64,000 bases of DNA from assembly GCA_001972305.1 (NCBI GenBank), contig BDDD01001357.1:1-64000 (forward strand), written 5' to 3'. The DNA is from Cephalotus follicularis. Its lineage: Eukaryota > Streptophyta > Magnoliopsida > Oxalidales > Cephalotaceae. The translations under genes and the position numbers were made by a program. The notes beneath the pieces are model-generated. The model searched no databases. It was not told the origin of the DNA and was given only the letters and a program-made list of their open reading frames with translations. Positions 1 through 64,000 of the stretch are shown piece after piece; the stretch's first letter is position 1; every line of letters begins with the position of its first letter.

Positions 1-1235
1 CCTTTGGACCCGGCCTTCTTTAACTGCTTAGCCCCAGCAGCAGCATCCTTGGCCCTTTGCCTGGCCCCCTCAGCAGCCCTCTTCTTGGCAGCCTCCTCGG
101 CCACTTTTTGTCTGGCCTCCTCGGCCACAGCCTTCAGTCTGGCCTCCTCGGCCTCTTTCTGCTTATCTGCAGCTGCGTCAGAGGTGGGCTTAGAGCCCCT
201 GCAGGCAGAGAAAAAAGTGCCGAAACTTCTCCGAGAAGACATTGCTGCAAAGGCAGAGGTCAAAAATGTTAGTAAAACAAAATTAAACAAGTTAGAAGAA
301 ATACGAAGACAAAAAGAAGACGGAGGAGATGAAAGTTTAATACAATTTTCTCCCATATCTTGGGACACGGATGGGGCCGGGGATCCCACGCGCCCAGAAG
401 CTTCCTCGGCCTCGGACCGGTGTGACCCCCGCCTCGGGTCAACACTTAGGCCAGCCCGTATCAGGCGCCCCTCGGTGACCACAGTATTCACCTCCTCGGG
501 CTTCAAACTGATAAGCCTATTGAAGTCTAGGTCCTCGGCCTCGGACAGGGAAGGTCTTTTGTTAAGGTGGGGGGTGTTCAAAGAGTTGCACCACTCAGGG
601 GGGGTGAACCCTTCGAGATTCATAACGAGGAAGTATCTCATCCTCCAGTTTTTGATAGACTGGGTTGGTTTGGTGAAAATTTTGATGACACCAGGGCGTG
701 ACTTGAAAAAGTAGCCAGGTTTCCCTGACGAGGTCGAAATGACATGGAATTGCTTGAACAATCCCACTGTGGGAGTCACATGGGACTCATGACACCTAAC
801 GAGAAAGCCAATTATGAAACTCCATGATTGGGGTTGAAGAAGAGAGGGGTGGATTTGGAAGGTCTCCAAGATCGACAAAGCAAAAGGAGAAACAGGGATC
901 CTCAGACCATGGCTGAGAGCCCCCATGGAGACAAAGAAGAAACCCATTTTACTTTTTGTGACTCTCCGAGGATCCTTGGGGAGGCTAAACCTCACCCCAG
1001 GGGGAAAGTTGAACTTCCTGGCGAGTTCAACCACCTCATCCATAGTTAGAGTGCTGACCCCAAAGCCATCGACTTCAGAGGAGTCAGTCTCGGTTACAGG
1101 AGGGGATGATTCATCCACGGCGGCCCCCAGGCTACCATCTGATCGAAGGGGACCCTCAGTGGGGGGATATATCGTTGCCAGGGGCTCAACCTCCAAAGGA
1201 TGGGAAACCCTAGCAGTTTGGTTGGTTCTAGCCAT
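1..1235 (-). CDS. Antisense accessory gene of element A, 'putative gypsy type transposon' domain (PF04195-like), C-terminus cut by window edge
   Basis: Read on the minus strand from the ATG at 1235, the frame stays open to base 1, about 411 codons, with no stop in the window. Residues about 75-240 hold the conserved core, including ELARKFNFPPG, LRIPVSPFALSILETF, LLQPQSWSF, FHVISTSSGKPGYFFKS and SIKNWRMRYFLV. The same order of motifs occurs in the element B gene. After residue about 300 the chain becomes Lys/Glu/Ala-rich (repeated AEEARxK), probably a coiled coil. A likely 99-nt intron at 245-343 separates the two parts. It has GT and AG ends and contains no stop, so spliced and unspliced forms both stay in frame. 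A TATA box lies about 225 bp upstream. The molecular function of this family is unknown; despite its name no transposase catalytic motif is visible. Confidence 0.7.
   Translation of the reverse strand, partial: MARTNQTARVSHPLEVEPLATIYPPTEGPLRSDGSLGAAVDESSPPVTETDSSEVDGFGVSTLTMDEVVELARKFNFPPGVRFSLPKDPRRVTKSKMGFFFVSMGALSHGLRIPVSPFALSILETFQIHPSLLQPQSWSFIIGFLVRCHESHVTPTVGLFKQFHVISTSSGKPGYFFKSRPGVIKIFTKPTQSIKNWRMRYFLVMNLEGFTPPEWCNSLNTPHLNKRPSLSEAEDLDFNRLISLKPEEVNTVVTEGRLIRAGLSVDPRRGSHRSEAEEASGRVGSPAPSVSQDMGENCIKLSSPPSSFCLRISSNLFNFVLLTFLTSAFAAMSSRRSFGTFFSACRGSKPTSDAAADKQKEAEEARLKAVAEEARQKVAEEAAKKRAAEGARQRAKDAAAGAKQLKKAGSK
245..343 (-). other. Probable 99-nt intron in the antisense gene of element A
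   Basis: On the minus strand a GTATTAAAC donor and a pyrimidine-rich tract ending TTTGCAG flank an A/T-rich insert at the same point where element B has a 79-nt GTATAAAG...TTGCAG insert. Flanking coding sequence is conserved between the two (Met-Gly/Ala-Glu before, Met-Ser/Ala-Ser-Arg-Arg after). Length divisible by three and no stop codon. No transcript evidence is available. Confidence 0.5.
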
Positions 1236-1458
1236 TGGAATTGAAGTAGAAGATAAATAAAAAGAAAGACAAGAATCAATTCAAGAGCAATAAAAAGATC
1301 AAAAAACTTACTTTGGAGGAAGATGATTAAAAGATGAAGAAACAAGGTTTGAAGAACTGTGGGTCTTGGAAATTCTCTGGTATTAGCAAGAAAGCAAAAT
1401 AGCAAGAAGGCAAGAGAGTAAGAAAACGTAAAAGAGTGGCTTAATGATTTAGGGTTTC

Positions 1459-1465
1459 TTTTATA
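1459..1465 (-). promoter_or_regulatory. TATA box of the antisense gene, element A
   Basis: The minus strand reads GGTCTATAAAAGAAACCC about 225 bp upstream of the ATG at 1235. A pyrimidine-rich leader with a possible 5'-UTR intron donor (CAAAGTAAGTT, near 1310) follows. Element B has a TATAAATA box at the equivalent place, which supports an internal promoter reading against the retrotransposon. Confidence 0.5.
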
Positions 1466-1868
1466 GACCCCAGATCTAATCCTGGCCCTCCATCTAACAA
1501 AGATCCAAGGGTTGGGAAACCAATAGACACTCCAAGCGCGGGGAACGAAAAGACAGGCGGGAAACCCTCTACTAGCGCCATGTGTCAAGCAAAGTTAATA
1601 CACTACTTAAGGGTAATGATGAAGGTTCAAGACACGAAGACCAACGGAAGTGACATGAGAAGATAAGGGGGCAGATTTGCTCTTCCACTAAGGCACGTTT
1701 AACAACCCAACCCCCTTCGAGAAATAATAATACAAGTCTTGGTCCTCAGTCACTGTGAACGAAGAGGTTTTTGGTAAGCATAGTTAAGGTGGATTGCCTG
1801 GGCCACGGCACTCAACTCTGCTCCTTCTCCTCTGACCAAGGTCAGAGAACAAGGACCAGGGGGGCATA

Positions 1869-2932
1869 TGATATGGGAAAAATTAAGTCAAATTCAAAGC
1901 AACACGTGTCCTCTTGGTCACATAGCCAAGTGTACAAAGAGATAAGAACTAGTAAATTGAAGGCAGAGGAAGCACGTACGACAACGTAACAGTGGTAAAG
2001 GGAGTTCTCTTCCTCGGCACAAGTGCCGAGGACACACCCAATGTTCCAGTGCAACAATCAACCTCCTCGGATCCGGGTCCGAGGACACCATTTGGAGCAA
2101 CTCAGCCGAGGATAACCTCGGCCACATAATAAGTCATCTATTCCAAATGACTATAATCAGGGAGTCAGGAAAGGAATAGTTCGAGGACCTGTCCTCGGCA
2201 TAAGTGCCGAGGACGTGCCCAACGTTTCCACTTCCAAGATCTGTCTCCTCAGACAGAACCAAAGGCCGTCCAGTTCAAATACAGGTCTATGGGCCGAGAA
2301 GGCTTCGAGGTCAGGGGCCAACTATCTCATTGGCCTCACAACGGATCCTCTCTTCGGATAGAAGGTCTCCTCCTCATTTACGGAATGAAGACAGGGAGTT
2401 AGCCTAAATTCCAGGGATCCTTATCCTTCAAAGTAAAGGAGATAAGGATAACTACTAACGGATATGGAAGAAAGGATAAAGAGATTAACTGCAACAGATT
2501 TCACGGGATCTGCACCTATCCAAACAAAGAGATAGAACCATGATCAACTACAACAAAGGAAAGAAGAGAAAAATCAGGTGGAGATAAGGGAAATCCCGAG
2601 ATCCTCGGAATTTCCTTAGGGGACAGTCATCTAATCCGATTTACACGCTCAATCAGTTACCAAAATCCACTATAAATACAAGTTCAACATACTGAACAAA
2701 AGGTCAGAAATTTTTACATTCAAGAGAGCATATTATTCCATCTGCACTTGACTAACTTGAGCGTCGGAGTGTCCCCGGGAGAACAACCTCCTGGGCCTTC
2801 ACCATTGTTGTTACCTTGTGCAGGTGTACTAGATCAGTTTCTTCCTTACAGGCACCAGTGACAAGCGTTTCTCTTAACAAATAAAAATCCTCCACGTAGG
2901 ATACTGTTGAGAGAAGGATTTCTGCACCAACA
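1869..2932 (+). repeat. 3' LTR of element A
   Basis: The LTR begins TGATATGGG and ends ACCAACA (1,064 bp), with a purine-rich run (CCAGGGGGG) just upstream as candidate polypurine tract. It contains TATAAATA at 2671-2678 and three perfect inverted repeats built on TCCTCGG/CCGAGGA (2011-2032, 2064-2085, 2191-2214). The homologous LTR of element B is only about 830 bp, so the palindrome-rich middle is the main length difference. The flank after the LTR is GAATC; the matching left TSD is outside the window. Confidence 0.75.
2671..2678 (+). promoter_or_regulatory. LTR TATA box, element A
   Basis: TATAAATA in the context CCACTATAAATACAAG, conserved with the element B LTR (57787-57794). It lies about 255 bp before the LTR end, consistent with a Pol II promoter that defines the U3/R border. 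Confidence 0.55.
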
Positions 2933-3404
2933 GAATCTTTGTTTCTCTTCTTTATTTTATTTGTGTAAATCAAAGTATGTAATCAAATAGATATTGGCAT
3001 AAGGTTTTTGATCTTGTATATCCATTCCGCTTAGGATTGCATGATAGGGTTAGATTAAGAGTTAATCTACTCTCTTTGCATGAAAACCAATAAATGGTAT
3101 CAGAGTCAATTTTGATCATACTTTGTTATATGTATTGTGTAGAAATCTTTCTTTTTTTTTTTGGTTGAAAAAGTTACTAATTTGATGATCTTATAACGGG
3201 GTAAAAGAGTTTTGTTTTGTGTTTTGAGGCCACCAATGTGATTGTGTGGATATTAGGAACAATTTTCATGTTTGGACCTAAGTTTCAAAACCACCATAAC
3301 CAACTCTTATGATAACTTGAAAATTTCGGCCCCTAGCTTCAAAACTACCATTAATAGAGTTTGTCTTAAGTTCGTAAGTGTTATGATATGGAAGATGAAG
3401 ATGA
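2933..3404. other. Gene-free stretch with a primer-binding-site-like motif
   Basis: A/T-rich sequence between element A and Copia-1. TGGTATCAGAGTC at 3095-3107 is a near-perfect match to the initiator-Met-tRNA primer site used by many plant retrotransposons, so a fragment of another retroelement leader may be present. No LTR end or ORF supports this further. Confidence 0.35.
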
Positions 3405-4331
3405 TGTTGGGAAACCTGGGAGAGTTCCTTGTCAATTTTGGGTCTAAGATGCTAGTGTGTATAATTTTAATTTTTCAATACACCAAGACTGCAAGTCAAG
3501 GTTCACACTGACATCTTACTACCATAATCAATATGCCAAGGATCTCCGTTTAATATTCAATCGAACCAACAAAACTAGTTAAGCATACAGATATTGATAA
3601 ACCGAATACAATTCGGTAACCATAAATACAAAAAGGTAGGAACTATACCAACGTTGGAGGCTCCACCACTTTACCGCTACGAGCTTGCAGCAGCAATTGC
3701 TTGTCACCGGAGCTCCTACTGGATTCCGGCCATCTCGCTGGAGCTCCAACCACGACGCTATCGGTCTCCAAAAGCTCCAATCTAGCCATTGATGGCGGAG
3801 ACTCACTAAGAACTGCCACGGATGGCACAGGCGCAGCCGCCAGCGGCAGAAACTCGCTGAGTTGGACTCAGCGGTTCCGCTCAACTCGCCATGGACCGGT
3901 TGCACCATCACCGGTCACCAAAAAACCTGATCTTCATGCTAGTGGCTGAGAATCGCTATGACTCGCCAGAGAATGGGCGGTCATCGCCAACGATGAGTCA
4001 AACTCGCTGAGTCGACTCACCCATCGAACATAGGTCAGGCCACAACATCTCGCCACCACAACCGACCTTCAAATCTTCGTATCTATTTTATGCTACCCAA
4101 GACCCACCATGACTCAGCCTGGAATGCCAAGCCATAACCCTCAACGCGCCATCACGACTGAGTTGACTCAGTGTACAAAATTAGGCCAAAAAACCTAAAC
4201 TAGAATCAAAATAGATAGAGCCAAAGATAGGCTCCACCTATTGTGATCACCGGTGGTGGAAAGAGAAGCCGGCAGAGGGTGACGGCAAAAACGCCAAGCG
4301 TTGCCGCAAGAGAGAAACGAAAGAGAAAGAG

Positions 4332-4372
<41 letters not shown>

Positions 4373-5968
4373 GAGGCGTACCATGAACGAGACACACCTC
4401 TTTCCCGACAGCCGGTGCCTTGCGCCTTTCTTTTCCTGCCGAGACGCACTCCTTGCACGCTGAAACTCGCACTGTATGTTCTCTCTCTTTCATTTTAGCG
4501 CACCTGGCACAATATGCATGAAAAAATGTGTTAAGTCATTATTCAACTTATGCCTTTTTCTATATATCTCTTTTTAATCTTTCTCTCTTTTTAATTATGC
4601 GCCCTGCGCATTGTATGTTTTAACATACTCCCACTATAGCTTCTCTTTAATCTTTTTTTATATATCTCTTTTTAATCTTTCTCTTTTTTTAATCATGCGC
4701 CCCGCGCATTGTATGTTTTAACATACTCCCACTATAACTTCTCTTTATATATCAATAAGACAATTTGGTGGGGAAAGACACAAACCACTAATGTCAAATT
4801 AATATATACTGGTTAGAAACTAGTTTTACCACCAATCGAGCATGTGTGCAGCATCAGTCACTTTTCCAATAATCAGGTGGGACCCAAAAGTCCGGTCGGA
4901 TTCTGGTACAGATAAATTTCCCAAAACATCCTAGAGTTCTGGTACGACTATCCTACTAATAGCCCTTATATGATTTCCAATCATCCCTCGGATCCGTAGA
5001 CCAAAGTTCCACGTCTATCAAACGTTAACCGGTTAATCGGTACTTTATTCTCGTCATCGGTTTGCGTGCTGTGTATCCCTCATCATACTTGGCTCCGACC
5101 ATGGAATAGAGTTTGGATAAATGTCAACCTTAGGAAAAACCATGATGCGATAAATCTATGAACGCACTGAGACTATCGGCAGACCTCCCTGGAAACCCCA
5201 TTTCCAGTCTGCCTACACCTGGCCAGGATTTAAGTCTACAATGGACATAAATATATAGAGCTTGTCACCCTCAATACTGGTGTGACGATCCCATGTTGCG
5301 CACTCACCTATACATCTCAATGCAGCTACCACAAGGCCCAAAGGCAACCCTTTTTCCAGCACGTGGCTAGTGTTGGGGAAGGCAGAAATCAAAGCCAAGC
5401 AGTTACTACATAACACATCCAAGCCACTCAGGTCTAAGGATACAAAGTAGGTCACGTATGGCCTACTAGTCTCCTTCGACTATACACTACCAAGACAATA
5501 TGAATCCTATCAACAAAGGTATTGACTATCCAGATATGTTTCCTATGGTGAGTCGGTTCAGTGTCATGCTCTCTAGTACGCACCCCGCATAAGCTTTTGG
5601 GTAAACCCAAATGGCAATAAGAGAATCCATCCTCAACTAACCCGGGAGCAAGCATAATAAGGCAAGTCTTTGCGGTTCATCAATTCCCCTAAAAAAGTGA
5701 ACCTATGACTTGGAACGTTTTGTGAAAAGGGAGTAAGGATCTCATTCCCATCGAACGACAGGGTGCTATATGTGTATTTAGTTGATATGTTGATCAAGCT
5801 GATTCCATAGTTATGACTGGGATAATACATATAGCATATGCCATTGTTTATGAAATATGCACATAAAACATAAATGAAACTAAGAATGTTTAAACATGGA
5901 GTGTAACATATGTGTAAAACATATGAATATAGCCACCTCTTGGCTTGCAGGGACACCCCTATGTAACA
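3405..5968 (-). repeat. 3' LTR of Copia-1
   Basis: 2,564 bp, TG...CA ends on both strands. It includes a (GA)n tract, C/T-rich stretches, two AT-rich tandem segments around 4550-4740, and repeated ACTCGCTGAGT / GAGTCGACTC / GAGTTGACTC motifs between about 3850 and 4165. It matches 13828-16340 along its whole length with many substitutions and small indels, so the insertion is not recent. Confidence 0.85.
4334..4371. repeat. (GA)n microsatellite in Copia-1 3' LTR
   Basis: An uninterrupted GA dinucleotide run. The other LTR has a shorter, interrupted GA tract at 14770-14800, showing slippage since insertion. Confidence 0.9.
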
Positions 5969-5981
5969 ATCTCCCACTTGG
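5969..5981 (-). other. Polypurine tract of Copia-1
   Basis: The minus strand reads CCAAGTGGGAGAT directly before the 3' LTR. Copia-2 has the same purine core (CCAAGTGGGAGAT) beside its own 3' LTR, typical of Ty1/copia. Confidence 0.7.
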
Positions 5982-6536
5982 CCCTTAAGCCACATGGACC
6001 TATAGTCTAAGCTTATCGTACTAAAATGTCTCTCCAGTACATTACAGCTCAGGTCATTGGTCAGTAGGTTTGCTAAATTTGCTACCGTCGCAAATCTCTC
6101 ATATAAACGTGTTTCCTCTGCTTTCAATCTAATTGATCTAATGATACCATCACTTTATAAGTTTAGAGTGGTGATGAGACATGGGACCCCATCGTCATCC
6201 TTATGCTACACAACTGGACAAACGATGGATGGAACCCTAATAAACTTCCGCTTCCAAACAACTTCCTTTCGGTATCATAGGTTGTAACACACTCTTATTC
6301 CATGGTGGATTCTGTAGTACTCTTCTACTTTAAACTCCTCCAATTCATACAGCACCTCCATTCAGGACATACACATATCTTAAAACAGATTTGTGATTAT
6401 CCAGATCATAGTTTAAGCTAGAGTTAGAATAACTCTCAAATTTCAATTCACTATCTTATCCATATGTCAAAAGAGAAGTCATGAGTCTCTCTCAGGAATT
6501 TAAAATCTTTTTGACATTTTCCCAATGTCTCTCACA

Positions 6537-7144
6537 AGGATTAGACTGATAATCGACTAGCTAGACCCATAGGCATAGGCAACGTCAGGCCTAGCACATA
6601 GCATGGCTTACATGATGGAGCCTATAGCCGAAGAATAAGATTACCTATTCAAGCGTGTCCTCTCCTCAAAAGTATGTGAAGACATCCGCTCGGAGAGATG
6701 AATTCCTTGGCTAATTGGTAGTAAGCCAAGTTTGGAATTCAAAAGTCCATACCGATTCAGCATTCTGCTGATGTACAGGCTTTGGGAAAGTCCGAACAAC
6801 CTACTTGATCTATCTCTTTAGATCTTCATTCTCAATACATAGGAAGTCTCTCCCAAATCCTTATTTTGAGAAGTTCTTTGTTGATTATGCTATAACATAC
6901 CTACATCATTCCCAAAGTGTAGTATGTTGTCCACGTACATTACCAAGATAGTGATTCATGGATTATCCTATTTTTGGTAGACACAAGGCATAGCATCATT
7001 TTGATAAAATCAAAAACGGATGTTACAGCTACAAGATGCTTGGTTAAGGTCATTTGATAGACTTTTGGAGCTTGTACACTCTGTGCGAATGCTCCTTGGC
7101 CCCCTCAGGTTTGGGACATTTAGATATCCTCTTTAAGATAGTCC
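6537..7144 (-). pseudogene. Copia-1 reverse transcriptase and RNase H-side remnant
   Basis: Conceptual translation of the minus strand, across several frames, gives KLQKSIK, then the catalytic region as YVDNILHFGNDVG (family YVDDILLIGND, second Asp changed to Asn), then IPNLAYYQ/GLLP-like and SAIGSIMYAMLCARPDVAYA, the standard order in Ty1/copia RT. Many stops and frameshifts are present. The N-terminal part continues at 9753 after the solo LTR; the sequence joins cleanly across one copy of its AGTCC duplication. Confidence 0.65.
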
Positions 7145-9752
7145 TGTTGGGAACGATAGAGGCTCAAAGCGCATCGAAAGAAAAACAAACATCTCAATTA
7201 TGGGCATTAGGTGTATAGGGTGATCAATTTTAATTTTCAATAAAATGATTGATCCCTAAGCAATGGGATACCCTAACCAGTGTCCACAATTGTCCCAATT
7301 GTGTCCAAGGAACCCTAATTAAGCATCTAGCCAAACCACTGCACCAACCCAAGCATAAGGGAGAAACGGGTTAGGAGTAAAAGTTGCCATAAACCCTCAC
7401 TTTGGTCACAAACAATTGCATTGAGGGAACACACACAAACCTTAGAAATTGCAACCCACAAACTCGAACCAAGGCAATCCTTAACCCTAAGGGATTGCAA
7501 CGGTAAACCCCCAAAACCAGGGGGTTCGGCCAGGGTTGATAAAACCTTAGCCACAACCCGAAAAAGCACGCTATACACAATAACATGCATTCCAACGCAA
7601 TACAAAAAAAAACACATAAAAAAGGTCATCTTAGCCCCAATCTGAATCCACAAAAACGGAAACAAGAAATGATTACCTTAAGTGATGGCTCCTTCCTTCA
7701 AGAGCTCCATCATCACTTTAATCCCAAGACTCCATGGAAACTCCAAACTTCTCTTTAAGCCACGGATAAGGAAGAAGATGATGGAGGTCTACGTGTTTAA
7801 CCTACACTAAAACTCTCTAGGTAAATATAAGATGCAATGTACAAGTTATCTCCACCTATATTGAACTTTTGAGAGGTGAAAGGAATGTTGAAAATGGCGT
7901 CTTCTTCATCTAGGAGATATTGGAGTCGACGCATGCTCTCCATGGCATCGACGCGTATCGCGGACTAGACATAGAATGAAGAGAGAGAACGCACGGCTGG
8001 AAGAGAGAGAGAGGGAGAGACAAGTTGTGTTTTTCAAAATAAGACCTCTTTTCTTATATGCAATTTTGTCCTCACTCATTAAATGCTCAAAGTCCACTCT
8101 TTGGCTTCTAGATCAGACTTCCCAACTTCCCATAAGTTAGCAAAATGTGTGTGTCATCCCAGCATGGCGTCAACGCCATGCGTCTCTTCTTATCAAGGCA
8201 TCAACGCCAACGATAAGATGAGAAGGGCTATCTCATCCAGTCATGGCATTAACGCAATGCTTTTCATAGCGTTAACGCATAGAGTTTCTGTTTCATTTGG
8301 CGTCAACGCATGCTCTTCATAGCGTTAATGCCCAACGATTCTACTAGACATGGCGTCAATGCATGCTCTTCATGGCGTCGACGCCGACGCGTACGATAAG
8401 ATGAGATACTCTTTTGCATGCATTTCAACCCTCTGCATGGAATATTTCATCGTGGCTTTGCATGGACCTATATCCAGCAAATGAAATGCTCACTAGAAAA
8501 GTAACATCTTCCTGATGTTATCCTTTCACTAAATGACATGTGTTCCATACACGTGTCAACATATTCAAAGTCAGGCAGGACCCAGAAATCCTGGTCGATA
8601 TCCGGTATGCTGATAAATTTCTCAGAACATCCCGAGTTCTGGTACAAACATCCTAATAGTCCTCTCGACTATTCACAAGATGGCTCCAGTGTGAACTTTC
8701 ATCACCCCCAGATCCGTGTATTATCACGTCTATCAGTCGTTAGCTAGATAGCTAGTGCTTTAAGCCCGTCTTCGGCATATGTGTCATGTATCCCTCATCA
8801 CTATTGGCTCCGACCACGGACTAGGGTGTGGATTAAATGTCCACCCTAGAAATACTGCGACCATGTAAATCTGTGAACACATTATGACTTCGGTGGATCT
8901 CCCTGAAATCACCCGATATCCAATCCACCTAAGCCTGGCCTGGTTTTTCAGTCAACAATGGTAAAGATCATATAAAGCCATTCATCCATAATTACGGGTG
9001 TGATGATTCCATATTGCGAACTTCGCCCATACATCTCAATGTAGCTTCGACAAGACCCAAAGATAACCCTTTTGTTAGCACGTAACTGGTGATGGGGAAG
9101 GAGGAAATCAAAGCCATACAGTCAATATACAACGCATGTCAGTCGCTCAGGTCTAATGATACAACGTAGGCTAATACCTACTAGTCACCATAGACTATAC
9201 ACTACCGAAAATAATAGGGATCCTATCGAAAAGGGTAATGTCCATCCAAATAGGTCACCTATGGTGGGTCAGTTCAGTCTCCTTGCACGTACCTCACATC
9301 AGCTTTAGTGCCATCCAAACAGTAATGAGAGAAGTCGTCCTCCAAACGAAGGAGCAAGAATAATACGGCAAGTCTTTGCTGTTCATAAATTGCCCAGAAA
9401 GTGAACCCATGACTTGGAACTTCTGTCTAAAGGGACTAAAGATCTCATTCTCATTACCTCTCTAGGCATGAGATCCAACCACTCGGTGACAGGGCGCTAT
9501 ATGTGTACTCATTTGACATGGTGATCAACTGATCCGCTTTTGACGGTTTGGGATGTTACATATAGTCTGTTTGCCATTGTGAATATATATGCACAACTGA
9601 ACATAACTGAAACTCAGAATGTAGGATAAGAGTATAAAGTACATACATGCAACCAACCATAGGCTTGCATAGATTATTCCAATCAAGGAATATATCAAAT
9701 ATGTACACCTATTAAGCCCCTTCATGGCTTGTAGGCACACCCAACTCCAACA
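7145..9752 (-). repeat. Solo LTR related to Copia-1, inserted in its RT gene
   Basis: It begins TGTTGGGAACG and ends CTCCAACA (2,608 bp), flanked by perfect AGTCC direct repeats (7140-7144 and 9753-9757). The right half (about 8570-9740) aligns with the 3405-5968 LTR, so it belongs to a sister family. The left half differs and carries a G/C-richer block at 7915-8390 full of GGCGTYRACGCC palindromes. No internal region remains, as expected after LTR-LTR recombination. Confidence 0.85.
7915..8395. repeat. GGCGTCGACGCC-type palindrome array in the copia solo LTR
   Basis: About ten copies of a degenerate palindrome with the form GGCRTYRAYGCC. Near-perfect examples start at 8166 (GGCGTCAACGCC) and 8374 (GGCGTCGACGCC). 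Neighbouring copies are often 22-23 bp apart (8245/8268, 8299/8321, 8352/8374). CATGC/GCATG flanks recur. Confidence 0.7.
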
Positions 9753-10260
9753 AGTCCCTTATCAAGGTCATCTTGACATCCATGTACCACTTGTTATATC
9801 CATAATGAGTGGCAACAGCAAGCATTATCCGAATGGACTTAAGCATTGTGCTTTCTAAGAAAGTTTCGGTATAGTCGACATCTTGTCTTCATCTATGCCC
9901 TTTCGCAATCAATCGCTCTTTAAAGGTTTCAATATTTTTCATTAACGCCTATCTTCCCTTTGAAGATTAAAATGCAACCAATGGGCAACCCGCCCTAGGG
10001 AGCATTTACCAAGTTTCACACTTGGTTGACGTATATGGAGTCCATTTCGGATTTCATGGCTCCCAACCATGCCTTGGAATCAGTGCACTTCACTGTTTCC
10101 TAGAAGCTGACAGGCTTGACATTAGCGATGTCGTTAGGTTTACTAGTGCCTTCCATGAGAAAACCGTATTTCTCAGGCACTGTTAAAACTTTGTCTGATC
10201 TCATCACTCGAGGAGTGCCTTACTGAGATCCTATCTCAGGTTGGGATCACTTCCCAATTG
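9753..10260 (-). pseudogene. Copia-1 RT N-terminal remnant
   Basis: The minus strand gives degenerate matches to the start of copia RT: a region equivalent to the KAVGCKWVFKTK segment, then the YMDVKT-type strand that leads into the finger domain. Stops and frameshifts break every frame. It continues the remnant at 6537-7144. Confidence 0.5.
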
Positions 10261-10480
10261 TGTCTCTAGAGGGTTTAACCTCTAATTCTTTATCGTCCTG
10301 TGGGTATTCACCTGGTGATAACTCTCTTAGTTACACCTCACTCCCATTGCTTCCTGCAAACAGGTATTCCCTTTCTAGGAATTTTGCAGTGCGCGAAACA
10401 AATACAATTTTTTCGCTAGGATGGTTAAAATATAATCCTAAGCACTTCTTAGGATATCCCACAAACCGGCATCAGTCCTA

Positions 10481-10717
10481 TCATGCCTCCAGCTTAGAAG
10501 GCTCCCGCCTTCTTTTATAAGCCGGATAGCCTTTAACCCTCAATTGGTTTAGGCTGGGTTTCTTCCATTTAAATATCTCATAAGATATGGAGGGGACGGA
10601 TTTCAAAGGAATCTGGTTTAGGATGTACGCTGCGGCTGCAACGCATAACCCCAGAAGGAGGTAGAAAGATGGATAAAAGACATCATAGATTGGACAATAT
10701 TCACTAAGGTCCATTTC
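10481..10717 (-). pseudogene. Copia-1 integrase C-terminal core remnant
   Basis: Two overlapping minus frames together follow the classical copia integrase end: NIVQSMMSF, then AAAYILNQIPLKSVPS, then WKKPSLNQLRVKGYPAY. The break between frames is a short frameshift. Its upstream (N-terminal) side is cut at 10717 by a TGTAACACCCC-type LTR. Confidence 0.7.
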
Positions 10718-12200
10718 TGTAACACCCCCGATTCGGAACTGGGATCACTCCCGATTCGGGATCGGTGTGTCACACAAAACTGAACTAAAACATATCAAAG
10801 ATCTTAATCTTAATCTTAATCTTAATCTTAATATTAATCATCATCAATACGTGGTGGTTCTAAAAATATGAAAACATGTATAATCATGGAACATAAACTG
10901 AATATGAAACATAATCTGAAAATTTTGTCATAAACCAAAATGTCATAATCCCAAAAATCATAATACTGTTTAGATAACTGGCCTATACACGACCATAACA
11001 CTACTAAAAACATAACCGAACCAATCTCATAGATGATCCTTAAACATATGTGACATCTCGCTCATCACACATTGCCCGGATGTTGTCCCAGAATACCTGC
11101 CGCATGAAAAATAAAACGCGGCTGAGCAAACCTCAGTACGGATATAGAATCATAAAACATAAAACGATAATTTAAAAGATAGAAAATACATGAATCTTTA
11201 AATATCATATACTTTATGCATAAAATAATTTAACATTATTTTCAAAAGCGAAGGTAAGTAGTCATACAATCAATTCAAAACGAATATCCAATTTTCAAAG
11301 CGTTATTCAATTTCAAAACATAATCCAAGTTCAAAATCCCAAAACATATTCAAAACGAAAAACAAATAGAGACTTATCCAATTCCATAATCTCATCTCAG
11401 AGATCCAAAGCGCATACACATATGCGTAATTGCAAGGGGTTTGCAAGGCCCACATGCCAAACGGAAGGACGTGTACGACACTACACAATCAATCCCCAGA
11501 ATCCATATCCTTAACATAACATATAACTAGAGTCGACCCATACGCCTCTATCACATATATCAGATCCATAAGTCCACATCATGGGACTTATTCATAACAT
11601 AGAGAGACGTCGTAGTCAAATAACACCGCTACGGAAGTGTCATGTCCCCGTGTCAGGCCTACGACATGCCTATGGTACCTCCATAGGTAGGAAATATCTC
11701 TGTGCATATCCTTTTTTTCAAAAACATTCCTTTATTTCTAAAAACAATTTAAAAACGTAAACACGTTTTCTAAACATTTTCTGGACATAGCAAAATCATT
11801 ACATAGCATCAACTCATTTATTTTCCACTGTAAAGAGATGATCGTATCATATTTATTAACATGTCATAGCATAAAGTTAACATTAAATTCGCAAAATGTC
11901 AACTGACTTTTATTTTCAAAATCGTATCGAATCATAAAACATAGCCAAGTTCATAAAACATAAGGAATGACATTTGAATTCATTTCATTAAAACCGTAGG
12001 AAGAGACCAAGAACGAAAAATCGGTACGTTATCCATAAAGTAAAACTATCTTTAATTTACTACAGTAAAACCGATAGGAGGGTATCAAGGAACGAAAATC
12101 CGTACTTTAATCATAAAAAGTGAAACGGGGTAGTTCCAATAAAATCAGATAACCAAAGAGCAGAAAATTTGTACCTCATGCAATCACCAAAATAACCTTA
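10718..12200 (-). repeat. Gypsy-type LTR fragment inside Copia-1
   Basis: It begins TGTAACACCCC, like the solo LTR at 21052, and shares its order of landmarks: GCGGCTGAGCAAACCTCAGTA near 11120, and the GTCATGTCCCCGTG...CCTATGGTACC block near 11640-11690 (compare 52885-52915). No matching right end (GGGGTRTTACA) was found, so it appears truncated. A TCTTAA-type tandem run sits at 10803-10840. The right limit is approximate. Confidence 0.55.
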
Positions 12201-13813
12201 AGAATATAAATCGAGACTTTTCTAGACCGCTCATCGGTTGTTGCAAACATCTAACGGAAATAAAATCGTTCTCATAAGGACTTGAAATAAAATCAGACCT
12301 CAACTCATGGGTCATTGTACACTGATCATAACCATATAAGATAATACTAGGTTTGTTAAGTCCAATTCGCAGAAGTCTCATTTAAACATAATTTTGAATT
12401 CTTGGTCTTTCGTAATTATGGCTCCTCCAACTATTCTAATCTTATCCCACACATCCATGTGAAATTCGGGAAGCTCTGCTTCCTAGTGAGGATCGAAATC
12501 TATCCAGCATGGTATAGCCTCACTTGTCAGTGACCAGTCATAGCACCTGAATAGGTAGATGTAAATGTTAATTTGCATTAGGGCCTCACCCTTGAAATGA
12601 AAGATCCGACACAAATTCGGCATGTCGACCCATATAATCCACATATGTTGCCATGCCAATAATATGGTCCCGGTATAAGTCCGAACCCACAATCCTCAAA
12701 GAAATTGACATGTTTTTATCACCCACACGTGTCTGTGTCCTGATGCCAAAACAATGTCATTTCCTTCCAGTGCACCTCGCACTGAAATTGAATAGTAATG
12801 GTCATACGGGGGACCTCTGCTGTCACAGTGCCATCCCCAATTTGTCCACACCCTTCAACAAAGGTCGTGGAAGGCCAATGAGAGGACACCCTTGTGCCCC
12901 ACCGCTTATGGGCTTAATATTTCACATATTGAGGAATTTATGTCTCATAAATTTTAGATATTACCATAAGCCATTATTAGATAATTTTTATCTTCCAATT
13001 CATTTGGAAGGCTTAACATGTTTGACGTGTTTGGATTGTTTGTAAAAAGAAAACATCCATCTCATGCAACCTATGTCCCACATAGAAATAAAAAAGGTTT
13101 GGCTAAGGATTAAATCTATGAGAGATCACACGAGCCAATGTGATCACTCGGTCTCCTAGGTGAACTATTTAAAACTACTTTATTACAAAATGCAATATGC
13201 ATACATAACCTTCACTTGTCTTGCAATTTCCTTGATCTTCCTCTTCAAGCTCCTTTGTGATTCCTTTCTCCTTTGTTTACAAAATGAAATTTCCAAATAC
13301 ATTTAAAAAATAAAGAATAGAATACAAATTGGAGGGAGAGAGAATTAAAGAAATAAGGAATAATGGTGCACACAGGCAACCGTATTACAAACAAAATAAA
13401 GCACAAGATAATAAAGCAAATTAAATCATCCACAAAAGAAACCAAAAGGTAGGTCTAATCCCATAGCCTACCATCATGCATAAGACATTTAAAATCTATA
13501 TCCACTATAGACTTTAAATAAACATAAGCAATTTCAATTTTCGATGATCAATCAAAATAATTTCAACAAGTCACCGATATTCCAGTAGACCTCCCACTAG
13601 ATTAATTAAAACCCAGTTTTCTCTTGGTTTAAGGAAAAATATATTTTAGTTTTCAAAAACTTTCCCAAAAATAGTGCACATGCACATATGCACCCAATTG
13701 CACATTATATAAAACAACCAAGGCAGGGAGTTAAACTAGAAATTCAGCTACTATAATTATTCCAAAATAGTCACCAAAATCGAAATTAAAGTCCAATGGA
13801 AATTAAAACGGAT
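12200..13813. other. Unassigned Copia-1 interior
   Basis: A/T-rich sequence without recognisable coding. The part next to the primer site should be the Copia-1 leader and gag region, but no gag motif or zinc knuckle is visible. A GTCCCACATAGAAATAAAAA motif at 13076 resembles sequences found in other plant LTRs; I could not define an element around it. Confidence 0.3.
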
Positions 13814-13826
13814 CGCTCTGATACCA
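13814..13826 (-). other. Primer-binding site of Copia-1
   Basis: The minus strand reads TGGTATCAGAGCG, complementary to the 3' end of initiator Met tRNA, starting one base after the 5' LTR end. It fixes the element's orientation. Confidence 0.85.
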
Positions 13827-13827
13827 C

Positions 13828-16340
13828 TGTTGGGAAACCTGGGAGGATTTCTTGTCGATTTTGGGTCTAGGATGCAAGTGTGTATAATTTAAATTTTTCA
13901 AAACACCAAGACTGCAAGTCAAGGTTCACATTGACATCCTACTACCATAATCAATATGCCAAGGATCTTCGTTTAATATTCAATCGAACCAACAAAACTA
14001 GTCAAGCATACACATATTTATAAACCGAATACAATTCAGTAACCATAAGTACAAAAGGGTAGAAACCATACCAACATTGGAGGCTCCACCACTTTGCTGC
14101 TACGAGCTTGCAGCAGCAAATGCATATCACTGGAGCTCCTGTAGGATTCTGGCCATCTCGCAGGAGCTCCGACCACGACGCCATCAGTCTCCAAAAGCGT
14201 CGATCTACCCATTGCTAACCGAGACTCGCTGAGAACTACCACGGATCACACAGGTGCAGCCGGCAGCGGCTGGAACTCGCTGAGTTGGACTCAGCGGATC
14301 CGCTAAACCCGCCATGGACCGGCCGCGCCATCATCGGTCACCAAAAAACCTAATCTTCACTCTAGTGGTTGAGAATCGTTGTTACTCGCCAGAGAATGGG
14401 CAGTCAAAGCCAACGACGAGTCAAACTTGCTGAGTCGACTCACCCATCGAACACAGGTCCGACCACAACATATCGCCACCATAACCAACCTTCAAATCTT
14501 CGAATCTATTCGATGATACCCAAGACCTACTGTGACTCAGCCCATAATTCCAAGCCATAGCCCTTAATGCACCATCGCGACTGAGTTGACTCAGTGTATA
14601 AAATCCGGCCAAAAATGCACAGAAAACACCTAAACTAGAATCAAAATAGATAGAGCCAAATATTGGCTCCACCTATTGTAATCACCGGTGGTGGAAAGAG
14701 AAGTCGGCAGAGGGTGACGGCAAAAACGCCTAGCTTTGCCGCCAGAGAGAATCGAAAGAGAAATAAGGAGAGAGAGAGAGAGTGAGAGAGAGAGAGAGGA
14801 GGAGGATAAGGCGTACCATGAACGAGACACACCTCTTTCCCGGTCATTGGCACCCCACACCTTTCTTCTCCAACCGAGACGCGTGCCCCGCGCGCTGTAT
14901 CAAGAACTGCATGTTCTCTCTCTTTCATTTTATCGCACCAGGTGCATTAGGCGTGAAAAAATGTGTTAAGTCACTATTCAACTTATGCCTTTTTCTATAT
15001 ATCTCTTTTTAATCTTTCTCTCTTTTTAATCATGCGCCCCGCGCATTGTATGTTTTAACATACTCCCACTATAACTTCTCTTTATATATCAATAAGATAA
15101 TTTGGTAGGGAAAGACACAAACCACTAATATCAAATTAATATATACTAGTTAGAAACTAGTTTTACCACCAAGCAGCATGTATGCAGCATGCATCACTTT
15201 TTCGATAATCAGGCAAGACCCGAAAGTCCAGTCGGATTTCGGTACGGCAATAAATTTCCCAAAACATCCCAGAGTTCTGGTACGACTATCCTACTAATAC
15301 CCCAGGTATGATTTCTAATCATCCCCCAAATCGTTGGACCGAAGTTTCACATCTATCATTCGTTAGTCAGTTAACCGGTACTTTATTCTTGTCATCGGTT
15401 TACGTATCATGTATCCCTCGTCATACTTGGCTCAAACCACGAACTAGGGTTTGGATAAATGTCAACCCTAGGAAAAATCGTGATGCTATAAATCTATGAA
15501 GACACTAAGTCTATCGGCAGTCCTCCCCAGAAACCCCATTTTCAGTCTGCCTACACCTGGTCAAGATTTAAGTCTACAATGGACATAAATATAAAGAGCC
15601 TATCACCCTCAATACGGGTGTGAAGATCCCATGTTGCACACTCGCCAATACATCTCAATGTAGTTCCCACAAGTCCCAAAGACAACCCTTTTGCCAGTAC
15701 GGGGCTAGTGCTGGGGAAGGTGGAAATCAAAGTCAAGCGGTTACTACACAACGTATGCTAGCCGCTCAGGTCTAAGTTACAACACATGTCACGATGGCCT
15801 ACTAGTCCTACTAGTCTCCTTCGACTATACACTACCAAGACAATAGGAATCCTATCGACAAAGGTATCGACTATCCAGATAGGTTTCCTATGGTGGGTCG
15901 GTTCAATGTCATGCTCTCTCGCACGCACCCCGTATTAGCTTTAGGGTAAACCCAAATGACAATGAGAGAATCCATCCTCCACTAACCCGGGAGCAAGCAT
16001 AATACGACAAGACTTTACGGTTCATCAATTGGTCTAAGAAAGTGAACTTATGACTTGAAACGTTTTGTCAGAAGGGAATAAGGATCTCATTCTCATAACC
16101 TCCCAGGCACGAGATCCAACCCCACGAACGATAGGGCGCTATATGTGTATTCAGTTGATATGTTGATCAAGCTGATTCCGTAGTTGTGGTTGGGATAATA
16201 CATATAGTATATGCCATTGTTAATGAATTATGCACATAAAACATAAATGGAACTAAGAATGTTTAAACATGGAGTGTAACATATGAGTAAAACATATGAA
16301 TGCAGCCACCTTTGGCTTGCAGGGACATCCCTATCTAACA
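13828..16340 (-). repeat. 5' LTR of Copia-1
   Basis: 2,513 bp, homologous to 3405-5968. Palindromes such as GCTGAGTCGACTCACC (near 14439) occupy the same relative places as in the other LTR. It is followed by GACGA, the partner of GATGA at 3400. Confidence 0.85.
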
Positions 16341-17500
16341 GACGAGGCATTATTGTTTTTACATTAAAGTTTCCATACCATACTCCATTATGTACATTAT
16401 GAGTAGTAAATGACTTTAACCTTACTAACTTTTTAATTCATGGTATAAAATGTAAGAGTTACATTAATATGATGTAAAGGATTTAGTGTGGTTTTGGTTA
16501 AAATGATGGAGTAAGGGGTGGATCATGAGAGTCATGATCTAAGGGATTTAATGTTGAGTGTTGTATACACTTTGCCATAAAGTAACTTGATTTTTCAAGG
16601 TTGAATTTTAGCCCTTGGATCAGTCCATGAGATGAATAGCTAAGATTGAATCTTAACTTTAAGGGTTGGATTTGAATCATGGGATGAATGATTAGATTGA
16701 GAGACAAGTGGCATGTGTGGTTGGATGACACATGACACTTTGATTAGGTTTTTTACTAAACCCTAATTCTCCCTCACCCAAAACTCAAATCCAAGCCCAT
16801 ATTCAAATTGAGCCTTTATATCACTAAAACCAAAAGTAAGTTTGGGCCTCAAGAGACTTGGTGGGCACTCAGTATTTCCAACCCAATTTGAATAGTAAAT
16901 CTCGAGCCTGAAATTTTAAAATTTTAAAATTTTTTCAAGAGTTGATAATATTGTATGGACATAGACTTTATTTGATGCTCACTAATACTCATATATTTAA
17001 CCATTGTTTATATTCAATGTGATTGAATTAAAATATGCATGATGGTAGTTCATGGACTTTAGGCTAGATGGGTGATTTTGTTTATTCAAGAGTTGAATGC
17101 TTGGTAGCTTTATTGCTTTAATGGTGGGTGAATGTAATATTCTTTTAACAAGGCTTTCATGCCTCTTCTCTCCACTAATTTTAATCCGTATTAACTTTCT
17201 ACCTTCCTCTTATAATTTTTCTCGATTTGAAATCGAGTTTCTTTTTAATTTATAAGTGATAGTAATTTATTAATTGGCAAGAGTCAAGGTGGAAGATGGA
17301 CAAGAGGATTAAAGATTTAATTGTAATATTCATGTACACCCATGACTTGTATGTGATATAATCATTATTGTAATAATCTCTTAGGATAAGACCATGCAAT
17401 GACCCAAATTTATCTATTGTATTTTATTTTATATTTGGTATTATATGTACCCTATTTGTATTTGTTTGGATTAGAGTATTTTTTTTCTTCTCTTAATTAT
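16341..17500. other. Unassigned A/T-rich sequence
   Basis: I see no ORF of note, no terminal repeats and no RNA gene. It may be older host or transposon-derived DNA into which Copia-1 (left) and the gypsy LTR (right) inserted. Confidence 0.4.
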
Positions 17501-19975
17501 TACTGATATGCATATTTACAATTTTAGTATTCGTGTTCATTGCGTTTGAGTTTCGGAGTGTAGGGCTTCTATTATTGTGGACACATGTGCAATTGAACAA
17601 CGACCACATATTTACCTTTAAGATCGACCCCGCCTATCACGCAACTCACAAAAATCCTACCCTATCATCACAATCTCACATCTCTCTCGTAGCCACACTC
17701 CCAAATACACTTTATCTATATTCTAAGCCACACAAGTTCACTCATAAACGACCACCCATAGAAGCACCTAGACTAACACTTACAACACACACATAATGCA
17801 AACAAACACAATCTCTTCATCTCCCTCTTACTATCAACGCCACCAGCCCTAAAGGAAGAAATTTTAAAGCTTCATCTCCTTGCATCTTCACACCATCAAC
17901 ATCCATTGAAGCTTGCTCAACCGATGTATTTTAGACTTGAGTCTAACCTCCATTTTCTAATTGAATCTCTAAACTACAAGCTTCAAGCATTTTTGCATAG
18001 TTTCTCTACCTAAAATGCTACCGATTATGCATAATATATACTGTTTTAACTGATTTGTAGACTGATTTGGTAGTTAAAATGGTTGATAGCGCTTTTTAGT
18101 GTTTCGATTGGATTTTGACCTAGAATGATTCTAGGGTTAAATCAATAGATTTAAATGATTCTAAACTGTTTTAAATACCCTAATATACATATACAAACAC
18201 TTAAACGTGGAAGAAACGATTTACCAAAGGATTGATTGAAAATGGATTTTGAAACATTAAATTGCCAAAACTATTGTCTGCCTAAACACTAGCGATTTAA
18301 CCAGAAGCGTCATTGTTTAGTGCAGTTTAATTCGTGAAATCAGATGAAACCCAATCAAAGTACTGACGCTTTGATGTTACACGTCGTCGCTTAGCCTCGG
18401 TTCATCCCAGCACTAAGCGCTGCCACCAAAGAGCAGACACTTTCACACAAACAAAGCGTCGCCACTTTAGTCAAATTGTCACCACTTAGCACACTTATTA
18501 CAAGACTGAAGTAAGGCTATAAAGCGTTGTCTCTCACAATGGAAGCGCTGCTATTTAGGCCCTGTTTTCTACCATTTAAATTAAATTATTTGTAATCCGC
18601 TTTCAAAATAATTGCTTGGTCGGATCGATATTGTGATCACTTAAGCCTTTTAAGTTGTTTTCTCTCTAGTTAGGTAGATCAATTGATTTGTACAACACTA
18701 TCAATTGACATGATTGACCAATAGATTCACTAACTAAGTAGAATTGCCCTATTGACTGATTTGGGACTACAATCCACCCATCGACTGACCCTTCGTATTG
18801 CACAATTGTGTAGTTGCGTTGATTGACACTTGATTGATTTGACCGTGACCATAGGCGTGTTAGCGATCTCTGCTTGGGCTGGCCAAAAGATGGTTAAATG
18901 TTCATTGTTCCCCCTGTTAGACCGTTGCTGCTTATTGGCTTTTACCATTGATTTGTATTGATTGATTGTTCCTATTAGAGATACCTCATGACCTTAGTCA
19001 GGTGTGAGATGATCGTTATATACCATTTGTTCTCCCTGATTGGATCGTCACCAGCCTTTGGACAATACTATTACTTGAACCGCCCACTGGCATAATTATT
19101 ACCCTCTAGTGGCACTTACCACCATGAATACGTTTAGATGGCACTTACCACCAAGTATGCGCACAAGTGGCACTTACCACTATGCATATACTCAGTCAGC
19201 ACTTACCACTAAGAAGGCCTAGTGGGTTTAATATGTCGATCTAAGTCTACTAAGATGGTCTAGCCGTCCTCTCTACCAGATTACCCTCCGGGGGTTAAAT
19301 TGTCAGTATTGATGTATATATTTGAGGTCACACGCTCTATAGGATTTACTTGATTTGATGTGAGTGTACTCGCACTCTGCTATTGATTGTCTGTTAAATG
19401 ATTGATAGGACCGATATTTAATCTCACTCTTATACCCCGATATGAGACGGTTGTATACGACTGGTAGATCGAAATTGACATTCATGCATTTTTACACGTC
19501 ATACATTACTGCTGTACACTTATTACCTAACACCGTGCAGTTACACATATATATGATATTGCATACATATAAATAGCATAATCTACATATGAGGATGTAT
19601 CTACTTGGTCCTATGGATAACCTATCCTTCGGGTTGGGGACTTTATTTTGTTACAGGTATTCCTACTGGGACCAGTGGTCGTGGAGATTGCTAGTTCCAC
19701 ATTTCCGCAGAAGACTTGTAAGATTATAATGCTTTATTGCTTTTAACATGTATTGAACCAGTACTGTATTTGTATTGATATCGTACTCGAATTCATGCTT
19801 GTAATAATTAGTATGGTTTACTCTTATTACTTCTGAAGCTTTATGAATTGTATATGTTGTAATAAATTTTTAAACTATCCTGTTTTTTAATATACGACCT
19901 AGGCCCAATTATTGATTTGACTGTATGATCTGTATGTAACACCATGTGCCTGGCCCTTCGAGCGCGGGGCGTCAT
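17500..19975 (+). repeat. Old gypsy-type LTR-like block
   Basis: The right edge reads CCTTCGAGCGCGGGGCGTCATA, resembling a decayed GGGGCGTGACA LTR end. Upstream there is a TTACAGGT...GGGACCAGTGGTCGTGGAGATT segment and a short repeated GTGGCACTTACCACCA unit (19100-19210), features seen in Tekay-type LTRs. AAGCGYYGCC-like short motifs recur at 18310-18560. The left edge is not defined. Confidence 0.35.
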
Positions 19976-20728
19976 ATACTATTAGTTTAAAAGTCCATGA
20001 TTTCCATTAGAATAAGGAAGTATGAAATGCATGCTTAGAGTAAATGTGTCATGATAGATATTTCAACAATCTCTCCATATATGCCATCTATATGTCAACC
20101 GTACTAATAAAGGGATTACTAATCATTTGATACCTTGAATATGACTCCCGATAACTGATTGATCGAGGTAAAAATGATTTTGGAAAAATTCGAACCTTGA
20201 TGATTATCATATTCTTGAAAGGGTGACACTTTGAGTTTAGTCATTTTCACTCATTGATTCCCATTCCAAGTTTTTGCCTTTGATATTTATTTAATCATTT
20301 GACTCATTCATGAATTAATGTTTGAGACTCTTAAATTTTGGGTAAAACAAGAGAAAAAAGTTGTTAAGCAATATTTACATAAATAGAGGTACCAAGCAAA
20401 AATGAAAAATAAAATATTTTTTGAATGAACATGCATGAATGGTGAAAGAGAAATCAAAACCTTCGATTTTTTTTTTAAAAAATAAAAAATTAATGAATAT
20501 CTTTACAAGGTTTCACATAGATACAAATGTTTGAAAAACTATTTTTCAAGAACCAAAAAAACCATAATATACACCTGTCAACTTTTAGTGTGCGTCCTTG
20601 AAATTTTGATTTTGTTTCTTTTATTAACCGCAAATTCTGGCAACTAAGAAAAATGGAGAAATCCATCAAAACATTGTACAAATGAATGTATTATGAATGA
20701 GGACAAACAAATTATTTGCTCAAACATG

Positions 20729-20750
20729 GATAATAATAATAATAATAATA

Positions 20751-20822
<72 letters not shown>
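20729..20822. repeat. (AAT)n microsatellite
   Basis: About 90 bp of TAA/AAT trinucleotide repeat with one phase break near 20751. Confidence 0.95.
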
Positions 20823-20824
<2 letters not shown>

Positions 20825-21051
20825 TTACAAACAAATGTGTTATAAATGAGAAAAAAGAAAGAAATTATATACTCAGATTAATTTTCAAGGATATGAATGA
20901 TCATATGAATTTATTTACACAAGTTTGACATGCATACAAAAATTAATTTTGATGGTTAGAATATTATTTACACAATAAAAATGCATGTCATAACGAAACA
21001 TTAACTTTACAACAATTTTTATTCTGACATGGATCTCTTTTAGTCATGACA

Positions 21052-21699
21052 TGTAACACCCCTACTAGATAGGATGTAATACCGAACAGACTCACAAAAT
21101 TCACATCAAAAGAATAAATCAGCTTTTATTTAAGGAAGTAGTCAATAATCCAAAACAATACCATAAGCTCAAATTCAAGTAAAATTTAATTTGAAACTAA
21201 AATCCAAGGTCTTCACATGACCACTAATCAACCAAAATAAATAAAATATGACTGCTAACTAATCCTCTGACATACGGGTAGTTCACTCATCACACTTGGC
21301 CCTGATGCCCTTGATTACCTGTCGCAAAGAAAGAAATACGGCTAAGCAAACCTCAGTATGAATATAGAATAGCAAAAATAAGTAACAAATAACTTAAAGA
21401 TTGACAGTTTGCAAAATCTCAAACAACATATACATATAGCTTTAGAAATTTTCATAAAGTAAATAAGAGTTTCCAAGCATATTATTTCATACTGAGTTCC
21501 AAACAAACAGACAAATCCTGCATATGTGCAAAGCCAAACAAGCAGTAACATATCGGTACGTAAAAATAGATGTAAGGGATTTTCTGAGATCCACATGAGT
21601 AACGGAATGATGTGTACGGTACAACACAACCAATTCCCGAACAGACAGACAGACAAATATCCTAGGGCCTACCCATACGCCTCCAATTATCGTCACACT
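21052..21699 (-). repeat. Gypsy solo LTR, segment 1 of 3
   Basis: It starts TGTAACACCCC, preceded by TGACA (21047-21051). The LTR is split by Copia-2 and by a second solo LTR and ends at 56881 with GGGGTATTACA followed by TGACA. Terminal 11 bases are inverted repeats with one mismatch. The orientation (minus) follows from the AAACCTCAGTATGAATAT segment, the reverse of a landmark in the plus-strand Tekay-like LTR. Confidence 0.85.
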
Positions 21700-21735
21700 T
21701 GAACGATAAATATAGATACCTGTCAAAAAAACAAT
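21700..21735 (-). repeat. Copia-2 3' LTR, left fragment
   Basis: The first 36 bases match the 5' LTR at 52326 onwards (TGAACRATAAATATAG). The match breaks exactly at the CACTA terminus and resumes at 37839 after one copy of the AAT duplication. Confidence 0.9.
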
Positions 21736-21756
21736 CACTACAAGAAAAATCAGTTT

Positions 21757-22015
21757 TTGAAATGCAGCCTTTTGAAACGGATCACGCGGCCATTTCAAAA
21801 GGCTATCCTTTTGAAACGACCGCTATTCCGTTTCAAAAGGCTACCCTTTTGAAACGGCAACGTTTTTCGTTTCAAAAGTCTACCCTTTTGAAACGGTTAA
21901 TAAATAACCGTTTCAAAAAGTACTGCCTTTTGAAACGGTTAAGCATCACCGTTTCAAAAGGGGCATACATTTTTGAAACAGTAATGCTTAACCGTTTCAA
22001 AAGGTGCATAAATTT
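21757..22015. repeat. Left sub-terminal repeats of the CACTA element
   Basis: About ten half-sites of CCTTTTGAAACGG in alternating orientation, many paired as hairpins around short spacers. In Spm, sub-terminal motifs of this kind bind the TNPA protein; here the motif differs and binding is inferred. Confidence 0.8.
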
Positions 22016-24590
22016 TTTTTTATATTATTTTGAGGCAAGTCTCATATATAACTTCTCTCTCTTTCTCACCGTCATTCTTCTCTTCTCCTTCTTCCTCACG
22101 GAGCTCGCCTCCTCCATTAATAGTGGAGTAAAAAATCTTAGTTTTTCTTGAGAGGTAGACAACTCTTCATCCTCTTCTCGGTTACATGGTCACAATGGGT
22201 GGAGATAACTCACATATTGTGATTTATCTCAACCTTTTGTGATTGTAGATTTAGGTCAATATTCACATCAGCTTTCCTCCTTCAAGTATGTTCAAGGCCG
22301 GAGCTTGTGGAGCATCTTTGGTGAAGGAAGCAAGCTTGGAAGTGAAGAAATCGTGAGTTGCCATTTTCGGGTCCGACCTACAAGCTTGAATAAATGGATT
22401 CTTGCTTCACATTTGTTGTTCCTATGGCGTCCGTGAGCATCTTTTGTGAAGACAAATGGTGTGAATCTTTGTTTGGAGGAACACACAAATTTGGAGAATT
22501 TGAATGGGGATAGCACAGAATGAGGTATTTGTATTCTATCCATTCCCTTCTCATTTGTGATGTTTCTATGTGTTGTTGTGATCGGGCTTGAGGGCTGGGA
22601 TTCCCATCCCAGTCGTGCCCCTGTTTCTGCAGGTTGTCCTTCCTTGCATTCCTATGGTTGAATGAACACTAGTTCTTTGGCCATACTTATTGCAATAGAG
22701 AAGTGCATCAATGATAGAGAAAAAGTGGTTTCGTTTATTGTTTAAATCATTAACGCTCCATCCTATACCAGATTGTTCTAACTGTGTTGTGCAAGTGTGA
22801 AGGAATGAAAAAGATTCCAGACTCTCTGGTAAACAGGGATATTGTAGAGAAATGGATGATCCCATACCACCTTTTGGAGGTTCGGTAGGGAGTGTGTTAG
22901 AGGTTGGTGGGGATATGTATGTTTTGCGGTTGATTGAGCTTCTTAGGACTCCATCCAGGTTTCGGTGCGGGTCTGGGCTATGCTCAGCGCTGTCATGCTG
23001 GTATGCCCAGGCAGTCTTTTCTTTTAGCACTGTTATGCTGTTATATGTTATACATGCCGGCTGGAGGTTTTTTCTGCAGGTCTGCCTTCTTTTGTGGCTA
23101 GCCGGTGGGTCTTGTTAGTTCTGTTGCCAGGCTTGTTTGCTGGCCGCTGCTCTGCTCTTCCAGTTCTGGTTTCAGCTTGGCTTGGCCCCTTCATCTACTA
23201 ATGTTTGCAGCGAGGTTTTGTTTGTGCTGTGGGTTGAGTTTTTTGATTCATGATTGGTGATGCAGGTATGTTGGTGTGCAGCTGTGTTGCTTGTGGCTTG
23301 CTGTATGTGGCAGGCTGGAGTCTTATGGGCAGTGGGATATGTCCTGGTTTTGTGATGTGCTGCTGTGTTTTTTCTGGGGTTGCAGGTTCTGGTATTTTGT
23401 CTGTGTCCAACTGTTTGTAGCATATCCTTGAACTGCTATGTTCAATAGCAATTCCCGGATATGCTATGCAATGCAGGCGGGTGTTATTTGGGATATGGGT
23501 GTGTTTCACTGTTGTTGCTGGTTGCTTCAGCAAGCCACAGATCTTCATGGTCCAGGATACAGCCAGGCCAGTTGAAGCATCTGCAGTTGTCTATGCGTTA
23601 GGCCCTTGTGCGGGTTCGCTGAGTCTATGCTTTCTTCTGGCCCTTGCTCCTTCGTGTATATGGCCATGTGTATAGTTTTTGTTTTTCAGTTGGTATGTAT
23701 ATCTGATGTTCCATGCATGTTTAGTATGGCAGGTCGTTGTTAGTGTTCATATGTTCTGGCATGTTTTATGTGTCCTGTTTGGATAGGGATCTCCAGTATA
23801 CGGGCTTTCTCTTGTGGTTGATTAACAAGAGTGTCTTTACCCACGGGTTGGGTATTTTTTTTTGTATATTTTCGTATAAATATACTCTCTTTGAACTTGT
23901 TAAAAAAAATCATTAACCATATATTTTGCAAGTTGTAATTCGTGGGGAAAGCAATCAGATGTTTACTCATGCTTTAATAGGGAAAACAATTCAGCGAACA
24001 TTTAAGATTGGTTTTTTTATTGGTTTCTTACCAGTATATCTTGCAAGGTTTTCACTTGCGATACTTTATCTGCATCTGGATTTGGTTATTTATTTTGGTT
24101 AGACTGTTACTTGTGCAATTTGGTGTACAAATACAGCGCATTGTATATGCACTAGGTGCAAGAGTGTGCATTGCCAGAGCTCGCTTGTCTACTAACTGTG
24201 TGTTTGTGCTCATGATTGCCTATGTGAGGAAATGACATTGCTTTTGTGAGATGGACACGAGTGTGGGCCCATGGATTTGGACAATTTTTTGTGTTGTTGG
24301 GTGCATGTTTCCAAAATACTTATCGCGCAAATTGATTGGAAGCCATTGTTGTTTGGTAACTAATAGTTGAGATTTCTGAAAAAGTGAATGTAATGGATAA
24401 AAACTTTGTAATTATGATTGTCAAGTTTCTTTAATATCATTCCATTAGCAATGTAATCTCAATTATAAGTTCATTTAGCTGACATTGAAATTAAACATAA
24501 TGTTACGTGGTTGGAATATATCTATTTTACTATAGTTGTGGTTGTTATAGGCCCATTAAATTTTAATATGAGATGGTAGTCCTTCAAAAA
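22016..24590. other. CACTA interior without recognised gene
   Basis: T/C-rich leader-like sequence (22025-22110) is followed by T/G-rich DNA. Short frames exist, e.g. ATG at 22852, but none shows a known domain or codon pattern. It could be an untranslated or intronic part of a lost transposase or a captured host sequence. Confidence 0.35.
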
Positions 24591-25265
24591 GGGTGGGAGA
24601 TCTATCTACGGTTTCCAGATTGATCAGGTCTGGAACTCATAGATCTTCCAGCCTATGGCTGGGTCAATACGGTGAGCTCAACCATAAAGGGAGCAATCGG
24701 TAAGCTCAACCGTCAGGGAGCAACAATCGGTAAGCTCGACCATAAAGGGAGCAACAATCAATACCGCTCGTCAGCGGGTCAATACAACACAATAAATGAA
24801 ACGATCGACAGAATAGGCGGACAAGGTCAACGCCCTAACATGCCGACACGAATCATAAGGTCGCTCTATAGGATCCATACAATACAATCAATCAATCAAT
24901 CCAGTCAATACAATATTGGGTAAAGTCAATAAGTGGTGGGGTCTAATGGAGAAATGGGAACGTGCGTCCATCGTACCGACTTATGCTCGCAACAACATTC
25001 ACGACTCAAGCAATCGATCGATGTACCAATACAACGTCGAAACAAAGCAATAAGTGGTGGTGCCTAATGGAGGGATGGGAACGTGCATCCATTTTACCGA
25101 CTTAGACTCGCAGCAACACTCATGACCCAAGCAATCAATCGGTCAGTACAATCAATAAAACTGTTTTCAAACACTTGAACACCTCAAGAGAGGTTCCGGT
25201 CAAGTGGCTATGTGAAAAGAAGTAGAAAACTAGCTTTAAAACAATCAAAACTCTTTTCAATACAT

Positions 25266-25612
25266 TAGGCGTCGACGTCTTTAATGAAAGACGTCGACTC
25301 CTCTTTAAAATGGAGGAAAGACGTCGATGTCTTTATAAAGGCGTCGATGTCTTTCCTTGTTTATATAGAGGATTGGCCAAAAGACGTCGACGTCTTTAAT
25401 GAAAGGCGTCGACGCTTTTCAATAAAATTAATGAGAGAATACGCATCGATGTTCGACATCGACGCCTTTTCTGGGGAGACGTCTCGATGCAAAGACGTCG
25501 ACGTCTTTCTAAAGACGTCGATGTCTTTGATGCAGAATCAAGAATATTGCTCTCGTATGAGAAAGACATCGACGCCTTTGGGCTAGGGGTCGACGTCTTT
25601 CCTGGCAGTGTC
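25266..25612. repeat. GACGTCGACGTC palindrome array
   Basis: At least ten copies of an 18-bp palindrome AAAGACGTCGACGTCTTT and variants (AAAGGCGTCGAYGTCTTT, GACATCGACGCC). GTCGA cores at 25271/25293, 25323/25343, 25386/25408 and 25497/25517 are 20-22 bp apart. The array begins right after the truncated end of pol. Confidence 0.8.
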
Positions 25613-25615
25613 GAT

Positions 25616-27102
25616 TTTTCTGATTCAAAAAGGAAAGGGTATGTCTCTCTCATATCATCCTCGCGCTCCCAGGTGCGCTCCATAGAACCATGATACTGCC
25701 ATAGAACACTGACCAAAGGGATGGTCTTGTTCCTCAAAACTCTTATCTTTCGGTCAACAATCTGTATAGGAGTCTCTGTAAACGATAAGTCAGGTTCCAG
25801 CTGAATCTGACCATACTCAATGATGTGCGAGGGATCTCGAACATATCTCCTCAACTGAGAAACATGGAACACATCATGCACTCCCGACAATGCTGGAGGC
25901 AAGGCTAGCCTGTAAGCAAGTCGGCCAATCCGATCCAATACCTCGAAAGGTCCAATGAAGCGAGGAGAAAGCTTTCCTTTCTTCCTGAATCTCATGACTC
26001 CTTTAGTGGGCGACACTTTGAGGAAAACATGGTCACCAACACTAAACTCCAAGTCTCTACGATGAACATCCGCATAGCTCTTCTGTCTACTCTGTGCAAC
26101 AATCAGTCAGTCTTTTATCAATTTCACTTTCTCTGCGGTAATCTGTACAATCTCTGGCCCCAAGATACTCTTTTCACCGACCTGATCCCAACAAACCGGT
26201 GATCGGCACTTCCTACCATATAGGGCTTCACAGGGAGCCATCTGTATGCTCTCATGATAACTGTTGTTATATGAGAACTCAATCAAATGCAAATAGTCAT
26301 CCCAACTACCTCCAAAGTCGAGCACGCATGCTCGAAGCATGTCCTCCAATATCTGAATGGTCCTTTCGGACAAACCATCTATTTGGGGATGAAAAGTAGT
26401 GCTGAAACTCAATTCTGTACCCATAGCTACCTGTAACTTCCTCCAAAACCCGGAAGTGAAGCGAGTGTCTCGATCCAAAACAATGCTGACAGGAGTTCCA
26501 TGTGCTTTAACAATCTCTTTCATGAACAATCTGGACAGCTTATCTCTAGAATAAGTCATCCGAATCGGTAGAAAGTGGGCCGACTTCGTGAGTCGATCAA
26601 CCACAACCCAAATACCATCATGTCTGTCACGAGTCTGAGGCAACCCAGACACGAAATCCATGGTAATATGCTCCCATTTCCACTCCGGAATGAGCAAAGG
26701 CTGAAGCAAGCCTGCCGGTCTTTGGTGCTCTGCCTTAACTTGCTGACAAGTGAGGCATCTCGATACAAACTCTGCGATTTCTCTCTTCATGTCAATCCAC
26801 CAATAGCCAAGTTTTAGGTCACGATACATCTTCGTACTCCCTGGGTGAACAGAGAGACGAGATTTATGAGCTTGAGAAAGAAGCTCTTCCTTCAACTCGC
26901 TATCGGCTGGAATGCAAATCCTGTTCCTATATCTCAATAACCCATCTGTAGATAGAGAGAAATCGGGTTTCAATCCTTCATCAATAGCAGTAGCCACTTT
27001 CTGTAATTCCATATCCCCTATCTGTGCATCTCTAATCCGGTCAAACAAAGCAGGTTGAACCTGAATATGGGAAAGAGTCATACAAGATAACTTGCGACTC
27101 AA
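25616..27102 (-). pseudogene. Gypsy integrase with C-terminal chromodomain-like tail
   Basis: The minus frame from 27102 to about 25616 reads through one TGA at 26107-26109. It contains the zinc-binding end CLTCQQVKAEH, the first catalytic Asp in MDFVSGLP, the second in LDRDTRFTSGFW, and the Glu in [16 protein letters not shown]. Then come the GDHVFLKVSP and LSGVHDVFHVSQLRRYV segments and a chromodomain-like tail (VLRNKTIPLVSVLW, WEREDDMRETYPFLF). The normal family pattern [11 protein letters not shown] is HPQIDGLSERT here. The ending is lost; it fuses to array sequence. Confidence 0.85.
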
Positions 27103-27680
27103 TGCATCTGCATGACATTTGCTCTCCCAGGATGGTATTCAATGTCATAATCATAATCATTAAGAAGCTCAAACCACCTTCTCTGTCTCATGTTCAATTC
27201 CTTCTGTGAAAAGAGATATCTCAAACTCTTATGATCAGTGAAAACTGTAAACTTGGTCCCATAAAGGTAGTGGCGCCATTTTCCAAGAGCAAAGACAATG
27301 GCCGCCTGCTCCAAGTCATGCACTGGGTAGTTTTCCTCAAGTGGTTTGATCTTCCTCGATGCATAAGCAATCACTTTGCCATATTGCATAAGAACACAAC
27401 CAAGCCCCTTTCCAGAAGCATCGGTGTACACAACAAAGTCTTCGTTCCCGTCAGGCAAAGCTAGGACAGGAACGGAAATCAATCTGCCTTTCAACTCTTG
27501 AAAACTTCTTTCACAATCACTATCCCATACAAAGGCAGCGTTCTTCTGTGTCAATCTGGTCAACGGTGTTGCAATACGGGAAAATCCCTCAACAAACCGA
27601 CGATAATACCCTGCTAAACCCAAGAAGCTGCGAACTTCAGAAGCATTCGTCGGTCGTTTCCAATCTTTCACTGCCTCCAG
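27099..27680 (-). pseudogene. Gypsy RT C-terminal part and RNase H fragment
   Basis: It starts inside RT at [19 protein letters not shown], then has RNase H with [16 protein letters not shown] (first Asp), [15 protein letters not shown] (Glu) and [13 protein letters not shown] (Asp). A one-base frameshift at about 27103 separates it from the integrase frame that follows. The upstream side stops at 27680 against LTR-like DNA, so the RT catalytic core is absent. Confidence 0.85.
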
Positions 27681-28150
27681 TCAATCAATCAATAAAACAG
27701 TAGGCAATTCAGTAAAGAAGTCCTACCTATCACTGAAGCTTCAAAAGTTGAGCTTCCACTCAATCGATCGATAGAAATCGCCCAAAAACCGCTACTTTCT
27801 TGTTCAATTGGTAAGTTACAACTTGAAATCACTACTCTTGTTGATGGAGATGCAATCCCAACTGCAAGAGAGGAAGGTGGAGGCTGCCAGCAAGAGGGAG
27901 GGAGAGAGAAGATAGAGAGAGAGGAGAGGAAATGAGAAATGAGAGAAAAGAGAGAAAATTGACTTATATAGTCAATTCGATCAACTCTCCGAAACTCGGT
28001 CCAAAAACCCGACCATACATGCATAAAAATCAAAACAATATCGATAGGTATAAGAATACCTTAATACAATACGGTTCGGTACGGTCCAATACGGTACAAA
28101 TACGGTACGATGTATTCATGAATAGTACCAAAGGGAATTCGGTCGTCACA
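27681..28150 (-). repeat. Partial LTR of the truncated gypsy element
   Basis: On the minus strand it begins TGTGACGACCGAATTCCC, a common Tekay/Reina LTR start, with several ATACGGTAC/GGTACGG short repeats at 28065-28110 and a GA-rich stretch at 27890-27960. It meets pol directly without a primer site, so its far side is deleted. Confidence 0.5.
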
Positions 28151-28155
28151 GTATT

Positions 28156-28404
28156 ACTCTTAAATATGCAGGTTTTCTAAAGTTGCTATACTAAATGATC
28201 TGCCACTATCAGAAACACAACATAAATGTTAGTAATGACATTTTATAGCATTTCAGTATGTTGTTGATCCTAGTGTTAACTGAAGTTGTAGTTCACTGCA
28301 GCTTTTTGTTTATTTCAATTGTGCCTAATTTTCTCATGGTTTTACTATTTTGGAGAAAAAAATGGTAAAAGGTTTAAGATGGAGACAGAACAGTTGTACC
28401 ATAC
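28156..28404 (+). other. CACTA interior segment between two LTR insertions
   Basis: A pyrimidine tract with ATGCAGG (possible splice acceptor) near 28170 and a short frame near 28362 (MVKGLRWRQNSC) that would run into 30684 onwards if the intervening solo LTR and one TSD copy were absent. Not recognised; possibly part of an exon. Confidence 0.3.
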
Positions 28405-29586
28405 TGTCACACCCCGCTTGCATTAACAACATACAACATGGCAATTTAACAGATATCCAGCTTATACAGAGAACGGTAAAATTTAAAACTTTTAAACAGA
28501 CATCATCTTGCGGAAGCACATATATATATAAGCTGAAACGAACGGAAACATGCTTCCCATACCGCATGATCCACACAAACCTCACCATAACATGTTAAAA
28601 AGCCCACAAACGGAGCATGATCCAAAGTTAAACAACAACGATAGCAAAACATTAGTACATAAAACAAGGTACAACATGTTCGCTACACTGCTTAACAAAG
28701 CACTTAAAACTTAAAACTCCGTCACATCACTGTCCAGCATAGCCATGCTCGGCGACATCCCAAAACGCAGCATCAATCTGCAACAGTAGGGGGTTAGCCT
28801 TTGTCCTCACTCGGCCAAAGTCATAAAAACAACACAATATTAATAAAACCCAAGTATGAAAGCAGCATAATGCGGTACATACTATATCTCGATGCATATA
28901 TATAAATATAGATATGCATAAGCCCAAACACGATGTCACGATGTCACAGTAATCACGATGTCACAATATCACGATGCACGGTCTCAAACAAGTCCAAAGG
29001 ACTACACAAAACACGGTTCACGATGGGTACGAAGAGCGTCGCCAACTCCTGGCCCCAACGTCGTACATCCCGTCATCGGCCCCGACTCCGGACGGCACGA
29101 AGCAGGTCACAATGCAGTGAGTCACCCAGCCAACTCCTGGCCCCTGAGTCGACCTAGCCACTAGCCATCGCTGGCACCTCCGCCACGCAACTAGTACGGC
29201 CATAATCACAATCACAATCAAAATCACAGTCAAGCTCAATCAAAATCATCTCGATGCTCAAAATTGTTTTCCAAGTAGTTTATAAAACAAAATACCTGAA
29301 AACAAACTCATTTTCACGATGTCACGGTTCACGGTTCTCGATATCATAAAACTCAGTTCACGGTATTTTTGGAAGCCATTTTCACGGTTCGAAAGTATAT
29401 ATTTCTCAAACATATAATTTCGTGTAAAGTAATGATTTTTCATTAAACTACAATGCACTTCCATAACATGTTATAACAGTTTAATCTCAATAACCACAAT
29501 ACCCAAAACAGTTCATAAAGCTTCACGAAGCAAAACACCACAATACACGATGCATACATATGTTTACGGGCCAAACAGGCCCCCAA

Positions 29587-29876
29587 CAGTCGGCTACCCA
29601 CCACTGGCAGTCGGCTGTCCCCCCCAAAGTAGTCGGCTGCCAGCCCCAGGCAGTCGGCTGTCTATATAGACAGTCGGCTGCCCACTCTCGACAGTCGGCT
29701 GGCCCTCAAGACAGTCGGCTGTCCACACCCCCACAGTCGGCTGTCGACCTACGACAGTCGACTACACAACCCCTGCAGACATATCCTGGACACGAATGTG
29801 AGCAGTCGACTGTCCTCCCTAGGATAGTCGGCTGGACCCCTAGGCAGTCAACTGCCCAGGGTGGGCAGTCGGCTGG
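29587..29876. repeat. CAGTCGGCTG/CAGTCGACTG array 1
   Basis: Thirteen or so copies start at 29587, 29608, 29630, 29651, 29671, 29692, 29712, 29734, 29755, 29803, 29825, 29845 and 29866. Apart from one 48-bp gap all steps are 20-22 bp. The spacers differ in sequence, so this is not a simple tandem repeat. Confidence 0.9.
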
Positions 29877-30404
29877 ATTCTGCAGCAGGTGTAAAAAACC
29901 AGCTGGTAAAACAGCCTCAAACACACACCAAACACAACCCAAAATGACATATTTATGCACATACACGTTCCAAACTCACAATATAACATAAACATTCATT
30001 TTATTTCATCAAAAACATTATCAATTGAAATTATGTTGCAAAAACGACTTCCCCCTACCTTAGAACTCCAAGTTAGGAGTTGCAATCCACCTCTTTATGT
30101 CTAAATCCGAAGCTCTTGCAACCCCAACACGTCCAGCCATCTTCAACAGGTCCGGATTCCCACTGTCAAGCCTCCAACTTTCGGTTTTCTTCACAAACAC
30201 CTCAAAGCCTCAACACACACACACACTTTCACTCTCAACTCACAAGAAATCTCTTGAAAACACAAAGATTGATGGAGAAAGAGGAGAGAAATGTTGTGTT
30301 TTATGGTGAAAACCCCCGACCCCTCCTCTGCCATTTACAATAAACCAAAACACTCCCCCAAATGTCACTTAAGGCAGACAGCACGTGGGGTTGTCTGGCA
30401 CATG

Positions 30405-30535
30405 GCAGTCGACTGCCTTGCTTGGCAGTCGACTGTTTCTGCCGACACTCCCACCAGCCGGCTGCCTCCATTTGGCAGCTGGCTGCCACGCCTCAGTAAG
30501 GGTCCAGTCGGCTTCCTCCCTGTGGCAATCGGCTG
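30405..30535. repeat. CAGTCGACTG array 2
   Basis: Perfect CAGTCGACTG at 30405 and 30425 (20 bp apart), followed by weaker copies: CAGCCGGCTG, CAGCTGGCTG, CAGTCGGCTT and CAATCGGCTG. It belongs to the same solo LTR as array 1, nearer its transcription-side end. Confidence 0.85.
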
Positions 30536-30683
30536 CCCCTGCACAAAAACACACAACAACACACTTTCTTGCAACCTTTCAACACGGGAAAGAGGGAAAA
30601 CACGATTCTCATTAACACAAGGTGTAAAATTACATTGGAAAGCAATATTACACATAAATGAAAATCCCGGGCGTTACATATAC

Positions 30684-30899
30684 CATAGGAGTTCTGCTAG
30701 AAGAGATGGATTAGCAATTTGGGAAAACGAGCTTGCCAATTCCTGGAAGATTTGGCCTTATGCCCGATTATGGCTAGTTCGATTAGTTGATCTCATTGCT
30801 AGTGGTGTGGTGTATTTAGCAATTGGGTATGAATGTTAGATTGATAGTTGTTTCAAATGCTTTAGGGCTTTAGCCTCACATACTGTAATTTTGCAGAAC
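30684..30899 (+). other. CACTA interior, possible exon remnant
   Basis: An open stretch ends at TAG 30837-30839 with composition unlike the nearby LTRs (WENELANSWKIWPYARLW; LVRLVDLIASGVVYLAIGY). I do not recognise it. It may be a fragment of a CACTA gene or a captured host exon, interrupted by the 28405-30678 solo LTR. Confidence 0.3.
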
Positions 30900-31825
30900 A
30901 AATGTAGCATTTTATATCTCAGTTTCTTGAGGTAATTTTTCCTATTTTTTCAGGAGAATGATCCCACGCTAATGGGAAGGGTAAAAAAAAAGTGATGCAT
31001 GCGAAATGCAGAGCTTTTATCAACATTATTACAAAAAGTACATCCAAGCTTTGCAAAATGCTGTTGATAAAGCTGATCGGTGAGTTTTGGCTCTCTTTAG
31101 GTGATATTTTGATAGAAAAATCTCTTTACTTGATGTGCTTTGAAACTGCTATTCTTGTTACTGTATTTGACTACCCAAATTTTGTTTCCATCCAGTGCAC
31201 AGCTTACAAAGGCATACCAAACTGCCAATGTTCTATTTGAGGTTTTGAAGGCTGCCAATGTTCTACAAAGGCTGCAAATTTTACGTTGATCTTGATAAAT
31301 TAATTGTATCGTATTTTGATTTTTGATACTCTTATGCTCACGATCGATGTTTATTTACATTCAAGCAAAATAGTTTGTTGGCTATAATATTGTATAATGA
31401 TATATAAAAATTGTATTTAATTCGAGATGTAGCGATTGTAGCTCAGTCGATGTAATGTGTGCTTCTTAATCATAATGTCATTGGTTCGATGCAATGTCTG
31501 CTTCTCAATTATAATGTCTGCTTATCATGATTATTCGCTTGTACATTTAAGCAAAATAATTTGTTGTCTATAATATTGTATAATAATATATTTTTATTAT
31601 TTTTTAATAAAAAAATTTGATTATAAAAGATTTAAATGAATTATATATATTTTTATTTTTTAAAACCCTTTTGAAACAGTCGTATCAACGGTTTAAAAAG
31701 GGTATTTTTTATAAAACCTTTTGAAACGGACAAACCGTTTCGAAAGGCTACCCTTTTGAAATGGTTTGAGTCAGCCGTTTCAAAAGGGTTTATTTTTTTT
31801 ATTTTTTAAAAACCTTTTGAAACGG
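30900..31825 (+). repeat. Duplicated segment X, copy 1 (CACTA DNA)
   Basis: 926 bp that recur, with no difference I could find in the parts compared, at 35464-36389. It includes a tRNA-Lys-like sequence and CACTA sub-terminal repeats (31665-31825) up to the Copia-3 LTR. Confidence 0.9.
31432..31499 (+). other. Degenerate tRNA-Lys-like sequence (possible SINE head or pseudo-tRNA)
   Basis: TAGCTCAGTCGATG resembles a Pol III A box and GGTTCGATGC a B box, about 40 bp apart. A CTT anticodon would lie in the loop TTCTTAA as in tRNA-Lys, and the T arm pairs CATTG with CAATG. The acceptor stem pairs only about five of seven positions and the D loop is unusual, so an active tRNA gene is unlikely. An identical copy lies at 35996-36063. 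Confidence 0.35.
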
Positions 31826-33077
31826 TGTAGGAAGTCTAGAGGGGGGGTGAATAAACTTATAAAAATTACTAGCAATTATACCACAAAATAATTCAATTAA
31901 CACAAACACACAATTGCGGAAAGTAAAGAGTGTAGGGTTTAGAGAATTTGCAAACGGATATATAGTGGTTCGATAAACCGCCTACGTCCACTCCCCAAGG
32001 CCTCCCCTTGAGTATTTCACTAGGTATGCCCAAATCCGGGCTTGAAACTCCAACTGAGCTCCAACAAACTTCGCTCCAGCCAAGCGAATTACAACTTTGC
32101 TCCAACCGAGAAATACAAGAGACAACCTCTCTTGTATGAGTGAAATAAGTGTTTGAAAGGTTACAAATTCGTAGTGAATTTGTTTACAATAAAGCACAAC
32201 TCTAAACAAAGCTTCTAGTAAATGTGGAATGTAAAATGTGAGCTTTGTAATGTATTGGATTGCTTTGAAATGATCTCTTTTGATTGTTTGAAAGCTTGGT
32301 ATTGTACTTGAGATAGCTTGGAAGAATATGCAACTTGAATGCTTGATCACTTGTGCAAGAGTTCCAAATTTCCTTAAATAGGTGTGCCTCCAACGAATCT
32401 ATTTTTAACTGTCTGTTACAAATCCAGTCGACTGGATTTGGACGGCAGTCAGCTGGATTGATGACGCGTACATTTGAATATAGCCGTTGGGGTTGGGCAG
32501 TCGGCTGTCTCCTCTAGGCAGTCGACTGGTCTGGCTGGCAGTCGACTGGATGCTCTGTTCTAGTCGGCTGTTGAGCTGAATTTGGAGATTACAAATGCTA
32601 CTGCCTGATTTTGCACAATTCAAAACAGTCGGTTGGATTCCCTGGCAGTCGACTGGTGCCCTGCTTCAGTCGGCTGGATTGGGTGTTAAAATGTTACATA
32701 AGCTACTGCCTGAAATTGTACCCCATGGCAGTCGACTGGTGTCCTGTGACAGTCGACTGGATTTTCCTGGCAGTCGACTGGACCCCTGTGGCAGTCGACT
32801 GGATTGGTGTTCCTGCAGATGCTGAGTTTGGTTGAAGAAACAGTCGACTACATCCTCTGGGATTCGACTACTTAACCTTGGGCAGTCGACTGGATTGCTC
32901 ACCAGTCGGCTGGATTGGCTTGTATCTGCATAAATGTTCTTGGCACAACTTTGGACATAAAATCAAGTGAGTATATGAAGTTATAACTCAAGGAATTACG
33001 CATACAAGTAATCTATGTTTTTTAATCATCAAAATAACATATGTAAATGCAATTGAACGGGGTGGCAAAGGCCAACA
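31826..33077 (-). repeat. 3' LTR of Copia-3
   Basis: 1,252 bp with TG...CA ends. The first 536 bp (to about 32361) are identical to the right LTR; beyond that, differences appear roughly every 20 bp. It holds the CAGTCGACTG arrays at 32425-32570 and 32626-32912. Confidence 0.9.
32425..32912. repeat. CAGTCGACTG array 3 (Copia-3 left LTR)
   Basis: Copies start at 32425, 32446, 32498, 32519, 32539, 32561, 32626, 32646, 32667, 32729, 32750, 32771, 32792, 32841, 32883 and 32903, with a weaker one near 32862. Within each cluster, steps are 20-22 bp. The right LTR has the same set plus an extra copy near 37120 and 37230 and a few point changes. Confidence 0.9.
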
Positions 33078-33093
33078 ATCTCCCCCTTTTTTA
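33078..33093 (-). other. Polypurine tract of Copia-3
   Basis: The minus strand reads AAAAAAGGGGGAGAT immediately before the 3' LTR, as expected for plus-strand priming. Several further GGGGGAG runs (33345-33415) lie inside and could be extra purine tracts. Confidence 0.8.
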
Positions 33094-33774
33094 TGATTGA
33101 CAAAACATGCATATTTTACATAAATCTTGACAAATTTTACCCAATTTAGTTCCAAAGTCCAATTTTACCAATATAGGCATATCCAAGGCACATGTCATAT
33201 CAACATACACTTGCTCAAAGCAAGATTACAATCTATCTCATCACTATGCAATGTTGTCCCCCAAATGCAACTTCAATTTTGCAAACTTTCGATTTTCATG
33301 CAAAAATGTGCAATGTGCAATACAATGCAAAATAATATCTCTCCCCCTTTTTGTCAAACACCAAAAGAGAAGTGGAAGCTCCCCCTCAATCATAGCATGG
33401 ATTGAAGAGCTCCCCCTCAACTTATGCATTCATATACAATTTTATCAATAAGAACAATGCAATAAGAGAGATCAATAAAGATGGAAGCACAATTCCATTA
33501 AACACTTGAAGTACATAAACAATCTCATTAGCCCCAAGATCAAAGCAAAAAAAAAAACATTAAAATACTTAGGCATTCAACACATAAACCCTCAATTTCA
33601 TAAACCACATTCATGTAAGCCAAAGCATTGAAGATCAAAGCATTTTAACATAAAATACTTAAAACTTTGAAGTACATAAACCACATTGTCTTTTACAAGG
33701 TTCAAAAGCTAAAGGACATTACAAGTGCAAAGTTCCAAAATACAAAGAAAAAACATGATAATGCAAATGTAAGC
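33094..33774. other. Copia-3 3' untranslated region
   Basis: A/T-rich sequence between the accessory ORF stop and the polypurine tract. It includes repeated CTCCCCCT motifs and repeated ACATAAACCA/TTAAAACTT segments. No coding seen. Confidence 0.5.
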
Positions 33775-34929
33775 TCAAGAGGGCGGAGGGTGCTGAGGGA
33801 AAGCATTTTGAAACATCTCAATGATGTTTGCTTGTCCCCGAAGGAGGTCGGCTTGACTTTGAAGAATGTTTGCTTGTCCCTCACGAAACTGATGCATTTC
33901 CCCTTTGATAAACTCGATGTCGGCCTGGGCAAGATCCATTCTTGCCTGAAGAGACTCCAAGGTAGGCCTGCTGCTGCTGCTGCTGCTCGGGCCAACACTC
34001 GGACGCATCTCAAACTGTTGAGGATCGTCCTCATCATCATCATCATCCCCAACCCCAACAGGTGCTTGCTCTCTTACTTGCTCTCTACCTCTTCCTTGCA
34101 TCTTGACCCACTATCCATCCTCAAATACAATGTTACACAATCTAAGCCCTGCCTTGTTCACCAATTGCTTATGGGTAGGTTTGACACTTTGCTCATCATC
34201 CGGAAGATCTATGTTAAGTGAAGCAAGGACAACCGTAATGATCCTACTGAGAAGCATAGGATACGGAGTGTGATTCGGTCGAGATAATATGTGGTTGACA
34301 ATGAAGTAAGGAAGGTTAATTGGAGTACCATTCTTGACACATGCAACAAATTTAAAGTCTCGCTCGGAAGGAAGAGTGTGCGAGCCTTCTTTTGGGAGGA
34401 AGGTGTTTGTTACAAGAAGTAGAATGATCCTAGAGGCAATTGGAAAATGACTACTAGTCACATTCATAAGTGGATTGACATTAGGTTGTTCTAGACAAAT
34501 TCCTAGGGCCTCCGTCCTTCCAATGTCATTGAAATTCGTAATTCCCTCATTAGGAATTCCTAATGTTTTGGCAACTAAGTCAGGAGTAATTGAAATAGGA
34601 GTGCCTAACACAAATGAATTGGCAATGCAAGTGGTGGAGGATTCTAAATTGGCATAAAACAATTTTACTAACCTAGGGTATATGATGTGAGATGAGCAAA
34701 TATAAGCAAACCAACCCATAGTCTCTAACCAAGTCATGACAATGGCTAGATTGCTAACAAGTACATCCCTAGATAACCACTTCTCCAAATGTAGTTTAAC
34801 TGAGCTAAAATGAGAGTTATACCTCATATCTTTCTCTTTGGAGAGAAAGAGTGTATTGACATAGTCTAGCTCCACTTGTGAGCCCCTTGGTAGCCTTGAA
34901 GTAGATGCTCTTGCTCTCTTAGGTGCCAT
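33775..34929 (-). pseudogene. Copia-3 accessory protein, 'putative plant transposon protein' family (PF20167-like), one in-frame stop
   Basis: From the ATG at 34929 (MAPKRARASTSR) the minus frame has about 270 codons, a TAG at 34111-34113, then continues in the same frame to TGA-type stop at 33775. The first part has the family pattern: a basic N-terminus, ELDYVNTLFLSKEKDMRYN, LSRDVLVSNLAIVMTWLE, and a helical core ending in HKQLVNKAGLRLCNIVFE. After the TAG come an acidic run of D/E, a Ser run and an amphipathic coiled coil (LESLQARMDLAQADIEFIKGEM). ORFs of this family sit downstream of pol or in LTR elements in plants; their role is unknown. The start at 34929 is preferred because an earlier in-frame ATG at 35151 would translate the palindrome array. 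Confidence 0.75.
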
Positions 34930-35043
34930 TGATGATTGCAGGTCGAGATTTTGAGAGAGAAAGGTGTTTGCCGTATTTAAAATTGTGAGAAGTGAGAAAG
35001 GGCAGGAGAAAAATCGGGTATAAAACCCTGACTGTCGTGATTC

Positions 35044-35115
35044 CAGTCGACTGGCCACTAATGGCAGTCGACTGGAAGGCAAGGCAGTCGACTGGACAGA
35101 TTGTCCAGTCGGCTG
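35044..35115. repeat. CAGTCGACTG array 4, upstream of the accessory ORF
   Basis: Four copies at 35044, 35065, 35085 and 35106 (20-21 bp steps), 115-177 bp before the accessory ATG. This array is in the internal region, not in an LTR, so a second independent array sits just where a promoter or leader of the accessory gene would be. Confidence 0.9.
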
Positions 35116-35334
35116 TTTTCTGCAGAAATGAGAAATGCAGAAAATTGCCATCCAATTGAATGTGCAAGCCTTTGGTTAACTATTATGGACTAATAGCAAT
35201 CTAGGTACATGAGCTAATTTATGTTAATGAGTTGCAAACTCAATGTTCAAATGCAAGATGATCTTTGAAAACATTTTTCAATCAATTCAATCAAAAATCA
35301 ATAAAGCATTACAATTTCACATTATAGAGTTTAG

Positions 35335-35463
35335 GAAGGATTTTGCATACCTAGCTCTCTCCGCAAAGTGCAGAATCTTTCATTGTCCAGCGGCTTTGTG
35401 AATATATCTGCCACTTGGTTCAAAGTGTCAATATATTCAAGAAATATGTCACCCTTTTCAACA
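35335..35463 (-). pseudogene. Copia-3 pol C-terminus (RNase H end)
   Basis: The minus strand encodes VEKGDIFLEYIDTLNQVADIFTKPLDNERF followed by CTLRRELGMQN, the usual end of Ty1/copia pol (ADIFTKPL). Everything upstream is cut off at 35463, where segment X copy 2 begins. This dates the rearrangement after Copia-3 insertion. Confidence 0.9.
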
Positions 35464-36389
35464 AAATGTAGCATTTTATATCTCAGTTTCTTGAGGTAAT
35501 TTTTCCTATTTTTTCAGGAGAATGATCCCACGCTAATGGGAAGGGTAAAAAAAAAGTGATGCATGCGAAATGCAGAGCTTTTATCAACATTATTACAAAA
35601 AGTACATCCAAGCTTTGCAAAATGCTGTTGATAAAGCTGATCGGTGAGTTTTGGCTCTCTTTAGGTGATATTTTGATAGAAAAATCTCTTTACTTGATGT
35701 GCTTTGAAACTGCTATTCTTGTTACTGTATTTGACTACCCAAATTTTGTTTCCATCCAGTGCACAGCTTACAAAGGCATACCAAACTGCCAATGTTCTAT
35801 TTGAGGTTTTGAAGGCTGCCAATGTTCTACAAAGGCTGCAAATTTTACGTTGATCTTGATAAATTAATTGTATCGTATTTTGATTTTTGATACTCTTATG
35901 CTCACGATCGATGTTTATTTACATTCAAGCAAAATAGTTTGTTGGCTATAATATTGTATAATGATATATAAAAATTGTATTTAATTCGAGATGTAGCGAT
36001 TGTAGCTCAGTCGATGTAATGTGTGCTTCTTAATCATAATGTCATTGGTTCGATGCAATGTCTGCTTCTCAATTATAATGTCTGCTTATCATGATTATTC
36101 GCTTGTACATTTAAGCAAAATAATTTGTTGTCTATAATATTGTATAATAATATATTTTTATTATTTTTTAATAAAAAAATTTGATTATAAAAGATTTAAA
36201 TGAATTATATATATTTTTATTTTTTAAAACCCTTTTGAAACAGTCGTATCAACGGTTTAAAAAGGGTATTTTTTATAAAACCTTTTGAAACGGACAAACC
36301 GTTTCGAAAGGCTACCCTTTTGAAATGGTTTGAGTCAGCCGTTTCAAAAGGGTTTATTTTTTTTATTTTTTAAAAACCTTTTGAAACGG
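35464..36389 (+). repeat. Duplicated segment X, copy 2
   Basis: Same sequence as 30900-31825, offset 4,564 bp. It sits inside Copia-3 but is made of CACTA DNA that normally lies left of Copia-3. The junction has short shared bases (CAACAAAATG versus GAACAAATG). Confidence 0.9.
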
Positions 36390-37681
36390 TGTAGGAAGTC
36401 TAGAGGGGGGGTGAATAAACTTATAAAAATTACTAGCAATTATACCACAAAATAATTCAATTAACACAAACACACAATTGCGGAAAGTAAAGAGTGTAGG
36501 GTTTAGAGAATTTGCAAACGGATATATAGTGGTTCGATAAACCGCCTACGTCCACTCCCCAAGGCCTCCCCTTGAGTATTTCACTAGGTATGCCCAAATC
36601 CGGGCTTGAAACTCCAACTGAGCTCCAACAAACTTCGCTCCAGCCAAGCGAATTACAACTTTGCTCCAACCGAGAAATACAAGAGACAACCTCTCTTGTA
36701 TGAGTGAAATAAGTGTTTGAAAGGTTACAAATTCGTAGTGAATTTGTTTACAATAAAGCACAACTCTAAACAAAGCTTCTAGTAAATGTGGAATGTAAAA
36801 TGTGAGCTTTGTAATGTATTGGATTGCTTTGAAATGATCTCTTTTGATTGTTTGAAAGCTTGGTATTGTACTTGAGATAGCTTGGAAGAATATGCAACTT
36901 GAATGCTTGATCACTTGTGCAAGAGCTCCAAATTTCCTTAAATAGGTGTACCTCCAACGGATCTATTTTTAACTTTCTGTTACAAATCCAGTCAACTGGA
37001 TTTGGACGGCAGTCAGCTGGATTGATGGCGCGTACATTTGAATATAGCCGTTAGGGTTGGGCAGTCGGCTGTCTCCTCTAGGCAGTTGACTGGTCTGGCT
37101 GGCAGTCGACTGGTCTGGCTGGCAGTCGACTGGATGCTCTGTTCCAGTCGGCTGTTGAGCTGAATTTGGAGATTACAAATGCTACTGCCTGATTTTGCAC
37201 AATTCAAAACAGTCGGCTGGATTCCCTGGCAGTCGACTGGATCCCCTGGCAGTCGACTGGTGCCCTGCTTCAGTCGGCTAGATTGGGTGTTAAAATGTTA
37301 TAGAAGCTACTGCCTGAAATTGTACCCCATGGCAGTCGACTGGTGTCCTGTGACAGTGGACTGGAATTGCCTGGCAGTCGACTGGACCCCTGTGGCAGTC
37401 GACTGGATTGGTGTTCCTACAGATTCTGAGTTTGGTTGAAGAAACAGTCGACTACATCCTCTGGGAGTCGACTACTTAACCTTGGGCAGTCGACTAGATT
37501 GCTCACCAGTCGGCTGGATTGGCCTGTATCTGCATAAATGTTCTTGGCACAACTTTGGACATAAAATCAACTGAGTATATGAAGTTATAACTCAAGGAAT
37601 TATGCATACAAGTAATCTATGTTTTTTAATCATCAAAACAACATATGTAAATGCAATTGAACGGGGTGGCAAAGGCCAACA
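36390..37681 (-). repeat. Right LTR of Copia-3 (chimeric solo LTR)
   Basis: 1,292 bp. It is preceded by AACGG (36385-36389) and followed by AACGG (37682-37686), so on its own it looks like a solo LTR in segment X. The left 536 bp are identical to the left LTR and the rest is diverged, suggesting it formed by crossing-over between two LTRs near 36925. Confidence 0.85.
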
Positions 37682-37835
37682 AACGGTTTGATCAGTCGTT
37701 TCGAAAGGGTGCCTTTTGAAACGGCTGGTCAAACAGTTTCAAAAAGCTATTGATACGCCACTTTTTTGAAATTCCATTTTTTTCGTTTCAAAAACGTTTC
37801 AATTGCCCTTTTGAAATGGAAAAGTTTTTGTAATG
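37682..37835. repeat. Right sub-terminal repeats and end of the CACTA element
   Basis: Contains AAACGGTTTGATCAGTCGTTTC, CCTTTTGAAACGG and TTTCAAAAAG units in inverted pairs, ending GTTTTTGTAATG. An AAT duplication follows. Confidence 0.75.
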
Positions 37836-37838
37836 AAT

Positions 37839-38112
37839 TATATAAAGGAAGAGAAGAAAATATTAAATTAACAGAAAATGAGATTTATCCTGGTTCACCC
37901 AATCTAGGGCTACGTCCAGCAACAAGAGTTTCACTGTATTGATCAATAGTCTTCTCACTTCTCTCTTGTTTCAAGCTCTCACACAATACAAGAGAATATA
38001 TATAGGCGAAGAAACCCTAATAGTTTCTTATCATGTGGCTATTCATGGGCTAAGCCCAAACCACAAACAGGGTCATAATACTGATCATTTGAATTAATCG
38101 TCAACCTCAACA
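37839..38112 (-). repeat. Copia-2 3' LTR, right fragment
   Basis: It continues the LTR after the CACTA insertion and ends CCTCAACA beside the polypurine tract (CCAAGTGGGAGAT on the minus strand, 38113-38125). It lacks a G/C-rich segment of about 150 bp present in the 5' LTR. Confidence 0.9.
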
Positions 38113-38119
38113 ATCTCCC

Positions 38120-38633
38120 ACTTGGTGAATAATTCACACAAATACAAGGATCTTTTTAAACCAACATTAGCTGCGCACCACTCAAACTTCTCTAGGCTAA
38201 CCGCTTTAGTCAGAAAATCTGAGTTGTTCACTGCCGTGTCAACTTTCTCCAACAATACCACTTTCTTTTCTACCTTTTCTCGAATGAAGTGGTATTAAAT
38301 ATCAATGTGCTTAGATCTTGAATGAAACGCTGGATTCTTTGCCAAGAAAATTGCTCCTTGATTGTCACATTTCATTTTCATTCCATCTTGCTTAAATCCA
38401 AGCTCAACACATAACCTATTAAGCCACACAGCTTCCTTACTAGCATGAGTCAATGCCATGTACTCTGCCTCAGTAGAAGATAGAGCAACAACACTTTGTC
38501 TTCTACTCCTCCAACTCACCGCAACACCAAATAAACTAAGCACGTAACCACTAGTAGATTTCCTACCATCAATGTCTCCTCCCCAATCTGCATCAACATA
38601 ACCCTCTACATCAAGTTTATTTCCATTCCCCAT
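38120..38633 (-). pseudogene. Copia-2 RNase H
   Basis: The minus frame contains GYVDADWGGDIDGRKSTSGY (first Asp), VALSSTEAEYMAL (Glu) and KCDNQGAIFLAKNPAFHSR (Asp), the Ty1/copia RNase H catalytic set. A stop interrupts the HIDI-YHF segment at 38292-38294; beyond it weak similarity to the DFLTKA-type C-terminus continues to about 38120. Confidence 0.9.
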
Positions 38634-38705
38634 ACCTTCTTAACATAGAGCAAAATCTGATGTTCCACGAAGATATCTGAAAACCCTTTTGACTGTAGTC
38701 CAATG

Positions 38706-39428
38706 TTATTTTCCAGGGTTGGACAAATAACGACTCAATACTCCCACTGCTTGTGCAATATCTAGTCTAGTGACCATAGCATACATCAAGCTACCCACTG
38801 CATTTGTATATGGCGTATGTCTCATCTCTTCAGCTTCATCATCGGTTTTAGGATATTGTTCTGCAGATAACTTGGTTCCCAAAGGCATGGGAGTTCCATT
38901 TGGCTTGCAGTCAGACATATTGAATTTCTTCAACACCTCTTCAATATATTTCTTCTGTCCTAGACAAAGTTTCTGTTTTTTATGGTCTCTCTTAATTTTC
39001 ATGCCCAAAATAAAGTTAACTGGCCCAAGATGTTTCATCTCAAACTGTCGCGCCAACAAACCTTTCACTGATTTGATCATCTTCATGCTATTCCCTATCA
39101 AAAGCATATCATCCACATATAAGGTTAGAATAACAAAATTTTGATCTAACCTTTTCACATATACACAGTGATCTGAATTTCACCGAATAGAGCCAAGCTG
39201 AAGAACATATGTATCAAATTTCAGGTACCACATCCTCGGCGATTGCTTTAGTCCATATAAAGACTTCTTTAATCTACAAACCAAATCTTCCTTTCCTTTG
39301 ACAAGAAAACCCTATGGTTGTTTCATGTAAATCTCATCCTCCAAATCTTCATGAAGAAAAGCTGTCTTCACATCTAGTGGCTCAATTTCTAGACCAAAAG
39401 CAGCTGCAACGGATAGAACAAGTCTTAT
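38706..39428 (-). pseudogene. Copia-2 RT, C-terminal two-thirds
   Basis: The minus strand has the intact catalytic motif LYVDDMLLIGN, then HLGPVNFILGMKIKRD and SLMYAMVTRLDIAQAV. Upstream (39160-39428) RT sequence continues with a stop or two, up to the gypsy insertion at 39428. The other part of RT is at 49559-49881. Confidence 0.9.
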
Positions 39429-39601
39429 TGTAATGACCTCGATTTTCAATTAATGTATATTGCTCCAATTTTAAATAAAATATACATTTTAATTGAGATT
39501 ATTTGTCCAATTATCAAAATAATCATGATTAGTGTATGCTTGGGTTGAATTGAGATGCAAATTGGTAAAACAAACTTAAGGAACCCTAAAATCAGCTCAA
39601 A

Positions 39602-39681
39602 CAGCCGACTGTCATAGGGTAACAGTCGACTGGTTGATTCATGGAAGAGACAGTCGACTATCACAGGATGACAGTCTACTG
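39602..39681. repeat. CAGTCGACTG array 5
   Basis: Starts at 39602 (CAGCCGACTG), 39623, 39651 and 39672 (CAGTCTACTG). Steps are 21, 28 and 21 bp. It lies 170-250 bp from the LTR start, in presumed U3. Confidence 0.85.
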
Positions 39682-40718
39682 GAACGACACATAACAGGTG
39701 TTTGTGCATGCATGTGAGATAGAGCAGAGGCAGTGCATAATGAACAAGTGTTATGCGAGTCACCAGCTACCTTAACATGCAAGGATGGTGTCTTGCATGT
39801 GCTCTATTCCTCCTGAAACCTGCAAACAGAATATTGGAAGGAGAGAAAGTGAATGGAAGTAATGAACATGTGAGAGAGAGAAAAGAGATGGCTGAGTTAA
39901 TGGAATCTGACGATTTCTCGGACTTCTAAGCTCTATATCAGCTGTTAGAATAGAGTGTGAGTGTTAGAAAATACTGATGATAGAGGAGATCTTGCTGGAA
40001 ATTCTTGAAGCTTGCATGTTGGAAGTTGAAGTTTCAAAGGGAGTTGAAGCTTGAATCTCCCTGGTAAGTCCCAATCCGAGTCTGCTGATGTTGATGATGT
40101 AACTAGGAGAATGTTAGCTATATATATATATAACTTATGCTAACATGATTAAGGATAATAAGTCTGGAATTGAAATAAAATTGGAAAAGGGTTCAAAGAA
40201 GAAGTTGAAACTAGGAACTAATAATGATGAGCTACAAATCGGATATTAGGTTGTTAGTGGATTAAATATACTGATGATAGTAATATATGTCCACTGATAA
40301 CATGATTATGAATGATTAAATTACTGGGATTAGAGCTGATTGTTAGGGAGAAGTTGAAAAGGGTAAAATTTGAGGCTTGATAAATAATTGACAAGCTACT
40401 GTTGGAACTGGTAATTGACTAGGTAATTAGTTAAATGTACTGGTTAAATGTCTAAACCTTCGAACATGCAATGGTATAGATCAATTCTGCTGAGATTGGA
40501 AGATTAAATTGGTGGAAGAGCTTTGGACATTGAAGAGAGAAATCAATCCGAATTGATTTCGGGATAGCGTTTAAGGTAGGGATATTGACATGTTTTCGAA
40601 GATATAATGTGCATATCATGTGTGGATAATTTCCTGTTTGATTGCATGTGTTACTGAGTTAGTATTTTGGACATTGAACATGCATGCCCTGTCACTGCCT
40701 GTTGATTTCTGGGCAAAT

Positions 40719-40809
40719 CAGTCGACTGTTCTTCATGACAGTCGACTACTCAATCAAACCAGTCGACTACTAAATCAAACAGCCGACTGTTCTTGGGAAC
40801 AGTCGACTG
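40719..40809. repeat. CAGTCGACTG array 6
   Basis: Five copies at 40719, 40739, 40760, 40780 (CAGCCGACTG) and 40800, all 20-21 bp apart. Spacers are AT-rich and differ. Confidence 0.9.
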
Positions 40810-42098
40810 TCCTAAGATAAACTTCTGATATAGGTACTGTTTAGGCCTTAAATTGAATGTAATTACCCTGGCCTCCATATGGTATGATTGTAACAGTCAA
40901 TCCTGGCCTTATATAATTACATTAAAAAATTAAACAATGTATGCACTCCTTGTGAGAGTTGTGCAAGAATGACTATGGTATGATAACGACCTTATTGAAT
41001 CCTTGAATTGCTACTGTCCTTTACTATTTTGCTGTATATGCCACTGTTACAATTAGTATATACTAGTTTTGGTGTTCATAAACACTATTGTTCCCTTACT
41101 TTCAAAGAATTGAACCAACTAAGTGCTATGTGCACAATTAATGATTTCAACTATCATTTTCAAATGAAACCTAATGATTTCTGATTTTCCTCCAAGAGAG
41201 GCACCACTACCGTATTGAATACTGTTTCCTCCAAGGAGATGCACAGTTATTGAAATGTTAAATGTTTCTAAAGAAAACTTCTACTATATTGCATATATTA
41301 TATATGTGATATTTTTATTGAATTGATTAAATTGTTTGTCTATGCTTAAAGCTGTTAGTCGAATGATGACAGATATCACTGGCTACGGAGGTAGTCCTAG
41401 GTGCCAGGAGTTGGCTAGAGCATCCACCCAAACTTATCTGCCCTGCAGATCTTTTGTTAAACTGCCCGCTAACGCCGGCAGTAAATGTTACCTGATCTAT
41501 CATCTTCGAAGTGTAGGATGATAGTTAGGTGGTACGCAGTTGGTGCTAGGAGTTAGCGACATGTGTTACCCAACCACATTATGGATTGATTTTACCCTTG
41601 TGCGGTATTCTTGAATTGTTCTGTCTATGGCCACTTGACATGATTGCTTATATATTGGAATATTTAAATATGTTATTTTAAATATAAAATGTCATACATG
41701 TTGCATTTATATATTCCTTATCATGCATTATTCCTACTTAGCCAAGCGAGGACAACGGCTAACCCCCTACAATTTCAGATTAAGTGAAGGCATTCGGGGA
41801 GGTACTGCTGAAGCCTATTGGGGAGCTTCTATTTAGTTAAGGTTGTTATTCTTTATGCTTTGTATTGCAACGAACGTCCACGCTCCGTTGTTGTTGATTA
41901 CTTTACCTTTATGTAAAAGGATAAATGTTGGTTTTGTAGAAGCACGTAATATGGGCTGCGTGCGGATAATTGTATAATCCGGCAATGGAATGCTTCCACT
42001 TAATTTATGAATGTTGTTTAATGTTGGAATTCTGGATTATTATTTATATTTGATATCACCATATATGCATGTCATGTGGGAAACGGGGTGTGACAACA

Positions 42099-42110
42099 TG
42101 GTATCAGCGC
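42099..42110 (+). other. Primer-binding site of the Tekay-like element
   Basis: TGGTATCAGCGC three bases after the 5' LTR, complementary to Met tRNA with the Tekay-typical GCGC ending. Confidence 0.85.
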
Positions 42111-42198
42111 ATATTCCATATATGCTAGCTGGGATAAGTTTCTCAGAAATTAAGTGAATTGTTTCCTGATGATTATGTCATTCCATATAGGAAACCAA

Positions 42199-43736
42199 AT
42201 GGACCTACGAAGAGGTAGAAAGGGAAGGCGTAGAGCCGATGAATGAGTCAATGCACCGCCAGTGCACGAACATGATCCGCCAGCGAATGAAGGAGTGAAT
42301 ATTCCTCCAGCACAAGAAGAGAGGAGTAATTTTGATCGCATGGCTGACCTCTTCCAACAACAAATGCAAGCCAATGCGGCGAACATGGAGCAGATAAGGC
42401 AGATGTACGAGGCTAACCGGGCTTATCAGTAGGCTCCTGAGGCTTGTCATACTGGTGGATTTGCCAGAGATTTTTAGCGGTTCATGAGACAGAATCCCCC
42501 GACCTTCAATGGTGAGCTGAATGCTACTGTTGTCGAGCAGTGGATTAGGGACCTGGAGAAAATATTTGCTGCTTTGGAGTGTACTGATGAGCAGAAACTC
42601 AACTTTGCTGTTTACCGCTTATGGGGCGAGGCTACCTATTGGTGGGAAAGGATTGAAGCAAAATAGGAATCTCGTAGACTTGATAGGACTTGGGACAGAT
42701 TTCAGTCTGAGTTCCTTGCAACTTATGTACCACAGATAGAACGTGACCAGAGGGAGACCGAGCTGATGGAGTTACGTCAAGGGGATATGACGATAGCTCA
42801 GTACCAGACTAGATTCGTGGAATTGGCGAGACATACCCCCTATCTGGTGGAGGGTGAATCGCGAATGATCCGAAGGTTTCTGAACGTCCTTCGACCTGAC
42901 ATCATGTTTAAAATTTTATTACTGAAACTAACTTCGTTTGTAGATATTGCTGAAACGGCGATGATTCTTGAAGTTGATGCTAATGAAAGGAGAGCGGAAC
43001 GGTCTCGTACTAATCAATCGAGGGCCGCACAGTCACAGGGGCAGGGGAGTAATAATCCTACTAAGTTGACAAGGTCCGACAACAAGGGTCAAAGAGGTTC
43101 TCGACGCAGAAATTCACGATCAAGAACTCCTAACCGAAGCGGTCAACAGAATTCTAGAGGATGTACTTTTTGTGGTCACCAGAACCATGATGAGACTGAG
43201 TGCTGGAAGAAGATGGGGAAATGCTTAAGGTGTGGTTCACAAGAACATATGTTGAGTGGTTGTTCAATGATGAGGGATCAAGCACGCGGCCAACAGGGAA
43301 GTGTTGGTGCTAGTGGTAGTGCTGCGACTGCTCAACCACGGAAGGATACTGGGAAAAGGATTATGAAAGGTAGGGTCTACACCTTATCTAGAGATGATGT
43401 GCCGGAATCTACTACTGTTGTGGGAGGTACTATTTATATATTTGGCATACTAGCTCATGCATTGATTGACCCTAGTTCGACACATTCATTTATTGCATCT
43501 GAATTTGCTCACAATTTGCATGGTGTTACTTCTAGATTACCTTATGTATTGGAGGTGAGTACTCCAGCTGGTACTTGTCTTCTATCTGACACTATAATGA
43601 AAGATTATGAGATCATGGTAGCTGGGATTCAGTTATCTGCTGACTTGATAGTGTTACCTATCCGGGATTTTGATGTAATCTTGGGGATGGACTGGTTGTA
43701 TGCTATCATGCTTGTGTTGATTGCTATAACAAGATG
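42199..43736 (+). pseudogene. Gag and protease of the Tekay-like element
   Basis: From ATG 42199 the frame is broken by stops at about 42244, 42432, 42475 and 42664, then open to 43737. The gag core is clear (FNGELNATVVEQWIRDLEK, YWWERIEAK, LRQGDMTIAQYQTRFVEL). Two zinc knuckles follow: CTFCGHQNHDETEC and CLRCGSQEHMLSGC, both CX2CX4HX4C. The protease active site is LIDPSSTHSFIASEF. A one-base deletion at about 43700 in the GMDWLYA segment shifts the frame into pol. Three of the four early stops are TAG where related proteins commonly have Gln. Confidence 0.9.
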
Positions 43737-44555
43737 ATGACCTTTTACCTTCAAGATGGGACTGAGTGCAAGTTTATCAGAGAAAAGAATGTTTCTGCTC
43801 CGATCAATTCGTATACTCGAGCACAGAAGTATCTCAAGCAAGGATGTGAAGGCTATTTGGCGTATGTGATTGATCACACGAAAGGTACACCTAGTATTGA
43901 ACAAGGTCCTGTTGTATGTGAATTTCTTGATGTATTTTTGGACGATCTCACTCCGTCACCACCAGAGAGGGATATAAAGTTCAACATTGAACTATTGCCT
44001 GGAGATGCTCCTATATCAAAAGCTCCGTACCGAATGGCTCCTACTGAACTGAAGGAGTTGAAGACTCAATTGCAAGATTATCTTGATAAGGGTTTCATCA
44101 AACGGAGTGTGTCACAGTGGGGAACACCGGTCCTGTTTGTGAAAAAGAAGGATGGATCAATGCGACTATGCATCGATTACAGGCTGCTAAATCAGGTAAC
44201 TGTGAAGAACAAGTATCCTCTGCCACATATCGAGGAATTGTTCGACCAATTGCAAGGCTCTACTGTATTCTCCAAACTTGACCTGAGAACAGGTTATCAT
44301 CAGTTGAGAATTCGAGCAGGTGATGTGGAGAAGACCACATTTCGAACCAGATATGGGCATTACGAATTTCTGATACTGCCGTTTGGTTTGACAAATGCTC
44401 ATGCAGCCTTTATGTGTTTGATGAACAGAGTGTTACAGCCCTATCTTGACCAGTTTGTCGTTATATTCCTAGACGGCATCCTGATTTATTCGAGGAGTAT
44501 TGAGGAACACATGCAGCACTTGAGGATTGTATTATAGATATTACGAAAGGAACAG
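43700..44555 (+). pseudogene. Reverse transcriptase of the Tekay-like element, catalytic Asp lost
   Basis: The frame has [50 protein letters not shown] and [17 protein letters not shown]. The catalytic motif, normally F-I/V-D-D, reads FLDGILIYS: the second Asp is Gly. TAG at 44535 interrupts [10 protein letters not shown]. The D-to-G change alone should abolish polymerase activity. Confidence 0.9.
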
Positions 44556-45690
44556 TTGTTCACCAAATTCAGCAAGTGCGAGTTTTGGCTGGATCATGTG
44601 ACTTTCCTAGGTCACATTGTGTCGAGTGAAGTATTGTTGGTGGATCCTTCGAAGATAGAGAGTATTGTTGATTGGCCCCAACCGAGGAGCGTTACTGAGG
44701 TTCGTAGCTTCTTGGGTTTGTCTGGCTACTACCGAAGGTTCATACAAGGGTTTTCAAAGCTTACTACACCATTGAAACTGTTGACTCAGAAGAAGTCAAG
44801 TTTTGTGTGGGATGAATCTTGTGAGGCAAGTTTCCAAGAGTTGAAGAGTCGGTTGATTTCGGCTCCAGTGTTGGCATTACCGGAAGGTAATGAGGGTTTC
44901 ACTGTCTATACTGATGCTTGTGGGAAGGGATTGGGATGCATTCTTATGAAACATGGTAGGGTGATTGCATACGCATCGAGAAAGTTAAAGTCGTACGAAG
45001 AAAATTATCCCGTACACGATCTTGAATTGGCAGCCATAGTATTTGCTTTGCAGAAATTGAGGCACTACCTCTATGGTGCTCAATTTGAGATCTTCACTGA
45101 CCACAAAAGTTTAAAGTATTTGTTTTCCCAGAAGGAGATCAACATTAGACAGAGACGATGGGTGAAATTCTTTAATGATTACAACTGTAACATCCAATAC
45201 CACCCAGGAAAGGCAAATGTAGTGGCGGATGCGCTGAGTCGTAAGGCAATGATTGCTGGAGCAATGGTTTTGCAGTGGAAGCTATTAGAGGAATTTCAGA
45301 GATGGAATCCATTCATGGTTTCCCGAGGAGTTATTGTGGCAGATCTTAAAGCTCAACCGGAACTTCTGGAGCGTATTCTGACTGCTCAGTACAGTGACAC
45401 CGAGTTATGGAGTATTCATGAGAACCTAGACACTAATTCTGAATTCTCCATTCATACTGATGGCATATTGAGATTCCGAGGAAGGATATGTGTTCCGGAT
45501 GACGAGAGCATCAGGGATGAACTACTGCAGTAAGCCCACAAGTAAAAATACAGTGTTCACCTTGGGAGTTCCAAGATATGGCATGACCTGAAAAAGAACT
45601 ACTGGTGGAGTGGTATCAAAAGAGAGATTGCCGAATATGTAGCAAGATGTTTGACCTGTCAGAGAATGAAGGCTGAACATCAGAAACCTG
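44556..45690 (+). pseudogene. RNase H and integrase N-terminus of the Tekay-like element
   Basis: [20 protein letters not shown] starts the connection. RNase H follows with [31 protein letters not shown] and [13 protein letters not shown], ending [10 protein letters not shown]. The integrase zinc region, H...H then [11 protein letters not shown], comes after two stops at 45531-45545. A one-base deletion near 45692 shifts the frame before the integrase core. Confidence 0.9.
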
Positions 45691-46785
45691 GGGGTTGCTA
45701 CAATCGTTACCAGTAGTTGAGTGGAAATGGGAGCATGTGACCATGGACTTCGTGATGGGATTACCAAGGTCACATAATCAGCATGAAGCAGTATGGGTTG
45801 TAGTGGACAGACTCACTAAGTCTGCTCACTTCCTTCCAATGAACATGACGTATTCTATCGAGAAGCTTGCTCGATTGTATATCCGGGAGATAGTGAGATT
45901 GCATGGAGTGCCGGTCAGTATTGTTATTGACCGTGATCCTAGATTCACTTCAAGGTTCTGGAAGAAGTTCCAAGCAGCGATGGGAACAGCCTTGAACTTT
46001 AGCACTGCATTCCACCCACAGACCGACGGACAGTCCGAGCGTACCATTCAGACTCTGGAGGATATGCTAAGGGCTTGCATGATTGATTTTGCTGGGAGTT
46101 AGGAGGATCATGTAGTACTGATTGAGTTCTCTTACAACAACAGTTTTCACACAAGCATTGGAATGGATCCCTATGAAGTCTTGTATGGGAGAAAGTGCAA
46201 ATCGCCTATCTGCTGGGACGAGGTAGGTGAGAGACAAGTGCTGGGACCAGACTTGGTACAAGAAACAACCGATAAAGTGGACAAAATCAAGAAGAGACTG
46301 CTAGCTGCACAAAGCCGGTAGAAACGTTACGCCGATAATAAGGGAGAAAGCTAGAATTCGAGAAGGGGGATCATGTTTTCCTGAAGATCTCGCCTTCGAA
46401 AGGGATACACAGTTTTGGCCTCAAGGGGAAGTTGGCTCCAAGTTATATTGGACCCTATGAGATACTGGAAAGAGTGGGGGATGTGGCATATCAGATTGTA
46501 CTACCGCCTAGTTTGTCAGGTGTTCATAACGTATTTTATGTTTCCATGTTATGGAAATACGTACGTTATCCATCTCACATATTGAGCTACGACCCTGGAT
46601 TCATCAATAATAAATTGTCTTATGAAGAGAGGCCGACGAGGATCGTGGATCGAATGGAAAATGTGCTGAGGAATAAGACTATTCCTATGGTAAAAGTACT
46701 GTGGCGTTTTCACTGAGCAGAGGAAGCTACGTGAGAGCGTGAAGACGAAATGATGGAGACATTTCCTCACTTATTCGGAATGTAA
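45691..46785 (+). pseudogene. Integrase core and chromodomain-like tail of the Tekay-like element
   Basis: Catalytic triad is visible: Asp in [11 protein letters not shown], Asp in [12 protein letters not shown], Glu in [17 protein letters not shown] at 46100-46102 replaces an expected Trp (G-to-A), another TAG lies at about 46319, and a frameshift follows near 46350. The tail has LSGVHNVFYVSMLWKYV and VLRNKTIPMVKVLW; a TGA after FH (46714) and TAA at 46783 close it. Chromodomains of this clade guide insertion to heterochromatin. Confidence 0.9.
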
Positions 46786-46813
46786 AGCAAAATTCGGGGA
46801 CAAATTTTTTTTA

Positions 46814-46827
46814 ATGAGGGGGGGAAT
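46814..46827 (+). other. Polypurine tract of the Tekay-like element
   Basis: TGAGGGGGGGAA immediately before the 3' LTR start at 46828. Confidence 0.85.
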
Positions 46828-49558
46828 GTAATGACCTCGATTTTCAATTAATGTATATTGCTCTAATTTTAAATAAAATATACATTTTAATTGAGATTAT
46901 TTGTCCAATTATCAAAATAATTATGATTAGTGTATGCTTGGGTTGAATTGAGATGCAAATTCGTAAAACAAACTTAAGGAACCCTAAAATCAGCTCAAAC
47001 AACCGACTGTCACAGGGTAACAGTCAACTGGTTTATTCGTGGAAGAGACAGTCGACTGTCACAGGACGACAGTAGACTGGTTGATTCGTGGAAGAGACAG
47101 TCGACTGTCACAGGACGACAGTCGACTGGAACGGCATAGAACAGGTGTCTGTCCATGCATGTGAGACAAAGCAGAGGTAGTGCATGATGGACAGTGTTAT
47201 GCGAGTCACCAGCTGCCTTAACATGCAAGGGTGGTGTCTTGCATGTGCTCTATTCCTCCTGTAACCTGCAAACAGAAGATTGGAAGGAGAGAAAGTGAAT
47301 GGAAGTAATGAAAATGTGAGAGAGAAAAGAGATGGTTGAGTTAATGGAATCTGACGATTTCTCAGACTTCTAAGCATTATATCAGCTATTAGAATAAAGT
47401 GTGAGTGTTAGAAAACACTAAGGATAGAGGAGATCTTGCTGGAAATTCTTGAAGCTTGCATGTTGGAAGTTGAAGTTTCAAAGGGAGTTGAAGCTTGAAT
47501 CTCCCTGGTAAGTCACCAATCCGAGTCTGCTGATGTTGATGATGTAACTGGGAGAATGTTAGCTATATATATATATATAACTTATGTTAACATGATTAAG
47601 GATAATAAGTCTGGAATTGAAATAAAATTGGAAAAGGGTTCAAAGCAGAAGTTGAAACTAGGAACTAATAATGATAAGCTACAAATTGAATATTAGGTTG
47701 TTAGTGGATTAAATATACAGATGATAGTAATATATATCCACTGATAACATGATTATGAATGATTAAATTACTGGGATTAGAGCTGATTGGTAGGGAGAAG
47801 TTAAAAAGGGTAAAATTTGAGGCTTGATAAATAATTGATAAGCTACTGTTGGAACTGGTAATTGACTAGGTAATTAGTTAAATGTACTGGTTAAATGTCT
47901 GAACCTTCGAACATGCAATGGTATAGATCAATTTTGCTGAGATTGGAAGATTAAATAGGTGGAAGAGCTTTGGACATTAAAGAGAGAAATCAATCCAAAT
48001 TGATTTCGGAATAGCGTTTAAGGTAGGGATATTGACATGTTTTCGAAGATATAATGTGCATATCCTGTGTGGATAATTTCCTGTTTGATTGCATGTGTTG
48101 TTGAGTTAGTATTTTGGACATTGAACATGCATGCCCTGTCACTGCCTGTTGATTTCTGGGCAAAGCAGTCGACTGTTCTTCATGACAGTCGACTACTCAA
48201 TCAAACCAGTTGACTGTTAAGAACAAGTAGTCAACTACTAAATCAAACAACCGACTGTTAACAGTCGACTGTCCTAAGATAAATTTCTGATATAGGTACT
48301 GTTTAGGCCTTAAATTTGAATGTAATTACCCTGGCCTCCATATGGGATGATTGTAACAGTCAATTCTGGCCTTATATAATTACATTAAAAAATTAAACAA
48401 CGTATGCACTCCTTGTGAGAGTTGTGCAAGAATGACTACGGTATGCTAACGACCTTATTGAATCCTTGAATTGCTATTGTCCTTTACTATTTTGATGTAT
48501 ATGCTACTGTTACAATTAGTATATACTAGTTTTGGTGTTCATAAACACTATTGTTCCCTTACTTTCAAATAATTGAACCAACTAAGTGCTATGTGCACAA
48601 TTAATGATTTTAACTATCATTTTTAAATGAAACCTAATGATTTCTGATTTTCCTCAAAGAGAGGCACCACTACCGTATTGAATACTGTTTCCTCCAAGGA
48701 GATGTACAGTTATTGAAATGTTAAATGTTTCTAAAGAAAACTTCTACTATATTGCATATATTATATTTGTGATATTGTTATTGAATTGATTGAATTGTTT
48801 GTCTATGCTTAAAGTCGTTAGTCGAGTGATGGCAAATATCACTGGCTACGGAGGTAGTCCTAGGTGCCAGGAGTTGGCTAGAGCATCCACCCAAACTTAT
48901 CTGCCCTGCAGATCTTTTGTTAAACTGCCCCCTAACGTTGGCAGTAAATGTTACCTGATCTATCATCTTCGGAGTGTAGGGTGATAGATAGGTGGTACGC
49001 AGTTGGTGCTAGGAGTTAGCGACATGTGTTGCCCAACCACAGTGTGGATTGATTTTACCCTTGTGTGGTATTCTTGAATTGTTCTGTCTATGGCCACTTG
49101 GCATGATTGCTTATATATTGGAATACTTAAATATGTTATTTTAAATATAAAATGTCATACATGTTGCATTTATATATTCCTTATCATGCATTATTGCTAC
49201 TTAGCCAAGTGAGGACAACGGCTAACCCCCTACAATTTCAGATTAAGTGAAGGCATTAGGGGAGGTACTGCTGAAGCCTATTGGGGAGCTTCTATTTTGT
49301 TAAGGTTGTTATTCTTTATGTTTTGTATTGCAACGAACGTTCACACTCCGTTGTTGTTGATTACTTTACCTTTATGTAAAAGGATAAATGTTGGTTTTCT
49401 AGAAGCACGTAGTATGAGCTGCATGCGGATAATTGTATAATCCGGCAATGGAATGCTTCCGCTTAATTTATGAATGTTGTTTAATGTTGGAATGCTCGAT
49501 TATTATTTATATTTAATATCACCATATATGCATGTCATGTGGGAAACGGGGTGTGACA
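46828..49558 (+). repeat. 3' LTR of the Tekay-like element
   Basis: 2,731 bp, 64 bp longer than the 5' LTR. Part of the difference is one extra roughly 49-bp palindrome-bearing unit near 47030-47100 and another short addition near 48205-48235, i.e. in both CAGTCGACTG arrays. Point differences are spread along the rest. Confidence 0.95.
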
Positions 49559-49881
49559 CTTATAGATGTCAATTTTGCCACAGGTGCAAATATTTCATCG
49601 TAGTAAACACCCTCAATCTGTGAGTACCCATTGGCTACTAGTCTTGCCTTATACTTCTCCACTGTCCCATCTGCTTTTAACTTTCGTTTGAACACCCACT
49701 TGCACCCAATTGCCCTTCTTCCAACAGGCAATTTGCACAAACTCCATGTCTCATTCCGGTCTAGCGACTCCATCTCCTCAGTCATGGCAAGCTCCCACTT
49801 ATTGGCATCCTCCATTGATCTCGCCTCCTTTACACTACTTGGTTCATCACCAGTAACATTCAATGCATATGATGCACTCAA
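49559..49881 (-). pseudogene. Copia-2 RT, N-terminal part
   Basis: The minus frame shows ANKWELAMTEEMESLDRNET, AIGCKWVFKRKLKADG, KARLVANGYSQ and EIFAPVAKLTSI, the usual start of copia RT. It ends exactly at the CTTAT duplication of the Tekay-like element and continues at 39428. Confidence 0.9.
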
Positions 49882-50380
49882 AGCACTAGGAAAGGACCGA
49901 GATGGTGCTTTCCTAACTCGTGTTGACCTCTTGAGATCTGGTGTGGTCTTAATCTCTTCATCTGAATCATCATTCTGATTATCAACCTGTTCATTGTTCG
50001 GACTCCACTGACTCAGAATCAGATATATCTAAGGCTATCTGTGGAACTGTATCCTCCACTAGCTTCCCTGGGCTGTCATCAAACATAGTATTCTTGGACT
50101 TTTCTTGAGCTTCCTGAACTGTCTCCTCGTGTCGTGTTTCTCTAAACACAACATCTCTGCTATACACGATACTTCTACTTACTGGATTCCACAGTTTGAA
50201 ACCCTTGACACCATCTTTGTAGCCAACAAACTTGCACTTTTCATATTTACTGTCAAGCTTGCTCCTTTTCTCATTTGGCACATGGACATAAGCATCACAA
50301 CCAAACACATGAACATGAGACAAATTTGGCTTTCTCCCAAGCAATGCCTCAAAGGGTGTCTGGTCTTTCACTGTTGATGT
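49882..50380 (-). pseudogene. Copia-2 integrase C-terminal region
   Basis: TPFEALLGRKPNLSHVHVFG, CDAYVHVPNEKRSKLDSKYE and CKFVGYKDGVKGFKLWNP match the GKKP-type C-terminal region between integrase and RT. A frameshift near 50380 separates it from the integrase core. An acidic linker (DISDSESVESEQ) follows, typical of the hinge before RT. Confidence 0.9.
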
Positions 50381-50383
50381 AGG

Positions 50384-51538
50384 TCATCTGTTCTTCAGAT
50401 AGCAAGCTGTGGCCACTGACTCTGCCCAGAATTTAGGCTCCAAGCCTACCCAACTCAGCATACATCTCGCCTTCTCCGTGAGTGACCAATTTAACCTTTC
50501 GGCAACTCCATTCTGTTGAGGTGTATAAGGAGTAGTCTTCTGCCTTGAAATGCCATTTGCCACACATAATTGCTCAAATTTTCTTGAGCAAAATTCTCCT
50601 CCGTTATCTGTTCGCAGAACTTTGATTTTCCTGTCCAATTGATTTTCGACCAATGCCTTAAATTCACGAAATTTATCAAACACCTCAGACTTATTTTGCA
50701 TAAAATAAATCCAACAGTATCTAGAATAATCATCTATGAACGACACATAATACCTGGATTTTCCAACATATTGGACCGAAGCAGGCCCAAAGACATCACT
50801 GTTAATTGACTCGAGAATACCTATCGCCCTCTTGCCATTGGACTGGAAACTAACTCGGGTTTGTTTTCCATGTAGGCAGTACTCACAAAACCCAAATCCC
50901 ATGGAACAATTTGGAACTCCCTCTACCATCTGACTAGTTGCCAGAGAAGACAGCCCTTTTTCACTGATATGTCCCAACCTATAATGCCATAGCATGGATG
51001 TATCAACCTTATCAGTTTCCTTTTCGCAGATATAGCCTCCACTGTTTGAACTTTTCAAGGTATCTCCAAGCAGTTTATACAAAGTACCATATCGAATTCC
51101 TCGTGCACTGACAATTAATCCATGAGTCATTTTGCACGATGTTTTGTTACAGCTGAAAGTGATACCTGCATCAGCCATCGTCCCAACCGACAATAAATTC
51201 TTACTCATAGTGGGAACATGCATCACCCCAGGAAGAGTTCTCACAGATCCATCACTCATCTTCAACCTCACCTTCCCACGACCAACTATCTTAACAGTAG
51301 TGTTGTCTCCTAGCATAACGTCACCTCCATAAAACTTGTCGTAATCACAAAACCAGTCTCTGTGTGGCGTCATGTGATAAGATGCGCCAGTATCGATATA
51401 CCATATATTACAATCAGACATGGCTGTACAAGCTACAGCCACATACATATCACTTTCACCTTCTTTCTTCTTGGTGCCTGAAGATGTTTCTGCCTCCTTT
51501 CCTTTAACATATTTGTTTTTGCAGTCCTTTTTCAGATG
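50384..51538 (-). pseudogene. Copia-2 protease and integrase core
   Basis: Protease active site WYIDTGASYHMT. Integrase zinc-binding residues: H in MLWHYRLGH, then CEYCLHGKQTRVSF. Catalytic Asp in SDVFGPASVQYV, second in LRTDNGGEFCSRKFE, Glu in TPQQNGVAERLNWSL (the usual Arg/Asn of VAERMNRT is changed). The frame is open for over 350 codons, the best preserved copia pol segment here. Confidence 0.95.
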
Positions 51539-52300
51539 ACATTACTCCTCACATTTCCTACAGCGATACTTCAACTTATCAGATTCATCTCTACTCTTAG
51601 ATCTGCCCTGAGACTTAGATTTATCACCAGATCTATCAAAATTTCCATCGTAGTTTCGGCCTCTAGCAGTTAAAGCCTCTTTCGAGGAACCCTCAGATCC
51701 CTTACGCCACATATCTTCAGACAATAACGCTGAAGAAACGGTCTCATAGGACAGTTCAGCCGTTCCACCACCAACGGCAACAATCAGATTATCCCACGAA
51801 TCCGGCAGTGAACAGAGCAACGTTATAGCTTTATCATCATCCGCTATTTGAACACTAATTGATAAAAGTTGACTTATCACAGTGTTAAACTCATCCAGAT
51901 GTGCAGAAAATGAATCACCCTCATGCATATGAAGATTATACAATTTCTTACGAAGAAATAACTTGTTAACCAAAGACTTACTTTGATATAAGGTTTCTAA
52001 CTTGTGCCATAAGCCTTTTGCCGTTGACTCGTTCATCACATTTGTTAGCACTAAATCTACCAAACAAAGACGGATCAAACCAAGAGCTTTTCGATCCATC
52101 TTCTCCCATTCTTCAATTGCAGTTAGGGTTTCCTTCGATGAAGTCGCATCTGTACCAGATTTTTCTTTCTCCTTCGGTTTCTCCTTTGCGATTGCATACC
52201 ACAGATCCCTGTCAACGAGTATATTCTCCATCTTCATCTTCCACAGATTGAACCTTTTTCCACTGAACTTATCGATCTCAATTCTTGACCCGCTCGACAT
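51539..52300 (-). pseudogene. Copia-2 gag
   Basis: ATG at 52300 (MSSGSRIEIDKFSGKRFNLW) follows the primer site by about 10 bp of leader. The UBN2-like gag core has LWYAIAKEKP, KALGLIRLCLVDLVL, AKGLWHKLETLYQSKSLVNK and LRKKLYNLHMHEGDSF. A zinc knuckle begins CRKCEE but a TAA at 51539-51541 interrupts it, leaving CHLKKDC after the stop. The frame otherwise continues into protease. Confidence 0.95.
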
Positions 52301-52310
52301 CTATGAACCT

Positions 52311-52323
52311 CGCTCTGATACCA
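52311..52323 (-). other. Primer-binding site of Copia-2
   Basis: The minus strand reads TGGTATCAGAGCG, two bases from the 5' LTR end. Confidence 0.9.
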
Positions 52324-52325
52324 AT

Positions 52326-52786
52326 TGAACAATAAATATAGATACCTGTCGAAAAAGCAATTATATAAAGGAAGAGAAGAAAATATTAAATTAACAGAAC
52401 ACGAGATTTATGCTGGTTCACCCAATCTAGGGCTACGTCCAGCAACGGGAGTTTCACTATATTGATCAATAGTCTCCTCACTTCTCTCTTGTTTCAATCT
52501 CTCACACAATAAAAGAGAATATATATAAGCGAAGATACCCTAATAGTTTCTTATCATGTGGCTATTCATGGGCTAAGCCCAAACTACAAACAGGACTAAA
52601 GAAATAGAATTTCTGATGCAAAACAAATAACCAATTTCGGCTACCTTTTGGGGGGGCTGCCCCCGAGCCCCCGTCTACTGTCTGGGCAGCGGGACCCCCC
52701 CTCCCCTCACCGGGGAGCGGAACCCCCGAACCCCCGAGCGTTAGGGTCATAGTACTAATCCTTTGAATTAATCACCAACCTCAACA
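52326..52786 (-). repeat. 5' LTR of Copia-2 with a G/C-rich insert
   Basis: 461 bp. It matches the split 3' LTR except for about 150 bp at 52590-52742, very rich in C on the plus strand, bordered by AGG direct repeats. TATATATA around 52517-52528 may be the promoter. Confidence 0.9.
52590..52742. other. G/C-rich block with G-quadruplex potential
   Basis: The plus strand has runs such as GGGGGGG, CCCCCGAGCCCCCG, CCCCCC and ACCCCCGAACCCCCGAGCG in otherwise A/T-rich DNA. The minus strand, which is the transcribed strand of Copia-2, would carry several G4-G5 runs. It is absent from the 3' LTR, so it was either inserted (AGG target duplication) or deleted there. Confidence 0.7.
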
Positions 52787-52791
52787 ACACT

Positions 52792-53079
52792 CACGTGACA
52801 ATCAAATTACGGATCCAAAATCTCTATAAAGGATGTAAAGAGAGGCGTTGTGGACTAATCACACCACCATAGATGGTGTCATGTCTCCGTGCCAGAGAAC
52901 ATGTCTATGGTACCCCCATAGGTGGTTTTGTCTCAGTATGTCAAAAATTCTTAATAAAATTGATTTTTCCAAAAATCAATTAAAATGAATAAGGATTCCA
53001 TTTAAATCCAAAATTTATCAATCTTATAATCGTGTGTCAAAATGATAATGATTTATCAATCAAACAAATACATATTTAG
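52792..53079 (-). repeat. Gypsy solo LTR, segment 2 of 3
   Basis: Resumes the 21052 LTR after Copia-2. The TGTCATGTCTCCGTGCC...CTATGGTACC block matches the LTR fragment near 11640-11690. Confidence 0.85.
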
Positions 53080-55807
53080 TGTCACGCCCCGAACCATGGG
53101 TTGGGCCCCATGACTCAACACGTGGCAATCCGTACGTTTTATTATCATAATTATTAACCATAAAAATTTAAAACTTAAATAATTACAATAACAATAAACC
53201 ATTCGTTTAATATGTGGATATATAGACCCAGTTCGATACATTTAAAATACACTGCTACAAACCATCAGATAAAATAAGGAAATATATAATTTATTTCTTG
53301 CGAGTCTGATCATAAAACGCACCGTCAAGGAGGAGGAACTTACTATAACTTTATCCTTGATGCTGCTGCGATGTGCCTCCACTACCTGTTCCTGTACCTG
53401 GCCCATTCAAAGGAATGGGTCAGCAACCCTGGGGGTTGTGTAGGTTACCACATATACGGGCACATACCAGAGGAAACAAGAATACAAGCAGAGGAGAAAA
53501 TATAAAGCATGCATATCATGAAAGCAGACCACAATTCATAACATAACATCATCATCCTTTGTCCTCGGACTACTCTACTCAAATCATACATATCAATCAC
53601 TTAACAGAGGAGCCTAGTCCGGTCATTCTATGGTCTGGTCAGTGTATAAGTTTCACCTTTAGGCTAACCTGCCCGCGGAATTCTCCTCCAGGTTCACCTG
53701 CCAAGCGGAATTCGCCCTTTGCTCACCTGCGCTAACGGTTCACCCTTTGGATGATCAGCTCTGGCGGAATTCACCTTTAGGTTCACCATTAGGCGGATTC
53801 GCCCGAGGATCACCTACCTCGCGGTATTCACCCCTTGGGTTCACCTGCTCGACGGCATTCTCCCCAGTTAAGCTCACCTGCTTGGGATCATCCCTATACT
53901 TCCTTTACTATCCTCCTTTCTTTCCTTTTAATATTAGTATTTCATTCCTTAAGCCTGACCAGGGCATAACAGTGTGCATGGGGCCTTCCCATGCATAAGG
54001 CCCATATCTGCATTACTTACATGGCGCATGCATAGCAATATTCATCACGTAGATATCTACCCTGGGACGCATGCACATACATAAACAATTTCCTTAATCT
54101 TTGTGGGTGCATGCGGAGCCAACCCTCATTATGTAACAATAGCCAGGGGACATATACATACTTAAGTGCATGTCTGGGGACAACTTAACATAGGAGCGCA
54201 TGCCAGGGTAAACATCCTTCCCATTATCACCTGCCCGGGGACGCATGCATGTACATAAACCATATTTCCTTTCCTTACTTCTTGAGTGCATGCAGGAGAT
54301 ATATGCCAGGGGTAACGCATGCCTAGCATGCATGCATATTCGGCTCATGGCAGGGGACAACGCCCACGTTGGGTGTGAGCTCGGCTCGTGGCAGGGGATG
54401 CTTAGGTGTATAGTAACTATGGCGCACTGCTTGGGAGCATCCTTGGTCGCATGGAAGGGAGACACCAGGAGGCTTGCATGGCAGGGGAGAACCATGGACG
54501 GCTCCCCTGGCAGTGGCGCCACGGGTATGGCTTCCCGGTATCTCCTTCTCGGGCGTATAGCTTCCCAGGCACGGCTCCTCTGGCTTGTCATCCCAGCATG
54601 ACTTCCCCGGCTTGTCACCTCTGGCTCATATCTCCCCCGGCTTCATCACCTCGGGCACCTCTGGTATGGCTGCCCACATATCGCCACCTCTGGCGTTCGA
54701 CCATGGTGCCTCAGGCACGACACCTTGGGCATCACCACCTCGGGCACAGCACCTCTGGCATCACTGTCATTCTTCCCAGGCGCATGCACAGTGCGTCCCG
54801 GATCCTCGAGCGTCATGCATTTCATGCCTTGGACGCATGATCTTTGCTCTCTGGCGATGGAGGGAGCTCGGCGCCTGACTGTGAGGAGCTGGGCGTGTCT
54901 CCATGCTCGGACGCAAGGCTGGGGAAAGCTCACACTCCATCAAGGCGTCTCTGTAAACGACGCTAGCATGTGACGCAATGCCAGAGCAAGGACAAAGTTT
55001 CCAGGGTGCGCACGTCACTTCCCAAAATGCATGATGGTGTATATTGCTCAATAATGGCCAGGGGACAAATACACATGTTCTATTCTTACATCCTATTATA
55101 TATTCATACAATGATAATAGTAATACACATAGCAAGCACAAATTCACAGGCAGCGGAGTAACACACAACAATCACACACACATACAGGCTGGTAGGTACT
55201 CGGATATGGAGTAACCTACTTGGGGTAAATATTGAAAACGGAGATCGCTTACTCCTCCTAATTCAGGATTTCCTTTGAGCTGGGTCAGCTACACACTTTT
55301 AGCCTTGCCTATTTCTCTTTCCTTGCTCCATCTTTGCTCCCAGGAAATGGGTTATATATAAGAGAAAGTGCAGGGGACATGGGGGCTTCCTTGAACAGCA
55401 CCTCTCTTGTCTTCTACCTCCCCACTCTCTCATTCTCCCGATTTCTCTGGAATAAAATGTGCAAGAAATGGCCAAAGTGTAGCTCTTTGTCCCTTTTTCT
55501 TTTTATAATAGCAACAAAAGAATCCAGAATTCTTAAGAGAATTCTCACGGGTGCAGGTCATACCTGGGCTTGGGCCAGCCTCTTCCTACTTGGGCCAAAT
55601 TACACTTCTCACTTACAAGTACAAAAATCCAATTACTACTCTAGATTCAGCCCAAGGAGAATTAAATAATCTATTTAGCCCAAAGTCATAAATTACATTC
55701 CATTAAGGTCCAAATAAATACTTCATAAAATTCGGTTCTAGTCCAAAAGGTGGGAAAATAATTATAAAACCAAATAATAATTCTTTATAATATTTAGGGG
55801 TCTTACA
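53080..55807 (-). repeat. Gypsy solo LTR nested in the 21052-56881 LTR
   Basis: TGTCACGCCCCG...AGGGGTCTTACA, 2,728 bp, with perfect TTTAG duplications (53075-53079, 55808-55812). It contains two motif-rich zones: GGTTCACCTGCY/GCGGAATTCRCC units (53650-53880), and repeated GCATGC plus CACCTCTGGC/CACCTCGGGC units (54000-54800). Several frames over 100 codons in this zone are side effects of the repeats. A TATA-like ATATATAAG is near 55350. Confidence 0.85.
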
Positions 55808-55812
55808 TTTAG

Positions 55813-56881
55813 GTAGTAAAAAATCAAACATATTTAATCTTACAAAATAATCAAAGAAAGATAATAAGGAACGGAATCCGTATCTTAATTGTTCGAAATT
55901 AATATGCCTGGAAGTATATCAATTCTATGTGTCAAGTCTCCTTAAAATGCATCACTATAGTTCAATATCACACACACTACAAGTACCAACTAAATAATAA
56001 ATAAATAAATATTTATATGAACAAGACTATACAATTTATGAATGATGCACTCGGCAGATAATAAAAATGGACAAAGATGCCTTAATGATGCATTGAACCC
56101 GAGATAAATAAAAAAAAGAACAAAAATGTCAGGTGAATCAATGAACCCATATAAGAAGAATTAATCAAGATTGCATGGTAATGACACTAAATCCGAGGTA
56201 AAGTAAAGAATAATGCAAGGTACTGATGCCGAAAGATAAATTGGGCAATTGAAAGAACTATAATACAAGTTTGATTATTGACACATCATGACACTCGTAA
56301 ACCGAGGGATAGTGCAATTCCTTATACAAACATGAGGAAGAAAACAAAAAGATCATAGTCTTATGATGCGCACAAAACCCAAAAAGAAAAGCAAAGGTGG
56401 ACTTGGTGACTTATGATTGTTTACCCAGTTAACAATTCTATACCTGTGATGCATAGCTACAAACGAACAGTAAAGTTATGTAAAAGAAAGGATTTTGGCA
56501 GGTGTATTTATGCACGCAAATCAAATGGAAAACAAAAAGAAAAAAAGAGGAAAAAAAAAAGAAAGAACAAACCTGTAGAGACTACTGTGACTGAGTGTAA
56601 AGTAAAATTGAGAATAGGGGTTCGAGACTATAAGGTTAGTTAAAAGAGAATGGGTTTTTATGAGTTTTACTGATTATTATATACTTACTAATAAAATATA
56701 TTAGGTCAATGTTAATATTATATTAACTTAACAGGTATAAACTAAACAGGTTCACATCGAAACAAACTGAAAAGTTCAAATCAAAATTATCCAATCCGGT
56801 ATAAATACCCAAAATAATTAATAAATAAATATCATAACAAAAAAAAAATTATAATAACATACAAACATACGGGGTATTACA
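55813..56881 (-). repeat. Gypsy solo LTR, segment 3 of 3
   Basis: A/T-rich. It ends GGGGTATTACA at 56881, followed by TGACA, which matches the bases before 21052. Without inserts the LTR is about 2 kb. Confidence 0.85.
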
Positions 56882-56886
56882 TGACA

Positions 56887-57231
56887 TGATCCATTAATGA
56901 GATGTAGAATACATATGCTATGAATATATCGTTGGAAATAAACCGTACAAAAAAACCAAGAATCGTGTTAATGTATTAGACAAATGATAACAAGTGTGTA
57001 CAAACCTTTATTTTTTATTTTTATTTTTTTATAAACATACTCACAAAATGAAATACTATGTACCTTAAAAGATATATGTACAACACGAATGATTTTCATA
57101 ATTTATTTCAAAAAGAAAAGATTTTTTTTTGAAACATTGCCGAAAAAAGAAGATTTATAAACAAACCATATAATGACAAGTTTTAATCTCATACATAATG
57201 AAATGCAGAACGAAGATACAAATTAACAAAT
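56887..57231. other. Unassigned A/T-rich sequence between LTR and element B
   Basis: Continuation of the locus that lies left of 21047. No ORF or repeat of note. ACAAAT directly before element B could be part of its target duplication; the partner is outside the window. Confidence 0.5.
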
Positions 57232-58061
57232 TGATATGGGAAAAAATCACTTAAACAAAAGAGTGACACGTGTCCAGTACTAGCAGCGATGTGTGTCCTC
57301 TGCCAGGTGTCCTCTGCTTAGATTACCAAGTACCAAGACTTTACAAGCCAAAGTGCGAAACGGTCAGAAGAAGTAGTTTAGTCCTAACTAAGGACTTTGA
57401 GGGAGTCCTCCGCAATTCAGCAGAGGATCGCTGTTTATGATCCGTGAGGGATCCTCGGCCCTTGGTCAGAGGATCTCCTCACCGTTATTAGAATGTTGTC
57501 TACAAATCTGCCTACATTCCAGGAGCTCCAAGTATGGGAAGTTATTAAAGGCTTGGCATCCAATAAAGAAAGATGAGCGATCCTCCGCCTTTCGTCAGAG
57601 GATCCCCACTCCCACAATAGGAATAGAGCCATTACAATAGGCTATATTCCCGAGATTCACTTCCATAATATAAGCCAATAAGGCAAAATTTCATGTGGAG
57701 ATAAAGGAAATCCCAAGATCCTCGGCATTCCCTAGGGAACACTTATTACCTCTGAAACTCAAGCTAAAGCAGTTACAACCCAGCACTATAAATACCAGAA
57801 CGGAAAGCATAACAAAGGTTCGCCATTTTTATACTCAATAGCACCTCAAACACTATTTCTCTGACAAACAACTGACTTTAACATCGGAGTATCCCCGGGT
57901 GAACATCCTCCTGGACCTTCGATCTGTTTGTGCTATTTGTGTAGGGAAGACGATCACACCATTACTCAAACAACCTTTTTCGGGGCATTCACAGCGTTTT
58001 CTCTAACAAATCAAAGTCCTCCACGTAGGATATTGTTGAGGAAATGATTTCTGCATCAACA
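57232..58061 (+). repeat. 5' LTR of element B
   Basis: TGATATGGGAAAAAA to GCATCAACA, 830 bp. TATAAATA at 57787-57794. Repeated GAGGATC/GATCCTC and TCCTCGG/TCCTCCG motifs, looser than the perfect palindromes of the element A LTR. Confidence 0.8.
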
Positions 58062-58062
58062 G

Positions 58063-58080
58063 TTGGCGCCATCTGTGGAA
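58063..58080 (+). other. Primer-binding site of element B
   Basis: TTGGCGCCATCTGTGG starts two bases after the LTR. TGGCGCC-type sites are usual for Tat-related gypsy elements; I cannot assign the tRNA with certainty. Confidence 0.7.
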
Positions 58081-58105
58081 AATACAGCAAAAATCCATCA
58101 AAATC

Positions 58106-59499
58106 GTGCCACCGAAAAAGAACAACAACAACCACTCTACAGCTGATGGCAACCAAGCTGCAACCGGAACTGACCCGCCTGCCGCTGTACAAGTTGCTAC
58201 CACTGCGGAGCAAGCCCCCATCATTGGGGGGCAGATCTATCAGTTGATCCAAGGAGTGGAGCGCCTCACTGACTTGTTGGTTACCAGCTTAGCCAACCAA
58301 AACAAGGCCGGATCTGCTCAGCCAGTAGTCCGAGGATGATCTGGTCCTAGCAGGCTGGCCTTGGAGACCCAACAGCCCCAAGGAGTCAGGCGAAACCCAC
58401 CAAGGGGGGCAAGACACCCTCCAAGGTGGTCAGAGGTTCAAACACCTATGGGAGTAGAACTCAGACGAAACCCGCCGAGGAGGGACATTCACCCCCCAAG
58501 GCGGTCAGGGGTTGATACACCCCTGAGGAGGAGAGCTGAGATTGATACATCTCAGGGGGCAGAGTCCTCAACTGCTCGAGATCACAACAATGATCCTCGG
58601 CCACAGCACCCCGAGCATGAATCAGTGGAGGAGGATCACCCAGCGGGTGCTGAGGACAATTTGGTGCATTCTCACGCATCGCGCAGGCCTGAGGCAGTGC
58701 GTGGGAATAGGTCAGTGCGTCCAACCTCCTTGGCTGGGCATTCACGTGTTTCTAGCAAGACTAGGAACATAGAAGACGTTGAGCGAGCAAGAAACAGAAA
58801 GCTTGCAGAGATGGAAAGAAGGCTCCAAGGAGCCCCACAGGGAAGGGGATATATGGCCAAGGTGTCTCTCACAGTGAAAGACCTGGAGCCGTCCTTCGCA
58901 CTAGAAGCTCTGAATATTGGCTTGAAGAATGACTCCCCCTTCACTTTCTCTCTACTAAAGAATCTCGCGGTAGATATGGCGGACCTGCTGAGGAGAGCAG
59001 AAAGGTACATCAATGCTGAGGAGGGGATGGCACAAGGAAACGAAAAATATCCTGGGTGGGCCATCAGGTGGAGAAAGAGAAGAGGAAGGAGAGATCTGAG
59101 CTCCACAGGAATGACCTCAGACACAAGCTTTCCAAGAGGGAGGAATCACCAAGGCGAGGAGCACCTATCCCGGCCTACAATAGCTTTGCCCCTCTTCTGG
59201 AGAGACGTACCAATATACTAGTTGTGGAGAAGGACAAGGTCCCCCTCCAATGGCCTAGGATGTTGAGGTCCTCCGCAGAGAAAAGGGACGTGGACAAATT
59301 TTGTCGGTACCATCGTGACCATGGCCACGATACAGAGGAGTGCAGGCATTTAAATAATCAGATTGAGGACCTGATTCGCAGAGGTTACCTCATGAAGTAT
59401 GTAGACAGAGACGCTCCACAGGAAATAAGGGAGCATAGAGAAAAAGCTCCTCAACGAGTCGAGGATCAGCAGCACCCCAGAGGAGTAATCCACCAATAG
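58106..59499 (+). pseudogene. Gag of element B, internally deleted and frameshifted
   Basis: It starts near 58106 (MPPKKNNNNHSTADG), meets a TGA at 58337-58339 and continues in the same frame to about 59050. N-terminal part: GQIYQLIQGVERLTDLLVT, then Pro/Arg-rich repeats (RRNPPRR, HPPR). Most of the retrotransposon gag core is missing: it jumps to FALEALNIGLKNDSPFTFSL and ADLLRRAERYINAEE, its C-terminal helices. A frameshift around 59000-59056 leads to the nucleocapsid-like region FCRYHRDHGHDTEECRHL, then IEDLIRRGYLMKYV, standard for this clade. It ends at 59499 with no pol following. Confidence 0.85.
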
Positions 59500-60626
59500 T
59501 GGAGAAAGTCTTTAAAACCAGATACCATGATGCCATGGCCAGACTACAGGGTAGAAGAAGGTTATCTCCTGCCAGAGAACATTCAAACTTGGAACTCTGG
59601 GGGGCAAGGAGATCCTCTGACTAGAAGCCGAGGATACTTCCTCTGACTAAAAGCCGAGAACACATATGCTATCAACCATTGGTTGTAAGTCTTGCAAATT
59701 CAAAATTTTCAATAAAGTATAGTTTTTTTATTAACTAACAGTGTTCAAAGTCTACGAGTTTTAAGTTTGCAAGGGACCAGAAACCTAATGTTCATGTCAT
59801 AAAACCTCTTAACAGCTGCTGATCAACTCCCTCTATCAAGACACTTAAATAAAGGTGTAGTCTTCAGCAATTTGTTGGAGGATCCCCCTCTAAAGACTCC
59901 TTCAGAGGAGCACCAAAGCCTCCCACTAGAGGATCACCAAAGCCTCCTTCCAAGGAGTAAATAAAAAAGCCTTCTTCCGAGGAGCACACAAAAGCCTCCT
60001 TCCGAGGAGCACACAAAAATGCCTCCTTCCGAGGAGCACGTCAAACACAAAAGACTCCTTCAGAGGAGCACCAAAAGACTCCCGAGGGAGCAACACTGGT
60101 CGGTATCTAGGTGTCAGACCAAACAAATATCATGTCTTGAAAGGCGAACCCATAGGAACTCGCAACGGACAAGTTCGTTGGACTGAGCACTTTCAAAAAA
60201 GTGTCCCTACGTGGACCGCAAGCTCAGCCGACCTAGTCTAGATTATAATGGACCAGATGAGATCCTGCTCGGCAAACCCATGGGAACTTGCCCGAGAAGA
60301 CCTAAAGCTTAATCTACGAACACATCAGAACTCGTAAACATCAAGTATCGTTGCCTAAGCGCTTTTTATACAAGGTATCCAATGGGGATTGAAGCTTAGG
60401 TGGCCAGGTCTGAAAATTGTAAGGCAAAAAGGTAAAGTCCACGAAATAGCCTACATGAAATTTCCTAAGGGAAATGTCTAAGCTCAAACGAAGCTACAAA
60501 ATATACAAGGTTGACGAACGAAGCACACAACAGAGGTCAGCAATTTCCAAGTCTGATCTCATTAATATTAAGGACTTTTTACAAGAAACAGTAAAAAATT
60601 ACAAGACAAAAGCAAAAAAAAAAAAA
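59500..60626. other. Spacer of element B with short tandem repeats
   Basis: Between 59870 and 60080 a unit of the form CCTCCTTCCGAGGAGCACACAAAAG repeats about seven times imperfectly. The remainder is unstructured. Pol genes would be expected here in a complete element; none is seen. Confidence 0.6.
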
Positions 60627-61450
60627 CTAAGACTGAAAAGGCTCGCCATGTCCGTCCTTGGGTAGCATAGGATCTTCAGGAGGCGGAAGATCTTCATGTT
60701 CGTCCTTAGGCAGAGGATCATCGAAGGGAATAATGGTTGAAGGTAGAGGAGCCGCACGTTCCAAATAAGAATCCAAGGCAGGGTCCGAGGGTAACACAAC
60801 CAAGTCTGGTGACCCAGTTCCCATTGCTTCCTCTTCTAGAGCAGATGAAGCTCCCTCCTCCAAAGCCAGTCTAAATTTCTCCACTTCCTCGTCTTCCCCT
60901 TCAGGATAGAAGTCAAAGGCTTTTGCAGCTGAGTTGTACACCACACCATCCAGAGGAACTTTTTGGCTGAAGAGAAGAAACTCAGTTCTTACAAGTGTAG
61001 AAACCCCGACGATAGTATTCGGCGGCTTCCTCAAACATTGCCTCCTCAAAATCCGGCGAAGTTTTCAACTCCCCCACGGAGGACTTAATCAGAGTTTGGA
61101 ATTCATCCGAGGACTTGAACTCCGTCAGGGCCTTGTCCACTGCCTTCTTCAAAGGATGGTCATCTTTCTTGCGATAGCGGAGGAACTCTGCCTCTACCTC
61201 GTGGCACCTCTCCCTAGAACGTGCAAGCTCCTCATCCTAAGCTACCCTCTCTGCTCTCTCCTCCTCCAAGTCCTCAATGGCTTGTCTCTTCTCCTCGAGG
61301 ATAGAATCCTGGGCTTTGAGGACTTCATCCAATTGAGCCTTTGCGGAGCGGGCAGTCTCCTCCAGCACTTCCATATCCGCCCTCAGCTTTGCATCCCTGG
61401 CAAGAATCGTCGAGAAGTTCTCCACCAGCAGTTGAGTGTTATTCGAAGCC

Positions 61451-61530
61451 TGTCAGAGGAGCATTAGTGTCAGAGGAAGGGTAATGTTAGAGAAATGTCA
61501 AACAAAAAAGAGAAGAAAATACTTACCCTA
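61451..61530 (-). other. Probable intron 2 of the element B antisense gene
   Basis: The minus strand has a strong donor (GTAAGTATT) and a pyrimidine tract ending CTGACAG. The frame closes soon after the donor (TAA-type stop at 61470) unless the intron is removed; after removal the coiled-coil frame ASNNTQLLVENFSTILA follows. Length about 80 nt. Confidence 0.6.
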
Positions 61531-62005
61531 AGGTTGCTCCGAAGGCACTGAGTTACCAACTCTTCGTTGGTCCACTCCTTCCTCGCCATCATTTCGAAGG
61601 GAAAGAAGACCAGTTGGCTGACTGCTTGAGGGACCCCAGGAGCATTCAGAGTTAACTTGGAGCTGTGTAAAGCCTCGAAGTCGTTGAGCATATTGTTAAC
61701 TTCCCGAAGAGGTGGAAGCAAGATTGGGTCCTGAGGACTTGCACCGAGGACAGCGGCTTCCTCAACGCCCTTCCCTTTCTTGCACTTCTTCCTCAGGGGA
61801 ACATAAACGTTGCTGGTAGAGCCCTCCTCCATGGGCCTCTTGATCCCGTCGTTCCTCTTCTCAGCAGCAAAGGAGACACCAGCACCCCCAGTAGGTTCAG
61901 GAGTTTTGGTTCCTTCCCTCGACCCCTCGGTCCCAGCGGTCTTCCCCTTCTTTCTTTTGTCAGTGGCTTTCAAAATGTCAGTCAAGTCACGCCGAGAAGC
62001 CATTT

Positions 62006-62084
62006 CTGCAAGAGAATGAAATAACCAAAGTTAAAATCAAAGTTTCAATAAATAAAATAAAAGGAGGAGACGATGGCTTTATAC
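62006..62084 (-). other. Probable intron 1 of the element B antisense gene
   Basis: 79 nt, GTATAAAG donor and CTTGCAG acceptor, at the same place as the 99-nt intron in element A. One base after the acceptor differs (A instead of C), which would create a stop across the junction. Confidence 0.5.
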
Positions 62085-63121
62085 AGCTTTCCCCCGCCAT
62101 GTCGGGCATGGATCTATCTCGGACTCTCTCTCTCTCTGAGTCATCCCCTTCACACTCATCCTTGGCATCGTCCAAATAGAACACTTGGTCTGGTGTCACA
62201 CTCAACCCAACTTGGATCATACGATTCTCTTTTACAACAGAGTTCACTTCCTCTGCCTCTCAGGCAAAAAGTTTTCCAAGATCCACCTTTTTTGCTAGTG
62301 TCAGGCGAGACCTTTTATTCAGGGGATGGGTGTCTAGAGAATCACACCATCTGGGGGCAGTGAACCCAGGAAGGTTCTTTATTAAGAAATATACCCCCTT
62401 CCAGTTCTTGATGGAATTGGTGGGATTTATCAGTAGTTTCTTCACTCCGGGATGAGATTTGAAGAAGTATCCACGCTTACCTGGAGAGGCCGAAATAACG
62501 TGGAATTCTCTGAACAGTCTTACTGTTGCAATGACCTCTGACTCGATACACTTAACCAGGAAACCCATCACAAATCTCCAGGATTGCGGTTGGAGGAGCG
62601 AGGGGTGTAAGCCAAAACTCCTCAACACCGAGATGGCGAAGGAGGGGACTGGGATCCTCAAACGGTGCGAGAGGGCATCCTCGAAAACCACAAAGATCCC
62701 AGCCCCGCTCTCCATAGCTGTCCGAGGATCTTGTGGGAGGTTAAATTTGATGCCCCCAGGAAAGCAATATTTCCTAGCAAGCTCTGTTACATCTTCACGG
62801 AAAAGCACACTCCTGTCAAGGTAGCTCTCCTCAGCCGGGACGTTAGCATCAGAGGTGGGGGCTCCAGGGTCACCCACCACAGCAACACTTCCCTCTGTGT
62901 TATGAGAGCTCTTAGCAACAGCCACCATGTTGGATATATTGGTGCATTAGCATAAAGCTAATTTAGTATTTCATGCGGAAAGAAATTTAAGAGAGGAAAA
63001 TGAATTAGAAAATTGCATAGAAGAAATAATTTGAGAAAAAAAATGAGAGAATTGGACGGATGAAAAAGTGTTAATGGAGAAAAACTCTTACTTCCTTCTA
63101 TATTTCCTTACAAAGAGCACA

Positions 63122-63129
63122 TATTTATA
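63122..63129 (-). promoter_or_regulatory. TATA box of the element B antisense gene
   Basis: The minus strand reads CTATAAATATGTG about 195 bp before the ATG, matching the arrangement in element A. Confidence 0.5.
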
Positions 63130-63419
63130 GTACAAGTAAAACATTAAAATAAGAGCAATAGAATTCCAAATGGAATTCTATGTTTGACTACATTCAACCT
63201 TCATGGCATCCAAAAGCTCACATGGTTTGAATGCATTGAATTTATTGTATTTAAAATCATCACACCTTTCACATGGGCTGCCACATTTGAATATGGTGAT
63301 CAATGTAGGTGTGCTACCAAGTGTGGAATGGTTGACAATTCAACACACCACCATGGCCAGAGGACCGTCATCTTCAAGGGTTGGGGACCTATGGGTTCTT
63401 TTGGTTCTAGCCATTCTAG

Positions 63420-63484
<65 letters not shown>

Positions 63485-64000
63485 AGAAATCTGAAGACCG
63501 AAGAAGATCAAGGGGGAAGCCTCAAATCAATTTGACTCTACAAGAAATCAAGAACTACACACCAGAAGAAGGATTTGAGAAGCGAAGAAAGTCTGGAAAC
63601 ACAAGAAATCTCAGTGAACGAAAGCTATGGAAACTCAAGGAAGTGCAAAGAGCATTCACGAAGAAGAAAGAGACTTTTTAAAGGGCAGAGGAATGTTGCT
63701 GGACCATTGGATCGCAGCATCAATTAACGGTGGAGATCGAAAACCGTCAAATCAGACGCTGGAAATGAAGAGACTTAAGCGAGAGACGTGCGGACCACGT
63801 GTGAGTCGTACTCAACACTCAACTTAAAGATACTTGGTTTGGGCCAATAATGTGAAGCCTGTTAACGGAGACAAGTCCAGTTACGAAGCAACCCAACTGC
63901 TTTCCTCAGCGAGTTTCTTTCCTATGCTAAGGCAAGCCCAGTTCTACATCAGAGGATCCTACAAGGCAAGACCTTAGGCCTTTGCTTCTTTTCATCTGGC
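63130..64000. other. Element B 3' spacer
   Basis: Non-coding DNA between antisense gene promoter and the unseen 3' LTR. It contains a CA/GA microsatellite (63420-63484) and TCAGAGGATCCTAC near 63950 resembling the LTR-type GAGGATC motif. Element A has about 600 bp in the equivalent place, so the 3' LTR may begin shortly after 64000. Confidence 0.5.
63420..63484. repeat. (CA)n(GA)n compound microsatellite
   Basis: About 38 bp of CA followed by about 25 bp of GA with no interruption. Confidence 0.95.

Follow-up and report, generated by a model that had tools for sequence, protein, structure and literature searches.

Known palindromic arrays in plant transposable elements

Palindromic 'repeated motif' (RM) boxes have been published for Sirevirus LTRs and for the stretch preceding the env-position gene, and the part of that work drawn on here describes them as Sirevirus-specific (Bousios et al. 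2010, PMC2829016). In maize, the palindrome CACCGGACNNNGTCCGGTG was reported as the top motif of structured Copia regions and also of structured Helitron regions (PMC10760457), so that the occurrence of a box across superfamilies has precedent. That palindrome differs in sequence from the one described below and is treated as an RNA structure and small-RNA source, with sharing by Ty3/gypsy elements not mentioned in the sections consulted. A further likeness is offered by Arabidopsis VANDAL elements, whose non-coding parts contain short motifs repeated in tandem and in one orientation, with the VANC6 motif also found in the unrelated element AT9TSD1 (PMC5735166, in part). The parallel with VANC drawn in the original prediction was apt on both counts. 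In contrast, VANC motifs are non-palindromic, and the VANC protein carries DUF1985/DUF287, for which no Pfam match was obtained in 20 PF20167 proteins at E values up to 10. LTR elements have also been described to insert into palindromes, a preference called slight (PMC6911290). A reading of the boxes as target sites was rejected, as the portion of that source used concerns insertion sites and is silent on arrays within LTRs.

Box arrays in the window and in the genome

The window, a 64-kb stretch of Cephalotus follicularis contig BDDD01001357.1, was found to contain 77 strand-matches to CAGTCGRCTG (a perfect palindrome scoring twice, once per strand) against 0.08 expected (100 shuffles, largest 2), a frequency far above that expected from composition. 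The original prediction had placed at least 45 palindrome copies in six arrays between positions 29587 and 40809. With up to two mismatches to CAGYCGRCTG, 67 boxes were counted there, bearing out the copy number; the arrays are real, but seven were counted (13+6+16+4+19+4+5), two of them being sister copies in both LTRs of one element. The same threshold gave 11 more boxes at 47000-48271, as foreseen by the claim that arrays are repeated at 46990-48270. Read in the sense of the element, the box is CAGYCGACTG, with C in 23 and T in 28 cases at position 4, and A in 49 and G in 2 at position 7. The boxes are not fully symmetric, CAG and CTG being arranged around TCGA with symmetry at every position except position 4.

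A sample of 25 fixed-offset loci (244,677 bp) contained 134 boxes at up to one mismatch, compared with a median of 10 and a maximum of 45 for 59 permuted palindromes, and at least three boxes were present in 11 of these loci. Extrapolation from this sample gives several hundred thousand copies genome-wide. The palindrome arrays are confirmed as real and genome-wide. Among the literature matches listed for the exact motif strings, none concerned LTRs as judged from the title or start of the abstract; our guess is that these matches are probably primers.

Elements carrying the arrays

The copia host of the arrays is a rearranged, 5'-truncated Sirevirus derivative, element B, at 30.9-37.7 kb. Its 3' LTR (31826..33077, minus strand, 1252 bp) carries 16 boxes (32425..32912, minus strand) and, near its end, the poly-C integrase signal ATTCACCCCCCCTCTAG, which was found at the LTR 3' end in both B copies and in the related locus L044. 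Four polypurine-tract-like GGGGGAG copies lie upstream of this LTR (33080..33416, minus strand); several such tracts at this place are a Sirevirus trait, as are the poly-C signal and a conserved PBS. A C-terminal piece of copia pol (...NQVADIFTKPLDNERFCTLRRELGM...; 35331..35459, minus strand, end worked out by hand) was recognised by eye in this lineage; no full copia pol was found among its copies, and element B is without a complete RT. The PBS-like sequence TTGGTATCAGAG was identified in L044 only, element B being without its 5' part. Upstream of its PF20167 copy, L044 also encodes a 595-aa ORF with Retrotran_gag_2 and zf-CCHC, a copia-type gag. The second LTR copy of element B (36390..37681, minus strand, 1292 bp) bears 19 boxes at up to two mismatches (36989..37516, minus strand), 165-692 bp from the LTR start. 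The prediction of a sister LTR at 37000-37520 was correct as to the repeated array, but with CCGTT on both sides this copy looks like a solo LTR.

The arrays were compared with RM boxes as given in the part of PMC2829016 drawn on here. The RM is a dyad palindrome with at least eight copies per element, and element B has 16 and 19 per LTR copy plus four before an ORF. RM clusters lie in the upper LTR half and begin 200-400 bp into the LTR, while the B cluster, at 165-692 of 1292 bp, begins slightly earlier and runs slightly beyond the LTR middle. Extra RM copies before the env-position gene have counterparts in 10 of 12 fetched copies, in the window and at locus L006. RM clusters are directly followed by a CpG island and TATA box; in Cephalotus TATA-like runs are present, none of them decisive. 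The Cephalotus box is without the CGG-CCG core of the RM, to which Tnd-1 (ACAATCGATTGT) is one exception in the published table, and two symmetric changes (CG to CA, CG to TG) separate the Vitis RM box CGGTCGACCG from CAGTCGACTG, with no Vitis-type box pairs found in the Cephalotus genome. Helical phasing or an orientation rule, seen in Cephalotus, is not given for RM boxes in that part of the source. Lastly, the RM is ascribed to Sireviruses only, whereas Cephalotus boxes also occur in Ty3/gypsy LTRs (both LTRs of element C, and locus L029 by position). The Sirevirus half is of a known kind, and the novelty lies in finding this box in Ty3/gypsy LTRs as well.

Element C, a Ty3/gypsy element (39429..49558, plus strand) with both LTRs (39429-42095 and 46827-49558, plus strand) and CTTAT on both sides as a 5-bp TSD, has the gag-PR-RT-RH-INT order between its LTRs. 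Its pol is split over several ORFs, and the gag-pol ORFs (42667..46716, plus strand) matched Retrotrans_gag, RVP_2, RVT_1, RT_RNaseH, rve (26.3 bits, under the cut-off of 32.6) and SH3_Tf2-1, with no match to a chromodomain profile. We take element C to be Tekay-like from its LTR ends and general resemblance. Two plus-strand arrays were located in each LTR, at 39602..39681 (a) and 40719..40809 (b) in the 5' LTR and at 47000..47128 (a) and 48166..48271 (b) in the 3' LTR; those of the 5' LTR lie 173-252 and 1290-1380 bp from the LTR start.

Element A (28405..30678, minus strand, 2274 bp, TGTAACGCCCGGG...GGGGTGTGACA), probably a Ty3/gypsy solo LTR, is flanked by GTATA/GTATG (four of five positions matching) and is presumably Tekay/Del-type. 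It contains array A1 (30406..30535, minus strand) of six boxes with steps of 21, 29, 21, 29 and 20 bp, and array A2 (29587..29875, minus strand) of 13 boxes. Element A matches locus L031 over 167 bp at 77%, and L031 in turn matches L029 over 270 bp at 75%. This chain links element A to an LTR-like stretch lying 3' of a gypsy pol at L029, where arrays are found 231-361 and 1174-1412 bp from the LTR-like start; L029 is judged a gypsy carrier by this position. An early link of the internal array of element B to the flanks of A was an artefact, as the B LTR overlapped.

Element C sits inside a second copia element, D (LTRs 37836-38071 and 52359-52594, minus strand), which was rejected as an array host as its LTRs have no box within two mismatches. 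The hosts originally proposed were a gypsy solo LTR, a Tekay-like chromovirus and a copia element; two superfamilies are indeed involved, but the copia host is B and not the element around the chromovirus.

Spacing and orientation of the boxes

When each element was represented by a single LTR copy, the window gave 51 boxes and 45 steps inside arrays. Of these steps, 37 were 20-22 bp, with the other eight measuring 28, 29, 29, 48, 49, 52, 62 and 65 bp. Steps predicted to be almost always 20, 21 or 22 bp therefore account for about four in five, but 28/29 bp is a second recurrent step, 28 bp corresponding to 2.7 turns. A 21-28-21 pattern was seen to recur in the gypsy families. Across the whole assembly (1.58 Gb), pairs 18-24 bp apart numbered 84,010 and 83,756 on the two strands, compared to 264 and 287 for the reversed pattern used as control and 3,354 and 3,378 at steps of 23-27 bp. 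The predicted genome-wide spacing peak is present, at approximately 25:1 for the first class over the last (the classes overlap at 23-24 bp). In the 25-locus sample, 10.25 bp was the top of 16 periods tried for pair distances (score 0.59).

Asymmetric neighbouring boxes were co-oriented in 32,658 of 33,696 pairs. Where the strand was set by genes or LTR homology, orientation was 7 to 0 in B, 15 to 0 in A and 16 to 1 in C, and mixed (1 to 2) in a further set of arrays, E, with a gene-defined strand. The boxes had been interpreted as sites of a dimeric protein. A DNA-binding protein is still the best reading, but the orientation bias would not be expected of a dimer site with strict symmetry, so the dimer-site claim is unsupported as stated.

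These features suggest that the boxes are cis-regulatory (enhancer) sites for one putative DNA-binding factor, or factor family, serving both superfamilies, to which we assign a probability of roughly 0.7. Such a sequence-specific factor would bind CAGYCGACTG arrays, whose boxes are mostly spaced by two turns of the helix, both in LTRs and ahead of the Sirevirus accessory gene, and would drive element transcription. We infer protein binding, activation and a host transcription factor as the binder from the enrichment, the spacing, the conservation of boxes over spacers, the orientation, the fixed distance to an ATG and the presence in both superfamilies. GYCGAC resembles the DREB core, and DREB/CBF, WRKY and bZIP proteins are taken by us as candidate binders. 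Counting against this reading, 8 of 45 window steps lie outside 20-22 bp and 28 bp recurs. Also against it are the mixed orientation of the E arrays, the changes at CHG sites and between LTR pairs given below, and the place of array b of element C behind a TATA-like run.

Alternatively, the palindromes could act as hairpins in LTR transcripts, feeding small-RNA production or packaging, which appears very improbable. Palindromes of maize Sireviruses are small-RNA hotspots in the parts of two reports used here (PMC5311732, PMC10760457), and array b of element C, which has a TATA-like run upstream of it at position 691 of the LTR, may be transcribed. However, the frequent sense variant CAGCCGACUG retains only four of five self-pairs, while CAGUCGGCUG, with five of five through G-U pairing, is rare in sense orientation (none of 21 asymmetric window sites, and 3 of 42 sites with strand set by gene or homology), and two-turn spacing is a feature of DNA. 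Sense-RNA hairpins fit worse than a DNA-binding protein. The suggestion that the 21-bp step reflects an siRNA size is likewise weakened, because T to C at position 4 breaks sense-RNA self-pairing and the step varies, with 19-23 and about 28 bp both present in the 25-locus sample.

Conservation of boxes and spacers

Boxes were found to be kept while spacers drift, in line with the predicted variation of spacer sequences. In the Sirevirus linker (11 rows, with L036 and L037, both without an array, left out), mismatches were 11/440 in boxes, 27/347 in spacers and 337/2634 in flanks; an earlier count of 13 rows including those two loci gave mean column divergences of 0.088, 0.125 and 0.187, respectively. 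The corresponding mismatches were 11/280, 61/273 and 391/2180 for array a of gypsy element C (7 rows) and 29/330, 59/285 and 322/1837 for array b (6 rows). The E arrays (6 rows) gave 35/470, 208/486 and 627/1820, or 33/470, 216/489 and 617/1807 with L015 turned round. These were used solely for box conservation; gypsy pol is near some loci, but the early assignment of E to gypsy was dropped, as the strand is mixed and a place inside an LTR is only putative. At CHG sites of the Sirevirus linker, changes were equally frequent in boxes (7/187) and flanks (5/143). Changes between LTR pairs (boxes 2/206, spacers 10/664 and flanks 18/748 in B; 2/100, 51/2307 and 9/728 in C) gave no clear box effect, these counts being weak with few changes and, due to ties, just 11 (B) and 5 (C) locatable boxes.

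The arrays could also have no present function, one ancestral array having moved once between superfamilies by template switching and been kept, satellite-like, by concerted evolution. The orientation bias, together with a weak spacer trend common to families (z 1.8 to 7.2), could alternatively reflect one ancestral unit that then spread, and the 21-28-21 pattern of the gypsy families is also consistent with this. We regard it as quite improbable, since B shares no match of at least 60 bp at E 1e-5 with A or C arrays, box-masked flanks cluster by family, and boxes are far better conserved than spacers, unlike in a satellite. Common descent of the LTRs had been ruled out in the original prediction, which is fair for copia versus gypsy, but the gypsy families may have inherited their arrays. 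Under the enhancer-site reading, the Sirevirus arrays would be the RM already described, and the gypsy LTRs would have gained the same code through recruitment of the same factor or through an old box transfer, with spacers drifting since.

The PF20167 gene

In the env position of element B, an ORF for a PF20167 (Transposase_32) protein was identified (34111..34929, minus strand, profile match E 9.4e-16), with its end shorter than in homologues. Upstream lies an array of four boxes (35044..35115, minus strand) starting 186, 165, 145 and 124 bp before the ATG. Box starts were 123-187 bp before the ATG in the 10 of 12 fetched copies with an upstream array, and 187, 166, 147 and 126 bp in L006, which is 58% identical in the PF20167 protein.

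It is conceivable, if unlikely, that this Sirevirus protein itself binds the boxes as a regulator or anti-silencer like VANC, controlling its own gene and the LTR, with gypsy elements exploiting it. The four-box array at a fixed ATG distance in close copies, the window copy and L006 would fit such a role, as would basic N-termini (MAPKRARA, MASKRRKS), the abundance of the gene (11,836 preliminary genomic candidates, of which 141 were scored), the VANC precedent (PMC5735166, in part) and the predicted nuclear location of a sunflower Athila ORF protein resembling PF20167 (PMC11728184, in part). The same sunflower protein also counts against it, as it places PF20167 in the Athila of another plant. 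Furthermore, the array is missing in 2 of the 12 copies, no DNA-binding domain was recognised by profile search, a sequence search against solved structures gave a best E of 0.82, and both structure models (mean pLDDT 37.1 and 37.9) were unusable. Rather unlikely, too, is the fuller form in which the env-position gene would encode a trans-acting DNA-binder and not an envelope, reading arrays at its promoter and in its LTR, with gypsy families that do not have the gene gaining such arrays, by evolution or acquisition, and thereby living off it.

Biological significance

A box of known sequence, spacing and orientation, common to copia and gypsy elements, makes it directly testable what activates LTR retrotransposons in plants and whether one switch serves unrelated families. 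The 'repeated motif', described in 2010 as specific to Sireviruses, would extend to Ty3/gypsy, and a shared box would suggest a reason for the expansion of two lineages in one genome. For the puzzling env-like gene, a concrete alternative function is offered should PF20167 be a DNA-binder; if true, its regulon would comprise two retrotransposon superfamilies and would have helped to fill a 1.6-Gb genome.

Abundance and spacing of the palindromic box

In the window, the palindromic box CAGTCGRCTG yielded 77 strand-matches against 0.08 expected. The original prediction had put at least 45 copies between 29587 and 40809; with up to two mismatches allowed, 67 boxes were identified there, with another 11 at 47000-48271. 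Steps within arrays, described in that prediction as almost always 20, 21 or 22 bp, were of this length in 37 of 45 cases (one LTR copy counted per element), but a step of 28/29 bp recurs and longer ones are present, so that the preference stands in a looser form than claimed.

The genome-wide count and spacing of the motif, by which the prediction had proposed to be judged, agreed with it. Across the assembly of 1,577,397,061 bp, box pairs with 8-14 bp in between numbered 84,010 (+) and 83,756 (-), compared to 264 and 287 when the pattern was reversed; pairs made up of perfect palindromes are scored on both strands. Pairs with 13-17 bp in between numbered 3,354 and 3,378 (control, 7 and 7). 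Sampling of 25 stretches of 10 kb at fixed offsets, blind to content (244,677 bp without N), gave 71 exact boxes and 134 with at most one mismatch, with three or more boxes in 11 of the 25; for 59 permuted palindromes in the same stretches the median was 10 and the maximum 45. Extrapolation from these stretches places the assembly total at roughly several hundred thousand boxes.

Retroelements carrying box arrays

Element B (30.9-37.7 kb, minus strand) is a copia Sirevirus derivative in which a copia pol C-terminal piece is followed by a four-box array, an ORF of the PF20167 (Transposase_32) family and four polypurine-tract-like copies. An LTR comes next, carrying a poly-C signal close to its end. 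A second LTR copy runs from 37681 down to 36390 and is flanked by CCGTT on both sides. A 0.9-kb flank (30897-31825, repeated at 35460-36389) lies after each LTR copy with the same CCGTT adjoining the LTR, which may reflect either duplication of the insertion site or an effect of the assembly. As both LTR copies precede the same 0.9 kb and the second has CCGTT on both sides, B would be a rearranged or duplicated insertion rather than a simple LTR pair. Inverted pairs of another motif, CCGTTTCAAAAGG, adjoin both LTR copies (31667-31830, 36231-36390 and 37712-37830) and also occur in unrelated sequence near 21.8 kb (21768-22017).

At L044, a locus elsewhere in the assembly, the row upstream of another PF20167 copy comprises a box array, an N run, a poly-C-signal LTR end, TTGGTATCAGAG and a copia gag of 595 aa; the short pol piece after this gag had no Pfam match. 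The LTRs of copia element D (37836-52594, with element C inserted within) were searched and are without boxes.

Element C (39429-49558, plus strand), of the gypsy superfamily, retains both LTRs, is bordered by CTTAT at either side, and has domains for gag, protease, RT, RNaseH, integrase (its core under the cut-off) and SH3. Together with B, it bears out the claim that the hosts belong to different superfamilies. Element A (28405-30678, minus strand) is probably a solo LTR; its ends are Tekay/Del-like and its flanks nearly match each other. It matches locus L031 over 167 bp at 77%, and L031 matches locus L029 over 270 bp at 75%. In L029, TGTAACGGCC at 8134 and, beyond it, box arrays come after a gypsy pol; A is linked via L031 to this LTR-like stretch of L029, of which the start is covered.

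Further repeats were observed in the window and at other loci. A second palindrome, AAAGACGTCGACGTCTTT (up to three mismatches), which shares a GTCGAC centre with the main box, forms an array at 25265-25579, right after a gypsy pol (25396-27680). Arrays of it, in which steps of 20-21 bp are frequent, are also present in L008, L015, L023, L025 and L031; it is single in L006 and L018, and has 4,083 exact places genome-wide versus 18 for the reversed pattern. At L021 (4853-8838), a 1,994-bp stretch that contains a box array and part of the end of a gypsy pol is repeated head-to-tail at 100% identity, possibly an assembly effect. Direct repeats of ~2.5 kb at 3405-5968 and 13828-16340 (87-92% identity; TGGTATCAGAG site at 13826, minus strand) are probably LTRs of another element; they hold no box array, only scattered box-like sites, one at one mismatch and others at two.

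Position of the array before the PF20167 gene

The 720 bp upstream of PF20167 were fetched for 12 copies, out of 141 scored from 11,836 first-look candidates; the 12 are close kin (at least 87% protein identity) and not independent. The ORF in the window has 303 protein matches, and all 120 of those listed bear the name Cephalotus follicularis. A four-box array was found in 10 of the 12, with box starts 123-187 bp before the ATG and steps of 21/20/21 or at most one base off; L036 and L037 had no box array within the 720 bp. Six of the 12, like the window copy, are preceded by a copia pol C-terminus, that of L040 being of a different type. The L006 protein is 58% identical, and its boxes lie 187, 166, 147 and 126 bp from the ATG on the upstream side, preceded by a further two at 301 and 280 bp; the distance to the gene has therefore been preserved across much divergence.

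Conservation and orientation of the boxes

Mismatches to the column majority were compared among boxes, spacers and flanks. These were 2.5, 7.8 and 12.8% respectively in the Sirevirus linker, the stretch with the array upstream of the PF20167 ATG (11 rows, two array-less rows having been dropped), 3.9, 22.3 and 17.9% in array a of C, 8.8, 20.7 and 17.5% in array b, and 7.4, 42.8 and 34.5% in a further group of arrays, E. Spacer sequences do vary, as predicted, at 7.8-42.8% versus 2.5-8.8% for boxes; nominal Fisher p values for boxes versus spacers (7e-4 to 9e-39) serve as a guide only, since the rows are related and the boxes were located via the majority sequence. In the linker, A/T sites (changed at 2/165 in boxes, 205/1644 in flanks) and CG sites (2/88, 20/110) are kept in boxes, while CHG sites are no better kept there than in flanks (7/187, 5/143).

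In element sense the box reads CAGYCGACTG: position 4 is T or C, and 49 of 51 boxes carry A at position 7. Neighbouring CAGCCGACTG boxes point in the same direction in 32,658 pairs genome-wide and in opposite directions in 376 + 662. With strand fixed from genes or LTR homology, boxes of the CAGCCGACTG and CAGTCGGCTG types stood at 7:0 in B, 15:0 in A and 16:1 in C, but at 1:2 in E. This bias favours either a reader with directionality or a single ancestral unit. It argues against a pairing rule in sense RNA, because the tolerated box change disrupts a pair there. Spacers display a weak common trend between families (z 1.8 to 7.2), which we read as pyrimidine-rich on the left and purine-rich on the right, suggesting that more than 10 bp may belong to the unit that is recognised, or to its ancestry.

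Relation to known palindromic boxes

Palindromic boxes have been described in Sireviruses, the Vitis version being CGGTCGACCG (Bousios et al. 2010, PMC2829016); the layout in B agrees with these, but the core is altered. A maize palindrome is shared by Copia elements and Helitrons (PMC10760457), and a PF20167 domain, related to Athila ORF1, has been reported for the accessory ORF of sunflower Athila (PMC11728184). Among open-licence papers matching the box or palindrome-bearing LTR families, the titles and abstract openings covered (the first 40 of 168 in one listing and 10 of 11 in another) contained no report of such boxes common to Sirevirus and gypsy elements.

The box arrays are a real, strong and functional-looking feature. 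Their copia half adds a new member to an already described kind of box, and their gypsy half is a new extension of the described Sirevirus boxes. Most likely, the arrays would act as an enhancer read by one putative DNA-binding factor, serving both superfamilies.
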